Source of the DNA: Primorskyibacter sedentarius
GTDB lineage: Bacteria; Pseudomonadota; Alphaproteobacteria; Rhodobacterales; Rhodobacteraceae
Assembly: GCF_004342065.1 (NCBI RefSeq)
Contig: NZ_SLZU01000001.1
Span: forward strand, 124,001-188,000
DNA: 64,000 nt
Direction of reading: 5' to 3'
The notes beneath the pieces are model-generated. The model searched no databases and was not told the origin of the DNA. It saw only the letters and a list, made by a program, of their open reading frames with translations. Both the position numbers and the translations under genes were made by a program. Shown here one piece after another: positions 1 through 64,000 of the stretch (within the stretch, counting starts at the first letter, position 1; each line of letters starts with the position of its first letter).

Positions 1-109
1 TGCTGAGCGAGGCCATGTGGCGAACCCCGTTGCGGGCCTCTTTTGCAGAAATGTCCGCCTCTGCGCCTGTCACGGCCTCGAAAACCGTTTCCACTTTCTG
101 CTCTGCCAT
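1..109 (-). CDS. Hypothetical protein, N-terminal fragment (runs off the window)
   Basis: An open frame starts with ATG at 109 on the minus strand and stays open to the left edge, giving 36 complete codons. A purine-rich stretch (GAGGCAGGGA) lies just upstream of the ATG and can serve as a ribosome binding site. The fragment is acidic and begins MAEQKVETVFEAVTG. I do not recognise the family. It is divergent from thrS, so its promoter must lie in the shared 110-239 interval. The length of the full protein cannot be told from here. Confidence 0.5.
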   Translation of the reverse strand, partial: MAEQKVETVFEAVTGAEADISAKEARNGVRHMASLS

Positions 110-147
110 ATCCCTGCCTCTTCGTCCGGTTCGCCATCCCGCGCGTC

Positions 148-176
148 TTGACACGTGCCGCGCCAATGGGCACATA
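148..176 (+). promoter_or_regulatory. Candidate sigma-70-type promoter of thrS
   Basis: A perfect -35 box TTGACA lies at 148-153, followed after 17 bases by CACATA at 171-176, a partial -10 match. This would start a transcript near 183 and leave a leader of about 57 bases before the thrS ATG at 240. The -10 box is weak, so the assignment rests mainly on the -35 hexamer and the position. Confidence 0.4.
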
Positions 177-239
177 GCGCGCAAGACATAACCCGCAACC
201 GGGCGTTCCGTGGGCGCCAAACTGACGAGGAGCCGGCCA

Positions 240-2219
240 ATGAGCCAGATTTCCCTTACTTTCCCCGATGGCAATGCGCGCGAATTCGAGCGTGGTGTAA
301 CCCCTGCAGAGGTGGCCGCCGCGATCTCCAAGTCGTTGGGCAAGAAAGCCATTTCCGCCAGCGTCGACGGGGCGCATTGGGACCTTCAGTGGCCCATCGA
401 ACGCGATGCCGCCATCGCCATTCACACCATGGCCGATGCGCCGCAGGCGTTGGAACTGGTGCGCCACGATCTGGCCCATATCATGGCCCGCGCCGTGCAA
501 GAGCTTTGGCCGGATGTCAAAGTCACCATCGGTCCGGTGATCGACAATGGCTGGTATTACGATTTCGACCGCGCAGAGCCCTTCACCCCCGAAGATCTGG
601 GCGAGATCGAAAAGAAGATGAAGGAAATCATCAACAAGCGCGATCCCGTCACCACCGAAATCTGGGAGCGTGACCGTGCGGTGAAATTCTACGAAGCCAA
701 TAACGAGCCCTACAAGGTCGAGCTGATCGAAGCCATTCCTGGCGACGAGCCGCTGCGCATGTATTGGCACGGCCACTGGCAGGATCTGTGCCGCGGACCG
801 CATCTGCAAAACACCGGGCAGGTCCCGGCGGACGCGTTCAAGCTGATGAGCGTGGCGGGCGCCTATTGGCGCGGCGACAGCAAGCGCCAGATGCTGCAAC
901 GGATCTACGGCGTTGCCTTCCAGAACAAGGAAGACCTGCGCAAATACCTTCATTTCCTCGAAGAAGCCGAAAAGCGCGACCACCGCAAGCTGGGCCGCGA
1001 GATGGACCTGTTCCACATGCAGGAAGAGGCGCCCGGTCAGGTCTTCTGGCACCCGAATGGCTGGACGATCTACACCCAGCTTCAGGACTACATGCGCCGC
1101 AAGCAACGCGCCGGTGGCTACCGCGAGATCAACACGCCCCAGGTCGTGGATCGCAAGCTATGGGAAGCGTCGGGCCATTGGGACAAGTACCAGCACCACA
1201 TGTTCCTGGTCGAGGTGGACGAAAGCCGGGACGGCGAGAATGATGATGCACAGGCCAAGGACAAGGCCCAGACCCGGATCAACGCGCTCAAGCCGATGAA
1301 CTGCCCCTGCCATGTGCAGGTGTTCAATCAGGGCCTGAAATCCTATCGCGACCTGCCGCTGCGGCTGGCAGAATTCGGGTCCTGCGCGCGGTTCGAACCT
1401 TCGGGCGCGCTGCATGGCATCATGCGGGTGCGTGGGTTTACCCAGGACGACGCCCATATCTTCTGCACCGAGGATCAGATCCAGGAGGAATGCGCGCGGT
1501 TCATCGACTTCCTTGCGGATATCTACCGCGAGCTGGGCTTCCCAAATTTCGAGATCCGCTTTGCCACGCGGCCTGAAAAGCGTGTCGGCACCGAGGAAAG
1601 CTGGGACTATGTCGAGAACGCGCTGGAAAACGCGATCAAGGCCGTGGGCCGTGATTACGTGCTGGAACCGGGCGACGGGGCTTTCTACGGGCCAAAGCTG
1701 GACTTCTACCTGACTGACGCCATCGGGCGGGTCTGGCAATGCGGCACCTTCCAGGTGGACCCGAACCTGCCGGAACGGCTCGACGCCAGCTACATCACGC
1801 AAAGCGGCGAGAAATCCCGCCCCTTCATGCTTCACCGCGCGACCTTGGGCAGTTTCGAACGGTTCATCGGCATCCTGATCGAAGAACACGCAGGCAAGCT
1901 GCCATTCTGGCTGGCCCCGCGTCAGGTGGTCGTCGCCTCGATCGTGTCCGAGGCGAATGACTACGTGCAAGAGGTCGTGGCGCAGCTACAGGCGCAAGGC
2001 GTCCGAGCCGAGGCCGACATTCGCAACGAGAAGATCAACTACAAGGTCCGCGAACATTCCGTCGGCAAGGTGCCTGTCATTCTGGCTGTGGGACACCGCG
2101 AGGTGGAAGAACGCACCGTGACGGTCCGGCGCCTTGGCGAGAAGCAAACCTCTGTAACATCTCTGGAGGAAGCCGTGAACGCGCTCGCAAAAGAGGCAAC
2201 GCCGCCGGACCTTGTGTAA
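240..2219 (+). CDS. thrS: Threonine--tRNA ligase
   Basis: Class II aminoacyl-tRNA synthetase charging tRNA-Thr in the cytoplasm, 659 residues, the usual full length. An N-terminal TGS domain (about 1-65) is followed by the editing domain with [10 protein letters not shown] (HxxxH type), then the catalytic core with the zinc-binding Cys in KPMNCPCH and class II motif 3 near [11 protein letters not shown], and a C-terminal anticodon-binding domain. I chose ATG 240 (MSQISLTF) over an in-frame ATG at 210 because GAGGAG lies 8 bases before it and families start at the TGS domain. Monocistronic by appearance, ending at a strong terminator. Confidence 0.97.
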
Positions 2220-2241
2220 CATTCGATCACGAGAACATGGA

Positions 2242-2274
2242 AAGGGCGCCAGAATGTTACTGGCGCCCTTTTTT
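2242..2274 (+). terminator. Rho-independent terminator of thrS
   Basis: The arm AAGGGCGCCA is matched by TGGCGCCCTT around an 8-9 base loop, followed directly by a run of T. It lies 22 bases after the thrS stop. Confidence 0.9.
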
Positions 2275-2447
2275 GATATCAAATCATTTCAACGACTTGC
2301 CGCAGCTGCAGCATAACGGCGCTCTCGCAACAGCTGACGCGGTCGTGATGCACAGCGCTGTGAGTAGCCACAGGGTCTCTTTGGCGGTTAGCTTCATTTC
2401 ATCGCAATGTAGCGATTACGAGTTTTAGCAACCGAAGAGGAACACCC

Positions 2448-2753
2448 ATGTCGAAATCCATGAAGACCGCAGCCATCGTTGGCGCCGTTGCAGCAACCTT
2501 TGCCGCCCATGCCACGACCGCCACCGCTCAGGATCAGGTGAAATGCTACGGCGTTTCGCTGGCAGGAGAAAACGACTGCGCGGCCGGTCCGGGCACCACC
2601 TGCGCCGGCACCTCGAAGGTCGATTACCAGGGCAACGCCTGGACGCTGGTCGATGCCGGCACCTGTGAAGAAATGGAACTGCCCGCAATGGCCGATGGCA
2701 CAGCGCGCATGGGGTCGCTCGAAGCGCTCGAGCGTGATCTGCCCATGTCGTAA
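2448..2753 (+). CDS. bufA: Bufferin precursor peptide BufA1 (DUF2282 family)
   Basis: Small exported protein of 101 residues. A signal peptide (about 1-27, ending ATTATAQ) precedes a mature part with four cysteines at positions 33, 44, 52 and 73. This is the layout of BufA1/DUF2282 bufferins, ribosomal peptides whose cysteines are modified by the DUF692 enzyme BufB and which bind copper-like metals in the periplasm (known for the family). RBS AGAGGA precedes ATG 2448. It is the first gene of bufA-bufB-bufC-doxX. The modification and metal are inferred here from family and operon. Confidence 0.88.
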
Positions 2754-2756
2754 GCT

Positions 2757-2774
2757 GACCCCGGGGACGGGGTC
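2757..2774 (+). other. Intra-operon hairpin after bufA
   Basis: GACCCC at 2757-2762 pairs with GGGGTC at 2769-2774 around a 6-base loop, three bases after the bufA stop codon. There is no T run, so a full terminator is unlikely. A stem here would fit stabilisation of the bufA message or partial attenuation, making more precursor peptide than modifying enzyme. Confidence 0.5.
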
Positions 2775-2876
2775 GCGCCACACCCCATTTCGCGCGATCC
2801 CGCCCCCACCCAAGACAAATCCACAGATTTGCGGCAAACTGTTCAGACCACATTGCCACCCCGGAGGAGCCGCCCC

Positions 2877-3728
2877 ATGTTCGATCAGACCCCCGCTGGC
2901 CTGCCCGCCGCACCGGGCGTCGGCTACAAACCCCAGCATTTCAGCGACATTCTTGAGGATGCAGCGCCGGTAGGCTGGCTGGAGATCCATGCCGAGAATT
3001 ACATGGGCGATGGCGGACGCCCGCTGGCGCAGCTGCGCCACCTTTCCGAGCGTTTCCCGATCTCCGTGCACGGTGTCGGTCTGTCGATCGGCGGAGAAGG
3101 GCCGCTTGATCCGGACCACCTTGCCCGGCTGAAACACCTTGTCGGGTGGCTGAACCCCGCAAGCTTTTCCGAACATCTGGCATGGTCCACCCATGACAGC
3201 CACTTCCTGAACGACCTGCTGCCGCTGCCTTATACCGAAAAAGCGCTGGCGCGCATGGCCGACCATATCGATCAGGTGCAAGAGGTTCTGGGCCGGCAGA
3301 TGCTGCTGGAAAACCCCTCCAGCTACCTCGCCTTTGCCGAAAGCACGATGAGCGAGACGGATTTCCTGCGCGAGATTGCCCGCCGCACCGGCTGTGGCCT
3401 GTTGCTGGACGTGAACAACGTCTTCGTCTCCGCCACCAATCTTGGTTATTCACCGGTCGGTTATATCGATGACTACCCGCTTGATGTGGTGAAGGAAATC
3501 CACCTTGGCGGGCATGACGAGGATGAGGACGATCACGGCGCGCCCCTATTGATCGACAGCCATGGCCGCGCGGTCGTGGATCCGGTCTGGGCGCTACTGG
3601 ACGAAACCCTTTCCCGCACCGGTCCGCGCCCTTTGTTGATCGAGTGGGACACCGATGTCCCCGACTGGTCCACCCTGCGGGCCGAGGCGAAGCGGGCGCA
3701 GGACGCGCTTTCGAAAGTGACGGCATGA
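2877..3728 (+). CDS. bufB: DUF692 / MNIO-family multinuclear iron oxidase BufB
   Basis: 283-residue TIM-barrel enzyme of the DUF692 (MNIO) family. These non-haem multi-iron oxygenases modify cysteines in bufferin-type precursor peptides (family knowledge). Family-typical blocks are visible: GVGYKPQHF at the start, [31 protein letters not shown] and a C-terminal LIEWDTD, carrying His, Asp, Asn and Glu residues of the kind that bind the iron cluster. Start ATG 2877 has GGAGGA eight bases upstream; an upstream in-frame start at 2829 lacks this. Its end overlaps bufC by 4 bases. Confidence 0.93.
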
Positions 3729-4474
3729 CCGGGCAGGCAACATTTCGAACAGCGCTTCTGGATGCCAGTCAGCCTACGCCCGGAGGTCTGACCGATGGTC
3801 AGGGCCGCCCCGCCGGACGCCGCTATGATGTCTACCGCAACAACGTGGCCGTCAGCCTTGCAGAGGCGCTGGAGACCGGTTTCCCGACCATCGCCAAGCT
3901 GATCGGTCCAGGAAATTTCCGCGCTGTTGCCGCGCGGTTTCTGCGCGCCTCGCCCCCGTCTTCGCCCCTGATGATGCGCTACGGGGCGGGTTTCGCAGAA
4001 TTTCTCGAAACCGTGAAGCCGCTCGCGCATCTGGGCTACCTCCCCGATGTCGCGCGTCTGGAACTTGCCTTGCGGCGCAGTTTTCACGCCGCCGACCATA
4101 CACAAGCCGACCCAGCCATTTTGCAAGACCTCGACGATGACGCTCTGATGGCCTGCCGGATGCGGCTTGCCCCCTCGGTCGCGGTCCTGCGCTCTGCCTG
4201 GCCCGTGGTGTCGATCTGGGCCTTCAACATGCGCCCGGGCAGTCCGAAACCGCAGGCCCGCCCCGAAGAGGCGGTGATCCTGCGCGCGGAGTTTGATCCC
4301 GAACCCAACGTCCTGCCAATGGGCGGCGCAGATTTCCTTGAGGCCCTAATTCGGGGCGACAGTTTCGGCTCGGCAATGGCCGCGGCTGGTGAAGATTTCG
4401 ATGTGGGCGCCGTCCTGAGCCTATTGCTCGGCCACCGCGCCATAACCGGTATAGATTTTGAGGACACGCCATGA
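3725..4474 (+). CDS. bufC: BufC, DUF2063 domain recognition partner of BufB
   Basis: 249-residue protein with an N-terminal DUF2063 domain ([32 protein letters not shown]). In bufferin-type systems this protein pairs with the MNIO enzyme and is thought to present the precursor peptide. The ATG at 3725 overlaps the bufB stop (ATGA), so the two are translationally coupled, which fits a fixed-ratio complex. The C-terminal half is less conserved in appearance. Cytoplasmic; no signal peptide or membrane segment. Confidence 0.88.
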
Positions 4475-5040
4475 ACACGCTGCTTTCGCTTCACAACCAG
4501 ATCTTCGAGCGGGTCGAGAGGCTCGACGGCCTGTTGCCCCTGCTGGCACGGTTCCTGTTCGCAGCGATCCTTGTGCCCTACTTCTGGGCATCGGCGACGA
4601 CAAAGCTGGGCGACGGGCTGCTGGGATTTCTCTTTCCCTCCAGCGGAGCCTATGCGCAGATCTTCCCAAAGGCATTCGAAGCGGCAAGCTACAACACTGA
4701 CAATCTTGGCGTGTTTCACTGGGCCGTTGTCGTTGCAGGCACATGGACGGAGTTCCTGCTGCCCCTGCTGATCGTTGTCGGCTTGGCCACGCGTCTTGCC
4801 GCGCTCGGCATGATCGGTTTTGTCACTGTCCAAAGCCTGACCGACCTCTACGGCCACGGCGGGATCGCGCATGAAGGGACGCTGGGCGCCTGGTTTGACC
4901 GCGCCCCCGATGCCCTGATCCTCGATCAACGTGCGCTTTGGATTTTCCTGCTGGTTGTGCTGGTGATCAAGGGCGCCGGGCTGTTGTCAGTCGACCGCGC
5001 GCTTTTCCGGCTTAGCCCGATGTCACCTGCCCGCGCCTAG
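4471..5040 (+). CDS. DoxX family integral membrane protein
   Basis: 189-residue membrane protein with about four hydrophobic helices (near 25-45, 85-110, 115-135, 155-175), typical of DoxX/DUF417-like proteins. ATG 4471 overlaps the bufC stop by 4 bases, so it is the last gene of the bufferin operon, where DoxX proteins are frequent companions. Its role is unproven; a link to electron transfer or membrane redox balance for the MNIO enzyme is inference. Its stop shares the palindrome CTAG with the stop of the convergent gene at 5037-5405. Confidence 0.85.
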   Translation: MNTLLSLHNQIFERVERLDGLLPLLARFLFAAILVPYFWASATTKLGDGLLGFLFPSSGAYAQIFPKAFEAASYNTDNLGVFHWAVVVAGTWTEFLLPLLIVVGLATRLAALGMIGFVTVQSLTDLYGHGGIAHEGTLGAWFDRAPDALILDQRALWIFLLVVLVIKGAGLLSVDRALFRLSPMSPARA

Positions 5041-5405
5041 AAATGCGCGCGGGGTTCGTCGGGCTTGCCCGCGGCCAGCGCCAGCAGCGCACCGATCCCG
5101 GCAAACGCGATGGGGAACATGGTGAACACGTTGAAGCCAAAGCCCCAATACATGCCCGCAGCCGAGATCGCGAGCAGCACCCCGCCCCAAAGGGCCCGCG
5201 CCCGCACCATCGCCCCGCCGGCAATCGCCAATAGCGGCGACAGGACCGAAACCGCGCGAATCACGTCGGGATTGCTGAAATTGCCGAACATGTCGCCCAG
5301 CTCTGCGTGTTTTCGTACCAGCTCGGTGTAGCCAAAACCGAAAAACCCCACGATCATGCCGATCAATCCGGCGATGATCCCCAGCGTCAGTGCCGCGTTT
5401 CGCAT
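5037..5405 (-). CDS. Hypothetical small membrane protein
   Basis: 122-residue protein with about four hydrophobic stretches (5-25, 45-65, 70-90, 92-112) and a short charged loop RKHAELGD. ATG 5405 is preceded by GGGAGA at about 9 bases. No family is recognised. It converges on doxX with a 4-base overlap in which the two stop codons use opposite strands of CTAG. No functional link to the bufferin genes can be claimed. Confidence 0.75.
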   Translation of the reverse strand: MRNAALTLGIIAGLIGMIVGFFGFGYTELVRKHAELGDMFGNFSNPDVIRAVSVLSPLLAIAGGAMVRARALWGGVLLAISAAGMYWGFGFNVFTMFPIAFAGIGALLALAAGKPDEPRAHF

Positions 5406-5426
5406 GAACCTGTCTCCCTGATTACC

Positions 5427-5741
5427 TCAGCCCGCCAGCGCGGCCTGCACATCCTTGGCCCATCCCAGGTACATCCGGTCGCCATCCACGATCAGCGGGC
5501 GCTTCATCAGCGTCGGGTGGTCTTGCAACAGCGCCTTTTCGGGCCGCGCACGCTCGGCCTCATCCAGCCCGCGCCATGTTGTCGAACGGGTATTGAGCAA
5601 AGCTTTGCCGAATTGTGCCAACGCTGCATCCAGAACCTCTGACGGGACTCCATCGTCGCGAACATCGATGAAATCTATATTTTCCAATGCTTTGCGTGCC
5701 GCTCTGCACGTATCGCAGGATTTCAGACCGTATAGGATCAT
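5427..5741 (-). CDS. ArsC/Spx-family (YffB-like) thioredoxin-fold protein
   Basis: 104-residue protein of the arsenate reductase/Spx superfamily. It starts MILYGLKSCDTC and has a CDTCR motif in the usual redox position, a TSTTWR-like helix start and a cis-proline region KRPLIVDGDRMYLGW. This matches YffB-type proteins of unknown substrate rather than a dedicated arsenate reductase, and no ars genes are nearby. Start ATG 5741 is chosen because AAGGAA precedes it and homologues begin here; an in-frame start 13 codons upstream is less likely. Confidence 0.85.
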   Translation of the reverse strand: MILYGLKSCDTCRAARKALENIDFIDVRDDGVPSEVLDAALAQFGKALLNTRSTTWRGLDEAERARPEKALLQDHPTLMKRPLIVDGDRMYLGWAKDVQAALAG

Positions 5742-5973
5742 GCCACTTTCCTTGTCACTTCCGCCCAAATAGCCATCCATGGCGCCTTTTGCGACCCTGT
5801 TTCTCTTGATTTTCGGATGTGCCGAGCCAAAAATCGACTTGTGACATGCGACGATCAGTCAAAGCTGTTCGCCCGGCCGCCCGTGGCGACAGCCAGGTTC
5901 TGAAAGGCGATGGACACAGGACAGTGGCCCCAAGGTGATTTGGGGCCGGAAGCAATGCAAAAGGAGACACGTG

Positions 5974-6180
5974 ATGCCCACCGGCACCGTGAAATGGTTC
6001 AATACGACGAAGGGCTTTGGTTTCATTGCCCCTGATGACGGCGGAAAGGATGTATTCGTTCACATATCCGCGGTCGAACGGTCTGGATTGACCGGGTTGG
6101 CCGATAACCAGAAAGTTGAATACGAATTGAAGGAAGGCCGGGACGGGCGAGAGATGGCCGGCGATTTGCGCGCCATCTGA
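5974..6180 (+). CDS. Cold-shock domain protein (CspA type)
   Basis: 68-residue single cold-shock domain. RNP1 (KGFGFIAPD) and RNP2 (VFVHISAV) are both present, so it binds single-stranded RNA or DNA. It begins MPTGTVKWFN, the canonical start, with AAGGAGA seven bases before the ATG. About 190 bases of untranslated sequence separate it from the divergent gene, room for a structured leader as seen for many csp genes, although I cannot define one. A terminator follows. Confidence 0.95.
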   Translation: MPTGTVKWFNTTKGFGFIAPDDGGKDVFVHISAVERSGLTGLADNQKVEYELKEGRDGREMAGDLRAI

Positions 6181-6206
6181 CCAGAACTCTCCAAATCAGA
6201 ATACGG

Positions 6207-6235
6207 GCCCGGCGCCCTGCCGTGCCGGGTCTTTT
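6207..6235 (+). terminator. Probable terminator of the cold-shock gene
   Basis: GCCCGGC at 6207-6213 pairs with GCCGGGT at 6224-6230 (one G-T pair) around a 10-base loop and is followed by CTTTT. It begins 26 bases after the stop codon. Confidence 0.7.
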
Positions 6236-6373
6236 GGCTGTGGCTCGCATGCAATGCTGCCTTGGGGCCGATGTGTTTGGGCACGGTCTGCGCGCTTGCC
6301 TGCGGACAACCGGGGATCGCGTTCAGGGTCTCTGGCCCAAGCCGCTGCGGTTTGGTCGGAACAGTGGGCAGAC

Positions 6374-7279
6374 CTACTGGTTCTGCAACTTGGTCGCTTC
6401 CGTCCGGGCCAGCGCAATCAGGTCGGTCATATAGGGCTTGTCGACATCCTCGGTGCGGATCGCAGCATAAAGCGTCCGCGTGATCCCGTCCTTGGTAAGC
6501 TGCCGTGTGACGTAATCGGAATTGTATTTCACCTCACGCACGACCCAGTCCGGCAGGACGGCGACGCCCCTGTTCGACGCGACAAGCAGCAGGATCACCG
6601 CCGTAAGTTCGACGCGCCGGATGCTTGCCGGTTCGACTTTTGCAGGCATCAGAAGTTGGTTGAAGACGTCGAGCCGCGTCCTGTCCACAGGATAGGTGAT
6701 CAGCGTCTGGCCCTTGAAATCTTCGGCCTCGATATAGGGTTTTGCTGCCAGAGGATGTGTTGAGGCCGCCACGAAGACGGCGTTGTAGTCAAACAGGGGA
6801 ATGAAGGTGACACCCGGAATGTTCTCCGGGTCGGAAGAGACGACAAGGTCCAACTCCTCCTTTTGCAGCGCGGGCAGCGCGTCAAAGGCAAGGCCTGCAC
6901 GAATATCGACATCCACATCCGACCAGTTCTTCCGGAACGATTCGAGCACGGGAAAGAGCCATTCGAAACACGCATGGCATTCGATCGCGATATGCAATCG
7001 CCCGGACCGCCCCGCCCGCAAACCGGAAAATTCGTCTTCCAACGCCTCGACCTGCGGCAGGACCTGTTCGGCCAGACGCAGCAGCCGCAGCCCGGCCGCT
7101 GACAGCTTCATCGGCTTGGTTCGACGAATGAAAAGCTCCACCCCGGCCTGATCCTCAAGCCCCTTGATCTGATGGCTCAGCGCCGATTGCGTGATGTTCA
7201 GCGTGTCTGCCGCGCGTGCAAGACCGCCCGCCTCGTGTATCGCCCGGATGGATTTCAGGTGGCGGAACTCGATATGCAC
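6374..7279 (-). CDS. metR: LysR-family regulator, probably MetR
   Basis: About 301-residue LysR-type regulator. The N-terminal winged helix-turn-helix contains LARAADTLNITQSALSHQIK. The C-terminal effector domain runs from about 90 to the end. It is divergent from metF with a 95-base spacer, the classic arrangement for MetR, which uses homocysteine as co-effector to control methionine genes (family knowledge). I chose the GTG at 7279 (VHIEFRHLKS) because homologues begin with this motif; an upstream start would add 25 residues of unrelated sequence. Confidence 0.85.
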   Translation of the reverse strand: MHIEFRHLKSIRAIHEAGGLARAADTLNITQSALSHQIKGLEDQAGVELFIRRTKPMKLSAAGLRLLRLAEQVLPQVEALEDEFSGLRAGRSGRLHIAIECHACFEWLFPVLESFRKNWSDVDVDIRAGLAFDALPALQKEELDLVVSSDPENIPGVTFIPLFDYNAVFVAASTHPLAAKPYIEAEDFKGQTLITYPVDRTRLDVFNQLLMPAKVEPASIRRVELTAVILLLVASNRGVAVLPDWVVREVKYNSDYVTRQLTKDGITRTLYAAIRTEDVDKPYMTDLIALARTEATKLQNQ

Positions 7280-7374
7280 CCTATCGCCCCATTCATGTTC
7301 TTGATGAGATATATGAGTTTGTCTCACATCCGATCTTGTGTCACAAGAGGCCAACCCAGATATGGATATTGATC
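7280..7374 (+). promoter_or_regulatory. Divergent metR-metF control region
   Basis: This 95-base spacer carries two imperfect dyads: TCAT (7293-7296) with ATGA (7304-7307), and TGAGA (7305-7309) with TCTCA (7322-7326). Either could be a LysR-type operator controlling both genes. Neither matches the enterobacterial MetR consensus exactly. No SAM-type riboswitch is seen before metF. Confidence 0.35.
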
Positions 7375-8244
7375 ATGACGCGCCCAGCGATATCTTTTGA
7401 ATTCTTCCCACCCCAGAACCTCGAGGCGTCTTTTCGTCTTTGGGACACGGTGCAGGTCCTGGCGCCGCTGGGCCCGCGTTTCGTCTCTGTCACCTATGGC
7501 GCGGGCGGAACGACCCGTGATCTGACCCGTGACGCCGTGGCCACGCTGCACAAGTCCAGCGGCCTGCCAGTCGCCGCCCACCTGACCTGCGTCAACGCCA
7601 CCCGCGAGGAAACGCTTGGCATCGCACGTGACTTTGCTGCTGCGGGCGTGTCCGACATCGTGGCGCTGCGCGGTGACCCGCCCAAGGGGGCTGACCGGTT
7701 CGAACAGCATCCCGGCGGTTTCGCTGACAGCTGCGAGCTGATCGCGGCCCTGAAGGAGACCGGTGATTTCACCATTCGCGTTGGCGCATATCCTGACAAA
7801 CACCCCGAGGCAGCCGACAACGCCGCTGACGTCGCCTGGTTGAAGCGCAAGTTCGAGGCGGGCGCGTCCGAGGCGCTGACCCAGTTCTTCTTCGACGTCG
7901 ACAGCTTTCACCGCTTCCGCGACGATTGCGCGGCGGCTGGCATCGATACGACCAAGATCGTGCCCGGCATCCTGCCAATCGAGAATTGGAAAGGCGCTGT
8001 GCGCTTTGCCAAACGGTGTGGCACGCCCGTCCCCAATTGGGTCGTCGACGCCTTCGAGACGGCGGAACGCGACAACCGCGAGGATCTTCTGGCAACCGCG
8101 ATCTGCACCGAACTCTGTTCAAACCTTCTTGATGCAGGCGTCGACAAGCTGCACTTCTACACGATGAACCGCCCGGAACTGACGCGTGATGTCTGCCATG
8201 CACTTGGCGTGACCCCGGCTGTTCGGCTGGAAAACGTGGCCTGA
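7375..8244 (+). CDS. metF: Methylenetetrahydrofolate reductase
   Basis: 289-residue FAD-dependent TIM-barrel enzyme reducing 5,10-methylene-THF to 5-methyl-THF, the methyl donor for methionine synthase. It begins MTRPAISFEFFPPQ, carrying the conserved catalytic Glu in SFEFFPP, followed by VSVTYGAGGTTR, HLTCVN, ALRGDPP and QFFFDVDSF, all family landmarks. ATG 7375 is chosen because homologues start here. The methyl product feeds B12-dependent or B12-independent methionine synthase, a possible link to the B12 island, but no synthase gene is in the window. Confidence 0.96.
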   Translation: MTRPAISFEFFPPQNLEASFRLWDTVQVLAPLGPRFVSVTYGAGGTTRDLTRDAVATLHKSSGLPVAAHLTCVNATREETLGIARDFAAAGVSDIVALRGDPPKGADRFEQHPGGFADSCELIAALKETGDFTIRVGAYPDKHPEAADNAADVAWLKRKFEAGASEALTQFFFDVDSFHRFRDDCAAAGIDTTKIVPGILPIENWKGAVRFAKRCGTPVPNWVVDAFETAERDNREDLLATAICTELCSNLLDAGVDKLHFYTMNRPELTRDVCHALGVTPAVRLENVA

Positions 8245-8314
8245 ATGCCATCGGCGCGGGATATCATCTACCGGTGTCTATAGCTTTGAAGAAGATCCGT
8301 GGATGGTGCCCCCT

Positions 8315-8379
8315 GCCCCGGGCATGACCCGGGGCCTCTCCGACAGGTTGGCCAAAAGGCCCCGGGTCAAGCCCGGGGC
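8315..8379. repeat. Paired GC-rich palindromic intergenic element
   Basis: Two palindromes of the form GCCCCGGG-N6-CCCGGGGC occur at about 8315-8336 and 8357-8379, in opposite orientation to each other. This kind of motif is dispersed between genes in many alphaproteobacteria. It sits between the convergent ends of metF and livF, where it may also work as a two-way terminator. Confidence 0.75.
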
Positions 8380-8405
8380 GCGATAGCATCAGAACAACCC
8401 TTGTT

Positions 8406-9107
8406 TCAGAGGCCCAGGTAGGACTCGCGCGCCTGCACATCCTCCTCGAGCGCAGCACTGTCCCCGCGCCAGACCACGCGACCGCGTCGCAGGATATGAT
8501 TCATGTCAGCGATACGCATCAGGTCGTGCAGGTTCTTGTCCACGACGAGGATGGACATGCCGCCTGACGCAATTTCGGAGAGGGCCGACCAGATTTTCTG
8601 CCGGACCAGCGGGGCCAGCCCTTCGGTCGCCTCATCCAGGATCAGCAGCTTGGGATTGGTCATCAGAGCCCGCCCGATTGCCAGCATCTGCTGCTCTCCC
8701 CCCGACAGCAGGTTTCCCATCGACCCGGTGCGCGCCTCCAGCTCCGGAAACAGCGCCAACACCCGAGCAACCGTCCACGGGTCAGGTGCCCCCAGATGGT
8801 TTGACGCTGTCGCAACAAGGTTCTCCATCGCGCTCAGGTTCGGAAATATCTGCCGCCCTTCCGGCACAAGACCAAGACCCAGCCTTGCGATCTGATGGCT
8901 TTTGATGCCGGTCAATTCCTGCCCGTCAAAAACCACCGACCCGGCAGTGGCTTTCACGATCCCCATGATTGTGTTGATCGTCGTCGTCTTGCCCATGCCG
9001 TTGCGCCCCAGAAGCGTCGCCACCTGCCCTGCGCCAACCGTCAGGTCAACGCCGAACAGCGCCTGGCTCGCCCCGTAATGGGCGGTGAGGTTCGAGACAG
9101 TCAGCAT
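8406..9107 (-). CDS. livF: ABC transporter ATP-binding protein, LivF type
   Basis: 233-residue ATPase of a branched-chain amino acid-type (HAAT) ABC importer. Walker A GRNGMGKTT (about 34-42), signature LSGGEQQM and Walker B LLILDEATEGL are all present. Its start lies three bases after the livG stop. It is the last gene of livK-H-M-G-F on the minus strand. The transported substrate cannot be read from the ATPase. Confidence 0.93.
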   Translation of the reverse strand: MLTVSNLTAHYGASQALFGVDLTVGAGQVATLLGRNGMGKTTTINTIMGIVKATAGSVVFDGQELTGIKSHQIARLGLGLVPEGRQIFPNLSAMENLVATASNHLGAPDPWTVARVLALFPELEARTGSMGNLLSGGEQQMLAIGRALMTNPKLLILDEATEGLAPLVRQKIWSALSEIASGGMSILVVDKNLHDLMRIADMNHILRRGRVVWRGDSAALEEDVQARESYLGL

Positions 9108-9110
9108 GCG

Positions 9111-9854
9111 CTATTCCTCGCCCAGATAGGCATGTTGCACGGCCGCATTGGCGCGGATTTCGTCCGGGGTGCCGGTGGCGATGACATGCCCGTAGACAAG
9201 CACGGAAATCCGGTCGGCCAGTTGAAAGACCGCGTCCATGTCATGCTCCACCAACAAGATGGTGTGCCGGGATTTGATCTGGCGCAGAAGGGTGACCATA
9301 TGGGCGGATTCCTCTCCGCCCAGGCCCGCCATCGGTTCGTCCAGCAACAACAGTTCCGCCTGACCGGCCAATGCTATGGCAATCTCCATATGCCGATGCT
9401 CACCATGGCTGAGCGCGCGCGTGGGCAGCTGGGCCTTGGCCTCCAGCCCGACGCGGCGCAGCAAGCCCATCGCGCCCTCGCGCAGCGATGCGTCCTGTCT
9501 GGCTGCCCTCAGGAACCGAAAGCTGTGCCCCTGCCGTGCCTGAACAGCCAGTGCAACATTATCCAGCACGCTCATATCCATGATCAAGGAGGTGATCTGG
9601 AAAGACCGGGCGATGCCCAGATGCGCGCGGGCATGGGCGGGCAAAGGCACCAGATCGCGCCCCTTGAACAGGATGCGACCAATATCGGGCTTTTGTCCGC
9701 CGGAAAGTTGCGACAACAACGTCGTCTTGCCCGCGCCATTGGGGCCGATGATGGCATGAACCTCGCCCGCCTCCACCGACAGGGACAAATCATCGCTGGC
9801 TTTGATGCCGCCAAAGCCTTTGTTGAGGGACTGAATTTCCAGAAGCGCGCTCAT
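9111..9854 (-). CDS. livG: ABC transporter ATP-binding protein, LivG type
   Basis: 247-residue ATPase of the same importer. Walker A is GPNGAGKTT and Walker B is LLLLDEPMAGL with the extended LivG C-terminal end (VQHAYLGEE). The signature is LSHGEHR rather than LSGGQ, which is usual for LivG proteins. ATG 9854 overlaps the livM stop by 4 bases and fits the family start; an upstream open stretch inside livM is not used. Confidence 0.93.
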   Translation of the reverse strand: MSALLEIQSLNKGFGGIKASDDLSLSVEAGEVHAIIGPNGAGKTTLLSQLSGGQKPDIGRILFKGRDLVPLPAHARAHLGIARSFQITSLIMDMSVLDNVALAVQARQGHSFRFLRAARQDASLREGAMGLLRRVGLEAKAQLPTRALSHGEHRHMEIAIALAGQAELLLLDEPMAGLGGEESAHMVTLLRQIKSRHTILLVEHDMDAVFQLADRISVLVYGHVIATGTPDEIRANAAVQHAYLGEE

Positions 9855-10807
9855 TCCTTGCCCCCCCGGAGCAGCCCCATCAGACCGCCGCGCACGAACA
9901 GGACAACCCCGATCAGCATCAGCCCGAACGGCAGGTGCCAGTAGATTGTCAGGCGGCCCAGGAACTCCTCCAGCACGATGAAGGCTGCACTTCCCAGAAC
10001 CGGGCCAAGCGTGGTGGCCGCGCCGCCAAGAATGACCATGAACATCAACTCGCCAGAGCGCGCCCAATCCATCATCTCCGGGCTGATGAACGTGGTGAAA
10101 TTGCCCAGAAGCGCCCCGGCATAACCGCAGATCGCGCCGGAAATCACATAAGCCACAAGGCGGTAGAGGTAGACGTTGAAGCCCAGCGTGACCATGCGCT
10201 CTTCATTGCCCTTGGCACCCTGCAATACCATGCCGAAGCGGGAATTGACGATGGTGCGCACGACCAGCATGACGACGACGAGCGAGACATAGGCCAAGGC
10301 GAAGAGCTGCAACGGGTCATCCAGATTGAACCCGGGCAGCTCTGACCGCGTGTCAATCACCAGCCCATCATCGCCGCCATATTCCTCGATCGAGACGATC
10401 AGGTAATAGACCATCTGCGCGAAAGCCATGGTGATCATGATGAAATACACCCCCCGGGTGCGCAGACAGACTGCCCCCGTCACCAGCGCGAAAAGTGCCG
10501 TGATCGCGACGGCAAGGCCGATCTGGACAAACCCGTTGGTGGTGGCCAGCGCGTCCATCCCGCCATACAGCCAGTGATGCGCCGGAATGCCCACCGCATA
10601 GGCGCCCAGCCCCAGACAGGCGGCGTGACCAAAGCTCACCAGCCCGCCATAGCCAAGGATGAGGTTCAGGCTGACCGCCGCGATGGCCAGAATGGTCAGC
10701 CGAGTGGCAAGGTCGAGATAGAAGGCGTTGCCCGTCCAGAAGAAAACCGGCGGCAGCACTGCAAGCAGCGCCATGACGGTCAGTGTGATCCATGTCATGC
10801 GGGTCAT
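9851..10807 (-). CDS. livM: ABC transporter permease, LivM type
   Basis: 318-residue inner-membrane permease with about nine to ten hydrophobic helices and the family landmark SLNLILGYGGLVSFGHAA near residues 46-63. It forms the channel with LivH. Its start codon overlaps the livH stop by one base, and its end overlaps livG. Confidence 0.93.
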   Translation of the reverse strand: MTRMTWITLTVMALLAVLPPVFFWTGNAFYLDLATRLTILAIAAVSLNLILGYGGLVSFGHAACLGLGAYAVGIPAHHWLYGGMDALATTNGFVQIGLAVAITALFALVTGAVCLRTRGVYFIMITMAFAQMVYYLIVSIEEYGGDDGLVIDTRSELPGFNLDDPLQLFALAYVSLVVVMLVVRTIVNSRFGMVLQGAKGNEERMVTLGFNVYLYRLVAYVISGAICGYAGALLGNFTTFISPEMMDWARSGELMFMVILGGAATTLGPVLGSAAFIVLEEFLGRLTIYWHLPFGLMLIGVVLFVRGGLMGLLRGGKE

Positions 10808-11730
10808 CAGCGGGCCTTTGGCGGGAACAGGCCCTGTGGGCGCAGGGCCAGTACGACGGCCATGATGATATAGATGAGCATGGCGGAAATCGCGGGGGCA
10901 GAGGTTTCTGCCGCGTCTTGCGACATCACCAGCTTGAACAGGTCGTCAAGGTAGCTGCGCCCCAGCGTGTCGATCAGGCCGATCATGAGCGCCGCGATGA
11001 ACGCCCCTTTCATCGAGCCGATGCCGCCGACGATGATGACCACGAAGGCGGTAATGATGATGTTGTTGCCCATCCCGATAGACGCCTCGGTGATCGGTGC
11101 GATCAGCATCCCCGCCAGCCCGGCCAGTGCCGCGCCCAGCGCGAAGACCAGCGCGAAAAGCCGCTCGATATCCACACCCAGTGCAGACACCATCGTCCGG
11201 TTTGACGCCCCTGCCCGGATCAGCATGCCCAGCCGCGTATGCGTGACCATCCAGTAAAGACCCGCCGCAGCCGCCAACCCCGCCCCGATGATCATCAGTC
11301 GAAAGCTGGGGATCACCAGCGTTTCCGTCAGCCTGATCTGTCCGTTCAGGAAGTCGGGCAAGGGCACGGCGATGCCTTCCGGGCCAAACACCAGATGCAC
11401 CAGCGTGTCGATCACAAGGATCAGCCCGAAGGTCGCCAGCACATGATCGAGATGATCACGCGCATATAGCGGCCTTGCGATGAACCTTTCGACCAGCAGG
11501 CCCGCAACCGCCGTCACCGGCAGTGCCAGCAGCACTGCGAGAAGGAAATTCCCAAGGACCTGGGTCAGCCAAGCACAGACGAACGCGCCAAGCATATACA
11601 GCGCCCCATGCGCCAGGTTCACGAAATCGAGAATGCCGAAGACCAGCGTCAGCCCGGAGGCGACGAGGAACAGCAGCAGCCCCAACTGCAAACCGTTGAG
11701 GAACTGGATGACAAAAAGCGATAGGTCCAA
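10807..11730 (-). CDS. livH: ABC transporter permease, LivH type
   Basis: About 307-residue permease with the LivH landmarks ASGLTLVFGILDFVNLAHG near the start and a C-terminal LRPQGLFPP. I place the start at TTG 11730 (LDLSLFVIQF) because AGGAG lies 7 bases upstream and homologues start MDLSLF; a GTG at 11748 would put that ribosome binding site inside the gene. Substrate unknown. Confidence 0.88.
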   Translation of the reverse strand: MDLSLFVIQFLNGLQLGLLLFLVASGLTLVFGILDFVNLAHGALYMLGAFVCAWLTQVLGNFLLAVLLALPVTAVAGLLVERFIARPLYARDHLDHVLATFGLILVIDTLVHLVFGPEGIAVPLPDFLNGQIRLTETLVIPSFRLMIIGAGLAAAAGLYWMVTHTRLGMLIRAGASNRTMVSALGVDIERLFALVFALGAALAGLAGMLIAPITEASIGMGNNIIITAFVVIIVGGIGSMKGAFIAALMIGLIDTLGRSYLDDLFKLVMSQDAAETSAPAISAMLIYIIMAVVLALRPQGLFPPKAR

Positions 11731-11754
11731 GGCGGTCTCCTGCCTCACATGCGA

Positions 11755-11780
11755 GGGCCGCCCACGATCAGGGGCGGCCC
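11755..11780 (-). other. Hairpin between livK and livH
   Basis: GGGCCGCCC at 11755-11763 is perfectly complementary to GGGCGGCCC at 11772-11780. It lies 24 bases after the livK stop in the transcript. There is no T run. Such stems behind a binding-protein gene commonly protect its mRNA and reduce read-through, giving more binding protein than permease; that role is inferred. Confidence 0.6.
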
Positions 11781-11804
11781 GAATGGATCTGACTCTTTGT
11801 CAGC

Positions 11805-12995
11805 TTACATTTTGCACTCGGCTGCGTAGCTGTCCACGTGATCTTCGTAGACTGTTTCAACGACCTTTGTGGTCCATGTGCCATCCGCGTCCACGACAAC
11901 CTCTCGCAGGAAAAAGTCCTGCACGGGCATGTTGTTGGAGCCAAAGCTGAAATCACCGCGAACGGATGCAAAATCGGCGGATTTCAGCGCCGCCTGTACG
12001 GCATCCGGGTCCGACATATCACCGCCCACAGCCTCGACCGCGCTGGCAATCAGCATGATCGCATCATAGCTTTGCGCGGCGTAGAAAGAAGGGTAGCCGC
12101 CATATTTCGCCTTGAAATCACTTACGAATTTCTTGTTTGCCTCGTTGTCCAGCGACGGATCCCACTGGTTCGTAGTCTTCGATCCCAGCACGCCCGAAAA
12201 ATCGGCTTCCTGCAGCTTTGGCAAGGACAGGCCATCAACCGTGAACACCGAATAAAGCGGCAGTACATCTTTCAGGCCCGCCTGATGGTACTGCTTGATG
12301 AAGGCGCCGCCTGCCGCACCGGGGTAGAAGACGAAAAGCCCATTCGCGCCGCTGGCTTTGGCCTTGGCCAGCTCTGCCGAGAAATCAAGCTGCGCGTCGG
12401 CACCCCATTTCGTCAGGTCCTTGCCCTTGATCTCTCCTTCAAAGACGCGTTCGACCCCGGCCGCCATATCCTTGCCCGCGGCATAGTTCGGCGCCATGAT
12501 ATAGAGCGACTGCACGCCCTGACGGTTCAGCACCTCGCCCATCGCCATCGGCGTCTGGTCATTCTGCCAGCTGGTCGAGAAGAAATGCGGATCACAAAGC
12601 TTGCCCGCGATCTGGCTGGGCCCGGCATTGGCCGAGATCAGGAACTTGCCCGCATCCAGCACCGATTTGCGCGAGGCAAGCAGCACATGGCTCCAGATAT
12701 AGCCCGCGACGAAATCCACGTTATCCTGCTTGACCAGCTTGTCAGTGACCTGCTTGCCCGCGTCGGGCGCGAACTGATCGTCGCCATAGATCACTTCGAG
12801 CCTGGTCTCACCCGCCATGCCGCCCAGATGGTCCATCGCCAGATCGACTGCGTTCTTCATGTCGTTGCCGATCACGGCGGCCCCGGTTGTCAGCGTGGTG
12901 ACGAAGCCGATCTTCACATCCTCGGCCAGTAGCTGCGCGGGCGCCGCCATCATTGCGGCCACCATCGCCAGTCTGCTGAATCCGTTCAAGTTCAT
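11805..12995 (-). CDS. livK: Periplasmic substrate-binding protein of the Liv-type importer
   Basis: 396-residue type I periplasmic binding protein (Peripla_BP_6). A signal peptide ends near residue 24 (APAQLLA). The mature protein begins EDVKIGFVTTLTTGAAVIG, the usual first strand. It captures the substrate for LivHMGF. The family covers branched-chain amino acids, amides and aromatic acids, so leucine/isoleucine/valine is only one option. Promoter-proximal gene of the operon. Confidence 0.9.
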   Translation of the reverse strand: MNLNGFSRLAMVAAMMAAPAQLLAEDVKIGFVTTLTTGAAVIGNDMKNAVDLAMDHLGGMAGETRLEVIYGDDQFAPDAGKQVTDKLVKQDNVDFVAGYIWSHVLLASRKSVLDAGKFLISANAGPSQIAGKLCDPHFFSTSWQNDQTPMAMGEVLNRQGVQSLYIMAPNYAAGKDMAAGVERVFEGEIKGKDLTKWGADAQLDFSAELAKAKASGANGLFVFYPGAAGGAFIKQYHQAGLKDVLPLYSVFTVDGLSLPKLQEADFSGVLGSKTTNQWDPSLDNEANKKFVSDFKAKYGGYPSFYAAQSYDAIMLIASAVEAVGGDMSDPDAVQAALKSADFASVRGDFSFGSNNMPVQDFFLREVVVDADGTWTTKVVETVYEDHVDSYAAECKM

Positions 12996-13096
12996 CCCCG
13001 TGCTCCGTCTAAGTGTTCGGCATTCGCCCCCTCAAAGGGACATGACAGACGACAGAAAACATGAACGCACGGCCAAGCGCAACGCTTTCCGCCGCC

Positions 13097-13120
13097 TTGA
13101 CCAAAGGGCATTTGTGTCAA
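13097..13120 (-). promoter_or_regulatory. Candidate dyad operator upstream of livK
   Basis: TTGAC at 13097-13101 and GTCAA at 13116-13120 form an inverted repeat in the 189-base space between livK and the Lrp-like gene. Read on the minus strand it includes TTGACA, which could also be a -35 box, though no good -10 follows. The assignment is tentative. Confidence 0.25.
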
Positions 13121-13184
13121 ACACAGCTTCAGACCCGCGCGTCAGGCGCGGCGGATCTGTGCGGAACCGGGCACCGCCCGCCTG

Positions 13185-13424
13185 TCAGAACGCCTTGAAG
13201 GTCATCGTCGTCATCGTGCGTTCCAGACCCTCGATATCCAGCATATGAGAGTTGATGAACTTGCCAACATCCTCCCCCTCGGGGATGTAGAGTTTCATCA
13301 GCAGGTCGTATTCGCCGCTGGTGGAGTAAAGCTCCGAATGGATTTCCTTCAGCGCGATGGCATCTGCAACCTTGTAGGTCGTGCCGGGTTTGCAGCGGAT
13401 CTGGACGTAGACGCAGGTGGTCAT
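13185..13424 (-). CDS. Stand-alone Lrp/AsnC ligand-binding (RAM) domain protein
   Basis: 79-residue protein matching only the C-terminal effector domain of Lrp/AsnC regulators (TCVYVQIRCKPGT at the start, SGEYDLLMKLYIP in the middle, a final TMTTMTFKAF). There is no DNA-binding domain. Single-domain members form ring oligomers and bind amino acids or modulate full-length Lrp proteins. ATG 13424 follows GAGGAG at 6 bases. The position next to a Liv-type importer suggests amino acid sensing, which is inference. Confidence 0.85.
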   Translation of the reverse strand: MTTCVYVQIRCKPGTTYKVADAIALKEIHSELYSTSGEYDLLMKLYIPEGEDVGKFINSHMLDIEGLERTMTTMTFKAF

Positions 13425-13502
13425 GCGTGCTCCTCGTTGGCGGGACGTGTCTGGCGCAAGGCTGGCACAGCAACAGGCGACACACAATGGGGTTGCACCC
13501 TC

Positions 13503-13531
13503 TTGGCGCTGGCCGGACAGCCGCCTATAAG
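13503..13531 (+). promoter_or_regulatory. Candidate promoter of hisB
   Basis: TTGGCG at 13503-13508 and TATAAG at 13526-13531 are separated by exactly 17 bases, a good sigma-70-type pair. Transcription would begin near 13538, leaving about 20 bases before ATG 13558. Confidence 0.55.
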
Positions 13532-13557
13532 CGCCGCAGTGACACGAAGGATGCCCC

Positions 13558-14145
13558 ATGCGCAAAGCCGAAATCACCCGCAACACTGCCGAGACGCAGA
13601 TCAGCGTTTCCGTCAATCTTGACGGCACAGGCAAATATGACAACCAGACCGGCGTGGGGTTCTTCGATCACATGCTGGATCAGCTGTCGCGCCACTCGAT
13701 GATCGACATGACAGTGCGCGCCACGGGTGACTTGCATATCGACGATCACCATACGGTCGAAGACACCGGCATCGCGTTGGGTCAGGCACTGGCGCAGGCG
13801 GTTGGCGACAAGCGCGGCATCCGGCGCTACGGCGAATGCCACCTGCCGATGGACGATGCACAGGTTCGTGCAGCACTGGACCTGTCGGCGCGGCCGTTTC
13901 TGGTGTGGAGCGTTGACTTTCCCACCGCCAAGATCGGCGCGTTCGACACGGAACTGGTGCGCGAATTCTTTCAGGCGCTCGCAACGCATGGCGGCATCAC
14001 GCTGCATATCGACCAGTTGCACGGCTTCAGCAGCCACCATATTGCCGAGGCTGCCTTCAAGGCGGTGGCGCGCGCCCTGCGCATGGCGGTTGAACAAGAT
14101 CCGCGCGCTGGCGATGCGTTGCCCTCGACCAAGGGCGCGCTTTAA
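13558..14145 (+). CDS. hisB: Imidazoleglycerol-phosphate dehydratase
   Basis: 195-residue monofunctional IGP dehydratase, sixth step of histidine synthesis, making imidazole-acetol phosphate. The two manganese-binding motifs are present (DDHHTVED and [11 protein letters not shown]) and the length is standard. GAAGGA precedes the ATG by seven bases. It is the first gene of the plus-strand histidine series hisB-hisH-hisA-hisF-hisE, which here is interrupted by minus-strand genes. Confidence 0.97.
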
Positions 14146-14290
14146 GAACGGCGCGCGCGGTCCCTTGCACCGGGAACCCGGCCTGACCAACCAATGGGTT
14201 ATCTGCCTTCGGGCGGACGCCCCCCACACCACCCACAAGTGACCCCGCGCCCGTCTCACGGCAACCGGCACCAAGCAACACGAGGCCCAG

Positions 14291-14929
14291 ATGCTGACAG
14301 CAATCATCGATTACGGAAGCGGCAACCTCCACTCGGCGGAAAAGGCGTTTCAACGCATGGCGCTGGACGTCGGCGCAGGTGATGTTGTCGTTACCGATGA
14401 CGCAGATGTGGTGGCCCGTGCCGACCGCGTGGTGCTGCCCGGCGACGGTGCCTTTCCCGCCTGCCAAAGAGAGCTGACCGGCCATTCAGGGCTCTATCAG
14501 GCGATGGTCGAGGCTGTGGACACGCTTGGCCGCCCCTTCCTTGGCATCTGTGTCGGCATGCAGCTGATGGCGCGGCTGGGCCATGAATACGAAGAAGTCC
14601 CGGGGTTGGGCTGGATAGATGGCGAAGTCACGCGGATCACACCCGCTGACCTGGCGCTGAAAGTCCCGCATATGGGATGGAACGATCTGGTGATCGACAC
14701 GCCGCACCCTGCTCTGGCCGGAGTGCAGACCGGCGATCACGCCTATTTCGTGCATTCCTACCATATGGCGGTGCAGGATCCCGCGCAGCGGCTGGCGCAT
14801 GTCGATTATGGCAGCGAGGTGACTGCAATCGTGGGCGTGGACAACAAGCTGGGCTTCCAGTTCCACCCCGAGAAAAGCTCGGATGTCGGGTTGCGGATGA
14901 TCGCCAACTTCATGACCTGGACACCCTGA
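14291..14929 (+). CDS. hisH: Imidazole glycerol phosphate synthase, glutaminase subunit
   Basis: 212-residue class I glutamine amidotransferase that supplies ammonia to HisF. The nucleophile Cys lies in LGICVGMQLM and the His-Glu pair in FHPEKSSD, so the triad is complete. It is separated from hisB by 145 bases and from its partner hisF by about 4.9 kb. It ends 16 bases before the convergent BCCT gene. Confidence 0.96.
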   Translation: MLTAIIDYGSGNLHSAEKAFQRMALDVGAGDVVVTDDADVVARADRVVLPGDGAFPACQRELTGHSGLYQAMVEAVDTLGRPFLGICVGMQLMARLGHEYEEVPGLGWIDGEVTRITPADLALKVPHMGWNDLVIDTPHPALAGVQTGDHAYFVHSYHMAVQDPAQRLAHVDYGSEVTAIVGVDNKLGFQFHPEKSSDVGLRMIANFMTWTP

Positions 14930-14945
14930 GAGCGCGGCACGCGGC

Positions 14946-16589
14946 CTAGTCCGAGTGGAAGGTCTCCAGCTCGGGCCGGGTGCCAATCGTGACGTGGTCG
15001 ATCTCCTCCATCGCGAAACCGCGGATCAGTGACGGGATCATCATGCAGACCAGCACAAAGATCGGCAGCCCGACCACCGTGATAACCTGCTGGAGGGCCG
15101 ACAGCCCGGCATCCCCGGCAAGAATGATCAGCATGGCAGCGACCAGCCCCTCTGCCGCGCCCCAGAAAACCCGCTGACGCACCGGGCCGGGTGTGGCCTT
15201 GCCCGTGCACAGCATATCCACGACAAGCGAGGCACTGTCCGAAGAGGTTGCAAAGAAGATAGCGACAATCACCACTGCAAAGCCCTGAATGAATTCCGTG
15301 AAGGGGAAGTGCTCGAAGAAGGCGAACATGGCCAGTGGCACGCTTTCGGCAACGGCCGCGCTGATTTCACCTGCCTGATCGCCAAGTGCCGCGCGCGCTG
15401 CAAGACCCAGCCCGTCGAACTCCATCGCCTGCCAGCCGAAGATCGCAAACCAGATCAGCGTGAAAAGCGAGGGCGCCATCAACACGCCAAAAACGAATTG
15501 CCGGATGGTCCGCCCGCGCGAAATCCGCGCCACGAAAATTCCGATGAATGGCGACCATGTTACCGTCCAGGCCCAGTAGAATACCGTCCACGATCCTTGC
15601 CAGCCCCAATTCGCATTGTCGGGGTTTTCATTCGCCAGCATGTCGTTCCAGAAGGCCAGACGCGGCAGGTTTTCGAGATAGAGGCCAAAGGTCTCTACGA
15701 TCCCGCGCAGCAGGAAAAGGGTGGAGCCGAAGATCAGCACAAAGAACATCAGCGCCACGGCCATCCCGATATTGAGGTTGGACAACAGCTTCACGCCCTT
15801 ATCAAGCCCCACCACGATAGAGGTGATGGCAACGCCTGTCAGCACCGCAAGGATCATCACCTGCACGCTTGCACCATCGCCGGTGCCAAACAGCGCATCC
15901 AGCCCCGCCGCGATCTGGCTGGAACCAAGCCCAAGCGACACGGCCACGCCAAACAGCGTGCCAAGGATCGAGGCCACATCAATGGCTTTGCCCACCGGCC
16001 CGTAGATCCGCTCACGCAAGAGCGGATAAAAGACCGACGACACGCGCACCGGCAGTTCATAGCGGTTGATGAAATAGGCAAAAGCCAGCCCCGGCAAGGT
16101 GAAGATTGTCCATGTGTGTAGGCCCAGATGATAGATCGCGATGGCAATCGCGTCCCGCGCGGCCTCTTCGGTATGGGGCATTACGCCCGGCAGCGGCGGG
16201 TTCGCGAAATGCGAAATCGGCTCTGCCACGCCCCAGAACATCAGCACCGTGCCGATGCCCCCGGCAAAAAGCATCGTGAACCAGCTGAGGTTGGAATATT
16301 CCGGTTTCGATCCTTTGGGCCCCAGCCGGATATGCCCGTGCCGGGACGCAGCGGCCCAGATCAGAAAGCCCAGCCAGACATTGACGCCGAGAATGAAAAA
16401 CCAGCCAAGGTTGGTCACGATCCATGCGCGGCCCACAGCGAAGGCGTCGCCGATTGGCTCCGGGAACAGGATCAGGGCTACAACGAAGACGAACGTGAGG
16501 CCCGCAGCAGTGAAGAAGATTGTCGGATCTGTCCTGAGACCGAGTTTTCGAGCAAGTTTCTGCACTGGAGCCCCCGCATTTGTTGCCAC
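14946..16589 (-). CDS. BCCT-family betaine/carnitine/choline-type transporter
   Basis: 547-residue inner-membrane carrier with about twelve helices. BCCT landmarks include FAGGIGTVLMFWGVAEP and a helix-8 region FYWAWTVTWSPFIGIF followed by ARISRGRTIR. Most relatives have WW-I-SW where this has WTVTW, so one aromatic residue of the usual ligand box is Thr. Likely import of a quaternary ammonium compound for osmoprotection or catabolism; the substrate is not resolved. It lies antisense between hisH and hisA. Possible relation to betaine or DMSP import in marine bacteria is inference. Confidence 0.9.
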   Translation of the reverse strand: MATNAGAPVQKLARKLGLRTDPTIFFTAAGLTFVFVVALILFPEPIGDAFAVGRAWIVTNLGWFFILGVNVWLGFLIWAAASRHGHIRLGPKGSKPEYSNLSWFTMLFAGGIGTVLMFWGVAEPISHFANPPLPGVMPHTEEAARDAIAIAIYHLGLHTWTIFTLPGLAFAYFINRYELPVRVSSVFYPLLRERIYGPVGKAIDVASILGTLFGVAVSLGLGSSQIAAGLDALFGTGDGASVQVMILAVLTGVAITSIVVGLDKGVKLLSNLNIGMAVALMFFVLIFGSTLFLLRGIVETFGLYLENLPRLAFWNDMLANENPDNANWGWQGSWTVFYWAWTVTWSPFIGIFVARISRGRTIRQFVFGVLMAPSLFTLIWFAIFGWQAMEFDGLGLAARAALGDQAGEISAAVAESVPLAMFAFFEHFPFTEFIQGFAVVIVAIFFATSSDSASLVVDMLCTGKATPGPVRQRVFWGAAEGLVAAMLIILAGDAGLSALQQVITVVGLPIFVLVCMMIPSLIRGFAMEEIDHVTIGTRPELETFHSD

Positions 16590-16743
16590 GCGGAATTAAC
16601 GCGGGCGTGAAGGGGATTGTTCCGAAAAGAAAATCTCTGCGTCTTGCGCGGCGCGCGCCGCGGTGGCCTCTCTCAATGGGCCTTGGGGCCGGGCAATGCG
16701 GGTCACTGTGAAGCATCCCGCATGCAAATTTGTATGGTCGGTC

Positions 16744-17130
16744 TCAGTTCACACGCGACCATGTCTGGCCGCGGCAGATGCCAAGCACGCAGCCCTCGAC
16801 CTTCAGGGAGTTACCGCTCAAAGCCATTTTCGAGTTGTAGGTCTTGTCGCGATCAGGTGCCCAGATCTTGCCGCCGGAATACTTGCCGCTGCCCTTCGGT
16901 TTCATGCCCCAAATCATCCGCTTGCCGATATTGGGCGAGCTGACTTTCTTGCCTGACTTGTCATAGCCCTGCCCGAGGACGCCGCAGATCTCGGCCCCGC
17001 AGGTGCTGATCGTCACCAGCCCGTAATTGCCGTTGTCATCGGCTTGTGTCTTCCACGTGCCCGCAACCGGGTCGGCCAGTGCTGCGCCGGATACCAGCGC
17101 AAGTGCTGCGGCCAATGCCGTCAATTTCAT
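16744..17130 (-). CDS. DUF2147 family secreted protein
   Basis: 128-residue protein with a signal peptide (about 1-19, ending SGAALA) and a DUF2147 domain: GTWKTQADDNGNYG near the start, CGAEICGVL in the middle, then IGKRMIWGMK and a C-terminal CVLGICRGQTW. Four cysteines could form two disulfides in the periplasm. Function unknown. ATG 17130 follows GGGAGG at 9 bases. It sits antisense just upstream of hisA. Confidence 0.88.
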   Translation of the reverse strand: MKLTALAAALALVSGAALADPVAGTWKTQADDNGNYGLVTISTCGAEICGVLGQGYDKSGKKVSSPNIGKRMIWGMKPKGSGKYSGGKIWAPDRDKTYNSKMALSGNSLKVEGCVLGICRGQTWSRVN

Positions 17131-17266
17131 CTCATTTCCTCCCTGAGTACTGGCGTGATCCTGACGCGGCCGCATGACCGCGATCAAGTCTGACGTCAGG
17201 TCGCGTTGCAATCTGTGACGCAGCGGTGCAAAAGCCGGGTCGGACGCGTTTGACAGGAAGACACCC

Positions 17267-17989
17267 ATGATCCTCTACCCCGCCATCGACCTCAAAGACG
17301 GCCAGGCCGTGCGCCTTTTGCGCGGGGACATGGAGAAGTCCACCGTCTTCAACGACGACCCGGCCGCGCAGGCGATGGAGTTTGTCGAGGCGGGATGCGA
17401 ATGGCTGCATCTGGTCGATCTGAATGGCGCTTTCGCGGGCGAGCCGGTCAATGCCGCAGCGGTGGAGGCGATTCTGGCGCGTACAAAGGTGCCCGCCCAA
17501 CTGGGCGGCGGCATCCGCGACATGGCGACGATCGAACGCTGGCTGGAACGTGGCCTCGCCCGTGTGATCCTTGGCACCGTTGCAGTGGAAAACCCCGGTC
17601 TGGTGCGCGAGGCTGCGGCCGCCTTCCCCGGCAAGGTCGCAGTGGGCATTGATGCCCGCAACGGCCGCGTTGCCACCAAAGGCTGGGCCGAGGAAACCGA
17701 CGTGATGGTCACCGACCTTGCCCGCAGTTTCGAAGACGCAGGCGTTGCCGCGATCATCTATACCGACATCAACCGCGATGGCGCCATGCAAGGCCCGAAT
17801 ACCGAAGCGACCGCGGCACTGGCCCGCGCCGTCTCCATCCCGGTGATCGCAAGCGGCGGCGTGTCCTCGCTGGAGGACATCATCGCCCTGCGCGATTGCG
17901 GTGCCAACCTGAACGGCGCCATCTCGGGCCGGGCGCTTTATGACGGCGCGCTGGACCTGACAGCGGCCCTCGCTGCGCTGAAAGCCTAG
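17267..17989 (+). CDS. hisA: Phosphoribosylformimino-5-aminoimidazole carboxamide ribotide isomerase
   Basis: 240-residue (beta-alpha)8 barrel isomerase of histidine synthesis. The catalytic aspartates are in [10 protein letters not shown] near the N terminus and [10 protein letters not shown] in the second half, as in HisA. GGAAG precedes the ATG. Its stop overlaps the stop of the convergent DUF302 gene through the palindrome CTAG. Confidence 0.96.
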
Positions 17990-18435
17990 TTGCCCGCAGC
18001 GGCGGCTGTCAGCTTCGCCAGGGCGCCCGCCATCGTCTTCACATAAGGGGCGTCGTCGGGGATCGACAGATCGTCCAGCATCTCTTCGGGGTCTTCATAG
18101 GCCAGCCACACCTGCCCTGCGCCGTCCTTGTAGACCAGCACCCTGAGCGGCAGGAACAGCCCGGCCAGCGCATCATCCTGCATGGCAGGCGTGCCCAGTT
18201 TGGGATTGCCGAAGATCAGCAACTGTTCGTCATCCAGCGCCATGTCGACAGAGGCCGCACCGGCCGCATGGTCAACCCGGGCAAAGACGGTGGCCCCGGC
18301 GCCTTTCACCGCCTCTTCCAGCCGGTCCATCGTTGTGGCCACGTCCCCTGCGGCCTGAACCTTGACGATATCATCATTGCTGGCAAATGCGGGGGCTGCG
18401 ACAAGGCAGACAGCGGCGGCAAGCAGGTGTTTCAT
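17986..18435 (-). CDS. DUF302 domain secreted protein
   Basis: 149-residue protein with a signal peptide (about 1-18, ending APAFA) followed by a DUF302 domain: [22 protein letters not shown], then [14 protein letters not shown] and [22 protein letters not shown]. The domain is common in periplasmic proteins of unknown role. I chose the second of two adjacent ATGs (18435) for its spacing from GGAG. Convergent 4-base overlap with hisA. Confidence 0.87.
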
Positions 18436-18533
18436 CATGCGCTCCATAGGCAAAAATCCAACTGCCATGGTCGTATACCCGTGCGCGCCTGCCCAGAAAC
18501 AATCTCGTGATCGCGCCTTGGGGCGGAATATCG

Positions 18534-19643
18534 CTAGCGCAGCGCGTTGGTCCGGTGCAACCGCACCTTCAGCCCGCCAAAGGACACAGGTGCCCCCTGC
18601 GGCAGAAAGGGCAAACCGGTTGCCTTTGCCAGCCCCGCCTCGCTGGTGACCAACCCCACGCGCCACCCGGCAAAGCGCTCTTTCAGCACCTGCCCCAGCG
18701 ATCCGTACAGCCCGTAAAGCAGCTTCTTGTTGCCGATACGCGCCCCGTAGGGCGGGTTGACCATCACCAAACCCGGCGGGCCTTCGGGCGGCTCCAGCGC
18801 GCTGATCGGCTGACAGGCGAATTGCGTGACGGCTGACACCCCGGCACGCGCCGCATTGGCCTCGCTCATGCGGATGGCGCCAGCATCGCGATCAAACCCG
18901 TAGAAGCGCACAGGCCCCTCAGGCGTAGCCGACGTCCCGCGCAGCGTGGCAAAGGCCCCCGCATCGAACCCGGCAAACTGCTCGAATGCAAAGGCGCGCG
19001 ACCGCCCCGGCAACAGCCCGGACGCCCACTCCGCCGCCTCTATCGGAAACGTCCCTGACCCGCACATCGGGTCGACGACAGGCTCTGCCCCGTCATAGCC
19101 GCATTGCCGCAGAAACAGCGCCGCCAGCGTCTCGCGCATCGGCGCCTTGCCAACGGCCTCCTTGTGCCCGCGCTTGTGCAGCGCCTCGCCCGACGTATCG
19201 ACAGAAAAGCCGCAGAAATTATCTTCGATCCGGGCCAAAATGCGCACCGGCGCGCTATCGGTCACCTCTGCACCCAGCTCTTCGGTGATCGCGCGCACGA
19301 TCCGCTCGCTGGCCGCCCCGGCATGGTAGATCTTCGACCGCCTGCACGTCACCTCGACCTTCACCGGCACATCGGCACGCAACACTTCGCCCCATGGAAA
19401 CTTGCGCGCCCGCTTGTCCAGCTGCGCCAGATGGAACACCGGAAACCCGCCGATCCGCGCCAGGATCCGCCCGGCCCCGCGCAGGCACAGATTGGCGCGC
19501 CAGACATCGGACCAGCCCCCCTGAAAGCTGACACCCCCCGGCACGACCTCAAGCGGTCCAAAGCCAAGCGCGGCAGCCTCTTCTGCCAGCACCTCTTCCA
19601 ACCCCGGCGCTGCGGCCAGGAAAATCTCGAATGTGTTTTCCAT
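18534..19643 (-). CDS. THUMP-domain class I SAM-dependent RNA methyltransferase
   Basis: 369-residue protein: ferredoxin-like and THUMP RNA-binding part (about 1-155), then a Rossmann methyltransferase with VDPMCGSGTFPIEAA (SAM site) and MVNPPYGARIG (NPPY motif for N-methylation of a base). This is the layout of the RlmL N-terminal half, YpsC and Trm14-like enzymes, which make N2-methylguanosine in rRNA or tRNA. It is shorter than bifunctional RlmKL. The exact site modified is not known from sequence. Divergent from hisF. Confidence 0.9.
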   Translation of the reverse strand: MENTFEIFLAAAPGLEEVLAEEAAALGFGPLEVVPGGVSFQGGWSDVWRANLCLRGAGRILARIGGFPVFHLAQLDKRARKFPWGEVLRADVPVKVEVTCRRSKIYHAGAASERIVRAITEELGAEVTDSAPVRILARIEDNFCGFSVDTSGEALHKRGHKEAVGKAPMRETLAALFLRQCGYDGAEPVVDPMCGSGTFPIEAAEWASGLLPGRSRAFAFEQFAGFDAGAFATLRGTSATPEGPVRFYGFDRDAGAIRMSEANAARAGVSAVTQFACQPISALEPPEGPPGLVMVNPPYGARIGNKKLLYGLYGSLGQVLKERFAGWRVGLVTSEAGLAKATGLPFLPQGAPVSFGGLKVRLHRTNALR

Positions 19644-19812
19644 CCCGCACCCTTAGATCAATCCCGCACGCCCCGCGACAGCTTTCTCCGCCGACCTCTC
19701 CATGGCTCGGCGAATGCCTTCGGCGAGGGGCACGCGACATGCAGGCAGCCTGATGCCGCGCGCAGGCTTTCCCGGCTTGCCGCCCGCCCCGCTGCGGCGT
19801 ATGAGAACTCCC

Positions 19813-20574
19813 ATGTTGAAAACCCGCATCATCCCCTGTCTCGACGTGGCCGATGGCCGCGTGGTCAAAGGCGTGAATTTCGTCGATCTGCGCGATGCCG
19901 GCGATCCCGTTGACGCCGCCCGCGCCTATGATGCCGCAGGCGCGGACGAGATCTGCTTTCTCGACATCCACGCCACCCATGAAAACCGCGGCACCATGTT
20001 CGACGTGGTCACCCGCACGGCAGAGCAATGCTTCATTCCGCTCACCGTCGGCGGTGGTGTCCGCACGGTCGCTGATGTCCGCGCGCTTCTGCTTGCCGGT
20101 GCTGACAAGGTCAGCTTCAACTCCGCCGCCGTGGCCGACCCGGATGTCGTTGCCCGCGCCGCTGACCAATTCGGCAGCCAGTGCATCGTGGTGGCCATCG
20201 ACGCGAAAACCGTCTCCCCCGGGAAGTGGGAGATTTTCACCCATGGCGGCCGCCGCCCCACCGGGATCGATGCCGTGGACTTCGCCCGCACCGTCACCGA
20301 AAAGGGCGCCGGGGAGATCCTGCTCACCTCGATGGATCGCGACGGCACGCGCGCAGGATTTAACCTGCCGCTCACGCGCGCCATCTCGGATGCGGTCAAC
20401 GTGCCGGTGATCGCCTCGGGCGGTGTCGGCACGCTGGATCATCTGGTCGAAGGCGTCACCCAAGGCGGCGCCTCGGCCGTCCTCGCAGCCTCGATCTTCC
20501 ACTTCGGCGATTACACGATCGCAGAAGCGAAGGCGCATATGGCCGCCGCAGGTATCCCGATGAGGCTGTCATGA
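19813..20574 (+). CDS. hisF: Imidazole glycerol phosphate synthase, cyclase subunit
   Basis: 253-residue (beta-alpha)8 barrel cyclase that combines with HisH to make IGP and AICAR. The two catalytic aspartates are in [14 protein letters not shown] and [11 protein letters not shown] use ATG 19813 (MLKTRIIP), the canonical family start; another ATG 12 bases upstream is in frame. Its end overlaps hisE by 4 bases. Confidence 0.97.
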
Positions 20575-20882
20575 CCCTCGAAGACCTTGCTGCCATCGTG
20601 GCCGCCCGCGCACAGGCCGATCCGGACAGTAGCTGGACGGCCAAACTGCTCGCCAAGGGCCCCGAGAAATGCGCCGAAAAATTTGGCGAAGAAGCCGTCG
20701 AGGCCATCATCGAAGCCATCAAGGATGACAAACCTCGCCTCACATCCGAGTCCGCAGACGTGCTCTTTCACCTGCTGGTCATGCTGCAATCGCGCAATGT
20801 GCCGCTGTCGGACGTCATGGACGAACTCGCTCGCCGCCAGGGCACCTCCGGCCTCACCGAAAAGGCGTCACGCAGCCAATAG
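20571..20882 (+). CDS. hisE: Phosphoribosyl-ATP pyrophosphatase
   Basis: 103-residue MazG-like pyrophosphatase for the second step of histidine synthesis. [17 protein letters not shown] carries the metal-binding Glu residues and [13 protein letters not shown] the second half of the active site. ATG 20571 overlaps the hisF stop (ATGA), so the two are translationally coupled. It is the last his gene here; hisG, hisD, hisC and hisI are not in the window. Confidence 0.96.
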
Positions 20883-20910
20883 CGGGCTACGGGACGGCGG
20901 GCGGGGCGCC

Positions 20911-20927
20911 TTCCGGCAAAGCCGGAA
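20911..20927. other. Hairpin between convergent hisE and the CoA-binding gene
   Basis: TTCCGGC at 20911-20917 pairs with GCCGGAA at 20921-20927 around a 3-base loop in the 63-base convergent gap. There is no T run on either side, so its role as a terminator is uncertain. Confidence 0.4.
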
Positions 20928-20945
20928 CAGCGGCGCAAGCCGTTC

Positions 20946-21419
20946 CTATAGTTTCGACGACACGATTCCAGTGTTGAACCCGCCCATCCGCAACTCGCCA
21001 AAGAGCCGCTGATACTCGATCTTCGGGCACCTGTTCATCACCACTTCGCAGCCAGCCGCACGGGCCTTCGTGGCAGCCTCTGCATGCTCCACGCCAATCT
21101 GCATCCAGATCGTGCGGAGCCCCGGAAGAACATCAAGTGCCTCGTCAACAATCCCCGGCACCGCTTCGGATCGGCGAAAGACATCCACCATATCCACCGG
21201 CTCATCGATCTCCGACAAGGATCCGCGCACCACGCCCCCGAACAAGCACTTGCCAACGTGGCCGGGGTTCACCGGGATAACCCGATACCCTTTCAGCGCC
21301 AGATAGCGGCCAACATAATGGCTTGGCCTGACAGGGTTCGGCGAAACCCCGACCACCGCGATCACCCGCGTCCGCGTCAGGATTTCTTTCAGAAAAGCAT
21401 CGGAATACGTCTCGCTCAT
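20946..21419 (-). CDS. CoA-binding (YccU-like) protein
   Basis: 157-residue single Rossmann-like CoA-binding domain. RVIAVVGVSPNPVRPSHYVG is the nucleotide-binding start, with VIPVNPGHVG, VDVFRRSEAVP and a Cys in VVMNRCPKIEYQRL. Such short proteins resemble the CoA-binding domain of succinyl-CoA synthetase alpha without the catalytic part. The role is unknown in most bacteria. Confidence 0.88.
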   Translation of the reverse strand: MSETYSDAFLKEILTRTRVIAVVGVSPNPVRPSHYVGRYLALKGYRVIPVNPGHVGKCLFGGVVRGSLSEIDEPVDMVDVFRRSEAVPGIVDEALDVLPGLRTIWMQIGVEHAEAATKARAAGCEVVMNRCPKIEYQRLFGELRMGGFNTGIVSSKL

Positions 21420-21454
21420 GTCGCAACGCTAGCGTCATCTTCGGTCAAGAAAAA

Positions 21455-21550
21455 GCCGAAAAGAAAGGGCGCTCAAGAGCAAGTCTTGAGCGCCAGTCAC
21501 GGAACGAGGGACAGTGATAAAGAGCTGCAGGGTTCCGGCCTGCGCTCTTG
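21455..21550 (-). ncRNA. Candidate small RNA or structured 3' element with intrinsic terminator
   Basis: On the minus strand three stem-loops follow one another: a 9-base-pair stem with one bulge (21522-21531 with 21539-21547), a short TCAC/GTGA stem (21497-21500 with 21514-21517), and a perfect 11-base-pair stem (21468-21478 with 21484-21494) followed by CCTTTCTTTT, a good intrinsic terminator. A CCTCC motif lies about 35 bases upstream. It could be an independent sRNA or the 3' end of the DUF2235 transcript, which ends 88 bases earlier. No clear promoter is visible and the 5' end is unknown. Confidence 0.45.
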
Positions 21551-21637
21551 TTAGAGTAGATAGGCAACACATCCGAACTTAAAAGGAGGCATCAAGAAAA
21601 TGTGATTGACAGGCCCATGCCGACAGATTCGCGGCGT

Positions 21638-22699
21638 TCAGACCGCCTGCGCTTCCCCCGATGGCGGAAGGGTGCGGGTTGGCTCTGCCGTTTCATGCAC
21701 CCGCTCGGACGGATCCACCCCAACGGTTCGGGCCTGCCTGAGGAAGAAGAGCTTCCCCGCCCCGCGCCACGTCCCGACCGAAGGTGCCTGCACGTCACAA
21801 GGGAATCGTTGCTTCCAGCCTTCGGGCAATGGCAGGCCGCAGGCTTCGGCGCGCTCCAGCATCCAGACCAAGGGGATGTTCGATAACGGCCGCGACGCGT
21901 CATGACCGCCGAGCTGCCCGCCGACATCACCATGCGTGCCGCGAAACCAGACCTGCTCCACATCTCCGGACCAGTCGCTCGGCGTGTTCCACAACACCGG
22001 CTGATACGCCATGCGAGTCTCGTCCAGCGCCAGCGCGTGATAGCCGTGATGAATGGTTGGCCCCAATTCGTGGCTGTGAAACTCGTGCCGGTCTTCGGTC
22101 AGCCGCCACAGTACCGGAAAACGCAAACCCAGCGCCTTCACCGTGTCCCACACACCGACCATTTCAATGGGCGCTTCCGGGTGGCAGTGCTTTTTCCCAT
22201 ATTCGCGTGTTGCACGCCCGACCGGATCACACTGATACAGGCGAAAAATCGTCCGGATATTGCGCACTGTCGCTTCCTCGGGGCGCAACAGCCCCACCCT
22301 GTCGATGATCCCCGCCAGTGACCGGACGGCATAGGCGCCCCGCGAATATCCGAAAAAGAAAATCCGGTCGCCCGGGCGATAGCGCGATGCCAGAAACCCA
22401 TAGGCGCGCCGGATCTGGCGGTTGATCCCCCGGCCGGTCAGGACATCCGTGGTGCTGCGCCATTCGCGCCATTGGATGCCCGCCTCGTAATACAGCGACA
22501 GCTGCCCGTTCATTTCCTCTAAAAGGCGGTAGGTCAGCCCGGCATTGGTCTCTTCCCCCGGTTTCAGCGAGGACATCGTCCCGTCAAGGATGACGACATG
22601 GGTGCGCGCACCACGCCGGGCGCTCAGCGCCGAATGATCGGCGCGAAACGTCCGGCGTAACCAGCCGGCAATCCTGTCATTCAGCCGCGATGGCCGCAT
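21638..22699 (-). CDS. DUF2235 alpha/beta-hydrolase domain protein
   Basis: 353-residue cytosolic protein with a DUF2235 domain. The strand HVVILDGT near residue 33 and the nucleophile elbow FFGYSRGAYAVRSLAG (GxSxG, Ser in GYSRG) are clear, followed by VGVWDTVKALG and WFRGTHGDVGG, the usual landmarks. DUF2235 includes type VI secretion phospholipase effectors and uncharacterised housekeeping hydrolases; no secretion genes or VgrG-like partners are near, so an effector role is not supported. The best start (ATG 22699) overlaps the upstream gene by 23 bases. Confidence 0.87.
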   Translation of the reverse strand: MRPSRLNDRIAGWLRRTFRADHSALSARRGARTHVVILDGTMSSLKPGEETNAGLTYRLLEEMNGQLSLYYEAGIQWREWRSTTDVLTGRGINRQIRRAYGFLASRYRPGDRIFFFGYSRGAYAVRSLAGIIDRVGLLRPEEATVRNIRTIFRLYQCDPVGRATREYGKKHCHPEAPIEMVGVWDTVKALGLRFPVLWRLTEDRHEFHSHELGPTIHHGYHALALDETRMAYQPVLWNTPSDWSGDVEQVWFRGTHGDVGGQLGGHDASRPLSNIPLVWMLERAEACGLPLPEGWKQRFPCDVQAPSVGTWRGAGKLFFLRQARTVGVDPSERVHETAEPTRTLPPSGEAQAV

Positions 22700-24974
22700 C
22701 CTGCAACATTCCCCATACTCTGTGCGGCGTGAACGGCATATCCGCCTGCCGCACGCCTTTGTCCCACAAGGCGTCCTGCACCGCATTGGCCACGGCGGCC
22801 AGCGCCCCCACGGTCCCGGCCTCGCCACAGCCTTTCATCCCCATCGGGTTGGCCGTCGACGGCACCGGACGTGTGGAGAAAGAAATCATCGGCATATTAT
22901 CGGCACGCGGCACCGCGTAGTCCATGAACGAGGCCGTGAGCAGTTGCCCGTCCTCGTCATAGACCACCCGTTCCGTGATCGCCTGCCCAAGCCCTTGCGC
23001 CACCCCGCCATGCACCTGACCTTCGGCCAGCATCGGGTTGATCAGGTTGCCGAAATCATCCACGACCGTATAGCGGTCCACCACGACAACGCCCGTATCC
23101 GGGTCAATCTCCACCTCTGCGATATGGGCACCGTTGGGATAGGACCGCCCCGGCAGTTCGTCGCGGGTTTCATGCCGCAGAAGATCCTCGCGCCCTGCCT
23201 TGCGCGCCATCTGGGCGACTTCGAGCATCGTCGGCGTCACATTCGACCCCTCGGCGCGGAACTGCACGTCGTCAAAGCTGACCTGCGCCGGATCGACACC
23301 CAGCTCACCTGCCAGGAATTCCGAAAACGCGGTGACGATATTGGCAACTGCCTTCAGCGTGACATTGGTCTGCGTGGTGACAGAACGTGACCCGCCCGTG
23401 CCGCCGCCCTTGGCGATCAGGTCACTGTCGCCCTGCACGATGCGGATCTGATCCGCCGGAATGCCCGTTTGGTCGGACAGGAACTGCGCATACACCGTCT
23501 CGTGGCCCTGCCCGTTCGACTGTGTTCCGACAAAAAGGGTCACGCTGCCATCCTCCTCGAACTCAACTCGGGCACCTTCGGAAGGATCACCCAGAATACT
23601 TTCGATATAGTAACAGATGCCCAGACCGCGCAGACGTCCCTTTGCTTCGCTCGCCGCCCGGCGCGCGGCAAGCCCTGAAAGATCGGCCTGGTCCGCGGCA
23701 GCGTCCAGCAGCTTGGCGAATTCGCCCACATCATAGAGCTCTCCGGTGGCGGTCTTGTAAGGGAACGCAGCCTCGGGGATGAAGTTCCGCTTGCGCAGCT
23801 CTACCGGATCGACGCCCAGCTCCCGCGCGGCGCGATCCATCAGGCGTTCCAACAGGTAGATCGCTTCCGGTCGCCCCGCGCCGCGATAGGCATCGACGGG
23901 CGCCGTGTTGGTAAAGAACCCCTCTGCCCGCAGCCATGTGGTCTGCACGTCATAAGTGCCCATCAGCACGCGGCTGAACAAAAGGGTCTGGATGGCTTGG
24001 GCAAACTGCGAATTATAGGCGCCCAGATTGAATTTCGTATGAACCCTGTATGCGGTGATCTTGTGATCCGCGTCAAAGGCCAGCTCTCCAAGGCTGACCA
24101 GATCGCGCCCGCCATTATCCGACAGCATCGCCTCTGTCCGGTCGGACATCCAGCGCACGGGACGCCCCAGCGTCTTGGCCGCAAAGGCCGCGACGTGATA
24201 TTCAGGATATGCGAAACTTTTCATCCCAAAGCCGCCGCCCACATCGGGATTGGTCACGCGGACCTTTTCCGGCGGCAGGCCGAACGCACTGGCGAGCAGC
24301 GATTTCTGCCCCCAGACCCCCTGCCCGTTCACCGACAGGTGCAGCTTGTCACCATCACATTCGGCAAAACAGCCGCGCGGCTCCATCGAACAGACCATGA
24401 TGCGGTTGTCCTCGACCTCCAGACTGACAACATGGGCCGCTGCCTCAAAGGCCGCATTGCAGGCGTCCTCGTCGCCCAACCCGTAGTCAAGCGCGCGGTT
24501 GTCCGGTGCCTCTTCGTGGATGGCCACCTCTCCGGGAACCCAGTGCATCTGGGCGGGCAACTCGTCATAATCCAGCTCGATCAGCTCTGCCGCGTCCTTG
24601 GCCGCCTCCATCGTGTCGGCAATAACCATCGCGACCGCTTCACCGACATGGCGCAGCTTGCCGCGCGCCAGCACCGGACGGTCGGGCGCCGCACCATCCG
24701 TGCCATCGCGGTTAGGCTGGGTCGTGCCGGGGATGTTGATATCGATCCCACCATCCAGCAGATCCTGCGCCGTCAGTACGGCATACACCCCAGGGGCTGC
24801 CCGCGCCTCTGAGACATCCAGCATGGTGATCGTGGCATGTGCGACGGGCGAGCGGAACACGAAGGCAAACAGCGCCCCTTCCGGCACGATATCATCGACA
24901 TACCGCCCATGCCCGGTGAGGAACCGAACATCCTCAACCCGCCTGACACTCTGGCTTTTTCCAAACTTGTCCAT
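22677..24974 (-). CDS. Xanthine dehydrogenase/CoxL-family molybdopterin-binding subunit
   Basis: 765-residue large subunit of a molybdenum hydroxylase. The family start SVRRVEDVRFLTGHGRYVDD, a domain with GGGFGMKSFAYPE, and a C-terminal GMKGCGEAGTVGA with the catalytic Glu are present. The active-site loop reads AYRGAGR (362-368), the form II type, not the AYxCSFR loop of true CO dehydrogenase, so the substrate is probably an organic compound or aldehyde. No FAD or 2Fe-2S subunit gene is adjacent, which is unusual. ATG 24974 has GGGGAG upstream. Confidence 0.9.
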   Translation of the reverse strand: MDKFGKSQSVRRVEDVRFLTGHGRYVDDIVPEGALFAFVFRSPVAHATITMLDVSEARAAPGVYAVLTAQDLLDGGIDINIPGTTQPNRDGTDGAAPDRPVLARGKLRHVGEAVAMVIADTMEAAKDAAELIELDYDELPAQMHWVPGEVAIHEEAPDNRALDYGLGDEDACNAAFEAAAHVVSLEVEDNRIMVCSMEPRGCFAECDGDKLHLSVNGQGVWGQKSLLASAFGLPPEKVRVTNPDVGGGFGMKSFAYPEYHVAAFAAKTLGRPVRWMSDRTEAMLSDNGGRDLVSLGELAFDADHKITAYRVHTKFNLGAYNSQFAQAIQTLLFSRVLMGTYDVQTTWLRAEGFFTNTAPVDAYRGAGRPEAIYLLERLMDRAARELGVDPVELRKRNFIPEAAFPYKTATGELYDVGEFAKLLDAAADQADLSGLAARRAASEAKGRLRGLGICYYIESILGDPSEGARVEFEEDGSVTLFVGTQSNGQGHETVYAQFLSDQTGIPADQIRIVQGDSDLIAKGGGTGGSRSVTTQTNVTLKAVANIVTAFSEFLAGELGVDPAQVSFDDVQFRAEGSNVTPTMLEVAQMARKAGREDLLRHETRDELPGRSYPNGAHIAEVEIDPDTGVVVVDRYTVVDDFGNLINPMLAEGQVHGGVAQGLGQAITERVVYDEDGQLLTASFMDYAVPRADNMPMISFSTRPVPSTANPMGMKGCGEAGTVGALAAVANAVQDALWDKGVRQADMPFTPHRVWGMLQDAAIAAE

Positions 24975-25140
24975 GTCGCGCACTCCCCAGCATGTCTTCT
25001 GCATTCGGGGGCGAGACTAATCTCTGGCGGCGGAGTGTCCAGCCCTGACCCGGCCATCCACGTCGCCCGGTGCGAATTGAACGGCACGCGCGGCAGCACT
25101 CAGACAGGCCGCTTACCGAGCGAACTGCCCGGCGCAATGC

Positions 25141-25740
25141 TCAGGACTCTTCGTCAATCCCGTAGCGGCTGAACACGCCGCTCTGCGTCATGAAAAAGAC
25201 GAAGATCGCAGCACTCAGCCCGAAGGTCTTGAAATAGACCCAGGTTTCGGTGCTCATCGTCCGCCAGATCACCTCGTTCAGGACGGCGAGCCCAAGGAAG
25301 AACGCCGTCAGGCGCCGCGTCAGGATCATCCAGCCTTCCTGCTCCAGCGGCATGACCTCTTCCATCACGTATTTCAAATAGCTCTCGCCGCGCAGCAATC
25401 CGACACCAAGCGCACCGCCGAACAGCAGGTAGATCATCGTCGGCTTCATCTTGAAGAACTGGTCATCGTTGAACCAGACGCTCAGCCCGCCGAACACCAC
25501 CACCAGAACCAGCGTCGCGACCTGCATCCGCGACAGTCTTCCCGTCAGCTTCCACAACGCCAGCGTTGAAAGGATCATCAGCGGCACGAAGCCCGCCGTT
25601 GCCAGTATGAAACCGTCATATTCTGTCCCGCCGATCAGGAAACTGCGGTCCTTCAGGCGCAGATAGGCCACGAAGAACAGGACAATGGGGCCAAGCTCCA
25701 GTGCCAGTTTCAGTATCGGGTTGATCTTGCGCTCTGCCAA
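25141..25740 (-). CDS. Septation protein A / YciB (IspZ) family membrane protein
   Basis: 199-residue inner-membrane protein with about five to six helices, starting ERKINPILKLALELGPI, the family hallmark, with VLNEVIWRTMSTETWVYFKTFG near the end. YciB-type proteins affect cell envelope integrity and septation. I place the start at TTG 25740 because GGAGG lies 6 bases upstream and homologues begin here; an upstream TTG at 25773 would overlap the neighbouring stop. Confidence 0.9.
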   Translation of the reverse strand: MAERKINPILKLALELGPIVLFFVAYLRLKDRSFLIGGTEYDGFILATAGFVPLMILSTLALWKLTGRLSRMQVATLVLVVVFGGLSVWFNDDQFFKMKPTMIYLLFGGALGVGLLRGESYLKYVMEEVMPLEQEGWMILTRRLTAFFLGLAVLNEVIWRTMSTETWVYFKTFGLSAAIFVFFMTQSGVFSRYGIDEES

Positions 25741-25769
25741 TTCAGGCCTCCATCCGGGGTGATGCGGGC

Positions 25770-26672
25770 TCAACCGCCAATTTCAACTATGACCGCGCCC
25801 GCCGCAATCAAGGCCATGAGCGCAATACGTCGCGGCCCGACCGTCTCTTTCAGCACCAGCCATCCGATCAGCGCCGCAAAAACGGTGGAGGTTTCGCGCA
25901 ATACAGCCGCTTCGCCCACCTTGTCCAGCCGGGTCGCCAGCATGATGGAGCCGAAACTGAAAAAGGCGACGATGCCGCCCACCACGCCCCGTATCAGAAG
26001 CGGCGGCAGCGTGGGCCGCTGCGCCATGTTGCGCCAGCGCAGCACGCCCAGTAAGGGAAAGGCAAGCCCGTCGATCATGAAGAACCAAGCCAGAAAGGTG
26101 AACGGGTCCGACGTGGCCCGGATGCCGAACGCGTCATAGGTCGTGTAGAGCGCGACGAACAGCCCTGTTATGACGGCCAGCATCAGCGCCACCCAAAGCG
26201 TGTCGCGCTCTTGCGTCAGGAAAATCAGGTTATAGACCGCAAGCCCGAAGATACCGGCCAGAAGAACGCCAACCCCCATCCATTGCACCGCCGTGAACAC
26301 CTCGCCGAAGATCAGGTAGGCGCCGATGACGGCAAACAGCGGCCCCGTGCCCCGCACCACGGGGTAGACGACCGTATAGGCGCCCTTGGTATAGGCCTGC
26401 GCCTGCAACAGCTTGTAGGCCGTGTGGATCACGAAGGCCCCAAGGAATATCACCCAAATATGCGGCTCTGGCCACGGCACCACGAAAAGCGCAAAAGGCG
26501 CCGCCATCAACCCATAGCTGCCATCAATTGCCGCCCGGCTGAGCCACGGGTCATGCCGCCCCTTCTGAAGCGCCCCGAACACCGCATGCAGAATGGCCGC
26601 GAGGATCGCCAGCACAAGTGCCAGCTGATGCCCGGCTTGCGTCCCTTCAAGAGAGATGAGCCACGCGCTCAT
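25770..26672 (-). CDS. DMT-superfamily (EamA-like) transporter
   Basis: 300-residue inner-membrane protein with about ten helices in two repeated halves, the drug/metabolite transporter fold. The second repeat contains GEAAVLRETSTVFAALIGWLVLKE, a typical EamA end. The substrate is unknown. It is the upstream member of a two-gene minus-strand unit with the YciB gene and is divergent from the MgtC-like gene. Confidence 0.87.
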   Translation of the reverse strand: MSAWLISLEGTQAGHQLALVLAILAAILHAVFGALQKGRHDPWLSRAAIDGSYGLMAAPFALFVVPWPEPHIWVIFLGAFVIHTAYKLLQAQAYTKGAYTVVYPVVRGTGPLFAVIGAYLIFGEVFTAVQWMGVGVLLAGIFGLAVYNLIFLTQERDTLWVALMLAVITGLFVALYTTYDAFGIRATSDPFTFLAWFFMIDGLAFPLLGVLRWRNMAQRPTLPPLLIRGVVGGIVAFFSFGSIMLATRLDKVGEAAVLRETSTVFAALIGWLVLKETVGPRRIALMALIAAGAVIVEIGG

Positions 26673-26756
26673 CCCCGGCCCCGGCTGATGGAACCCTGCA
26701 ACAGATTTCGGGGTTGAGAAGGCAGAGCTTTCAGGGATGGGAGTGAGGCAACCGGC

Positions 26757-27233
26757 ATGTACCAGACCATCGTGAACGAATTCCAGGGCAGCTTTGCCGC
26801 CGTGCCCCCGGTGATCGCGGCGATCCGCCTGTCAGCCGCGCTGTTCTTCGCAGGCATCGTCGGGTTCGAAAGAGAGCGGCGCGAGAAACCGGCAGGGTTG
26901 CGCACGCATATGCTGGTGTCGATGGCGGCCTGTCTGTTCATCCTTCTCAGCCTGCAACTGGCCGAGATGTTTCCCGACAGCGATATCCGCGTCGATCCCC
27001 TGCGATTGATTGAGGCTGTGACGGCCGGTGTCGCCTTCCTTGCGGCGGGGATCATCTTTACCTCGGGCGGCAAGGTGCGCAACACGACAACGGGCGCGTC
27101 GATGTGGCTTGCAGGCGCGATCGGCCTTGCCTGCGGGTCCGGCCAACTGCCGCTGGCAGCGCTTGCCACCGGAATCGTGCTGGCCGTGCTGCTGGTCCTG
27201 CGGCAGGTCGAACGATGGATGGGCACGCGGTAG
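26757..27233 (+). CDS. MgtC/SapB family membrane protein
   Basis: 158-residue membrane protein with the MgtC N-terminal domain: IRLSAALFFAGIVGFERERREKPAGLRTH, then VAFLAAGIIF, about four to five helices. It is the short form lacking the C-terminal ACT-like domain of Salmonella MgtC. The role of short forms is not known; magnesium stress or membrane potential are possibilities from the family. Start ATG 26757. Confidence 0.9.
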   Translation: MYQTIVNEFQGSFAAVPPVIAAIRLSAALFFAGIVGFERERREKPAGLRTHMLVSMAACLFILLSLQLAEMFPDSDIRVDPLRLIEAVTAGVAFLAAGIIFTSGGKVRNTTTGASMWLAGAIGLACGSGQLPLAALATGIVLAVLLVLRQVERWMGTR

Positions 27234-27247
27234 GGCCGCCCCCGGAA

Positions 27248-27268
27248 CGCACAAGATCCCCTTGTGCG
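27248..27268. other. Hairpin between convergent mgtC-like gene and ftsY
   Basis: CGCACAAG at 27248-27255 pairs perfectly with CTTGTGCG at 27261-27268 around a 5-base loop. It lies in the 67-base convergent gap and could act as a two-way terminator or block, though neither side has a strong T run. Confidence 0.5.
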
Positions 27269-27300
27269 ACAATCCGGGCAAAAGCTGGCCCCACTGTGCT

Positions 27301-28638
27301 TCACGACCGGTTGGAACCGGTAAGAGCCGCCGCGAATTCCTCGGGGTCGAACGGGGCAAGGTCGTCGATCTGTTCGCCCACGCCGATGGCATGGATCGGC
27401 AGGCCGAACTTGTCGGCAAGTGCCACCAGAACCCCGCCCTTCGCCGTGCCGTCAAGCTTGGTCATGACCAGCCCCGACACATCGGCCAGCTTCCTGAACG
27501 TCTCGACCTGGCTCAGCGCATTCTGCCCCGTCGTCGCATCCAGCACCAACAGGGTGTTATGCGGCGCATCCGGGTCCTTCTTGCGGATCACGCGCACGAT
27601 CTTGGCCAGCTCTTCCATCAGGTCGGCGCGGTTCTGCAACCGCCCCGCCGTGTCGATCATCAACAGATCCGCGCCGTCATGTTGCGCCTTGGTCATCGCG
27701 TCAAAGGCAAGGCTCGCAGGGTCAGACCCTTCGGGCGCCGTCAGCACCGGCACCCCAGCGCGATCCCCCCAGACCTGAAGCTGTTCCACGGCAGCCGCCC
27801 GGAACGTGTCACCGGCCGCGATCACCACGGATTTTCCGGCGGCACGGAACTGGCTGGCAAGTTTGCCGATGGTTGTCGTCTTGCCCGAACCGTTCACGCC
27901 CACGACCAGCACGACCTGCGGCTTTGTGGGATAGATCGGCATGGGGCGCGCGACCGGTTCCATGATCCGGGTGATCTCGTCCGCCAGAAGCTGCTTGATC
28001 TCGGGCACAGACAATTTCCGCCCCATGCGCCCTTCTGCCATGTTGGCCGTGACGCGCAGCGAAGTATCGACGCCCATATCCGACGCGATCAGCAGCTCCT
28101 CAAGGCTTTCCAGCATATCGTCGTCCAGCGCGCGCCGCACCACTGTCCGGTCTTCGCGGCGGCCAAGCAACCGGCCAAAGAAACCGGTGCCCTGGGTTGG
28201 AACCTCCTGCGGTGTCTCCAGCGGGATTTCCTGCGGCGTGGCGGCCGGCCGGGGATCACCAACACCCGCAGGTATTTCCTGCGGGGCCTCTTGCGGAACC
28301 TCAACGGGGCTGTTGCCCGGAACCTCCGGCTCCGGTGTCGGGGCTGGCGTGGGCGTCACCGGGATTTCCGGCTCTGGGGGCGTTTGCTGTGGCAGGTCCG
28401 GCTCCGGGACGGGCTGCGGTTCTGCTGGCACATCGGGTTCGGGCGCCTGCGGAATTTCGGTTGGCGCCTCCGGCGCTTGGGGCGTTTCTTCCGGCAGGTC
28501 CGGCGCTGGCTCCTCTGGCAAAGTCTGCGCGGCGAGGGTCTCTTCCTCGCCACCGTCGCTGACAATCGCCTCCAGCCCCTCGTCAATCTTCGACGAGGAC
28601 TTGAACAACCGGTTCTTCAGCTTGCCGAAAAAGGACAT
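27301..28638 (-). CDS. ftsY: Signal recognition particle receptor FtsY
   Basis: 445-residue SRP GTPase that docks ribosome-SRP complexes at the membrane. After MSFFGKLKNRLFKSSSK, a basic amphipathic start, comes an unusually repetitive acidic Pro/Glu-rich linker (about 33-150, with units such as PEIP, PEVP and PQEIP). Then come FFGRLLGR and the N-G domain with GVNGSGKTTT (P loop), DTAGRLQ and TKLDGTAKGG. The long low-complexity A domain is typical of the order but this one is strongly biased. ATG 28638 has GGAGG at 6 bases. Confidence 0.96.
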   Translation of the reverse strand: MSFFGKLKNRLFKSSSKIDEGLEAIVSDGGEEETLAAQTLPEEPAPDLPEETPQAPEAPTEIPQAPEPDVPAEPQPVPEPDLPQQTPPEPEIPVTPTPAPTPEPEVPGNSPVEVPQEAPQEIPAGVGDPRPAATPQEIPLETPQEVPTQGTGFFGRLLGRREDRTVVRRALDDDMLESLEELLIASDMGVDTSLRVTANMAEGRMGRKLSVPEIKQLLADEITRIMEPVARPMPIYPTKPQVVLVVGVNGSGKTTTIGKLASQFRAAGKSVVIAAGDTFRAAAVEQLQVWGDRAGVPVLTAPEGSDPASLAFDAMTKAQHDGADLLMIDTAGRLQNRADLMEELAKIVRVIRKKDPDAPHNTLLVLDATTGQNALSQVETFRKLADVSGLVMTKLDGTAKGGVLVALADKFGLPIHAIGVGEQIDDLAPFDPEEFAAALTGSNRS

Positions 28639-28969
28639 GGGTAGCCTCCGCCTGAGTTTCTCTTCACCTAATACGACATTGGCGGAGATGAAAGTGTCAC
28701 AGGCGCATCCCGTCCCGCGCGCGGTGATGAAACCCCGGCATCCGCGCCGGCCCGAATTGCCAGCAAACCGCAATTCACAGGGTGTTTGAGCATTTCGAAC
28801 GGGGCGAATACCAGAGTTGCGCGCCTTCAGGGCCAGCGCGCATCGCGGCGGCGCTGTTCCAACCGCGCGACCCATGCTGAAGAGGAAAGTGAAATGGCCC
28901 ACTGATATTGATCGGGATTTTGCAATAGCCAAGAGGGGCAAACGCGAATCAGGATGTCCGGAGGACCCA
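28639..28969. other. Intergenic stretch, ftsY to FAH-family gene
   Basis: This 331-base divergent spacer must hold the promoters of ftsY (minus) and the FAH-family gene (plus). I see no convincing -35/-10 pair, no terminator, no repeat and no small gene with a good ribosome binding site. Confidence 0.4.
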
Positions 28970-29656
28970 ATGCCCGAATACGTCATCGCCCCGCCCCCCG
29001 TTGTCGGCCTGCCTGTATCGGGGAGTGACGCGCTGTTTCCCGTGCGCAGGGTCTATTGCATCGGGCGCAACTACGCCGCCCACGCGATCGAGATGGGCGA
29101 TGACCCGGACCGTGATCCGCCTTTCTTCTTTCAGAAAAACGCCAACAACCTCGACCCGTCGGGCAGCTTTCCCTACCCGGCAAAGTCCGACGATGTGCAT
29201 TACGAGGCAGAGATGGCCGTGCTGCTGAAGGAAGGTGGCACCAACATTCCCGTGCAAAAGGCGCTGGATCACGTCTTTGGCTATGCGCTGTCGCTGGATA
29301 TGACGCGCCGCGATCTTCAGGGCGAGGCCAAGAAGAAGGGCCGCCCGTGGGAAGTTGGCAAGGCGTTTGAGCGGTCCGCACCGATTGGCCCTGTGCGTCC
29401 CGTGGCGGAGGTGGGGCACCCCGCCTCGGGTCGGCTTGCGCTGACTGTCAATGGCGAGATCAGGCAAGAGGGTGACCTGAACCAGATGATCTGGAAAGTG
29501 CCCGAGATGATCAGCTATCTCTCCGACTATTTCGAACTTGCCCCCGGCGATGTGATCCTGTCCGGAACACCCGCTGGCGTGGGCCCCGTCCTCCGGGGCG
29601 ACGTGATGGAGCTGTCCGTCGAAGGGCTGGACAGCCTGCGCGTCGAAGTCATCTGA
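28970..29656 (+). CDS. Fumarylacetoacetate hydrolase (FAH) family protein
   Basis: 228-residue FAH-family enzyme. VYCIGRNYAAHAIEMG marks the start of the fold; metal-binding acids lie in YEAEMAVLL and SLDMTRRDLQ; the end has GDVILSGTPAGVGPV. This compact form resembles acylpyruvate hydrolases, oxaloacetate decarboxylases and fumarylpyruvate hydrolases, so the substrate is not certain. ATG 28970 has GGAGGA at about 5 bases. It ends 100 bases before the first cobalamin riboswitch and has no evident link to it. Confidence 0.9.
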   Translation: MPEYVIAPPPVVGLPVSGSDALFPVRRVYCIGRNYAAHAIEMGDDPDRDPPFFFQKNANNLDPSGSFPYPAKSDDVHYEAEMAVLLKEGGTNIPVQKALDHVFGYALSLDMTRRDLQGEAKKKGRPWEVGKAFERSAPIGPVRPVAEVGHPASGRLALTVNGEIRQEGDLNQMIWKVPEMISYLSDYFELAPGDVILSGTPAGVGPVLRGDVMELSVEGLDSLRVEVI

Positions 29657-29716
29657 ACACCGCCCGTCCCACCATGCAGACACACCGGCAATGTCCCCCA
29701 CCACGTGCAACGGCGG

Positions 29717-29745
29717 TTGACGAGTTGGGCGCATTTCTGGCATGG
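29717..29745 (+). promoter_or_regulatory. Candidate promoter of the cobalt-transport operon
   Basis: TTGACG at 29717-29722 and GCATGG at 29740-29745 are 17 bases apart. The -10 match is poor, but the predicted start near 29752 falls just before the riboswitch P1 helix, and the second riboswitch has the same layout with a GCAT-type -10 box. Confidence 0.35.
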
Positions 29746-29755
29746 ACCTTGGCAT

Positions 29756-29930
29756 GTCCGGTTCCGGGGTCCGCCCCGGAGGCAAGAGGGAATGCAGTGC
29801 GGTGCGTGACGCGCCAACTCTGCAACTGCCCCCGCAACTGTAAGCGGCGAGCAAGGCTGATCGCGCCACTGGAGAAATCCGGGAAGGCCAGCCCGATGCG
29901 ACGAACCGCGAGTCAGGAGACCTGCCGGAT
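29756..29930 (+). ncRNA. Cobalamin (adenosylcobalamin) riboswitch controlling the cobalt transporter
   Basis: All the conserved blocks occur in order: GAGGGAATGCAG, then CTGCCCCCGCAACTGTAAGCGG, CCACTGG, GGGAAGGC, and the B12 box AGTCAGGAGACCTGCC at 29911-29926. The closing helix P1 can form between 29757-29762 and 29924-29929. It lies upstream of the DUF4198-cbiM-cbiL-cbiQ-cbiO genes. Binding of cobalamin would be expected to shut the operon off. The expression platform is not obvious; a short GCCCT/AGGGC stem follows at 29935-29949. Confidence 0.93.
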
Positions 29931-30075
29931 TTGTGCCCTCGGAAAGGGCGCCTGAACCCGGCGTCGGGGAGTGCGCCTGATCCATTGTTCCGCTTGGAAA
30001 AATGGTTTTCCGCCTCCCCTTCGTCCAGAAAAACTGCGTGCCGGGTGTGGCATGATGGGACAAGGACGACATGAG

Positions 30076-30861
30076 TTGAAACATCTTCTTCTCGCAACGA
30101 TGGCAGCGCTTGCAGCACCTGCGTCAGCACACGCGCATTTCCTTCTGGAATATACGACAGACACCATGATCGACCGCCCCGGTGACGTGCCGGTCAAACT
30201 GGTCTTCTGGCACCCGTTCGAAAATGGCCATGTCATGGATCTGGAAATGCCCGAAGAGTTCTTCATGGTCCATAACGGCAAGCGGACGGATCTGCGCGAT
30301 ACGCTGGAACCCATCCGTTTCATGGGCAGCCAGAACGAAGCCGCGGCATTCAAGGGCTCTGTCCCGGTCAAGCGGTCGGGGGATTATGTGATCGTGACCG
30401 TTCCCGCGCCCTATTACGAAGAAGCCGAAGACATCTACATCCAGCAGATCACGAAGGCATTTCTGAACCGCAATCAACTGCCCACCGACTGGGCCGAACC
30501 GGTGGGTCTGCCGGTCGAGATCCTGCCGCTCAACAAGCCCTACAACATCATTACCGGCTCCACCTTCACCGGTCAGGTCGTCGCCAATGGCGCGCCCGTA
30601 CCGGGGGCCGAGATCGAGATTGAATACATGGCGGCAGAGCCCGACATGCAAAGCTCTGCCGCATCGGATCCTGTCGTCTCGCCCATGCCGGGTGGTGCTG
30701 TCGTCGCCATTTCCGACGCGAACGGCTATTTTTCGTTCGGTGTGCCGAAAGCCGGTTACTGGGGCTTTGCCGCGCTTGGCGCGGGGCCAGTGACTACGCA
30801 TGATGGCAAGGAACTTAGTCAGGATGCCGTGATCTGGATCCGCGCCTGGGATATGGAGTAA
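30076..30861 (+). CDS. DUF4198 periplasmic protein, CbiK/NikK-like transporter component
   Basis: About 261-residue exported protein with a signal peptide ending PASAHAHA. The mature part is a DUF4198 domain with TMIDRPGDVPVKLVFWHPFENG near the start and a Gly-rich carboxypeptidase-regulatory-like fold near the C terminus (SDANGYFSFGVPKAGYWGF). Such proteins accompany nickel/cobalt ECF transporters as metal-binding accessories. I favour the TTG start at 30076, since AAGGA lies 9 bases upstream and it gives a normal signal peptide; ATGs at 30052 and 30055 are alternatives. Confidence 0.82.
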   Translation: MKHLLLATMAALAAPASAHAHFLLEYTTDTMIDRPGDVPVKLVFWHPFENGHVMDLEMPEEFFMVHNGKRTDLRDTLEPIRFMGSQNEAAAFKGSVPVKRSGDYVIVTVPAPYYEEAEDIYIQQITKAFLNRNQLPTDWAEPVGLPVEILPLNKPYNIITGSTFTGQVVANGAPVPGAEIEIEYMAAEPDMQSSAASDPVVSPMPGGAVVAISDANGYFSFGVPKAGYWGFAALGAGPVTTHDGKELSQDAVIWIRAWDME

Positions 30862-30867
30862 CCATCC

Positions 30868-31485
30868 ATGCACATCGTCGACGGCGCATTGTCCAACCCG
30901 GTCGTGATCGCAGGCGCCGTCGCCGCGGCAGGCGGCATCGCCATGGGGCTGAGATCGCTGGATCTGGAACGCATCCCGACCGCAGGGGTGCTGTCGGCCT
31001 CTTTCTTCGTGGCGTCGCTGATCCATGTGCCGCTGGGGCCGTCCTCTGTCCACCTTATCCTGAACGGGCTGGCCGGGCTCTTGCTGGGATGGGCCGCTTT
31101 CCCTGCCCTGTTCGTGGGGTTGCTGCTGCAGGCTGTTTTCTTTGGGTTCGGCGGTCTGACGGTTCTGGGCATCAATACGCTCAACATCGCGTTGCCCGCC
31201 GTGCTGGCCTGGATGCTGCTTGGTCGGCTTATCGGAGGCGGCAGCCCGGTATCGGGCGCTGTCTGGGCCGCGATTGGCGGGGCGCTTGCCACGGCAGGAA
31301 CCACCGCACTTGTCGCGCTGTCGCTTGCGCTGTCGGGCGACGAATTCCTGACCGCCGCGAAATTCGTTTTCTTCGCACATCTCCCCGTGATCGTGATCGA
31401 AGCATTGCTGACCGGGTTTGCCGTGCTACTGGCCCGCAAGGTAAAGCCAGAGCTTTTCGCAACCGCCAGAGGGGTCCCGGCATGA
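30868..31485 (+). CDS. cbiM: ECF transporter substrate-binding membrane protein CbiM
   Basis: 205-residue S component with about six to seven helices. It begins MHIVDGAL; the N-terminal Met and His2 form the square-planar metal site in CbiM/NikM proteins, and HVPLGPSSVHLILNG supplies further His. The B12 riboswitch upstream argues for cobalt rather than nickel. Six bases separate it from the DUF4198 gene and its end overlaps cbiL by 4 bases. Confidence 0.92.
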   Translation: MHIVDGALSNPVVIAGAVAAAGGIAMGLRSLDLERIPTAGVLSASFFVASLIHVPLGPSSVHLILNGLAGLLLGWAAFPALFVGLLLQAVFFGFGGLTVLGINTLNIALPAVLAWMLLGRLIGGGSPVSGAVWAAIGGALATAGTTALVALSLALSGDEFLTAAKFVFFAHLPVIVIEALLTGFAVLLARKVKPELFATARGVPA

Positions 31486-32063
31486 CCCGCCTGCTGCTGT
31501 TGCTGGCACTTTGCTCCGCGCCCCTGCCTGCGCTTGCCCATAAGGTGATCGCCGGGGTGTTCCCAGCCGGCAAGGCCATCGAGGGCGAAGTCGGCTTTTC
31601 CAACGGGACCATGGCCGCCGAGGCGGAAATCATCGTCACCGGCCCGCAGGGTGAAGAGCTGGGCCGGACCACCACCGATGCCGACGGCTTTTTCATCTTT
31701 GTACCGGCGATCAACACCGCGCACACATTCCATGCGGATCTTGGCGCAGGCCACGTGGCCAACGTCACGCTGTCCGCAGCGGAGGTGGCACAAATCCTCG
31801 GGGACGCGCCCCAGCCTTCCCAATCCGCAGGTGCTGGCGCGACCGGGCCGTCCGCCACCCAGGTTGCCGCACCCGCCTTCACCCCGGACCAGCGCCAGGC
31901 AATCGCCGAGGCAGTCCGCAATGAGATCCGTCCCCTTCGCCGGGAGATCGCCGCCTACCGCGAAAAGAACGACCTTCAGACCATTCTGGGCGGCATCGGC
32001 TATATCGTCGGCCTGTTCGGGCTGGGCTTTTACATCGCGGCCCGCCGCAAGCTGGCCGCCTGA
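31482..32063 (+). CDS. cbiL: CbiL/NikL-like periplasmic transporter component
   Basis: 193-residue protein with a signal peptide ending LPALA, a short beta-rich domain (HKVIAGVFPAGKAIEGEVGF, DADGFFIFVP), a Pro/Ala-rich linker and one C-terminal helix (about 168-186). This is the NikL/CbiL layout, which takes the place of CbiN in many transporters. The ATG overlaps the cbiM stop by 4 bases. A coiled-coil-like segment (REIAAYREK) precedes the membrane helix. Confidence 0.85.
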   Translation: MTRLLLLLALCSAPLPALAHKVIAGVFPAGKAIEGEVGFSNGTMAAEAEIIVTGPQGEELGRTTTDADGFFIFVPAINTAHTFHADLGAGHVANVTLSAAEVAQILGDAPQPSQSAGAGATGPSATQVAAPAFTPDQRQAIAEAVRNEIRPLRREIAAYREKNDLQTILGGIGYIVGLFGLGFYIAARRKLAA

Positions 32064-32851
32064 TGGCCCACGCTCTGGGACATGATGAAAAGACGCTGGC
32101 AAAGGTCGGCGCGGTGGGCGGTCAAGCCCTGATCGGCGCGCTTGACCCGCGGATCCGCATCGCGCTGGCCTGCCTCTTTGGCATCGTAACGGTCGCTCTT
32201 ACGACCATCCCGGCACTAGTCGCTGCCCTTGCGGTTGCCTTGGGTCTTCTGTCCGTGTCGCGCCTGCCGCCGGGACGGACGCTGAAGCGCATGGCACTGA
32301 TGGACGGGTTCATCCTTGTCATGCTGGTCCTGCTGCCCTTCTCTGTCCCCGGCGACGCGATTTTCACGCTCTGGGGGTTTCCGGCAAGCTGGCAAGGGCT
32401 CTGGCGCGCGATCGAGATCGGGCTGACAGCCAATGCCGCCATCCTCGCCCTGATGGTGCTGGTCGGCAGCATGGAGCCTGTCATGATGGGCCACGCTCTG
32501 CACAAGATGCGGTGCCCGGAAATGCTGGTCCATCTGCTGATGTTCACGATCCGCTATATCGAGGTGCTGCGCGAGGAATATCTGCGCCTGCGCGCCGCGA
32601 TGAAGGTCCGGGGGTTTCGTCCGGGAACGAACTGGCACACCTATCGCAGCTTCGGCTATCTGGTGGGCATGATGCTTGTACGTGCCATGGAACGGTCTGA
32701 ACGAATCCTCGACGCGATGAAATGCCGGGGTTTCTCGGGGCGTATCCTGCTGATGCAGGAATTCGCCCTGACACGTCGGGATCATATCTTTGCGGGTGCA
32801 ATCTGCGTTCTGTGCATTGGCCTGCTCGCATTGGACCTCGCATGGCGCTGA
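32063..32851 (+). CDS. cbiQ: ECF transporter T component CbiQ
   Basis: 262-residue energy-coupling transmembrane protein with about six helices. Two copies of the Ala-Arg-Gly-type coupling motif that contacts the ATPase are visible as MKVRGF and MKCRGF in the C-terminal third. It overlaps cbiL by one base (TGATG) and cbiO by 10 bases. Confidence 0.92.
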   Translation: MAHALGHDEKTLAKVGAVGGQALIGALDPRIRIALACLFGIVTVALTTIPALVAALAVALGLLSVSRLPPGRTLKRMALMDGFILVMLVLLPFSVPGDAIFTLWGFPASWQGLWRAIEIGLTANAAILALMVLVGSMEPVMMGHALHKMRCPEMLVHLLMFTIRYIEVLREEYLRLRAAMKVRGFRPGTNWHTYRSFGYLVGMMLVRAMERSERILDAMKCRGFSGRILLMQEFALTRRDHIFAGAICVLCIGLLALDLAWR

Positions 32852-33492
32852 TCCAGCTGGACGATATCCGCTTTGCCTATCCCGGGCACGAGGCCGTGCT
32901 GGACGGCGTGTCCCTGACGCTTCGGCAGGGGCAACGGCTGTCGCTGACCGGTCCGAATGGCGCTGGCAAGTCCACGCTGTTCCGCATCATGCTGGGGCTT
33001 CAACGCCCAGATGCGGGCCGCGTGACCGCGTTTGGCAAAGAGCGTCGGCAGGAGGCCGATTTTCACGAGGTCCGACGCCGCGTGGGCCTGGTGTTTCAGG
33101 ACGCGGACGATCAGCTTTTCTGCCCCACCGTGGCCGAGGATATCGCCTTCGGGCCGCTGAACCTTGGCAAATCGCGGGAGGAGGCGCTGGCCATCGTCGA
33201 CACGGTGCTGATCGATCTTGACCTGACCCACTTGCGCGATCGGATCACCCACAAGCTTTCAGGCGGCGAGAAGCGCCTTGTGACGCTCGCAACCGTCCTC
33301 GCGATGGAGCCTGAAGTGCTGCTGCTTGACGAACCCACCAACGCACTGGATTCCCGCAACGAGGCGCGCTTGCTGGAAATTCTGAACAGCCTGCCTCAGG
33401 CCATCCTGCTGGTCAGCCACAATCCCGACTTTCGCGCGCGCATCGCCCCGGAAGAAATACGTCTGGAAGACGGTCGTCTGCACGGGGCCTGA
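32842..33492 (+). CDS. cbiO: ECF transporter ATP-binding protein CbiO
   Basis: 216-residue ATPase with GPNGAGKSTL (Walker A), the Q-loop FQDADDQLF, LSGGEKRLV (signature) and LLLDEPTNALD (Walker B). It is shorter than the usual 270 residues because the C-terminal regulatory extension is missing. It powers the CbiMLQ complex. It is the last gene of the riboswitch-controlled operon and converges on cobF with a 42-base gap. Confidence 0.93.
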   Translation: MALIQLDDIRFAYPGHEAVLDGVSLTLRQGQRLSLTGPNGAGKSTLFRIMLGLQRPDAGRVTAFGKERRQEADFHEVRRRVGLVFQDADDQLFCPTVAEDIAFGPLNLGKSREEALAIVDTVLIDLDLTHLRDRITHKLSGGEKRLVTLATVLAMEPEVLLLDEPTNALDSRNEARLLEILNSLPQAILLVSHNPDFRARIAPEEIRLEDGRLHGA

Positions 33493-33534
33493 CGCCTGCC
33501 TGCATCAAGCCATTCCCGGTCAAACCCGCCCGGA

Positions 33535-34266
33535 TTACTGCTTCCGCAGCAGATAGGTATCCATGATCCAGCCGTGACGCGCCCGCGCCTCGGCCCGCAG
33601 CGCGATGATCTCGGGCTCGGCCGCGCGCAGGGGGCCGCTATGCAAAATCTGCTCTGGCATGCCCAGAAAAGCCCCCCACCAGATCTCCACCCCTTCGGGG
33701 TCGAGCGTGCGGAAACTGCATTCGCCGTCCAGCATCACGACCACCGTCTCTGCCCCTGCGGGCCAGCCGTGATCGCGCAGCTTGCGCCCCGTCGTCACCA
33801 CCACGGCGCCGTTCACCGTGTTGAACGGAATGGCATGCGCTGCGGTCAGCGCCTGAAGGGCCGTGATGCCCGGGATGACCCGCAGCCGCGGCGCGGGCGA
33901 CAGTCGCGCGGCGATCCGCAAGGTCGAATCGTAAAGCCCGGGATCCCCCCAGACAAGCAACGCAACCGGGCCGTCGGGGGCATCTTCCAGCGCAAATTGC
34001 CAGCGCGCTGCAATCTCGTCATGCCAACGGGCGACACGGTCCTGATACGGTAGGCTGTCATCGCGCACCGGCATGTCAAATTCGATCACCCTGGCGGTTG
34101 CGCCTGCCCCGTTCAGGATGGCGTGGCGCAGATGGGCCAGATCCTCTTTGCCCGCACCCTTGCGCGGGATCAGAACGGTGGTGGCGTCGCGCAGGGCATC
34201 GCGCCCTTCCAGCGTCACATGACCGGGATGCCCGGTTCCGATGCCGATCAACCAAAGCTCAGTCAA
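33535..34266 (-). CDS. cobF: Precorrin-6A synthase (deacetylating)
   Basis: 243-residue tetrapyrrole methylase that methylates C1 and removes the acetyl group from precorrin-5, a step specific to the aerobic B12 route. The GIGTGHPGHVTLEG start and WGDPGLYDS (SAM-binding Gly-rich loop) fit CobF. I prefer the TTG at 34266 (LTELWLIGIG), since GGGGGTG precedes it, it overlaps the cobA stop and homologues begin here; ATG 34296 would add ten poorly conserved residues. Last gene of the long minus-strand cob series. Confidence 0.92.
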   Translation of the reverse strand: MTELWLIGIGTGHPGHVTLEGRDALRDATTVLIPRKGAGKEDLAHLRHAILNGAGATARVIEFDMPVRDDSLPYQDRVARWHDEIAARWQFALEDAPDGPVALLVWGDPGLYDSTLRIAARLSPAPRLRVIPGITALQALTAAHAIPFNTVNGAVVVTTGRKLRDHGWPAGAETVVVMLDGECSFRTLDPEGVEIWWGAFLGMPEQILHSGPLRAAEPEIIALRAEARARHGWIMDTYLLRKQ

Positions 34267-34993
34267 TGCCCACCCCCATTTCGGCCAGCGGCCCATAAAG
34301 GATCAGCGCCGGGGTGGTGCCAATCTCTCCGGACAGTTTCTCAACCAGCCCCGCAATGGTCGAGCGATGCAGGCGCTGCTCGGGGGTGGAGACTGCTTCG
34401 GCCAACAACGCGGGCGTCTCGGGCGGCAATCCGCGTGCAGTCAGAAGTGCGGCAAGTTCCGGGAAGGTGCGCTTGCCCATGAATACCACGGTCGAGGCAC
34501 TCGGGTCTGCCAGCGCGTTCAGGTCGATATCCTCGGGCAATGTGCCTGCCGCGCCATGGCCGGTGACAAACTGCACCCGCCGGGCTGTCAACCGCCGTGT
34601 CAACGGGATGCCGCAGGCGGCGGCGGCCGCCACGGCAGAGGGCACGCCGGGGATGATTTCATATTCGATGCCCGCCTCGCGCAGGGCGGCCAGTTCTTCC
34701 TCCAACCGGCCAAACAACCCGCTATCGCCGGATTTCAGCCGCACGACGCGCTGTCCGGACCGGGCATAGTCGATCAGCAACCGGCTGACGTGATCCTGCT
34801 TTGGCGAGGCACGCCCCGCCCGTTTGCCAACGCCCACCAGATCCGCGTCGGGGTCGGCATGTTCAAGGATCGGGCCGGAAGACAGGTCGTCAAACAGCAC
34901 CGCATCGGCGCGGCGCAGACGGTCCACGGCCTTCAGCGTCAGCAATTCGGGATCGCCGGGGCCGGAGCCCACGAAGCTGACAAAACCGGTCAT
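34259..34993 (-). CDS. cobA: Uroporphyrinogen-III C-methyltransferase
   Basis: 244-residue SUMT, making precorrin-2 from uroporphyrinogen III, the entry to the corrin pathway. VGSGPGDPELLTLKA, LKSGDSGLFGR, GVPSAVAAAA and VVFMGKR are the family landmarks. It is the monofunctional type with no CysG dehydrogenase/chelatase part. ATG 34993 overlaps the cobB stop by 4 bases, and its end overlaps cobF by 8 bases. Confidence 0.95.
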   Translation of the reverse strand: MTGFVSFVGSGPGDPELLTLKAVDRLRRADAVLFDDLSSGPILEHADPDADLVGVGKRAGRASPKQDHVSRLLIDYARSGQRVVRLKSGDSGLFGRLEEELAALREAGIEYEIIPGVPSAVAAAAACGIPLTRRLTARRVQFVTGHGAAGTLPEDIDLNALADPSASTVVFMGKRTFPELAALLTARGLPPETPALLAEAVSTPEQRLHRSTIAGLVEKLSGEIGTTPALILYGPLAEMGVGID

Positions 34994-36300
34994 GCGCCCT
35001 CTCCGGTGATAAGGTGAAAGAACGTGCCGCTGACAGTGCCGCGCCACGAGCCGGTCTCGGGCACCGGATTGCCATCGGCGTCAAACACGTCCGCCAGCGG
35101 GGCGTCGGGCTGTTCCAGAATGGTGGAATAGTGGAACTCGTGCCCGCGCAGGGCAGCGCCCGCCGCATGGCCCGGCAGGGGCGACTTCAGCACCGCGCGG
35201 CGGTAGCCAAGGTGGAACTTGCGCTTTTCATAGCTGGTCACCAGACCCAGCAGACCGGCCATCCGGTGCGCCGTGCCGGCCTTGTCGATCAGGGTCTCGC
35301 CAAGCGCCATGTAGCCGCCGCATTCCCCATGCACGGGGCGCGTTTCGGCATGGCTGCGCAGGCCCTTGCGAAATCTGTCTGCCGCGGCCAGCTTGCCCGC
35401 GTGCAGTTCCGGATAACCGCCGGGCAGCCAGACCAGATCGGCAGAGGCATCGGGCGCCTGATCCGCGAGGGGCGAGAATGGCAGGATTTCGGCACCAGCC
35501 GCCCGCCAGCCTTCCAGAAGATGCGGATAGGTGAAGGAAAACGCCGCATCCTGTGCCAGCGCGATCCGCTGCGCGGGCGGGGTCGGCAAGGGGCCGCCGG
35601 GCACGATGGGTTTGCCGGATGCAGCCGCTTTGATCGCCTCCAGATCCACGTGATCGCGCAGGAATTGCGCGTAGCCCGCAATAGCTGCCTCAAGATCGGG
35701 ATGTTCGACCGCCTGGATCAGTCCCAGATGCCGTTCCGGCAGGGTCAGATCCCCTCGCCGGGGCAGCACGCCCAGAACCGGCAGGCCTGCGCGTTTCATC
35801 CCCAGACGGGTCAACCGTTCATGCCGGGGCGACGCGACCCGGTTCAGGATAACCCCGGCGAAGGGCAGATCGGGCATGTAGTTGCGAAACCCCAGCGCGG
35901 TGGCCGCCGCTGATTGCGCCTGCCCGCCCACATCCAGTACCAGCACGACCGGCCAGTTCATCCGCTTTGCGGTTTCCGCGCTGGTGCCAAAGCCGCTTTG
36001 GCCGCGCGTGGCAACCCCGTCATAAAGACCCATCGAGCCTTCGGCGATGCAGATATCCGCATCCGCAGCCTTGGCCGAGATCGCGGATAACAGCCCGTCA
36101 TCCATCGCCCATGTATCGATGTTATACGACGCCCGACCGGAGGCAGCGCGATGAAAGGCCGGGTCGATATAGTCGGGGCCGGATTTGAACGGCTGCACCG
36201 CGAGCCCGTCCTCCGCCAATGCCCGCAAGAGGCCCAGCATCACCGTTGTCTTGCCGGTGCCCGACGAGGGCGCAGAGATCAAAAGGCCGCGCATGCTCAT
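34990..36300 (-). CDS. cobB: Hydrogenobyrinic acid a,c-diamide synthase
   Basis: 436-residue glutamine-dependent amidase for two side chains of hydrogenobyrinic acid. The N-terminal dethiobiotin-synthetase-like ATP domain has [12 protein letters not shown] and [13 protein letters not shown]; the C-terminal GATase domain has the nucleophile Cys in [12 protein letters not shown] and His in GHEFHYS. ATG 36300 overlaps the cobM stop; a second in-frame ATG lies two codons later. Acts before cobalt insertion by CobNST. Confidence 0.95.
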
Positions 36301-37091
36301 TGCCCCTCTGGCGTCCAACCCGACCACGGGCTGTCAGAGCTTTGCGGTCGGTAGCGGCGATCGTAATCGACCGCATAAAGGCAGCTTTCATCGAACCCCT
36401 CGCCAGCCAGCGCCGGGCCAACAAGGATCAGCGCGGTGCGCTTGATGTCCTCGCCAAGGCGGTCCTCGATATCGGCCAAAGTTCCGCGCACGATCTGCTC
36501 ATCCGGCCAGCTTGCGCGATAGACCACGGCAACCGGGCAATCGGCGCCATAGGACGGGGTCAGGTCGGCCACCACACGCGTCAGGTTCTGCACCGACAGA
36601 TGAATGGCCAGCGTCGCGCCGGTCGCGGCAAAATTCGTCAGGGTTTCACCCTCTGGCATCGAAGACGCCCGCCCCGGCGTCCGCGTCAGCACGACTGATT
36701 GCGCCAGGCCGGGCAATGTCAGCTCTGTCCCCAGTGCGGCTGCGGCTGCGGCAAAGGCAGGCACGCCAGGCGTGACAGAGACCGGAATGCCAAGCGCCCG
36801 CAGGCGGCGCATCTGCTCGCCCATCGCCGACCAGACCGACAGATCGCCGGAATGCAGCCGCGCCACGTCCTGCCCCGCCGCATGCGCCGCTTGGATTTCC
36901 GCGACGATCTGATCCAGATCCAGCGGAGCCGTGTTCACGATGCGCGCGCCTTTGGGACAATGATCCAGAATGGCCTCTGGCACCAGAGAGCCCGCATAAA
37001 GGCAGACCGGGCAAGACGCGATGATATCGCGCCCGCGCAATGTCAGCAGGTCGGGCGCCCCCGGTCCGGCACCAATGAAATGAACGGTCAT
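36297..37091 (-). CDS. cobM: Precorrin-4 C(11)-methyltransferase
   Basis: 264-residue tetrapyrrole methylase: [18 protein letters not shown] at the start, [11 protein letters not shown] as the SAM loop, and [17 protein letters not shown]. It methylates C11 of precorrin-4. The ATG at 37091 overlaps the cobE stop. I use this ATG, not upstream in-frame starts inside cobE, because homologues begin MTVHFIGAG. Confidence 0.95.
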
Positions 37092-37456
37092 GTTGTCTCT
37101 CCTGCGGCCAAGGCACATGTGGCCATGCGATCGTTTGATATTACCCGGCCTTGCAAAAGCCGTGCGCCCGGCCCTGCGGCGCAAAGCGCTGCCGCCTCGG
37201 CGACGCTGCCTGTGCCCCGCGCGGCAATCGAGGCGGGCGCCTGCGTGGCGGTCTGCGGCGACTTCAGCGCAAGCGGCGGGATGGCATGCACCGGCAAGGC
37301 AAGCTCTTTGGCAAATGTCTGGAAGGCGGGGCTGGCTGCCTTGTCGGCGGCGGTTGCCAGAGCCGTCACCTGCCCGGCCCCACCCGCACGGCGCAGCGCA
37401 TCGTGCAGGCTGTCGACGCCCGCGGCAGAGCGGAACCCGAACCCGGCCACGATCAT
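37088..37456 (-). CDS. cobE: CobE, CbiG C-terminal-type cobalamin biosynthesis protein
   Basis: 122-residue protein matching the C-terminal domain of CbiG ([21 protein letters not shown] at the start, [12 protein letters not shown] at the end). In the aerobic pathway CobE is needed but its chemistry is not settled. ATG 37456 overlaps the cobL stop by 4 bases, placing it in strict coupling between cobL and cobM. Confidence 0.87.
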
Positions 37457-38652
37457 AGCGTCACGCTCCACTGCACAATCGGGTATGCGGCTTTCCACCC
37501 ACGCAGCTTGCCCAAGGGCGCCGCCTGCGCCAGATCGATCCGCATCAGATCACCGCCCAGCCTGCGCTGCGCCTGCGTCAGGATCGCTTCCGAGTCCAGC
37601 GTCACCGCATTGGCGACCAGCCGTGCGCCTTTCGCCAAGGTTTCGAGCTGTTCCAGCAGATCCAAAGACAGCCCGCCGCCGATGAAAACCGCGTCCGGAC
37701 GATCCAGACCTTGCAGCGCCTCCGGCGCCCTGCCTGTGATGACCCGCAAGCGGTCCATCCCCAGATGCGCTGCATTGCCGGTGATGCGATCCGCGCGATC
37801 CGCCTGCGCCTCGACGCAGGTGGCGCGCAGGGACGGGTCGGACAAAAGCCATTCAATCGCGATGGACCCGGACCCGCCGCCAATATCCCACAGATGCTCG
37901 CCCGCGCGCGGCGCGAGGGCTGACAGCGTCAACGCCCGCACCGGGCGTTTGGTGATCTGCCCGTCATGGTCGAACCAATCGTCTGGAATGCCGCTGGACC
38001 TGGGCAGGCAAGCGCCCTGCCCGGCCACCTCGATGGCGACGCAAAGCGGATGGTCAAAGCGCGCGTCCCTGCCCAGTCGCGAGGCTGCGACACTGGTGAT
38101 CCTTTCGCGCGGTCCGCCCAAGGCTTCCATCATATGCAGGATGCTGTCCCCGAACCCTTCGGCCGCAAGGTATTGCGCCAGCCCGTGCGGGCCTTCGCCG
38201 TCGCGCAGCGTTGCAATAAAACGAGCCTGCGGCGCGAGATGCCGCCGCAGCCGCGCAAAGGGGGCGGCATGCAGGCCCGTGCAAAATGTCGTCTCTAACC
38301 GCCAGCCCAGACGGTTGGCAGCCAGCGCAAAGCAGGACACACCCGGCAACGCGCGCCATTCTTCCGGCGCCAGATGCCGCGCGATCACCGCGCCTGCGCC
38401 AAACCAGAACGGATCACCCGAGGCCAGCACGGCAACACGCCGCCCCCGGAAGGAAAGCAACCGGTCAATGCCATCTGCAAAGGGCACGGGCCAGTCCACC
38501 CTCTGCGTCGAGAGTTCCGGCAAAAGCGACAGATGCCGCGGCGGCCCCATGACGATTTCCGCCGCCTTCAACGCGGCAAGGCTTGCAGGCGACAGCCCTT
38601 CCGGCCCATCTTCGCCCAAACCGATGATCGTCAGCCAGGGAAGATCAGCCAT
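37453..38652 (-). CDS. cobL: Precorrin-6B C5,15-methyltransferase (decarboxylating)
   Basis: 399-residue fusion of two methyltransferases. The N-terminal CbiE-like half has [16 protein letters not shown] and [11 protein letters not shown]; the C-terminal CbiT-like half has [15 protein letters not shown] (SAM site) and PDAVFIGGG. It methylates C5 and C15 and decarboxylates the C12 acetate. Its ATG at 38652 shares the palindrome CATG with the start of the divergent cobK gene. AGGAGG lies 9 bases upstream, inside cobK. Confidence 0.95.
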
Positions 38653-39406
38653 GACAGCAAACCTCCTGATCCTTGGAGGCACGACCGAAGCCACGGCCCT
38701 GGCGCTGCGTCTGGCCCAGACTGGCATACCGGGCACGCTGTCGCTGGCCGGCCGTGTCACGCGCCCCAAGCGGCAGCCCCTGCCGCTGCGGATCGGCGGG
38801 TTTGGCGGTGTCGAGGGGCTTAGGGCTTATCTGAAAGACAACCGGATCAGCCATGTTGTGGACGCCACCCATCCCTTTGCCGCACAGATGAGCCGCAACG
38901 CCATCGCAGCCTGCGCGCAGGCCGATGTTCCGCTGATCGCGCTCAGCCGCGCGCCGTGGGCGGCGCAGCCGGGGGATGACTGGCACCACGTCCGGGACAT
39001 TGCTGGCGCGGTTGCGGCGCTGGACCGCCCGGCATCGCGGGTGATGCTGGCTGTGGGCCGGATGCATCTGGCCGAATTCGCGCCGAACCCGCAGCATCGC
39101 TACCTGCTTCGGCTGGTCGATCCGCCAGAGGTGCCCCTGCCGCTGCCCGATGCACTGGTCATCGTGGAACGCGGGCCTTTTACGGTAGCAGGCGACCGCG
39201 CCCTGATGGAGGAGCATGGGGCAGAGCTTGTCGTCTCGAAGAATTCCGGCGGCTCGGGCGCTGTGGCCAAGATCACGGCCGCACGGGAACTGGGCCTGCC
39301 CGTCATCATGATCGACCGGCCCGCTTTGCCCGACAGGCGCGAGGTGTTCACCGTCGATGCTGTTCTGGACTGGCTGTCGCATCACAAGGCCGACCTCGGC
39401 GTGTAG
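38651..39406 (+). CDS. cobK: Precorrin-6A reductase
   Basis: 251-residue NADPH-dependent reductase making precorrin-6B. LILGGTTEATALALRLA binds the cofactor, with VDATHPFAAQMS and VVSKNSGGSGAVAKI as family landmarks. It is the only plus-strand gene in the middle of the minus-strand cob series. Its ATG overlaps the cobL ATG on the opposite strand by 2 bases, and its 3' end overlaps cobJ by 25 bases. GGGAAG about 8 bases upstream lies in cobL. Its promoter must be inside the cobL coding region. Confidence 0.95.
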   Translation: MTANLLILGGTTEATALALRLAQTGIPGTLSLAGRVTRPKRQPLPLRIGGFGGVEGLRAYLKDNRISHVVDATHPFAAQMSRNAIAACAQADVPLIALSRAPWAAQPGDDWHHVRDIAGAVAALDRPASRVMLAVGRMHLAEFAPNPQHRYLLRLVDPPEVPLPLPDALVIVERGPFTVAGDRALMEEHGAELVVSKNSGGSGAVAKITAARELGLPVIMIDRPALPDRREVFTVDAVLDWLSHHKADLGV

Positions 39407-40131
39407 ATGATGGGCGCGCCCGCGCGGCGGATGATCCGGGTGCGGGACGACCCGACCAGAACGACAGTGCGCATATCCGCCATATCGGCTGTGCAGTCAG
39501 GCAAGGGCACTACGCGGATCGACTCATCCGGGGTAGAAACAGCCCGCGCGAAGATCACCGGGCGGGCATCGCCGCAGGCCTCGTTCAGCACTTGCAGCGT
39601 ACGCTCAAACCCTTCGGGCCGGGATTTCGACCGCGGATTATAAAAGGCCATGGCGAAATCCGCCTCTGCCGCAAGACGAAGGCGCTTTTCGATAACCTGC
39701 CACGGTTTGAGGTTGTCGCTAAGATTGATGGCGCAGAAATCATGGCCCAGCGGCGCGCCGGCCCTCGCCGCCGCCGCCAGCATCGCCGTGATACCCGGCA
39801 GCACGCGAATATCCAGATCCCGCCACTCGGGCGCGCCCGCCTCGACCGCCTCGAACACGGCAGAGGCCATGGCGAAAACCCCCGGATCCCCGGAAGAGAC
39901 CACGACAACGCGCCGCCCTTCGGCTGCCATGGCAAGCGCATGGGCCGCGCGGTCCAGTTCGACCCGGTTGTCGCTGGCATGTTTCGTCAGGCCCGGCCGT
40001 TCCGGCACCCGCGCGACGTAAGGAATGTAGCCCACGATATCCGTGGCCTCCGCCAGCGCGTCGCTGACATCCGGCGTGACAAGGTCTTCCGCGCCGGGGC
40101 CAAGCCCCGCGATGATCACCCAGCCGCTCAT
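39382..40131 (-). CDS. cobJ: Precorrin-3B C(17)-methyltransferase
   Basis: 249-residue tetrapyrrole methylase that methylates C17 and contracts the ring. IIAGLGPGAEDLVTPDV at the start, VSSGDPGVFAMASAVFE and GITAMLAAAARAGAPLGHDF are typical, as is MAFYNPRSKSR. ATG 40131 overlaps the cobI stop. The 3' end overlaps cobK tail to tail. Confidence 0.95.
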   Translation of the reverse strand: MSGWVIIAGLGPGAEDLVTPDVSDALAEATDIVGYIPYVARVPERPGLTKHASDNRVELDRAAHALAMAAEGRRVVVVSSGDPGVFAMASAVFEAVEAGAPEWRDLDIRVLPGITAMLAAAARAGAPLGHDFCAINLSDNLKPWQVIEKRLRLAAEADFAMAFYNPRSKSRPEGFERTLQVLNEACGDARPVIFARAVSTPDESIRVVPLPDCTADMADMRTVVLVGSSRTRIIRRAGAPIIYTPRSAL

Positions 40132-40856
40132 GGACGCCGCCCCTGCCCGTGCACCACGATGATCGAGAAATAGGGCGTGACCTTGTCGGACGCCTCTGCC
40201 AGACGCGTCACCGTCTGCCCGGGCATGGAGGCATATTCGACGAGCCACGCCTGATTATACCGGCCCGCCTGCCGAAGGGCCCGCCGCACCTTGTCGATAT
40301 TGCGCCCGATCTTCATCACCACCAGCGCGTCTGTCTGCGCCATCCGGGTTGCAAGCTCGGCCTCGGGCAAGGTGCCCATCAGCACGGTCAACACGTCATC
40401 GCCCCATGTGATCGGCGTCCCGGTGGCCGTCCAGGCGCCGGACATGCCGGTTATTGCGGGTACGACCTCTACCGGCACATCGTCCTTGAGGCGCGTGTAA
40501 AGATGCATGAAAGAGCCGTAGAAAAACGGATCGCCTTCGCACAGCACCACAACATCCCGGCCCCCTTTGGCGAGGTCGCTCAGATGCGCGGTGCAGTCTT
40601 CGTAAAACGCGGCCAGCATCTGGTTATAGGCCGGATCGGTAAAGGGGATCTCTGTCGTGACGGGATATTCCATCGGGTATTCGACGGCGTCTTCGGGGAT
40701 CATCCGGTCGACGATCTGGCGCGCCTGCCCCTTGCGGCCGGCCTTGCGGAAATAGGCCACATGCTCTGCCTTGCGCAGCAGCCGGTCGGCGCGCACGGTC
40801 ATCAAGTCCGGATCGCCCGGACCAAGGCCAAGGCCATAGACAGTGCCCGCGCTCAT
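40128..40856 (-). CDS. cobI: Precorrin-2 C(20)-methyltransferase
   Basis: 242-residue tetrapyrrole methylase giving precorrin-3A. VYGLGLGPGDPDLMTVRA, LCEGDPFFYGSFMHLY and GITGMSGAWTATG are family landmarks. ATG 40856 overlaps the cobH stop by 4 bases and its stop overlaps cobJ. Confidence 0.95.
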   Translation of the reverse strand: MSAGTVYGLGLGPGDPDLMTVRADRLLRKAEHVAYFRKAGRKGQARQIVDRMIPEDAVEYPMEYPVTTEIPFTDPAYNQMLAAFYEDCTAHLSDLAKGGRDVVVLCEGDPFFYGSFMHLYTRLKDDVPVEVVPAITGMSGAWTATGTPITWGDDVLTVLMGTLPEAELATRMAQTDALVVMKIGRNIDKVRRALRQAGRYNQAWLVEYASMPGQTVTRLAEASDKVTPYFSIIVVHGQGRRP

Positions 40857-41482
40857 TCCTTACGGCTCGCGATGGCATTGATCGCGGCGACGGTGATGGC
40901 ACTGCCGCCAAGCCGCCCCGCCACGATGCAACAGGGCACGGGCTGATCGGCCCAAAGCGCCTCTTTGCTTTCCATCGCGCCGACAAAGCCCACCGGGCAG
41001 CCGATGATGGCCGCAGGGCGCGGGCAGTCCGGATCTTCCAGCATGTTGAGCAGATGAAACAGCGCCGTCGGCGCATTGCCTATCGCCACCAGCGCGCCTT
41101 TCAGCCGTGGCCGCCACAGTTCCAGCGCGGCGGCAGAGCGGGTGTTGTCCATCTCGCGCGCAAGCTCTGGCACCGACGGGTCGCGCAGGGTGCAGATCAC
41201 ATCATTCTTTGCGGGCAGTCGCGGTCGCGTCACCCCTTCGGAAACCATATAGGCGTCACACAGGATCGGCGCGCCACCTTCAAGCGCCGCCCGCGCAGTT
41301 TCGGCAAAGCCCGCCGTGAAACGGATATGCTCTTCCAGTCCAACCATCCCGGCCGCATGGATCATCCGCACGGCGATCTGTTCTTCATCCGGTGAAAACC
41401 GGGCCAGATCGGCCTCGGCGCGGATGGTGGCAAAGCTCTGGCGGTAAATCGCGGCGCCGTCTTTTTCGTAGTCGTAAGGCAT
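40853..41482 (-). CDS. cobH: Precorrin-8X methylmutase
   Basis: 209-residue isomerase moving the C11 methyl to C12 to form hydrogenobyrinic acid. The catalytic His is in RMIHAAGMVGLEEHIRF, with GNAPTALFHLL and GCPVGFVGAMESKEAL as landmarks. The start lies directly next to the cobG stop with no gap. Confidence 0.95.
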   Translation of the reverse strand: MPYDYEKDGAAIYRQSFATIRAEADLARFSPDEEQIAVRMIHAAGMVGLEEHIRFTAGFAETARAALEGGAPILCDAYMVSEGVTRPRLPAKNDVICTLRDPSVPELAREMDNTRSAAALELWRPRLKGALVAIGNAPTALFHLLNMLEDPDCPRPAAIIGCPVGFVGAMESKEALWADQPVPCCIVAGRLGGSAITVAAINAIASRKE

Positions 41483-42631
41483 CTATATGACCTCTTCGAG
41501 GTTCGTGATCTGTGCGGGGGTCAGCCCGCCTTGGCTGGGCTCTTCCCACGGTGCCCCGTTCAGGACAAGGTCGAATGCACCTTCCCGACCGACCAGCGTG
41601 ACATCTGCGGCGCGGGGAAACGCGCAGCCCTTGGCGCAACCCGACACATGCAGGCTGCCGGAAACCTGCGCGGCAAGCCGGCCCGCGATCTGTCGGGTCG
41701 CGACCGTCGCTTGCGGGCAGTAAGGCGCGCCCGGGCAGGCATGCGCCCGCAGGATGGGGTCGTCGGGTGAATGGACAAATTCCTGGGTCAGGCAGGGGGC
41801 CGTTCCGCCACGCAGCCAGAACATGCGCCCAAGCATCAGCCGCAAGGCAGGCGCGCCGGTCTCCTGCATCAGTACGGACAGGGCCGCGGCGTCGATCTTT
41901 CCAAACGCGGCCCCAAGGATGCTGCCACCGTTTGCAGGACCAATGGTGAACTCCGCTGCGGCACTGCACGGCGCGATAACCTGCCAATCACCGGGCAACG
42001 CGACCTGCGCCAGATGTCGCGCCATGCGGCCATGGTCCCGACCGCCCGTCGAAATGAACCACGCCGCCATTTCGCGCAGGGCATCCATGGCTGTGTCTTC
42101 TGAGACGGGTCGCCCCCGCGCCGCGCCATCGGCCCGCAGGATCAGCCCGCCCTCGTCACTAATCTCGAACCGGAAATCGGCCGAGCCTGCCCGAAGATGC
42201 GCGCCGCGCCCGGCATCCAGAGCGATCCCCATCTTTTCCGGCAGGTCCGGCAGATCGGGCAAGGTCGCAAGAACGGCCCCATACAAGCGATCCGTCAGGT
42301 CGCCATGCCGCCAATCAGGGTCGATCAGGATATTGCGATGGCCTTCGACGCGCGGATCGGAATCGATCAACCCCAACCCGTCCAGTTCGGCCAGCAGCGC
42401 GGCGTGATCTTCACCTGCGACGCCCCGGATCTGCAAATTGGCCCGGGAGGTCAAATCCAGCGTGCCATTGCCGAACCGCTGCGCCAAAGCGCACAGGCCA
42501 AGCGTCTGGTCACGGTCAAGCTCGGCCCGAAACGGCCGCACCCGCACCACCAGCCCGTCGCCCGACATCATCGGGCGATGTGCGCCGGGGCACCAGCCCT
42601 TGATCTGCGGATTGGCCGACGGGACACTCAT
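41483..42631 (-). CDS. cobG: Precorrin-3B synthase
   Basis: 382-residue sulfite-reductase-like mono-oxygenase that hydroxylates C20 and forms the gamma-lactone, the oxygen-dependent step. Four Cys in HACPGAPYC and SGCAKGC bind a 4Fe-4S/sirohaem-type centre. The presence of CobG rather than the flavoprotein CobZ distinguishes this locus from that of Rhodobacter capsulatus. ATG 42631 overlaps the cobN stop. Confidence 0.94.
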   Translation of the reverse strand: MSVPSANPQIKGWCPGAHRPMMSGDGLVVRVRPFRAELDRDQTLGLCALAQRFGNGTLDLTSRANLQIRGVAGEDHAALLAELDGLGLIDSDPRVEGHRNILIDPDWRHGDLTDRLYGAVLATLPDLPDLPEKMGIALDAGRGAHLRAGSADFRFEISDEGGLILRADGAARGRPVSEDTAMDALREMAAWFISTGGRDHGRMARHLAQVALPGDWQVIAPCSAAAEFTIGPANGGSILGAAFGKIDAAALSVLMQETGAPALRLMLGRMFWLRGGTAPCLTQEFVHSPDDPILRAHACPGAPYCPQATVATRQIAGRLAAQVSGSLHVSGCAKGCAFPRAADVTLVGREGAFDLVLNGAPWEEPSQGGLTPAQITNLEEVI

Positions 42632-45600
42632 TCCAGCGCCTCCAGCGAGGCCCGGACAGAGTTGCGGCGCGTCTCCCAAAGGCCCGCCTCAAGCAGCGCA
42701 TTGAAGCGGTCGCGCATCGCCTGGAATGCCTGCGGGTTGGCCTGTTGCAGAAAATCAGCCGTTGCCGGATCGCCAAGCGTGGCCTCGTGGTAAAGGTCGA
42801 AAAGATGCGGGCCGACCACACCGGCCAGATGCGCGAAGCTTGCCATATGGTCGAGTGTGGCGGCAATCTCCGCCGCCCCGCGAAAGCCGTGGTCGCGCAT
42901 ACCGGAGATCCAGTCCGGGTTGGCAGCGCGCGCCTGCACGACGCGGGCAATCTCTTCGGGCAAGCTGCGGGCACGGGGCGCCGCCGGATCGGTATTGTCG
43001 AGGTGCCATAAGGCGGATTTGCCGCCGGTGATGGCTTGCGCTGCGGCGAACCCCGCCTCATGCGCGGCATAGTCCGAAGCCAGCAGAAGATCGGTTTCCG
43101 GCAGGTCCTGCAAATGCACGAAACTGTCGGCGGCGGCCACGCGGGCGCGAATGCCAGCGCCGTCTTGCGTGGCGCTGTCGCCATCCAATGCCCAGGAGGA
43201 GGCTGACAGCCACGCCTCCCCTGCCTGCTGCCGCGCGCCTTCGGAATAGTCCTCAAGTGCCGCCCCCATGCCAAGGCCGAAACTGCCCGGGGCGGGCCCG
43301 TAAACGCGCGCCTCGTCGCGCCCGACAAAGGGGTTCCAGTCGGCTGCCTCGTCGCGCGCGGCCAAAGCCCGCACGGACTGGGCGAACAGGGCAGAAAGGG
43401 TCGGGAACACGTCGCGGAACAGGCCAGACACCCGCAGCGTCACGTCAATGCGGGGACGGTCGAGCTCTGCAATGGGCAGCACCTCGATCCCTGAAACACG
43501 CTCTGACCCTGTGTCCCAGACCGGGCGCACGCCCAGAAGATGCAGCGCCATGGCAAATTCCTCGCCAGCCGTGCGCATCGTGGCCGATCCCCACAGATCG
43601 ACGATCAGCCCGCGCGGCCAGTCGCCCTCGTCCTGCAGATGGCGGCGGATCAACTCCTCGGCCAGCCGCACACCCTGCGCATAGGCCGCGCGCGTGGGCA
43701 CCGATCGCGGATCAGTGGTATAGATGTTGCGGCCCGTGGGCAGCACGTCATTGCGCCCGCGATAGGGCGAACCCGACGGCCCGGCGGCGATGCGCTTGCC
43801 CTCCAGCGCGTCCAGCAGGGATTGCCGTTCGCCCGCCACCGACGCCTCTGTCGCAAAGGGCGCGCCCGGACGGGCCGGACGGCCCCAGATATGCAGGCCC
43901 TCGCCGAACTGGCTTTCCTTCACGTCGCAGACAAACCGGTCGATCCGGGTTATCGCCTCGGCCGAACAGGACGCGCTTGCAAGGCCAAGGTCATCCTCCA
44001 CCCCAAGCGCCTGCGCCTCTGCGCGGATATCATCCTGCAACCTGTCGCGGCGGCGTGGGTCAAGCCCGTCGGCGTTGGAGAACTCGTCCAGCAGAGCCTC
44101 CAGCCGTACCAGCCGGTCCGGCGTGCCGCTTTGCTTCAGAGGCGGAGGGATATGGCCCAGCGTGACAGCGCCAATCCGACGTTTGGCCTGTGCGGCCTCT
44201 CCGGGATCGTTGACAATGAACGGATAGATCACCGGCAGCTTGCCGGTCAGCACTTCGGGCCAGCATGCGCGCGACAGCGCAACCGATTTGCCCGGCAGCC
44301 ATTCCAGCGTGCCATGCGCGCCGATATGGACCAGCGCATCGGCCTGACGCTGAAGCCAGAGATAGAAGGCCACATAGGCGTGGCGGGGCGTACGCGAGAG
44401 GTCGTGATACTCGTCATCGCGCGCTTGGGGATTCCCGCGTTCGGGTTGCAGGGCGACCAGCGCTTTGCCCCGGCGGATCGCCGCAAAGCGAATATCGCCG
44501 TCCTGGCAGTCGGGGTCCTGCTCTGGCGCGCCCCAGATCTGGTGCAGCGCGTCCTGCAATTCGTCGGGGAGTTCGGCCAAAGCGGCCTTGTATTCCGCCA
44601 ACGGCCAGCGGGCATCGCGTGCAAGCAGCGCGTCCGAAAGCGGCTCCTCCGATCCCTCGACGTCGTATCCGTTCTCTGCAAGATCCGACAGGATCGCACT
44701 GGCCGAGGCGGGCGCGTCAAGCCCCACCGCGTGGCCCATGTTCCAGTCCTTGCCGGGATAGGTCGACAGGACCAGCGCGACGCGCCGGTTCGCGGCCGGG
44801 CTGCGGGCCAGATGCAGCCAGCCTTCGACCCTGTCCACCACCGCAGCGATACGCTCCGGCTCTGCCGCGTGGGCGAAACGGGCGAATTGCAGATCCTCGT
44901 CACGGGCGCCGGGTTGCTTGAAGGACACGACCCCGCCCAGAATCCGGCCATCAACCTCTGGCAACACGACATGCATCGCCAGATCAGTCGGGGACAACCC
45001 GCGCGGCGCCTCGTCCCACGCTTGTCGGGTCGAGGTCGCTAGTGCGACCTGAAACACCGGCACCCCGCCCGCATCAAGCGGAGAGCTGCCATCCTTGCCC
45101 CGCCCCGAAAAGGCCGTGGCGTTGACGATTGCGTCCGGCGCCAGATGGTTGATCTGGGTGCGAAGCCAGTCTGCCGCATCGGGCGCCTTGAGCGAGGGCA
45201 CATAAAGCGCCAGAACATCGTGGCCCCGCGCTTTAAAGCTGCGCATCAGGGCCTCTATTGGGGCGGTGTCGGCAGCGACAAGGTAGGACCGGTAAAAGGT
45301 GATCACGATGCGCGTGCCGGTTTTTGCAGGGAGATCGGCCGGATCATGGACGCCGCGTTCCGATGACCACGCACCCATCGGCGGCAAGGATTTGGACCCC
45401 GGCACCGGGCCTGCGTACAGCCCCGCCGCAAGTGACAGCTGCGCCAAAGCCGCCTGTGCCGCCACTACGCCGCCCGTGTCACACAGGTGGGCCAGTCGCC
45501 GCAGGGTGGAAACCGGCAGAGTCGATTCCGCATCCAACCGTGGATCGGGGCGGCCATCCGCGGGCAAGACCGCCAGTGCGATACCCTTTTCCTGCGCCAG

Positions 45601-45915
45601 CGCCCGCACCTGTTGCAACCCGTAAGACCAGTACGGCACGCCGCCGATCAGCCGGATCAGGATACCCTTCGCACCCGAAAGCGTCTGTTCGACATAGGTA
45701 TCGACCGACAGCGGATGTTTGAGCGCCACGAGATTGGCCAGACGCAGGGACGGCAAGCCGCCCGTCGGCCCACCGCCGCGATGCCACGCTTGCGCAAAGG
45801 CGCCAAGATCACTGTCAGAGAAGGACAGCACCACCAGATCCGCCGGGCTTTGGCCCAGGTCGGTCGGTGTCTCGGTTTCTTCGAGCCCGTGGCTCTCGCG
45901 AAAGATCACATGCAT
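42628..45915 (-). CDS. cobN: Cobaltochelatase large subunit
   Basis: 1095-residue CobN, the catalytic subunit of the ATP-dependent CobNST chelatase that inserts Co(II) into hydrogenobyrinic acid a,c-diamide. VHIGAHGTLEWLPGKS, DLWGSATMRTAGEEFAMALHLLG and MRDHGFRGAAEIAATLDHM are characteristic. CobS and CobT are not in the window, so they must lie elsewhere. ATG 45915 (MHVIFRESHGL) is chosen as the family start. 43 bases separate it from cobW. Confidence 0.95.
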   Translation of the reverse strand: MHVIFRESHGLEETETPTDLGQSPADLVVLSFSDSDLGAFAQAWHRGGGPTGGLPSLRLANLVALKHPLSVDTYVEQTLSGAKGILIRLIGGVPYWSYGLQQVRALAQEKGIALAVLPADGRPDPRLDAESTLPVSTLRRLAHLCDTGGVVAAQAALAQLSLAAGLYAGPVPGSKSLPPMGAWSSERGVHDPADLPAKTGTRIVITFYRSYLVAADTAPIEALMRSFKARGHDVLALYVPSLKAPDAADWLRTQINHLAPDAIVNATAFSGRGKDGSSPLDAGGVPVFQVALATSTRQAWDEAPRGLSPTDLAMHVVLPEVDGRILGGVVSFKQPGARDEDLQFARFAHAAEPERIAAVVDRVEGWLHLARSPAANRRVALVLSTYPGKDWNMGHAVGLDAPASASAILSDLAENGYDVEGSEEPLSDALLARDARWPLAEYKAALAELPDELQDALHQIWGAPEQDPDCQDGDIRFAAIRRGKALVALQPERGNPQARDDEYHDLSRTPRHAYVAFYLWLQRQADALVHIGAHGTLEWLPGKSVALSRACWPEVLTGKLPVIYPFIVNDPGEAAQAKRRIGAVTLGHIPPPLKQSGTPDRLVRLEALLDEFSNADGLDPRRRDRLQDDIRAEAQALGVEDDLGLASASCSAEAITRIDRFVCDVKESQFGEGLHIWGRPARPGAPFATEASVAGERQSLLDALEGKRIAAGPSGSPYRGRNDVLPTGRNIYTTDPRSVPTRAAYAQGVRLAEELIRRHLQDEGDWPRGLIVDLWGSATMRTAGEEFAMALHLLGVRPVWDTGSERVSGIEVLPIAELDRPRIDVTLRVSGLFRDVFPTLSALFAQSVRALAARDEAADWNPFVGRDEARVYGPAPGSFGLGMGAALEDYSEGARQQAGEAWLSASSWALDGDSATQDGAGIRARVAAADSFVHLQDLPETDLLLASDYAAHEAGFAAAQAITGGKSALWHLDNTDPAAPRARSLPEEIARVVQARAANPDWISGMRDHGFRGAAEIAATLDHMASFAHLAGVVGPHLFDLYHEATLGDPATADFLQQANPQAFQAMRDRFNALLEAGLWETRRNSVRASLEALE

Positions 45916-45958
45916 GTTTTTGCGTCCGGTGTGGTGGAGACATCCCCACCCTACGAAG

Positions 45959-47008
45959 TCATGCCGGTTCGGTCGCGCCAAGCGCGGCTTCGATCACGTC
46001 ACGGCGAATGTCGTCATGTTCAGCGATCACGACCAACCGGCCCTGCCGGGATTCGGCCCCTGTCCAGGGGCGGTCGAACTGATGCCGCACCCGTGCCCCG
46101 ACCGCTTGTACCAACAGGCGCATCGGCTTGCCCTGAACGGCGGCATAGCCTTTCACGCGCAGGATGTTGTGGTCATTCGCGAGCGCCTCGATCGCGCGTA
46201 CCAGCTGCGCCGGATCGGACAGTTCGGGAATATCGACAACGATGCTTTCGAAATCCTCGTGGTCGTGGTCATGCGCTTCGTCGTGGTGGCTGGGGCGCGC
46301 ATCCATGTCATCCTCGGCTGCGGCCTCCAGCCCCAGGATGATGCGCGGATCGATGACACCCTCGGCGACCTCGATCACCGGCAAGGTGCGCGGCGCCTCG
46401 GCGGCGATGATCGCCTTGGCCTTGGCCACGCCTTCAGGGCCCGCAAGGTCAGGCTTTGTCAGCAGCACGATATCGGCACAGGAGATCTGGTCCTCGAAGA
46501 CCTCGGACAGGGGCGTTTCGTGGTCGATGCTGTCATCGGCCTGCCGCTGCGCATCCACCGCCGCCACATTTGGCGCGAAACGACCCGCCGCAACGGCCTC
46601 GGCATCCGCGAGGGCAATCACGCCATCAACGGTGATCTTCGACCGGATATCGGGCCAGTCAAACGCCTTGAGCAGCGGTTTCGGCAAAGCCAGCCCGCTG
46701 GTCTCGATCAGGATGTGATCGGGACGCGGCTCCAGCGCCATCAGCGCCTCGATCGTGGGGATGAAATCGTCGGCCACGGTGCAGCAGATGCAGCCATTGG
46801 CCAGTTCCATGATGTTTTCGGCCGGGCAATCGGGGATCGCACAGCTTTTGAGGATCTCGCCATCGACGCCGACATCGCCGAATTCATTGACGACAATGGC
46901 AAGACGCTTGCCACCGGGGTTCTGCATCAGCTGACGGATCAGGGTGGTCTTTCCGGACCCCAGGAATCCGGTGACAACGGTTACGGGCAGCTTGGAGAAA
47001 TCAGTCAC
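45959..47008 (-). CDS. cobW: CobW-family G3E GTPase metallochaperone
   Basis: 349-residue GTPase. The P loop GFLGSGKTT (14-22), the metal-binding GCICC motif (Cys 73, 75, 76) and a His/Asp-rich stretch (about 225-245, HHDEAHDHDHED) are visible, with NKPD-like LLTKPDL. Position between DUF1636 and cobN under a B12 riboswitch suggests delivery of cobalt to CobN, as proposed for CobW; the zinc ZNG1-type role of relatives is the alternative. Confidence 0.93.
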   Translation of the reverse strand: MTDFSKLPVTVVTGFLGSGKTTLIRQLMQNPGGKRLAIVVNEFGDVGVDGEILKSCAIPDCPAENIMELANGCICCTVADDFIPTIEALMALEPRPDHILIETSGLALPKPLLKAFDWPDIRSKITVDGVIALADAEAVAAGRFAPNVAAVDAQRQADDSIDHETPLSEVFEDQISCADIVLLTKPDLAGPEGVAKAKAIIAAEAPRTLPVIEVAEGVIDPRIILGLEAAAEDDMDARPSHHDEAHDHDHEDFESIVVDIPELSDPAQLVRAIEALANDHNILRVKGYAAVQGKPMRLLVQAVGARVRHQFDRPWTGAESRQGRLVVIAEHDDIRRDVIEAALGATEPA

Positions 47009-47019
47009 GGGCGGGCCTC

Positions 47020-47421
47020 CTAGGCGGGATCAATGGGGTCAATCGGGGGGATACGCGCAATGCAGTTGCGCTTGAAATGCTCGGGCCGTTCGCGCCACGG
47101 GATCAGCCCGTCCGGCGTGGCATTGTAGCGGGACGCACCGTCCAGCAGCATCGCGGCTTGCGTGGTCTCGTCCAGCCCGCCGTAGACATAGGTCCAGCGG
47201 TTGCCGCCGCGCAGCGCAACGGTGCAGCCGGCCTCGCAGTTTTGCAGGCATTCAACGGCCCGCAAACGCACACCTTCGGGCAGCTCCCGCGCTGCCAGAT
47301 CGTCATACAGACGCTGGCCGGGGCGGCGCTCATCCTCGGGGGTTTCCTGTCCCCGGCGGCATTTCACGCAGACCAGAAGCTCTGTCTGGGCGATGCCCTT
47401 CGGGTCGTCGAGATCCTTCAT
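47020..47421 (-). CDS. DUF1636 metal-binding, thioredoxin-like ferredoxin family protein
   Basis: 133-residue protein with CVKC at 18-21 and C58-x3-C62-x3-C66 (ECLQNCEAGC), a spacing like that of 2Fe-2S thioredoxin-like proteins, plus an RNC near the C terminus. DUF1636 proteins often sit next to cobW and cobN. Role unknown; electron donor or metal handover to CobW are possibilities. It is the first gene after the second riboswitch, and ends 11 bases before cobW. A TCCTGC/GCAGGA inverted repeat in its leader could hide the weak AGGA ribosome site. Confidence 0.87.
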   Translation of the reverse strand: MKDLDDPKGIAQTELLVCVKCRRGQETPEDERRPGQRLYDDLAARELPEGVRLRAVECLQNCEAGCTVALRGGNRWTYVYGGLDETTQAAMLLDGASRYNATPDGLIPWRERPEHFKRNCIARIPPIDPIDPA

Positions 47422-47528
47422 GCGCGATCACGTGTCCTGCGTCGTTGGAACGGGGCAAAGTGCAGGATCGCCCGAAGAAAGGGCATTGAACCTGACACCA
47501 GAACACCCCGTCCGGTTGCGATGTCATT

Positions 47529-47716
47529 CAGCTGGCAGGTCTCCCGGCTTGCGGATCTCGATCAGGTGGTCCTGATCTGCGGTGCCCCGTCCTTCCCAGC
47601 CTGTCAGGCCAGTGGTTCGGAACCCTTTCCGGTCACGGTCGCGGGGGCGGCTGCTTTGACCCGAAGACGTTCAGGCGCTGCATTCCCTTTTCACCTGTTT
47701 ACACAGGCACCAGCTT
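47529..47716 (-). ncRNA. Cobalamin riboswitch controlling the main cob operon
   Basis: Read on the minus strand, the conserved blocks occur in order: AAAAGGGAATGCAG, CCGCCCCCGCGACCGTGACCGG, CCACTGGCCTG, CTGGGAAGG and the B12 box GGGAGACCTGCC. P1 can form between 47710-47715 (AGCTGG) and 47530-47535 (CCAGCT). It sits 108 bases upstream of the DUF1636 start. Cobalamin binding is expected to repress DUF1636-cobW-cobN and the downstream cob genes. Confidence 0.92.
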
Positions 47717-47722
47717 GATGCC

Positions 47723-47751
47723 AGATGCGCCTCAATCCTGGGGTTTGTCAA
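47723..47751 (-). promoter_or_regulatory. Candidate promoter of the riboswitch-controlled cob operon
   Basis: On the minus strand a perfect TTGACA (47751-47746) is followed after 17 bases by GCATCT (47728-47723). Initiation 7 bases further on falls at about 47716, exactly where the riboswitch P1 helix begins. The promoter occupies the short gap before the divergent cobO gene (ATG 47767). Confidence 0.5.
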
Positions 47752-47766
47752 GCAGAGGTCCGCGCC

Positions 47767-48378
47767 ATGAGCGATGAAATCACCGTCCGCCACAATGAGA
47801 AGATGCGCAAGATCAAGGCCGCGCGCGACAAGATGATGGAAACCAAGACCGAAGAAAAAGGCCTGATCGTGGTGCATACCGGGCCCGGCAAGGGCAAATC
47901 CTCTGCCGGGTTCGGCATGATCATGCGCTGCATCGCCCACGAGATGCCCGCGGCCGTCGTGCAGTTCATCAAGGGCAACTGGGACACGGGCGAGAAGACC
48001 TTCCTGCGCGAACGGTTTGCCAAGGAGGTACGATTCTTCGTCTCGGGCGAGGGGTTCACCTGGGAAACGCAGGACCGCGAGCGCGACATCGCGGCGGCGC
48101 AGAATGGCTGGAAGATCGCCAAGGAACAGATCCTTGATCCCGAAATCCAGTTCGTTCTGCTGGACGAGATCAACATCGCCCTGCGCTACGACTATATCGA
48201 TATTGACGAGGTGGTGGACTTTCTGCTGACCGAGAAACCCGCGATGACGCATGTCTGCCTGACCGGCCGCAATGCCAAGCCGGAACTGATCGAGGCGGCA
48301 GATCTGGTCACCGAAATGACCTTGCTCAAGCATCCGTTCCGCGATGGGGTCAAGGCGCAGAAGGGGGTGGAGTTCTGA
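47767..48378 (+). CDS. cobO: Cob(I)yrinic acid a,c-diamide adenosyltransferase
   Basis: 203-residue CobA/CobO-type corrinoid adenosyltransferase. The P loop HTGPGKGKSSAGFG and the later FVLLDEINIALRYDYID fit the family. It attaches the adenosyl group to the cobalt. ATG 47767 has GCAGAGG upstream. It is divergent from the riboswitch operon with only about 50 bases to the predicted transcription start, and it overlaps the next gene by one base. Confidence 0.95.
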   Translation: MSDEITVRHNEKMRKIKAARDKMMETKTEEKGLIVVHTGPGKGKSSAGFGMIMRCIAHEMPAAVVQFIKGNWDTGEKTFLRERFAKEVRFFVSGEGFTWETQDRERDIAAAQNGWKIAKEQILDPEIQFVLLDEINIALRYDYIDIDEVVDFLLTEKPAMTHVCLTGRNAKPELIEAADLVTEMTLLKHPFRDGVKAQKGVEF

Positions 48379-48728
48379 TGGCCGTCAAACGCCTGCTGAC
48401 AGAGTTCGGCATGGGAAGCTCCCTGCGCCGACAGGACTATACCGAGGCCGCCACCCGCGCCGTGAAAGACGCGCTGTGGCACAATTCGATCAATCTGGCG
48501 GAGCTTTTCGGCAAGCAAAAGACCGAGATGCAGATCACCGTGGATGTCGGCGTGGCCCAGCCCGACCGCGTGGATGTGGCGGCCGTCAAGGCGGTCTTTC
48601 CCTACGGGCAGGTCACCGTGAACGTCACCCAGGGCGGCCTGGACGTGCCCCGCCCCGACGGCGACGGCAATCCGACGGTCATGGCCAATGTGGCAATCTC
48701 TGTCGCACTTGATGTGGAGGGTGCATGA
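48378..48728 (+). CDS. Lin0512 family protein, first tandem copy
   Basis: 116-residue cytosolic protein of the Lin0512 family. It begins VKRLLTEFGMGSSLRRQDYT and has ITVDVGVAQPDRVDV and a C-terminal VTQGGLDVPRPDG. Function unknown. It is paralogous to the next gene: both share the FGMG/EMGMG start, an ALxHNSI/ALRHSSI helix and a GGL motif. It starts one base inside cobO and ends overlapping the second copy, so all four genes cobO-Lin0512-Lin0512-cobQ are one unit. Confidence 0.85.
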   Translation: MAVKRLLTEFGMGSSLRRQDYTEAATRAVKDALWHNSINLAELFGKQKTEMQITVDVGVAQPDRVDVAAVKAVFPYGQVTVNVTQGGLDVPRPDGDGNPTVMANVAISVALDVEGA

Positions 48729-49066
48729 TGCAGCGTTTCATCATCGAAATGGGCATGGGCAACGACCTGCACGGGCAGGATTACACCAAGGCCGCAGGCC
48801 GCGCGATCGAAGATGCGTTGCGCCATTCGTCGATCCCGCTGTTCGGCGCCTTGGGGCTGGGCCATGATGCGATGCGCGTGCAGGTAACCGTCGGCGTGCA
48901 AGAGCCCGAGGCGGTCGATTGCGACACGCTTGCCGCCACCCTGCCCCGCGGCCGCGCCGAGGTGCGGGCCGTGAAAGGCGGGCTGAACGTGACCAACCCC
49001 GATACCGGCGAGTTGACCGTGATCGCGCAGGCCGCAGTCGAAGCGTTCTTGCCGAAACAGGTCTGA
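48725..49066 (+). CDS. Lin0512 family protein, second tandem copy
   Basis: 113-residue paralogue of the preceding protein: FIIEMGMGNDLHGQDYTKAA at the start, VQVTVGVQEPEAVDC in the middle and VKGGLNVTNPDTGEL near the end. The two copies are clearly divergent in the loops, so they may form a hetero-oligomer. Start ATG 48725 overlaps the previous stop; the next codon is also ATG (48728). It ends three bases before cobQ. A role in corrinoid metabolism is suggested only by position. Confidence 0.84.
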   Translation: MMQRFIIEMGMGNDLHGQDYTKAAGRAIEDALRHSSIPLFGALGLGHDAMRVQVTVGVQEPEAVDCDTLAATLPRGRAEVRAVKGGLNVTNPDTGELTVIAQAAVEAFLPKQV

Positions 49067-49069
49067 CCC

Positions 49070-50515
49070 ATGTCCCGCGCGCTGATGATCCAGGGCACCG
49101 GCAGCAATGTCGGCAAGTCAATGCTGGTCGCAGGGCTGTGCCGGGCAGCGCGCAGGCGTGGGGTGTCAGTGGCCCCCTTCAAGCCGCAGAACATGTCCAA
49201 CAATGCCGCCGTGACCGCCAATGGGGGCGAGATTGGCCGCGCGCAGGCGTTGCAGGCGCTGGCCTGCGGGCTGCCACTACATACCGATATGAACCCTGTC
49301 CTGCTGAAGCCGGAAACGGATGTGGGGGCGCAGGTCATCGTGCAGGGGCAACGCCTGACCACGGCAAAGGCGCGCGATTATTTCAGGCTGAAGCCGCAAT
49401 TGATGGGCGCCGTTCTGGAAAGCTTTGCCCGGCTGAAACAGGCGCATGATCTGGTGATCGTCGAAGGGGCTGGCAGCCCGGCAGAGGTCAACCTGCGCAA
49501 GAACGACATCGCCAATATGGGCTTTGCCCGCGCTGCCGATGTGCCAGTGATCCTGACGGGCGACATCGACCGGGGCGGCGTGATCGCGCAGATCGTCGGC
49601 ACGCAAGCGGTGATCGACGCAGAGGATGCGGCACTCGTCGCGGGATTCCTGATCAACAAGTTTCGCGGTGATCCCAGCCTTTTCGATGACGGCTATGCGA
49701 TGATCGAGGCGCGGACCGGCTGGCGCGGCTATGGCGTGGCGCCGTGGTTTCCAGAGGCGTGGAAACTGCCGGCAGAGGACGCGTTGGATGTGGCGGCCCC
49801 CTCGCGCAGTCAGGGTCTGCATATTGTTTGCCTCTGCCTGTCGCGGATGGCCAATTTCGACGATCTGGACCCCCTTGCGCAGGAACCGGGCGTGCGGCTG
49901 ACGATGCTGCGGGCGGGCCAGCCCATTCCCGGCGACGCGGATCTGGTGATCCTGCCCGGCACGAAATCAACGCGCGGCGATCTGGCCTTCCTGCGCGCGC
50001 AGGGCTGGGATGTGGACCTTCTCGCGCATGTCCGGCGTGGCGGGCACGTTCTGGGCATTTGCGGCGGCTACCAGATGCTTGGCCACACGGTGTCCGACCC
50101 CGACGGCATCGAAGGCGTCCCCGGCAGCGATGCGGGGCTTGGCCTGTTGGATATTGATACGGTTATGACCCCTGCCAAACGGCTGACAAATGTCGCGGCG
50201 ACCCATTGTGCCAGCGGGCAGGCCTTTCGCGGATATGAAATTCACATCGGCAAAAGCGATGGCCCTGACAGGGCGCGCCCCTTCGCCTGTGCCGAAGGTC
50301 TTCCGGAAGGCGCGATTTCAAGCTGCAGAAAGGTGCAGGGAAGCTATCTGCACGGAATGTTCGCGGATGACGCGTTCCGGGCGGCGTGGCTTTCGGAATT
50401 CGGCGCGACCTCCTGCACAAGCTATGACGCCACGGTCGAAGCAACCCTGGACAAGCTCGCCGATCACCTTGAGGCGCATCTTGATGTAGCGGGTCTGCTA
50501 GCGGCTGCGCGTTAG
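49070..50515 (+). CDS. cobQ: Cobyric acid synthase
   Basis: 481-residue glutamine-dependent amidase for the b, d, e and g side chains. The N-terminal domain has [14 protein letters not shown] (P loop), [10 protein letters not shown] and [13 protein letters not shown]; the C-terminal GATase domain has Cys in [12 protein letters not shown] and a final YLHGMF. Its 3' end overlaps the convergent cobC by 18 bases. Confidence 0.96.
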
Positions 50516-51487
50516 CGTCTGATCCCCGGACATGGCACGTTCCAAACGCGCCCAACCGTCCTCACTTCCGGGCAGGCCAAGGCGCAGCCAGCTTTCGGAA
50601 TACGGGAAAACCCGCGACCAGATCCTGCCCCGTGCCAACCGGGTCTGCGCGGCATTGGCATCGCCGGTATCATAGGTACGAAAGAGCGGCGTACCGCCCA
50701 CCAGCCGCCATCCTGCCTTGCTGGCCAAGCTGTCGAGGCGTTCTGCATCCTGCGTCAACCGCCGACGGGTCGCGGCTTGCCAGCTTTGGTCCGCCAATGC
50801 CGCGCTGCCTGTCACGATCGCCGGGCCATTGACTGCCCACGGGCCGGCCAGCGCGCGCAACCTGTCCGCAAGCTCCGCCCCCGTGACAGCAAAGCCCAGT
50901 CGCAGACCGGCAAGCCCGTAGAATTTGCCAAAGGACCGCAGAACGACGATGCCGTTTTCCTCCGGCCCAAGATGCGGGCAAAGAGAGCCCGCCGGGTCGG
51001 TATCGCCAAAGCTTTCATCCACGATAAGTAGTCCAACACTCTTGCTCAGCTCCAGCAAGGATTGCGGCGTCCAGACACGCCCATCCGGGTTGTTCGGGCT
51101 TACCACGGTCACAAGATCGGCCCCTGCCCCGTCGGCGGGATCGTCGATCATGGTCACCTGCCAGCCCTGCGCGCGCAAAGCGGCGGCGTGTTCGTTATAG
51201 GTTGGCCCGACGATAGAGGCCCGTCCCGGCCCAGCAAGGCGCGGAACGAGTTGAATCGCGGCCTGCGCGCCTGCCAGCGCAACCACCTCCGCCGTCGTGC
51301 CGTAGACCGTGGCGGCGATACGCTCCAGACCCGCTGTTTCGGTCTTTGTGGGCAGTTTCGCCCAGACGGAATCTGGCAGGGGGGGCAGCGGATACGGCAC
51401 CGGGTTGATCCCGGTGGACAGGTCAAGCCAGTCGCCCGCGCCATATTCCTGCATCGCCCGGTCAAGATCGCCGCCATGATCACGCAT
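50498..51487 (-). CDS. cobC: L-threonine-O-3-phosphate decarboxylase
   Basis: 329-residue PLP-dependent fold-type I enzyme (P. denitrificans name CobC; Salmonella CobD) providing (R)-1-amino-2-propanol phosphate for the nucleotide loop. The start [13 protein letters not shown] and [12 protein letters not shown] are typical, the PLP lysine lies in [16 protein letters not shown]. It follows cobD with no gap. The kinase that would supply threonine phosphate is two genes upstream. Confidence 0.94.
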
Positions 51488-52432
51488 TCACATTCCCCAT
51501 ATCCCGACGCAGATCGCCAATAGCATCAGCAGTGCAAACATCGCCCGGCGGAAAAGCGCAAGCCCCCGCACCACGTCCCGGGCCTGCGGATCGGGCGCTT
51601 CGCCATTCAGCCAGGGCTCTTGCGAAATGCGGTCACCATAGACGCGCGGGCCGGACAGGCGCACGTTCAGCGCCCCCGCCATGGCAGCCTCGGGCCAGCC
51701 GGCATTGGGCGAGCGATGATGGCGGGCATCCCGCGAAACGGCGCGCAACGCCTTGCCCGCCCGCCCCGAGACCAGCGCGAAGAGCAGCCCCGTGATGCGG
51801 GCGGGGACCAGATTGGCCAGATCGTCCAGTCGAGCGGCGATCTTGCCGAAATACTCGTAGCGCGTATTGCGGTGCCCGATCATCGAATCGAGCGTGTTGA
51901 TCGCCTTGTAGGCGGCAATGCCCGGCAGCCCAGCGACCACACCCCAGAACACCGGCGCCACGATCCCGTCGGACGTATTCTCGGCCAGGCTTTCCAACGC
52001 AGCACGAGACACGCCAGCGGCGTCAAGCTGTGCCGGATCGCGCCCGACGATCATCGAAACGGCGTGCCGGGCGCCCGCCATATCCCCCTCGGCCAGCGGT
52101 CGGGCCACGGCGGCGACATGGTCATGCATTGACCGAAGAGCGACCAGCGGCCAGGCCAGAACGCCGCCGAGGATCACCCCCGGCAGGCCGTCCGGCAGCA
52201 GGAACTGGGCAATGCCTGCAAGCAGAAGCACGCAGCCCAGAACGGCCACAACCGTCAGCGCACCACGGGACAGGCGCGCGCGCGGGGGGCCTTCGTTCCA
52301 ACGCGCCTCCAGCCAGCTGATGAAAGCGCCGATCCACGTCACCGGGTGCCCGATCCGGCGAAACAGCGCCTCCGGCCAGCCGATCGCGACATCCAGCACG
52401 CAGGCGACAAGCATCATCGCGGCAAAGCTCAT
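51488..52432 (-). CDS. cobD: Adenosylcobinamide-phosphate synthase (CbiB type)
   Basis: 314-residue inner-membrane protein (P. denitrificans CobD; Salmonella CbiB) joining adenosylcobyric acid with the aminopropanol linker. LDVAIGWPEALFRRIGHPVTWIG at the start, AENTSDGIVAPVFWG and NTLDSMIGHRN are the hallmark blocks; about five helices. ATG 52432 overlaps the stop of the upstream kinase gene. Confidence 0.95.
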   Translation of the reverse strand: MSFAAMMLVACVLDVAIGWPEALFRRIGHPVTWIGAFISWLEARWNEGPPRARLSRGALTVVAVLGCVLLLAGIAQFLLPDGLPGVILGGVLAWPLVALRSMHDHVAAVARPLAEGDMAGARHAVSMIVGRDPAQLDAAGVSRAALESLAENTSDGIVAPVFWGVVAGLPGIAAYKAINTLDSMIGHRNTRYEYFGKIAARLDDLANLVPARITGLLFALVSGRAGKALRAVSRDARHHRSPNAGWPEAAMAGALNVRLSGPRVYGDRISQEPWLNGEAPDPQARDVVRGLALFRRAMFALLMLLAICVGIWGM

Positions 52433-53217
52433 GATCCGCCCCCGGTTTCGAAGCTGAGCACATGGGCATACCCGGCAGAGCGGAGCGCAGCCTCTGCGCC
52501 CTGCGGCACGGTGCCCGGCGCAAAGATCAGCCCACGCGCGGAGCCGGTATGGGCCCGCAGATATCCATACGCACCGAGCGCTTGCGCGAGCGCCTCTGTC
52601 GGGTCGCCCTCAGGCCCGCGCAGGGCGGTGCACCGCCGGGCAGATGCCGTGGCCATGCGGGCGAGCCCTTCAATCCCGATCCCAGCCTGCAAGCCGGTTG
52701 CAAGGTCCGAGATATCGGGAAAATCGAGATCAGCAGGGTCCGTTTTCACCGGCGCGCCCCAGAACCCACCGATGATTTCGGCCTTGGGGAGCGGGGCCAC
52801 CGATGCAAGAACGCGGCCTTCCCTCGGGGCCCACAACACGCCATCCGGCCGCGCAAGCATAAGCGGATCACTTGCGCCTTCGACCTTGATGCAGGCATCA
52901 ATCAAGGCATCCTCCTGCCCGCCCGCGGCGCGCGCCAGCGCCACCAGCGCCGCGGTGGAGGCCCCGGCCCCGCCGCCTGCGGGCATGGTTGCGGTGATGG
53001 AAAATCTGCCAGCCGTCCCGCCGACATGGCTCAGAAACGCCCGCGCCCGTGGCAGATCAAGAATGGCGGGGTCCTGATCCAGCGCAAGGCCCCCCGCGTC
53101 CACGCGGCGTATGTCGACATGCACCGCACGGCAGGCAACGGTCAGCAGGGCCAGCGGCCCATCCGGCCCCAGCCTGCCCTGCACCCATTCGCCAAAATGC
53201 CCGAAAACCCGCGTCAC
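52429..53217 (-). CDS. GHMP-family kinase, PduX/BluE-like, probable L-threonine kinase
   Basis: 262-residue GHMP kinase: FGHFGEWVQGR at the start and the ATP-binding MPAGGGAGASTAALVALAR (about 78-96). PduX makes L-threonine phosphate for the aminopropanol linker, and R. capsulatus BluE is needed for the same linker (established). Its place directly before cobD and cobC, with 4-base overlaps on both sides, fits that role. Specificity is inferred. Confidence 0.85.
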   Translation of the reverse strand: MTRVFGHFGEWVQGRLGPDGPLALLTVACRAVHVDIRRVDAGGLALDQDPAILDLPRARAFLSHVGGTAGRFSITATMPAGGGAGASTAALVALARAAGGQEDALIDACIKVEGASDPLMLARPDGVLWAPREGRVLASVAPLPKAEIIGGFWGAPVKTDPADLDFPDISDLATGLQAGIGIEGLARMATASARRCTALRGPEGDPTEALAQALGAYGYLRAHTGSARGLIFAPGTVPQGAEAALRSAGYAHVLSFETGGGS

Positions 53218-53825
53218 TTCGGCACGATCCGTTCGTTGGTCCGCACCACCGACAAACCGCCCGCGTGGCAGCGCAGACGGGTCAGCGACAGTGGTTCAAT
53301 CTCGAATGACAGGCCCAGATGCGGCTGCCCCAGTGCAAGCCCGAGTGCTGCGCGTGCGGTTCCGGCATGGGCGACAACGGCGATCGGTCCGCTCTGTTGA
53401 ACCTGCCGGAACAGGCCCCTCAATGCCGGTTCGGTCCGCGCCACCATATCCACGAAACTTTCCCCGCCCGTCGCCCGGATCCGGGCCAGATCCTCCAGCG
53501 CCATTGGTCCCAGATCGGGCAGATCGGCAAAGGCCATGCCGTCCTGCATCCCGAAATCCTGCTCCCACAGGCGCGCGTCGATCTGCGGGGTGACATCCGG
53601 GAACAGCGCGCCTGCCGTCTGCCTGCATCTCAGCGCAGGACTTACGACTGGCGTGACACCCGCCAGAGCCGCCTTCAAGGGGCGCAACGCCGTCGCATCG
53701 GGAAGACGCGCCGCCACATCCGTGCGCCCGCACAGCCGCCCGCCATGATCGGCCGGGGCGTGGCGTATCAGGACCAACTCGTCACGTGCAATCTCGACCA
53801 ATGCGCTCTTTCCTCTTTGCGGCAT
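53214..53825 (-). CDS. Histidine phosphatase family protein, probable alpha-ribazole phosphatase
   Basis: 203-residue phosphoglycerate-mutase-like phosphatase. The phospho-acceptor His lies in LVLIRHAPA and the second His in VVAHAGTARAAL; WEQDFGMQDG is the usual middle motif. In this context the likely substrate is alpha-ribazole phosphate or cobalamin phosphate, as for Salmonella CobC. The start is ATG 53825, but a TTG at 53801 with GAGGAA upstream is also possible. The end overlaps the kinase gene by 4 bases. Confidence 0.84.
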   Translation of the reverse strand: MPQRGKSALVEIARDELVLIRHAPADHGGRLCGRTDVAARLPDATALRPLKAALAGVTPVVSPALRCRQTAGALFPDVTPQIDARLWEQDFGMQDGMAFADLPDLGPMALEDLARIRATGGESFVDMVARTEPALRGLFRQVQQSGPIAVVAHAGTARAALGLALGQPHLGLSFEIEPLSLTRLRCHAGGLSVVRTNERIVPK

Positions 53826-53845
53826 TTCTGAAATGTCACGCCCTC

Positions 53846-54358
53846 ATGGGAAAGTCGATTCTAATCACCGGCGGCGCCCGGTCCGGCAAAAGCACCCTTG
53901 CAGAGCGCATGACATTGCAGCTTGGCGTGCCCGCGATCTATATCGCCACGGCTCAGGCACATGACGATGAAATGGCGGAACGCATTGCACAACATCAGGC
54001 GCGCAGGGGGCCCGAATGGCAGACGGTTTCCGAACCGTTCGACCTGCCCCGTGCCCTTGCTGAAACGGATGGTCAGGGACCAAGGCTTGTCGATTGCCTG
54101 ACGCTTTGGCTGACGAACCTGATGCTGGACGGGCGCGACTGGATGGCGGCCACCGATGACCTTCGTAGGACGCTGGCGCAGCAGAAGACGCCCGTGATCT
54201 TTGTGACCAACGAGGTTGGCGCTGGCATCGTCCCTGAAAACAAGCTTGCGCGCGACTTTCGCGATGCCGCAGGTCTGCTCAATCAACGCATGGCAACAGC
54301 TTGCGACGAACTCTGGTTCTGCGTCGCGGGCCACCCGATGAAGGTAAAACCCCAATGA
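53846..54358 (+). CDS. cobP: Adenosylcobinamide kinase / adenosylcobinamide-phosphate guanylyltransferase
   Basis: 170-residue bifunctional enzyme (also called CobU). The P loop ITGGARSGKST lies at residues 7-17; the guanylylated His is in RIAQHQARRGPEW; LVDCLTLWLTNL and FVTNEVGAGIVPEN follow. ATG 53846 is the family start. It is divergent from the phosphatase gene with only 20 bases between start codons. Its stop overlaps the next gene by 4 bases. Confidence 0.95.
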   Translation: MGKSILITGGARSGKSTLAERMTLQLGVPAIYIATAQAHDDEMAERIAQHQARRGPEWQTVSEPFDLPRALAETDGQGPRLVDCLTLWLTNLMLDGRDWMAATDDLRRTLAQQKTPVIFVTNEVGAGIVPENKLARDFRDAAGLLNQRMATACDELWFCVAGHPMKVKPQ

Positions 54359-55371
54359 CAGATACGCTTCACCTGGAAACGCTTGGATCGGTTGGTGCGC
54401 TGGCCCGCAGCCTGCCGTCTTTTGATCACGCCTCGGCAGAGGCCGCACGCGCGCGGCAGGCGGAATTGACCAAGCCGCCGGGCTCGCTGGGTCGGCTCGA
54501 AGAACTGGCCGCCTTCATGGCGGGATGGCGCGAAACGGCCCGGCCCGAGATTGCCCGCGCGCAGGCGCTGGTCTTTGCGGGCAACCACGGGATCTGCGCG
54601 CAGGGGGTGAACCCTTTCCCGCAGGCCGTGACCGCACAGATGGTTGCCAATTTCGAGGCGGGCGGCGCTGCGATCAACCAGCTTTGCCGGATCTCCGGCG
54701 CCGAGCTTTCGGTCATCGCGCTGGATCTTGACCACCCGACGCAGGACTTCACAACTGCCGTGGCAATGACCGAGGCCGAATGCCTTGACGCGATGCGCCG
54801 GGGTGCGGCGGCAGTGGACGCATCGGCGGATGTGCTGATGCTGGGTGAGATGGGCATCGGCAATTCCACGGTCGCCGCAGCGCTTGCCCACGCGGCGTTT
54901 GGCGGCGCGGCACGCGATTGGGTCGGGCGTGGCACCGGGTCCGATGATGAGGGCGTCGCGCGCAAGGCCCGCGTGATCTCGGACGGTGTCACCCGTCACG
55001 CCGGGCTTTCCGGCATGGAACAGCTTGCCGCGCTTGGCGGGCGGGAACAGGCTGCGATCTGCGGTGCCATTCTGGCAGCACGGTCCGCGCGCATCCCCGT
55101 GCTGCTGGACGGGTTCATCTGCACCGCGGCAGCCGCGCCCTTATACGCAACCTCCCCTGCCCTGATGGAGCATTGCCTGATCGGTCATGCCAGCCGGGAG
55201 CCCGGCCACACCCTGCTGTGCGACGCGATGGAGAAAGAGCCGATCCTGTCGCTCGACATGGCGCTTGGCGAAGGCTCCGGCGCGGCGCTGGCGCTGTCGA
55301 TCCTGCGCGGCGCGCTGGCTTGCCACAATGGCATGGCCACCTTCGCCGAAGCCGGAGTGTCAGCCGGGTGA
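54355..55371 (+). CDS. cobU: Nicotinate-nucleotide--dimethylbenzimidazole phosphoribosyltransferase
   Basis: 338-residue enzyme (P. denitrificans CobU; Salmonella CobT) activating DMB to alpha-ribazole phosphate. LTKPPGSLGRLEELA, FAGNHGICAQGVNPFPQ, LGEMGIGNSTVAAAL and LLDGFICTAAA are family blocks, and the catalytic Glu lies near the end in a GEGSGAALAL context. ATGA overlap with cobP. BluB, the DMB synthase, is not in the window. Confidence 0.95.
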   Translation: MTDTLHLETLGSVGALARSLPSFDHASAEAARARQAELTKPPGSLGRLEELAAFMAGWRETARPEIARAQALVFAGNHGICAQGVNPFPQAVTAQMVANFEAGGAAINQLCRISGAELSVIALDLDHPTQDFTTAVAMTEAECLDAMRRGAAAVDASADVLMLGEMGIGNSTVAAALAHAAFGGAARDWVGRGTGSDDEGVARKARVISDGVTRHAGLSGMEQLAALGGREQAAICGAILAARSARIPVLLDGFICTAAAAPLYATSPALMEHCLIGHASREPGHTLLCDAMEKEPILSLDMALGEGSGAALALSILRGALACHNGMATFAEAGVSAG

Positions 55372-56117
55372 GCGCGCGCCGCCGCATCGAGGAAGCGCGG
55401 CTTGCCCTGATGATGCTGACGCGGCTTCCGGTGGGCAGGCTTGCCGAACCGGCCCCCTCACTGGGACAGGCAAGCTGGGCCTTCCCGCTTGTGGGGCTGG
55501 TCATTGGCCTTGTCGGTTGGGCGGGCTTCGCAGCTGCGCTGTCCTGCGGGCTGCCCGCCACGCTGGCCGGATTTCTTGCAGTGGCCACAACGGCGTGGGC
55601 GACCGGCGCGCTGCATCATGACGGGCTTGCCGATTTCGCCGACGGGATAGGCGGCGGTCGCGACAGGGCGCATTGTCTGGAGATCATGCGCGACAGCCGG
55701 ATCGGCAGCTACGGTGCCGTGGCGCTGATCCTTGCCATCGGCATCCATGTAACTGCGCTTTCTGCCGGAACGGCTGGGATACCCTTGCTTGCCTTCCTGC
55801 TGCTTGGCGTCGCGAGCCGCCTCGTGATGCTGGCGCTGCTGATCTGGCTGCCGCCTGCACGCACGGACGGCCTTGGCCGGGGTGCCACCAGCCAAAGCGC
55901 GGGCGCGATGGTGCCCGGCGGGGTGTTGGTGCTTTTACTTGCTGTGCTGACCGGCACAGACGGGATGGCGGCGCTGGTGGCCATATGCGTGGCCGCCTTC
56001 GTTGTCGCGGCACTTGCACGGCGCCGGATCGGCGGACAGACGGGCGATGTGCTTGGTGCTGCGCAAATGATCTGCGAAATCTCTGGCTGGATCGTCTGGG
56101 CGGCCGTCGCCACCTGA
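55368..56117 (+). CDS. cobV: Adenosylcobinamide-GDP ribazoletransferase (cobalamin synthase)
   Basis: 249-residue inner-membrane enzyme (P. denitrificans CobV; Salmonella CobS) that joins the nucleotide loop to GDP-cobinamide. LMMLTRLPVG at the start, GALHHDGLADFADGIGGG with Mg-binding Asp residues, and MRDSRIGSYGAVALIL are the hallmark motifs. About six helices. It starts with GTG at 55368, overlapping the previous stop (GTGA). Last gene of the B12 island. Confidence 0.93.
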   Translation: MSARRRIEEARLALMMLTRLPVGRLAEPAPSLGQASWAFPLVGLVIGLVGWAGFAAALSCGLPATLAGFLAVATTAWATGALHHDGLADFADGIGGGRDRAHCLEIMRDSRIGSYGAVALILAIGIHVTALSAGTAGIPLLAFLLLGVASRLVMLALLIWLPPARTDGLGRGATSQSAGAMVPGGVLVLLLAVLTGTDGMAALVAICVAAFVVAALARRRIGGQTGDVLGAAQMICEISGWIVWAAVAT

Positions 56118-56144
56118 GCCAGAACTGCCAACAGGGAAGCCCCG

Positions 56145-56984
56145 TCAGGCAGTCGGGAAGAGGATCGCGTAAAGGTCGGTGAACATCCGCAGCGACGTGA
56201 GCAAAAGGAACACGCCAAAGGCCAATCGCAACGTCCGGCGCGGTATGGAATGTGCGAGCCTGACCCCGACATGCGCGAAACTGGTGCTGAGAGGGATAAT
56301 CACCGCCGCCGCAATCAGGTTCACGTAACCGACGGAGAATGGCGGCAGCCCCTCGACGCCCAGACCCGCCAAGGCGTAAACAATCGCCCCGGGCAGGCCG
56401 ATGACGAAGCCGATTGCCGCCGACGTGCCCACGGCACGCCGGATGTCGTAGCCCAGGAAATTCAGAAGCGGCACACCGATTGTGCCGCCGCCGATCCCCA
56501 TCATCGCCGACAGGGCGCCGGTGATCGTCCCAAGCCCCGCCCAGACCCCCTTGGAAAAGCTCTTAGGTTCCGGCCCTTCTTTGGTGCGGCGAAAGATCAT
56601 GTCAATCGCGACAAGCGCCGCCACGATGGCAAAGACGGCGATCAGGATATAGCCCGAAACATAGCCGCCAAGCAGCGCCCCCGCGATCACGCCGACAAGA
56701 AGCGACGGCGCCCAAAGGCGCAGCAGGTCCATATCGATGGCGCCGCGCCGGTAATGCCCATAGCCCGAGGACAGCGAGGTGAAGACAATCGTGGCAAGCG
56801 ATGTTCCTACGGCGACCTGCATCGTCACCGCAGGCTCCATCCCCGCAGAGGACAGCGCGAGGTAAAGCGCGGGAACAATCACGATGCCGCCCCCGACCCC
56901 CAGAAGCCCCGCGAGAATCCCGCCGAAAATGCCCGCCCCAATGGCGATTGCCAGAAGCGGCAGGAAGGTTTGCAATTCAGTCAT
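56145..56984 (-). CDS. TauE/SafE family permease
   Basis: 279-residue membrane protein with about eight helices. GGILAGLLGVGGGIVIVPAL near the start and ALSAMMGIGGGTIGVPLL in the second half are the paired DUF81 motifs. The family exports sulfite, sulfoacetate or related anions. Substrate unknown. It converges on cobV and has no link to B12. Confidence 0.9.
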   Translation of the reverse strand: MTELQTFLPLLAIAIGAGIFGGILAGLLGVGGGIVIVPALYLALSSAGMEPAVTMQVAVGTSLATIVFTSLSSGYGHYRRGAIDMDLLRLWAPSLLVGVIAGALLGGYVSGYILIAVFAIVAALVAIDMIFRRTKEGPEPKSFSKGVWAGLGTITGALSAMMGIGGGTIGVPLLNFLGYDIRRAVGTSAAIGFVIGLPGAIVYALAGLGVEGLPPFSVGYVNLIAAAVIIPLSTSFAHVGVRLAHSIPRRTLRLAFGVFLLLTSLRMFTDLYAILFPTA

Positions 56985-57070
56985 GGTCCCGTGGGCTCGC
57001 TTCTTGAGGGTTTGGCGCGGCATTGCCGCAAGGGGTGGAAAGGTGCGGGCGGCGGCCGCGATTGCAGCAC

Positions 57071-58861
57071 TTATCTGCCTATCGCGTAGGCCTGCATCAG
57101 CCGCGGTGTCGCCGCCGCCTGAAGGCAACCGCCCGGGTGGCGCATCGCCGCGGTCAGCCGCCCGACCGTCCACGGCTCTGCCACGGTCACCCGATGGCCG
57201 CGGGCGCGCAAGCCTTCAACCGTGCCTTGCGTGACATTCGGTTCGATCATCATCTCGCCCGGTTTGGCCTCGCGCGGGTAAAAGCTGCCCTGAAAATGCA
57301 TCGAATGGAACAGCGGCGCATCGATGCCTTGCTGCAGATCCAGACCGTGATGCACGAAGCGCAGGAACCAGACCAGCTGCCACTGGTCCTGCTGGTCCCC
57401 GCCCGGTGTACCAAAGGCGATGCGGGCGTCGCCCTTTTCAGCCATGGAAGGCGTCAGGGTTGTGCGCGGCCGACGCCCCGGCGCCAGCGAGGACGGCAAC
57501 CCCTCTTCCAGCCAGAACATCTGCGCTCGAGAGTTGAGCGGGAAGCCCAGCCCCGGCACAACCGGGTTGCTTTGCAGCCACCCGCCCGAAGGCGTCGCCG
57601 AAACCATGTTCCCCCAGCGGTCGATGACATCAAGATGCACGGTGTCGCCGCGCCGTTCGGTCAGATGCGCCATTGTCGGCTCTTGTGGGGCCGCAGCAGT
57701 GACGCCGAAATCCTGCGCCGCGCGCTTCACGTAAGCCTCGGCGAGGTGTTCGAACCCCGCGATGCGACCGGGACGCTGGTCCAGCGATGCCTGCCGGGTG
57801 ATCAGCGCCGCCCGTTCGGCGTTATAGGCGTCTGACAGCAGCAGGTGCATGGGTATGTCGCTATGGGCCGGATCGCCGTAATAGGCTTCGCGGTCGGCAT
57901 AGGCGAGCTTGATCGCCTCGATCACGGTATGGACGAATTCCTCGCCCATCGGATCCATGCCTGCCAGATCGAAATGTTTCAGGATGGCGAGCGCCTGCAA
58001 CAGGACCGGCCCTTGCGACCATGGCGCGGTCTTGTGCAGGGTCCAGCCGTGATAGTCGTAACGCAGCGTGTCTTCGTAGCTTGCGGACCAGCCTGCCATA
58101 TCCTCTTTTGTCATCACGGCGCGGTGCGCCTTGCCAGAGACATCGTGAACCTCGGCCGTTTCCAGAAAATCGCCAATTGTGTCAGCGACAAAGCCCGCCG
58201 ACCAGGCCTTGCGGGCCGCGTCAATCTGGGTGCAGCGCTCCGTGCCCGCATCTTCGCCTTCCGCCACCAGCCGTTCATAAGTGCTGGCAAGATCGGGGTT
58301 GCGGAAGAGCGTATTGGCTTGCGGAGCGGCGCCTCCCGGCGTCCAGACGGCTGCAGAACTGGGCCATTCCGTGGCGAAATAATCGCTCAGGCCGGATATC
58401 GTCCGGGCCACGCGCGGCAGGATCGGATGCCCGTCCCGCGCATAATCAATGGCGGGCTGCATCACCTCGCGCAGCGACAGGCTGCCATGATCGCGCAGCA
58501 GCAATAGCCAGCCGTCAAACGCGCCCGGCACGACGGTGGACAACAGCCCCGATCCCGGGATCAGCGTCAGCCCCTGTGCGGTGTAATGTTCGATCGTGGC
58601 CCCCGCCGGGGCGACACCCTGCGCGCAGATCACCCGCGTCTCGCCGCGTTCGGCACTGTGATAGATTACCGGCAAATCGCCCGCCGGACCGTTCAGATGA
58701 GGCTCCACGATCTGAAGGACGAACCCGGTGGCCACCGCCGCATCAAACGCGTTGCCGCCCTTTTCCAGAATGCCGAACCCCACCGCGGATGCCAGCCAAT
58801 GGGTGGAGGTCACGACCCCGAATGTACCGCGTATTTCGGGACGGGTCAGGAAATCGGTCAT
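57071..58861 (-). CDS. Gamma-glutamyltransferase family protein
   Basis: 596-residue Ntn-hydrolase. The nucleophile is predicted at Thr407 (GDTVHLDVID), where the proenzyme cleaves itself into large and small subunits; PSGGWLQSNPVVPG and LTPSMAEKGDARIAFGTPGGD are small-subunit landmarks. There is no N-terminal signal peptide, so it is probably cytosolic, unlike the periplasmic enzyme of E. coli. It may act on glutathione, gamma-glutamyl amides or a related acylated compound. Confidence 0.92.
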   Translation of the reverse strand: MTDFLTRPEIRGTFGVVTSTHWLASAVGFGILEKGGNAFDAAVATGFVLQIVEPHLNGPAGDLPVIYHSAERGETRVICAQGVAPAGATIEHYTAQGLTLIPGSGLLSTVVPGAFDGWLLLLRDHGSLSLREVMQPAIDYARDGHPILPRVARTISGLSDYFATEWPSSAAVWTPGGAAPQANTLFRNPDLASTYERLVAEGEDAGTERCTQIDAARKAWSAGFVADTIGDFLETAEVHDVSGKAHRAVMTKEDMAGWSASYEDTLRYDYHGWTLHKTAPWSQGPVLLQALAILKHFDLAGMDPMGEEFVHTVIEAIKLAYADREAYYGDPAHSDIPMHLLLSDAYNAERAALITRQASLDQRPGRIAGFEHLAEAYVKRAAQDFGVTAAAPQEPTMAHLTERRGDTVHLDVIDRWGNMVSATPSGGWLQSNPVVPGLGFPLNSRAQMFWLEEGLPSSLAPGRRPRTTLTPSMAEKGDARIAFGTPGGDQQDQWQLVWFLRFVHHGLDLQQGIDAPLFHSMHFQGSFYPREAKPGEMMIEPNVTQGTVEGLRARGHRVTVAEPWTVGRLTAAMRHPGGCLQAAATPRLMQAYAIGR

Positions 58862-59087
58862 GAAGGTTCCAGTCTGTCTTGTTCACGCATCCGCCAAAGG
58901 GCTGCCCGGCATCAGGGTCCGCACAGCACATGCCGACGGTCTGCATGTTCATGCGGCACTTGTCTGCCATGCGTAACCACCCCGGGGGCTGTCAGCAAGT
59001 CGCACCGCCCGAAGTCCCTGTCAGAGGGTCCGGCCACAACGCGGCTCCGGCCATCGATACGCCCGCGGCAGAGCGGTCAGTGGGCCG

Positions 59088-59113
59088 GTCAGGCGGCCCG
59101 GTCAGGCGGCCCG
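59088..59113. repeat. Perfect tandem repeat of 13 bases
   Basis: GTCAGGCGGCCCG occurs twice back to back at 59088-59100 and 59101-59113. It lies about 35 bases upstream of the -35 box of the alginate-operon promoter. It may be slippage or an activator site. Confidence 0.7.
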
Positions 59114-59146
59114 TCGCCCATGTTGACCTAAGGGCAAATTTCGTGA

Positions 59147-59175
59147 TTGAAACGCCCGCACCTGCAATGTAACAT
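59147..59175 (+). promoter_or_regulatory. Candidate promoter of the uronate/alginate operon
   Basis: TTGAAA at 59147-59152 and TAACAT at 59170-59175 are separated by exactly 17 bases, giving a start near 59182. The -10 box overlaps the first copy of the palindromic operator, a typical arrangement for repression. Confidence 0.55.
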
Positions 59176-59198
59176 ACTAGTATAGCATACTAGTATAG
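59173..59198 (+). promoter_or_regulatory. Tandem palindromic operator
   Basis: CATACTAGTATAG occurs twice in direct succession (59173-59185, 59186-59198). Each copy contains the perfect 10-base palindrome ATACTAGTAT, with centres 13 bases apart. It overlaps the -10 box and the expected transcription start. The size and symmetry fit a GntR/FadR-type or similar dimeric repressor; no regulator gene is in the window. Confidence 0.65.
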
Positions 59199-59218
59199 CA
59201 ATAGCTCAAAAGGACAGC

Positions 59219-60358
59219 ATGGATCGCGCATTGAGAGTTCTGATTGCGGGCACCGGTTTTGCCGGACAGGGCCACGCAGAGGCGTTTCGCGGTGCGGGCG
59301 CAGAGATCGTCGGAATCGTCGGAAGAACGCCGGAGGTCGTCCGTGACGTTGCCCAGAACATGGGCATCCCCTATGCCGGCACCGATTGGCAGGAGGCGCT
59401 GACCGTCTGCAAACCCGACATTGTCTCTATCGCCACGCCGGGCGGCGCGCATTACGAGCCGATCAAGCAAGCGATTGCGCATGGCTGTCACGTCTTTTGC
59501 GACAAGCCGATGACCAGCAGTGGCGAAACGGCCGCCGAACTTCACGCGCTTGCACAGGCTAAGGGCGTCAAGACCGCCTATGCCGCGAGCTTCCGCTACA
59601 CGGGCAGCGTGCTGCATGCCAAGCAGCTTGTCGCCAAGGGGGCGATCGGAGAGCCGACCGAGGTCGAGTGCATTTCCCACTTCAACCTGGAGCGTGAAAT
59701 CCCGTTCGGCTGGTCCCATCGCAAGGCAGATGGCGGCGGGCGGTTGAACAACAACTTCACCCATACGCTGTCAATCGCCTGTTCGGTCGTGGGCGAAAAG
59801 ATCCTTTCGATCATTGGTGAGGTCCGAGACGATCTGGGCCGCGCGCCCATCGTCGAAGGCGTGCACAACTTCGCCACGCGCCGGAACTTCATCCCCAAGG
59901 ATCTGGACGATCCCGCGCTCAAATGGGGAGAGAGCGATGTAGAATGGTCGTACACAGTGCTCGCGCGGCTCGACAGCCCGTTCGCGGATAAACCCGTTTC
60001 GGTTCTGTTCAAACATGGCGGTCTGGTGCCGCGCTTCCACGAAGATCACATCGTCTTTTACGGCACCAAAGGCGCGATCTACATCAAAGGGCATTACGGC
60101 AGCGGGCAGCTCTACCTCGCTGACAAGACCGGGACGTGGCAGGAAATGCCCCTGCCGCAAGACATCGCAGATACCGTTCCGCAGGTCAAAGGCGAGACGG
60201 AGCAATGCTGGCACTACCTGGCGCGTGAATTCGTCAGGGATATCAGCGGCGAGCCTGTCGCCCCCTACCCGACCTTCCGGGAAGGCAGCCAATATCAGCA
60301 GATCATCGACCTGATCCGCAAGAACGACAACTGGACAGATGTGGCCCATCTGGCCTGA
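59219..60358 (+). CDS. Gfo/Idh/MocA family oxidoreductase
   Basis: 379-residue NAD(P)-dependent dehydrogenase. The Rossmann start is VLIAGTGFAGQGHAEAFRGAG, and the conserved Lys lies in CDKPMTSSGE (the EKP-type motif). The C-terminal alpha/beta domain runs from about 130. AAGGA lies 5 bases before ATG 59219. As the first gene of an operon with a ManD-type dehydratase and an alginate lyase, it probably oxidises or reduces a sugar acid. The substrate is not predictable. Confidence 0.9.
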   Translation: MDRALRVLIAGTGFAGQGHAEAFRGAGAEIVGIVGRTPEVVRDVAQNMGIPYAGTDWQEALTVCKPDIVSIATPGGAHYEPIKQAIAHGCHVFCDKPMTSSGETAAELHALAQAKGVKTAYAASFRYTGSVLHAKQLVAKGAIGEPTEVECISHFNLEREIPFGWSHRKADGGGRLNNNFTHTLSIACSVVGEKILSIIGEVRDDLGRAPIVEGVHNFATRRNFIPKDLDDPALKWGESDVEWSYTVLARLDSPFADKPVSVLFKHGGLVPRFHEDHIVFYGTKGAIYIKGHYGSGQLYLADKTGTWQEMPLPQDIADTVPQVKGETEQCWHYLAREFVRDISGEPVAPYPTFREGSQYQQIIDLIRKNDNWTDVAHLA

Positions 60359-60370
60359 GGAGCCCACACC

Positions 60371-61597
60371 ATGAAGATCACCGATGCCAAGGTCTTTGTC
60401 GGCGGTCCCGCAAAGAACTACGTCACGCTCAAGATCATGACCGATCAGGGTGTCTACGGTCTTGGCGACGCGACGCTGAACAATCGCGAAACGCTGCCCG
60501 CCGCCTATCTTCAGGACTACCTGATCCCCAACCTGATCGGCATGGATCCCCGCAATTCCGAGGATATCTGGCAGTTCTTCTACCGCGGTGCCTATTTTCG
60601 GCGTGGCCCCATCTCCATGGCCGCGTTCGGGGCAATCGACATGGCGCTGTGGGACATCAAGGGCAAGCTGGCGGGCATGCCGCTTTACCAGCTGTTCGGT
60701 GGCAAGAGCCGTGATGGCGCGATGGTCTATGCCCATGCGACGGGCGCGGACCTCGAAGACCTGATGGACAGCATCGCGCATTACGTCGAACAGGGCTACA
60801 AGGCGGTGCGCGTGCAATGCGGCATCCCAGGCATGCCCTCGGCCAGCTATGCCGTCCCCGAGACCAAGGGTGAAGGCAAGCATTACATCAGCGATTTCAG
60901 CGGCATCCGTCCGAAGGTAGAGGTATGGGATACCGACCGCTACATGCGCTACATGCCTGGTGCGCTGGCCGAAATCCGGTCACGTTTCGGGCCTGATCTG
61001 AAAATCCTGCATGACGTGCATCACCGGCTGCTGCCGCGTGAGGCGGCGGAATTTGCCAAGGCGGTGGAGCCCGTGGGCCTTTACTGGCTGGAAGATCCGA
61101 CCCCGGCAGAGGATCAGGACGCGCTGCGGCTTTTGCGGCAGCATTCCACTGTTCCCGTGGCCATCGGCGAGGTGTTCAACTCCATATATGACTGCAACAA
61201 GCTGATCGAGGCCGAGTTGATCGACTTCATCCGCGTGGCTGTCACCTATGCGGGCGGGATCACGCATGTGAAACGCATTGTCGATCTTGCCGGGCTGCAC
61301 CATGTGCGCACCGGGTTTCATGGCGCGCCCAGCCACTCGCCGCTTTGCATGGCGGCGCAGGCACATCTGAACGCATGGGCGCCCAATTTCGGCATTCAGG
61401 AATACCTCGTTCTGGGGACGCCCGAATGTGACGCGCTGTTCCCGTCCGAACACCAGATGGAAAACGGCATGGTCTATGTCAGCGACGCGCCGGGGCTGGG
61501 CGTCGATTTCGATGAAAAAGAGGCCGCACGCTACAGCTATGCGCCCGGCAGCCACCCGGTGGTGCGCCTACAGGACGGAACACTCTGGAATTACTGA
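60371..61597 (+). CDS. manD: Enolase-superfamily D-mannonate dehydratase (ManD type)
   Basis: 408-residue mandelate racemase/enolase superfamily protein. It starts MKITDAKVFVGGPAKNYVTLKI and its Mg ligands are Asp215 (LHDVHHRL), Glu241 (YWLEDPTP) and Glu267 (IGEVFNSIYD); His217 fits the ManD catalytic His. ManD members dehydrate D-mannonate and/or D-gluconate to KDG with very different efficiencies. 12 bases separate it from the preceding gene. The alginate lyase downstream supports uronate-derived substrates. Confidence 0.88.
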   Translation: MKITDAKVFVGGPAKNYVTLKIMTDQGVYGLGDATLNNRETLPAAYLQDYLIPNLIGMDPRNSEDIWQFFYRGAYFRRGPISMAAFGAIDMALWDIKGKLAGMPLYQLFGGKSRDGAMVYAHATGADLEDLMDSIAHYVEQGYKAVRVQCGIPGMPSASYAVPETKGEGKHYISDFSGIRPKVEVWDTDRYMRYMPGALAEIRSRFGPDLKILHDVHHRLLPREAAEFAKAVEPVGLYWLEDPTPAEDQDALRLLRQHSTVPVAIGEVFNSIYDCNKLIEAELIDFIRVAVTYAGGITHVKRIVDLAGLHHVRTGFHGAPSHSPLCMAAQAHLNAWAPNFGIQEYLVLGTPECDALFPSEHQMENGMVYVSDAPGLGVDFDEKEAARYSYAPGSHPVVRLQDGTLWNY

Positions 61598-61707
61598 CCG
61601 GTGGTCGGCCAAAGCCACACCACCTTCGGCACTATTTCGAATTTTTCATGCAGACGTGACCCTCGGCAACCGGGGATCTCACGGCGACACCAATGGAGGA
61701 GAGTGTC

Positions 61708-63582
61708 ATGAAGAACGGACCTGCACTATGCTTGGCGGCTCTTGTCGCGGGCGCCTCGCCCGCGCTGGCGCAGACGCTGACAAATCCCGGCTTTGAGGCC
61801 GGATGGGGAGGCTGGAACGATGTCGATCCGAACAAGGACGCGACCTCTGTTTCCGGGCATTTCAACACCGGGCTGAAATCTGCGAAGATCAGCAAGGAAA
61901 CCGGACATTTCGAACAGACTGTCACGCTCTACCCGGACTCTGAGTATGAGCTGAAGGCTTTCGTGAAAGGCCCCGGCATCGTGGGCGTGGAGGTCGCCGG
62001 CACTGAGGTCACCGCCAGCTCTGCGGGCGATGGCGAAAACTGGGTGCAGTTGAACATTCCGTTCAAGACAGGGGCCGATACAGGCGCGCGCGTGTTTGGC
62101 GGCTGGGGCGGCGACGAGGCCCGCTTTGACGATTTCGAACTGGTGGCCGTTTCAGGCCCGGCAAAGATCGCAGCAGAGGAGGTCGCGAGTGGCCCCCGGG
62201 AATACACCACCCTGCCCGATGGCTGCGAAGGCATGGGCCAGCTGCGTGTCAAAAAGGTGCGCGCAGAGGGCGACTATGACAAGGAATACGCCCCCGACCG
62301 GGTGATCGACCATAGTTTCGACGCGGATTCGCGCTGGTCGGCCAAGGGCGCCGGGCGCGAGATCGTGCTTGACCTTGGTATGCCGCAGACCCTGAAAGAG
62401 CTGGGCATCGCCTTCTACAAGGGCCATGAGCGCAAGAGCCATTTCGAGATGGCGGCCTCTGTCGATGGCAAGGCCTACGCCGCCTTGATCCCGCGCACGA
62501 CAAGCGCGGGCAAGACCACCGCCATCCAGCGGTTCGACTTTGACGACATGATCGCGCGTTACGTCAAGATCGCGGCCTATGGCAATGAATCGAGCGAATG
62601 GAACTCGATCCTCGAGATCCAGCCCTATGGCTGTGGCCTTGGCATGATCGACCCGACAGGCGACGGATCGGACATGGCGGAATATTCCAACAAGGGATTG
62701 TTCGGGTTGTTCACCGACGTCCCGCCATCCGAAAACTTTGACCTGTCCGGCTGGAAGATCACCGTGCCCTACGACAGGAACGGCGACGGCAAGGTGGATG
62801 AGATCGAAGAGGCAGAGCTTGGCTCCGGCTGGCAGGATCCAGAGGTTTTCTACACCGACCCCGTGACCGGCGGGATGGTCTTCCGCACTATTCCAGCGGG
62901 CGTCACCACGCAGAATTCCAGCTACGCGCGGTCAGAGCTGCGCCAGATGATGCGCGCCGGGGATACCTCTATCTCTACCCGCAACGACGATGGTACGCCC
63001 ACGCAGAACAACTGGGTCTTCTCGTCTGCACCGCAAGAGGCACAGGACATGGCGGGGGGTGTGGATGGCACCTTGCGCGCCACGCTGGCCGTCAACCAGG
63101 TCACCCGGACGGGCGAGCAGGGCAAGGCCGGTCGGGTGATCATCGGCCAGATCCATGCCAAGGATGACGAGCCGATCCGTCTGTATTACCGCAAGCTGCC
63201 GGGCAACAAGTTCGGGTCGATCTACTATGCCCACGAGCCCATCGGCAAAGATGACATCTGGGTCGAGGTCATCGGCGAGCGCAAGGACAATGCCGAAAAC
63301 CCGGTGGACGGGATCGCGCTGGACGAGATCTTCAGCTACGAGATCAAGGTATCCGGCAAGGAGGTTGATGGCGTCATCCACCCGATGCTGGACGTGAAGA
63401 TCATCCGCGACGACGGCACGGAAATCGTGGCCCCCAGTTTCGACATGGTGGAAAGCGGCTACAACGTTGCCGACGACTTCATGTATTTCAAGGCCGGGGC
63501 CTATTCGCAGAACAACAGCACCTTGCCGGGCTGGCGCGATGCGGATCAGGTGACCTTTTTCAAGCTGGAAACCGAACACTGA
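61708..63582 (+). CDS. Secreted PL7-family alginate lyase with carbohydrate-binding modules
   Basis: 624-residue exported enzyme. A signal peptide ends near residue 21 (SPALAQ). Two beta-sandwich modules follow: a CBM-like domain (about 22-155, LTNPGFEAGWGGWN) and a discoidin/CBM32-like domain (about 175-315, VIDHSFDADSRW). The PL7 domain (about 335-624) has RSELR (408-412), QIH (481-483) and YFKAGAYSQ (593-601), with His483 and Tyr599 the probable catalytic pair. Residues 356-367 (DRNGDGKVDEIE) form a perfect EF-hand-type calcium loop. GGAGGAGA precedes ATG 61708. It cleaves alginate by beta-elimination. Confidence 0.93.
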   Translation: MKNGPALCLAALVAGASPALAQTLTNPGFEAGWGGWNDVDPNKDATSVSGHFNTGLKSAKISKETGHFEQTVTLYPDSEYELKAFVKGPGIVGVEVAGTEVTASSAGDGENWVQLNIPFKTGADTGARVFGGWGGDEARFDDFELVAVSGPAKIAAEEVASGPREYTTLPDGCEGMGQLRVKKVRAEGDYDKEYAPDRVIDHSFDADSRWSAKGAGREIVLDLGMPQTLKELGIAFYKGHERKSHFEMAASVDGKAYAALIPRTTSAGKTTAIQRFDFDDMIARYVKIAAYGNESSEWNSILEIQPYGCGLGMIDPTGDGSDMAEYSNKGLFGLFTDVPPSENFDLSGWKITVPYDRNGDGKVDEIEEAELGSGWQDPEVFYTDPVTGGMVFRTIPAGVTTQNSSYARSELRQMMRAGDTSISTRNDDGTPTQNNWVFSSAPQEAQDMAGGVDGTLRATLAVNQVTRTGEQGKAGRVIIGQIHAKDDEPIRLYYRKLPGNKFGSIYYAHEPIGKDDIWVEVIGERKDNAENPVDGIALDEIFSYEIKVSGKEVDGVIHPMLDVKIIRDDGTEIVAPSFDMVESGYNVADDFMYFKAGAYSQNNSTLPGWRDADQVTFFKLETEH

Positions 63583-63600
63583 TCTGAATGACTGATCGGG

Positions 63601-63632
63601 GGGGCCTGAACTGTCATGTTCGGGCCCCTTTT
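63601..63632 (+). terminator. Rho-independent terminator of the alginate operon
   Basis: GGGGCCTGAAC at 63601-63611 pairs with GTTCGGGCCCC at 63618-63628 (one wobble pair) around a 6-base loop and is followed by TTTT. It lies 18 bases after the lyase stop codon. Confidence 0.9.
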
Positions 63633-63830
63633 CTGTCCGGTGCGGGCTTTGCGGGCGCGCCGGAATATCTGCGATAAAGCGGATTGTGCCTGCCGCCCCC
63701 TGCCCCGCAGGTCAGACCGGCTCTTGCCCGTTCGGCTTTGGATAATCGCACATGCGCCCGGTCGCTATCCCAAGACAGGCGCGCCATTCATGCCGTGCCC
63801 CTCTGTCTTGCTGCAATCCGGGTGACCGCC

Positions 63831-63983
63831 TCAGGTGAGCGGCGAGCAATCCGACGCGCTCAGATCCTGAACCGGGTCGCCTTCACTGCATTCCTGCCCG
63901 CTGACCGGATAATGATCCGGCTCTGCACATCCGGCCAGAAGGACGAGCAAGAACGCGGCGGCGAATTGAAATGGTCTGATCAT
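63831..63983 (-). CDS. Short putative lipoprotein (50 residues)
   Basis: ATG at 63983 on the minus strand opens a 50-codon frame ending in TGA at 63831. The protein has a basic start (MIRPFQF), a hydrophobic core and a lipobox LLAGC with Cys19, followed by a short acidic tail with Cys32 and Cys46. GGTAGG lies upstream of the ATG. The signal and lipobox pattern are unlikely by chance in a frame this short. No family is recognised. The 198 bases between it and the alginate terminator show nothing else. Confidence 0.6.
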   Translation of the reverse strand: MIRPFQFAAAFLLVLLAGCAEPDHYPVSGQECSEGDPVQDLSASDCSPLT

Positions 63984-64000
63984 GGTTAGCCTACCTTTTC

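Follow-up and report, generated by a model that had tools for sequence, protein, structure and literature searches.

The window, that is, the whole stretch of 64,000 nucleotides analysed here, contains a riboswitch-led cob operon on the minus strand with one gene embedded in it on the opposite strand. Gene identities were confirmed by NCBIfam and Pfam matches; cobG scored under its NCBIfam cut-off. The features are as follows:

47517-47729, minus strand: cobalamin riboswitch at the head of the operon (Rfam RF00174, 95.3 bits)
47020-47421, minus strand: DUF1636 gene, the first of the operon (Pfam PF07845, 2e-35)
45959-47008, minus strand: cobW (TIGR02475)
42628-45915, minus strand: cobN (NF008973)
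41483-42571, minus strand: cobG (TIGR02435, 195.7 bits, below the cut-off of 234.8), start codon uncertain, taken from a crude gene call
40853-41482, minus strand: cobH (NF006136)
40128-40856, minus strand: cobI (NF004647)
39382-40131, minus strand: cobJ, precorrin-3B C17-methyltransferase (TIGR01466, 1.7e-84)
38651-39406, plus strand: cobK, precorrin-6A reductase, 251 amino acids, embedded (NF005968, 1.3e-100; Pfam CbiJ, 3.1e-75)
37453-38652, minus strand: cobL, precorrin-6Y methyltransferase, CbiE plus CbiT (TIGR02467 and TIGR02469, both above cut-off)
37088-37456, minus strand: cobE, CbiG C-terminal domain (Pfam PF01890), start from the crude gene call
36297-37091, minus strand: cobM (TIGR01465), start from the crude gene call
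34990-36300, minus strand: cobB (NF002204), start from the crude gene call
34259-34993, minus strand: cobA, uroporphyrinogen-III C-methyltransferase (NF004790), start from the crude gene call
33535-34296, minus strand: cobF (TIGR02434), start codon uncertain, taken from the list of open reading frames and the crude gene call

The lone plus-strand gene, cobK, overlaps cobJ by 25 nt at the 3' ends and cobL by 2 nt. Coordinates and family matches thus confirmed the initial annotation, which had placed cobK antisense within the minus-strand cob series with these overlaps, and the single riboswitch said to head that series was also recovered. The claim that the minus-strand genes are coupled by overlaps does not hold for every junction: DUF1636/cobW and cobW/cobN are separated by gaps of 11 and 43 nt, respectively, and cobG and cobH abut.

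The embedded layout is not a chance arrangement, since cobK was found between opposite-strand cobJ and cobL in 210 of 305 loci, one of which is the locus in the window. All 305 loci were gathered via cobK, and the 210 embedded ones represent 200 distinct cobK sequences; in a class sample (54 genomes with cobK), 18 of 55 loci had this layout. Two or three cobK matches were present in 20 of 199 family genomes. The idea that this orientation is a rule across the class, suggested by an apparently antisense cobK in a second gene order, was dropped: the loci inspected (L031, L036 and L133) carry a cbiD-cobK pair on one strand, so cobK is not embedded alone there, and such loci were used as controls.

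Although the initial annotation had the layout of the cobK stretch right, it overlooked an open minus-strand frame (39385-38645), hereafter the bridge, which connects cobJ to cobL. The bridge and its ends comprise:

38645-39385, minus strand: bridge open reading frame, antisense to cobK, reaching from the stop of cobJ to the start of cobL (list of open reading frames)
39382-39385, minus strand: GTGA, bridge start over the cobJ stop TGA, with an in-frame ATG next (39382-39380)
38645-38652, minus strand: ATGGCTGA, bridge stop over the cobL start codon
38650-38653, both strands: CATG palindrome holding both start codons (cobK on plus, cobL on minus), common to 162 of the 210 embedded loci
38661-38667, minus strand: AGGAGGT, Shine-Dalgarno-like sequence for cobL, inside cobK

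The bridge has 246 amino acids from the GTG at 39385, or 245 from the ATG at 39382, and stops at TGA (38647-38645). In the window taken alone, such an open frame is unremarkable. Comparison across loci gave a different picture, in which the frame looks selected to stay open. The cobK codons TTA, CTA and TCA read as stops on the bridge strand; across 79 named loci of the Rhodobacterales they were seen once against about 112 expected (CTA 0 against 49.5, TTA 0 against 22.1 and TCA 1 against 40.7). Because the loci are related, such Poisson-type expectations, like the p value given below, overstate the certainty. None of the remaining 58 sense codons was similarly depleted (seen/expected ratios 0.66-1.56). 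The bridge frame was free of stops in all 79 loci, whereas the other two antisense frames averaged 5.2 and 4.3. Depletion depended on where cobK lies: within the same family, embedded cobK (78/78 loci) had 5 stop-forming codons against 110.1 expected, whereas cobK located elsewhere (28/30 loci) had 47 against 44.6, that is, no depletion. When identical cobK sequences were removed from all loci, the values were 45 against 295 for embedded cobK (200), 164 against 155 for cobK elsewhere (66/77) and 55 against 61 for co-directional cobK (15/16). In total, the frame was stop-free in 191 of 210 embedded loci, and judged by geometry the bridge was kept intact in 199 of 210 as a conserved open reading frame joined to both neighbours. 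Stop-free frames were also found in Paracoccus, two Sphingobium, Bradyrhizobium, two Rhizobium and Pseudosulfitobacter plasmids; in Sinorhizobium and Methylorubrum a single stop lies 4 nt and 64 nt, respectively, before the script-called cobL start.

The ends of the bridge are conserved as well. ATGA or GTGA joins the bridge start to the cobJ stop in 190 of 210 embedded loci, the bridge stop lies 8 nt inside cobL with the identical overlap in 166, and both ends take such forms in 158 (one TTG start included). Among the 191 loci examined, the cobK codon that makes the bridge start was CAT in 158, CAC in 24 and another codon in 9, as against 873 CAT to 658 CAC at other cobK histidine codons (Fisher p 2e-16, with relatedness ignored). 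At the other end, the second codon of cobL, which helps form the bridge TGA, was TCT in 85 and GCT in 55 of 210 loci, compared with 53 of 605 serine codons and 144 of 1,621 alanine codons, respectively, at cobL codons 4-60. The two junctions also formed the strongest windows of synonymous conservation (cobK codons 244-249, z 4.9; cobL codons 1-6, z 4.3).

For cobK, there appears to be a promoter of its own inside cobL, with the arrangement TTGCAG-N18-CATCTT:

38583-38588, plus strand: TTGCAG, -35-like element of the proposed cobK promoter (CTTGC at 38582-38586), based on the CTTG count and cobL codon 23
38607-38612, plus strand: CATCTT, -10-like element, 18 nt past the -35-like element, based on position frequencies

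CTTG was present at -80 to -55 of cobK in 141 of the 162 loci with CATG, as against 4.3% of 3,059 control windows, and codon 23 of the cobL alignment was GCA in all 74 of the 79 named loci with alanine at that site. Frequencies at the -10-like positions in the 141 loci were C 97, A 92, T 96, C 93, T 73 and T 95%, a conservation partly forced by conserved cobL residues there. The synonymous-conservation z of this region in cobL was only 2.7, below that of several windows elsewhere, and our promoter claim therefore depends on individual positions together with the number of CTTG occurrences. A generic scan of positions 33000-48500 yielded 0 promoter-like sites against 1.7 in shuffles and 7 terminator-like sites against 10.6; it also missed the proposed cobK promoter. 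No Rfam RNA reached the gathering threshold in the cobK-cobL interval of 20 selected loci.

Read-through of the antisense strand of cobK by the minus-strand transcript is well supported, because a promoter-like element for cobK was found in cobL and none for cobL in cobK. This part of the initial annotation was strengthened by the retained open frame, but its comparison with Staphylococcus is only partly apt: the stretch described there is untranslated, whereas the one here is probably translated. The explanation that we consider likely is that the riboswitch-led transcript would continue across cobK, with the bridge kept open for translation and cobK expressed from its own promoter within the start of cobL. 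The bridge would start by its overlap with the cobJ stop and end by its overlap with the cobL start, ribosomes would trail RNA polymerase along the antisense RNA for ∼730 nt before initiating again at cobL, and the openness would most simply serve to prevent Rho-dependent polarity while keeping the translation of cobL coupled. Here, comparison provides the selected openness, the biased start and stop codons, the lack of protein conservation (see below) and the conserved promoter-like element; what we infer is that the stretch is transcribed and translated and that Rho is the agent of selection. As the frame is open and its ends look coupled, ribosomes may encounter the operon as contiguous across cobK. 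We lean towards, but hold less firmly, the view that the bridge is a pass-through open reading frame, an undescribed kind of element in which ribosomes escort RNA polymerase through the antisense of an embedded gene, allowing an operon to accommodate a gene of opposite orientation, and which is selected only for openness. On this view, the opposite strands would carry two coding layers of full length, one specifying a protein and the other serving ribosome passage only.

A tentative alternative is that the bridge is translated but that its benefit is delivery of ribosomes to cobL by termination-reinitiation, or shielding from cobK mRNA pairing and RNase III, rather than protection from Rho. 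The fixed position of the bridge stop inside cobL, achieved through an unusual T-ending second codon, favours it, as does the lack of a C-rich Rho signature: antisense cobK RNA had no C-over-G excess (mean (C-G)/length -0.002), so no particular Rho site was identified, and the argument for a rut site from composition was dropped. However, a short open reading frame ending at cobL would suffice for coupling, and yet the full 730 nt are open. Delivery or shielding is also compatible with a role of Rho. The Shine-Dalgarno-like sequence of cobL could permit independent initiation, which counts against the main explanation.

It is unlikely that cobL and the later genes are transcribed from a promoter inside cobK, with the cobJ transcript ending early. 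Promoters can lie in coding sequence, as that of cobK seems to, and hence the missing space for a cobL promoter, to which the initial annotation had appealed, proves nothing; moreover, the bridge was absent in 5 of the 16 loci whose cobK-cobL gap exceeds 50 nt, as against 6 of 194 with less room. On the other hand, the initial annotation had named a separate cobL promoter in cobK as contrary evidence, and no conserved one was found by motif or synonymous-window search: CTTG, TTGAC and TTGC were not fixed in position within 150 nt upstream of cobL (maximum 11 of 162 loci at one position), and the best synonymous window (cobK codons 13-18) reached only z 2.1. Consistent with its statement that there is no room for a terminator after cobJ, the scan found no terminator-like site on the minus strand in the interval bounded by the cobJ stop and the start of cobL. 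A cobL promoter would also fail to account for the frame being free of stops and for its start.

Even less likely is that the bridge is a true overlapping gene with a functional protein, despite its length, its conservation as a frame and the operon-like placement of its start and stop. Four-fold-site divergence of cobK (0.559) was inside the range of nine neighbour genes (0.516-0.579), and bridge-protein identity exceeded a synonymous re-draw by 0.043, compared with 0.039-0.076 for pseudo-antisense frames of four neighbours, neither of which indicated purifying selection on the antisense protein. Judged from these comparisons, its conservation is no more than that imposed by cobK and ancestry. 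The protein had no match up to E 1 in Pfam or NCBIfam and is predicted to be unfolded by AlphaFold2 (mean pLDDT 33.4 and pTM 0.11, against a mean pLDDT of 89.6 for cobK). Because of these three properties, the selected trait seems to be the act of translation rather than the product.

A plain noncontiguous operon with untranslated antisense RNA, in which GC-rich codon usage alone would have produced the open frame, is hardly credible. At high GC, many genes lack the three codons (125 of 397 called, and 70 of 299 with at least 200 codons, in 464 kb of the window's genome), but the depletion across loci is codon-specific and is absent from same-family cobK elsewhere, and the frame is stop-free even at GC 0.50-0.54 (L131, L125, L023 and L270).

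In a review, the Staphylococcus aureus operon menE-menC-MW1733-ytkD-MW1731 is described as showing reciprocal repression and RNase III cutting, and the antisense stretch is presented as an internal untranslated region (PMC7154746). The cob locus resembles it in having an opposite-strand gene within a same-strand series, with antisense read-through expected, and to this extent the comparison made initially stands; it differs in that, as read here from sequence, the antisense stretch would be an open frame under selection whose ends look coupled. The bridge overlaps its neighbours at both ends in the manner of translationally coupled ATGA/GTGA gene pairs, and such overlaps are also present at several neighbouring cob junctions, but in this case the coupled frame is antisense to another gene and apparently yields no useful product. 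In leader peptides and translated spacers, translation counts and the product does not, as appears true of the bridge, which differs in its 245 codons, intercistronic position and antisense relation to an enzyme gene. Antisense overlapping protein genes in Escherichia coli reportedly include nog1, laoB and pop, long open reading frames opposite known genes like the bridge, which in contrast is widespread in a class and lacks protein-level conservation. Such genes have been argued to encode functional proteins and are described as typically young (PMC7457138). No antisense open reading frame carrying an operon through an embedded gene was recognised in searches of open-licence papers, mostly by title and abstract.

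If true, our explanation implies that operons in bacteria can take in a gene from the opposite strand while the rest is still translated, and that the antisense frame of an enzyme gene can be selected purely for ribosome passage. Open antisense frames then need not signal hidden proteins, and synonymous recoding of cobK could harm cobL expression. Loss of TTA, CTA and TCA would be a codon-level signature of embedded-gene read-through, searchable in any genome; other embedded genes may follow this rule as well, and the cob locus could serve for testing, in Alphaproteobacteria, how transcription is coupled to translation and how Rho polarity acts. In 464 kb of the 5.07-Mb genome, a crude gene caller gave only one tightly embedded single gene besides cobK, a short one, counted at 103 codons and carrying 2 reverse stops.

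The bridge is missing from some lineages, two of which have tight junctions. By geometry, an intact bridge was absent in 11 of 210 loci, 8 of which have stops within the frame body (7 distinct; L181 repeats L010). A wide cobK-cobL gap was rejected as a rule for bridge loss, the bridge being retained in 11 of the 16 loci in which this gap exceeds 50 nt; conversely, in L026 (GC 0.45, 13 reverse stops), L082 (GC 0.51, 3) and L187 (4) the two genes leave no room between them, yet the bridge is missing. After strong thinning (cobK less than 55% identical, 18 loci), 35 stop-forming codons were seen against 49.7 expected, 34 of them from L010, L026, L082 and L186, and 13 loci were open against 6.9 expected.

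In the window, the B12 operon lies on the minus strand in the order riboswitch-DUF1636-cobW-cobN-cobG-cobH-cobI-cobJ, then cobL-cobE-cobM-cobB-cobA-cobF, and cobK is the sole plus-strand gene between cobJ and cobL. The layout described by the initial annotation, with cobK alone on the opposite strand and overlapping both neighbors, was borne out: there is a 25-nt overlap between the 3' ends of cobK and cobJ, and the palindrome CATG is common to the start codons of cobK and cobL. That annotation missed one open minus-strand frame opposite cobK in the ORF list, here called the bridge.

38651-39406, plus strand: cobK
39385-38645, minus strand: bridge, antisense to cobK, from the cobJ stop to the cobL start
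29742-29943, plus strand: second Cobalamin riboswitch (124 bits), preceding genes for cobalt transport (cbiQ at 32063, ABC ATPase at 32722)

The bridge frame differs from those of both cobJ and cobL. It begins with a GTG overlapping the cobJ stop (GTGA), followed by an in-frame ATG, and ends at a TGA 8 nt inside cobL (ATGGCTGA). Because its codons are aligned with those of cobK, it can be broken only by TTA, CTA or TCA in cobK (reverse-stop codons).

We assembled 305 loci, every one via cobK, from class, family and phylum genome samples plus 80 named loci that were nearly all Rhodobacterales by title. In 210 of them, the window's own locus included (200 distinct cobK sequences), cobK was embedded on the opposite strand between its neighbors cobJ and cobL: 18 of L001-L055, 78 of L056-L163, 35 of L164-L225 and 79 of the 80 named loci. 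The exact CATG start overlap was present in 162 embedded loci. Among ten plasmid loci picked from the matches listed (40 of 267 matching records), nine shared this order of genes (Paracoccus, two Sphingobium, Bradyrhizobium, Sinorhizobium, Methylorubrum, two Rhizobium and Pseudosulfitobacter), and that of the Caballeronia locus differed. The bridge was annotated in none of the seven plasmid loci with a gene table for the stretch, a table known to be incomplete. A record titled Anaerolineae MAG (L232) carried a Rhodobacterales-like cobK locus with 69% identity to the query, possibly a binning error. Another alphaproteobacterial layout was found at L031:3980-5835, where cobK and cbiD form a coupled same-strand pair flanked by cobM and cobA on the opposite strand; cobK genes outside the cobJ-cobL position showed no reverse-stop codon loss as a group.

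Both ends of the bridge recurred among the 210 embedded loci. An ATGA or GTGA start over the cobJ stop was found in 190, a stop 8 nt within cobL in 166 and both in 158; by a looser definition the bridge was intact in 199. The start-forming cobK codon was CAT in 158, CAC in 24 and another codon in 9 of 191 loci examined, compared with 873 CAT and 658 CAC in the rest of cobK. At cobL codon 2, TCT or GCT, which helps make the bridge stop, occurred in 140/210 loci; in cobL codons 4-60, TCT made up 53 of 605 Ser codons and GCT 144 of 1,621 Ala codons.

The bridge frame was free of stops in 191 embedded loci, including all 79 named ones, and the other two antisense frames held means of 5.3 and 4.4 stops (210 loci). 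Reverse-stop codons occurred in the bridge-covered part of cobK in 19 loci: 11 had exactly one, in codons 2-8 at the bridge end, and in the remaining 8 (7 distinct) the frame was broken in its body. Expected numbers were derived, locus by locus, from the codon usage of 11 further cob genes; on this basis, cobK in the named loci contained 0 CTA (49.5 expected), 0 TTA (22.1) and 1 TCA (40.7), and every other codon had a seen/expected ratio of at least 0.66. The same test on eight neighbor genes gave 65-310 reverse-stop codons each, with ratios of about 0.5-1.3. Shared ancestry is a poor explanation, since third-base identity between loci exceeded the value from codon usage alone by a mean of only 0.064. 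Thinning by cobK protein identity left 49 seen against 211.6 expected below 75% (142 loci; 126 open, 62.5 expected), 39 against 122.7 below 65% (63 loci; 54 open, 25.1 expected) and 35 against 49.7 below 55% (18 loci; 13 open, 6.9 expected), with 34 of the last 35 coming from L010, L026, L082 and L186.

Reverse-stop codons in cobK by position. Loci with <200 other cob codons were dropped; the elsewhere group takes in a few possibly embedded loci (for example, L004, L007, L206, L215 and L230) with one neighbor cut off or not recognized.
Group; loci; seen; expected
Same family, embedded; 78; 5; 110.1
Same family, elsewhere; 28 usable of 30; 47; 44.6
Class sample, embedded; 18; 29; 39.4
Class sample, elsewhere; 27 of 36; 93; 95.5
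All loci, identical cobK removed, embedded; 200; 45; 295
All loci, identical cobK removed, elsewhere; 66 of 77; 164; 155
All loci, identical cobK removed, beside co-directional cob gene; 15 of 16; 55; 61

Embedded cobK was depleted whereas cobK elsewhere was not; judging by these codon counts, the depletion is tied to the embedded position rather than to cobK as a protein. The contrast was weaker in the class sample (16 open, 7.4 expected), where all 29 codons of the embedded group came from L010 and L026. Two or three matches were found in 20 of 199 family genomes, and one genome (G131) has both an embedded cobK (L025) and another copy elsewhere (L054), a possible internal control.

The bridge was not intact in 11 embedded loci. 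The cobK-cobL gap was 118 nt in L010 and L181 (a single sequence, GC 0.40), 108 and 145 nt in L186 and L200, and 76 nt in L123; the bridge was kept in 11 of 16 loci with >50 nt there, so room before cobL alone does not predict its loss. In L092, L302, L103 and L187, 101-278 nt separate cobJ from cobK, and the first three have no reverse stops in cobK itself. L026 (GC 0.45) and L082 (GC 0.51) have both junctions tight, yet carry stops in the bridge frame, and these lower-GC lineages count against a strict rule. At GC 0.50-0.54, L131, L125, L023 and L270 have a stop-free bridge frame and 5-18 stops in the other two antisense frames.

There is no sign of a functional bridge product. Bridge-protein likeness was 0.043 above a synonymous re-draw of cobK (0.039-0.076 for four neighbor genes in the same calculation), four-fold-site divergence of cobK was similar to that of neighbor genes, and a Pfam and NCBIfam search with the bridge protein gave no match up to E 1. 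AlphaFold2 modeled the bridge with a mean pLDDT of 33.4 (26 sequences), compared with 89.6 for cobK (19 sequences).

Rho is reported to target untranslated RNA in many bacteria, and premature stop codons to be the classic cause of polarity (PMC13323073). A 730-nt antisense stretch within the operon would be such a target, and the bridge would solve this polarity problem if ribosomes finishing cobJ re-initiate at the bridge, traverse the RNA antisense to cobK and then start again at cobL. We infer both this ribosome passage and Rho as the selective force. Alternatively, the selected benefit may be that ribosomes are delivered to cobL or that duplex formation is prevented, each with the same anatomy.

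The initial annotation had likened a minus transcript passing antisense through cobK to the noncontiguous operons of Staphylococcus. The likeness holds for the layout (PMC7154746), but the overlap in those operons is described as untranslated, whereas the cob locus has the bridge ORF there. In Dickeya dadantii, 83 noncontiguous operon units are reported (PMC9239193). The locus also resembles antisense overlapping genes (PMC7457138), but the bridge shows no protein-level selection. The bridge is thus set apart from both systems, and there is a real chance that it is a new kind of element. Only one other tightly embedded opposite-strand gene was called in 464 kb (G000:C1:424128-424442, plus strand, in L323; about 104 codons, a crude gene call); its 2 reverse-stop codons leave no bridge in the aligned frame.

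A generic scan detected no promoter for cobK or for cobL. CTTG, typical of the -35 box in alphaproteobacterial promoters, occurred 55-80 nt before cobK, within cobL, in 141 of the 162 CATG loci compared with 4.3% of 3,059 control windows, and in loci aligned on CTTG, CATCTT comes 18 nt after the -35-like hexamer. cobL alignment codon 23 was GCA in all 74 named loci with Ala there (of 79). Upstream of cobL within cobK, no fixed CTTG, TTGAC or TTGC was found (at most 11/162 loci at any one position). The natural reading of these motifs is that cobK is initiated at its own putative promoter inside cobL, and that cobL would rely on read-through. Synonymous conservation was also seen at cobL codons 85-90 (z 3.5; 79 named loci). 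On the plus strand of the window, no terminator-like site lies close behind cobK (after 39406), the nearest being at 39964 inside cobJ; thus, the cobK transcript may itself continue antisense into cobJ.
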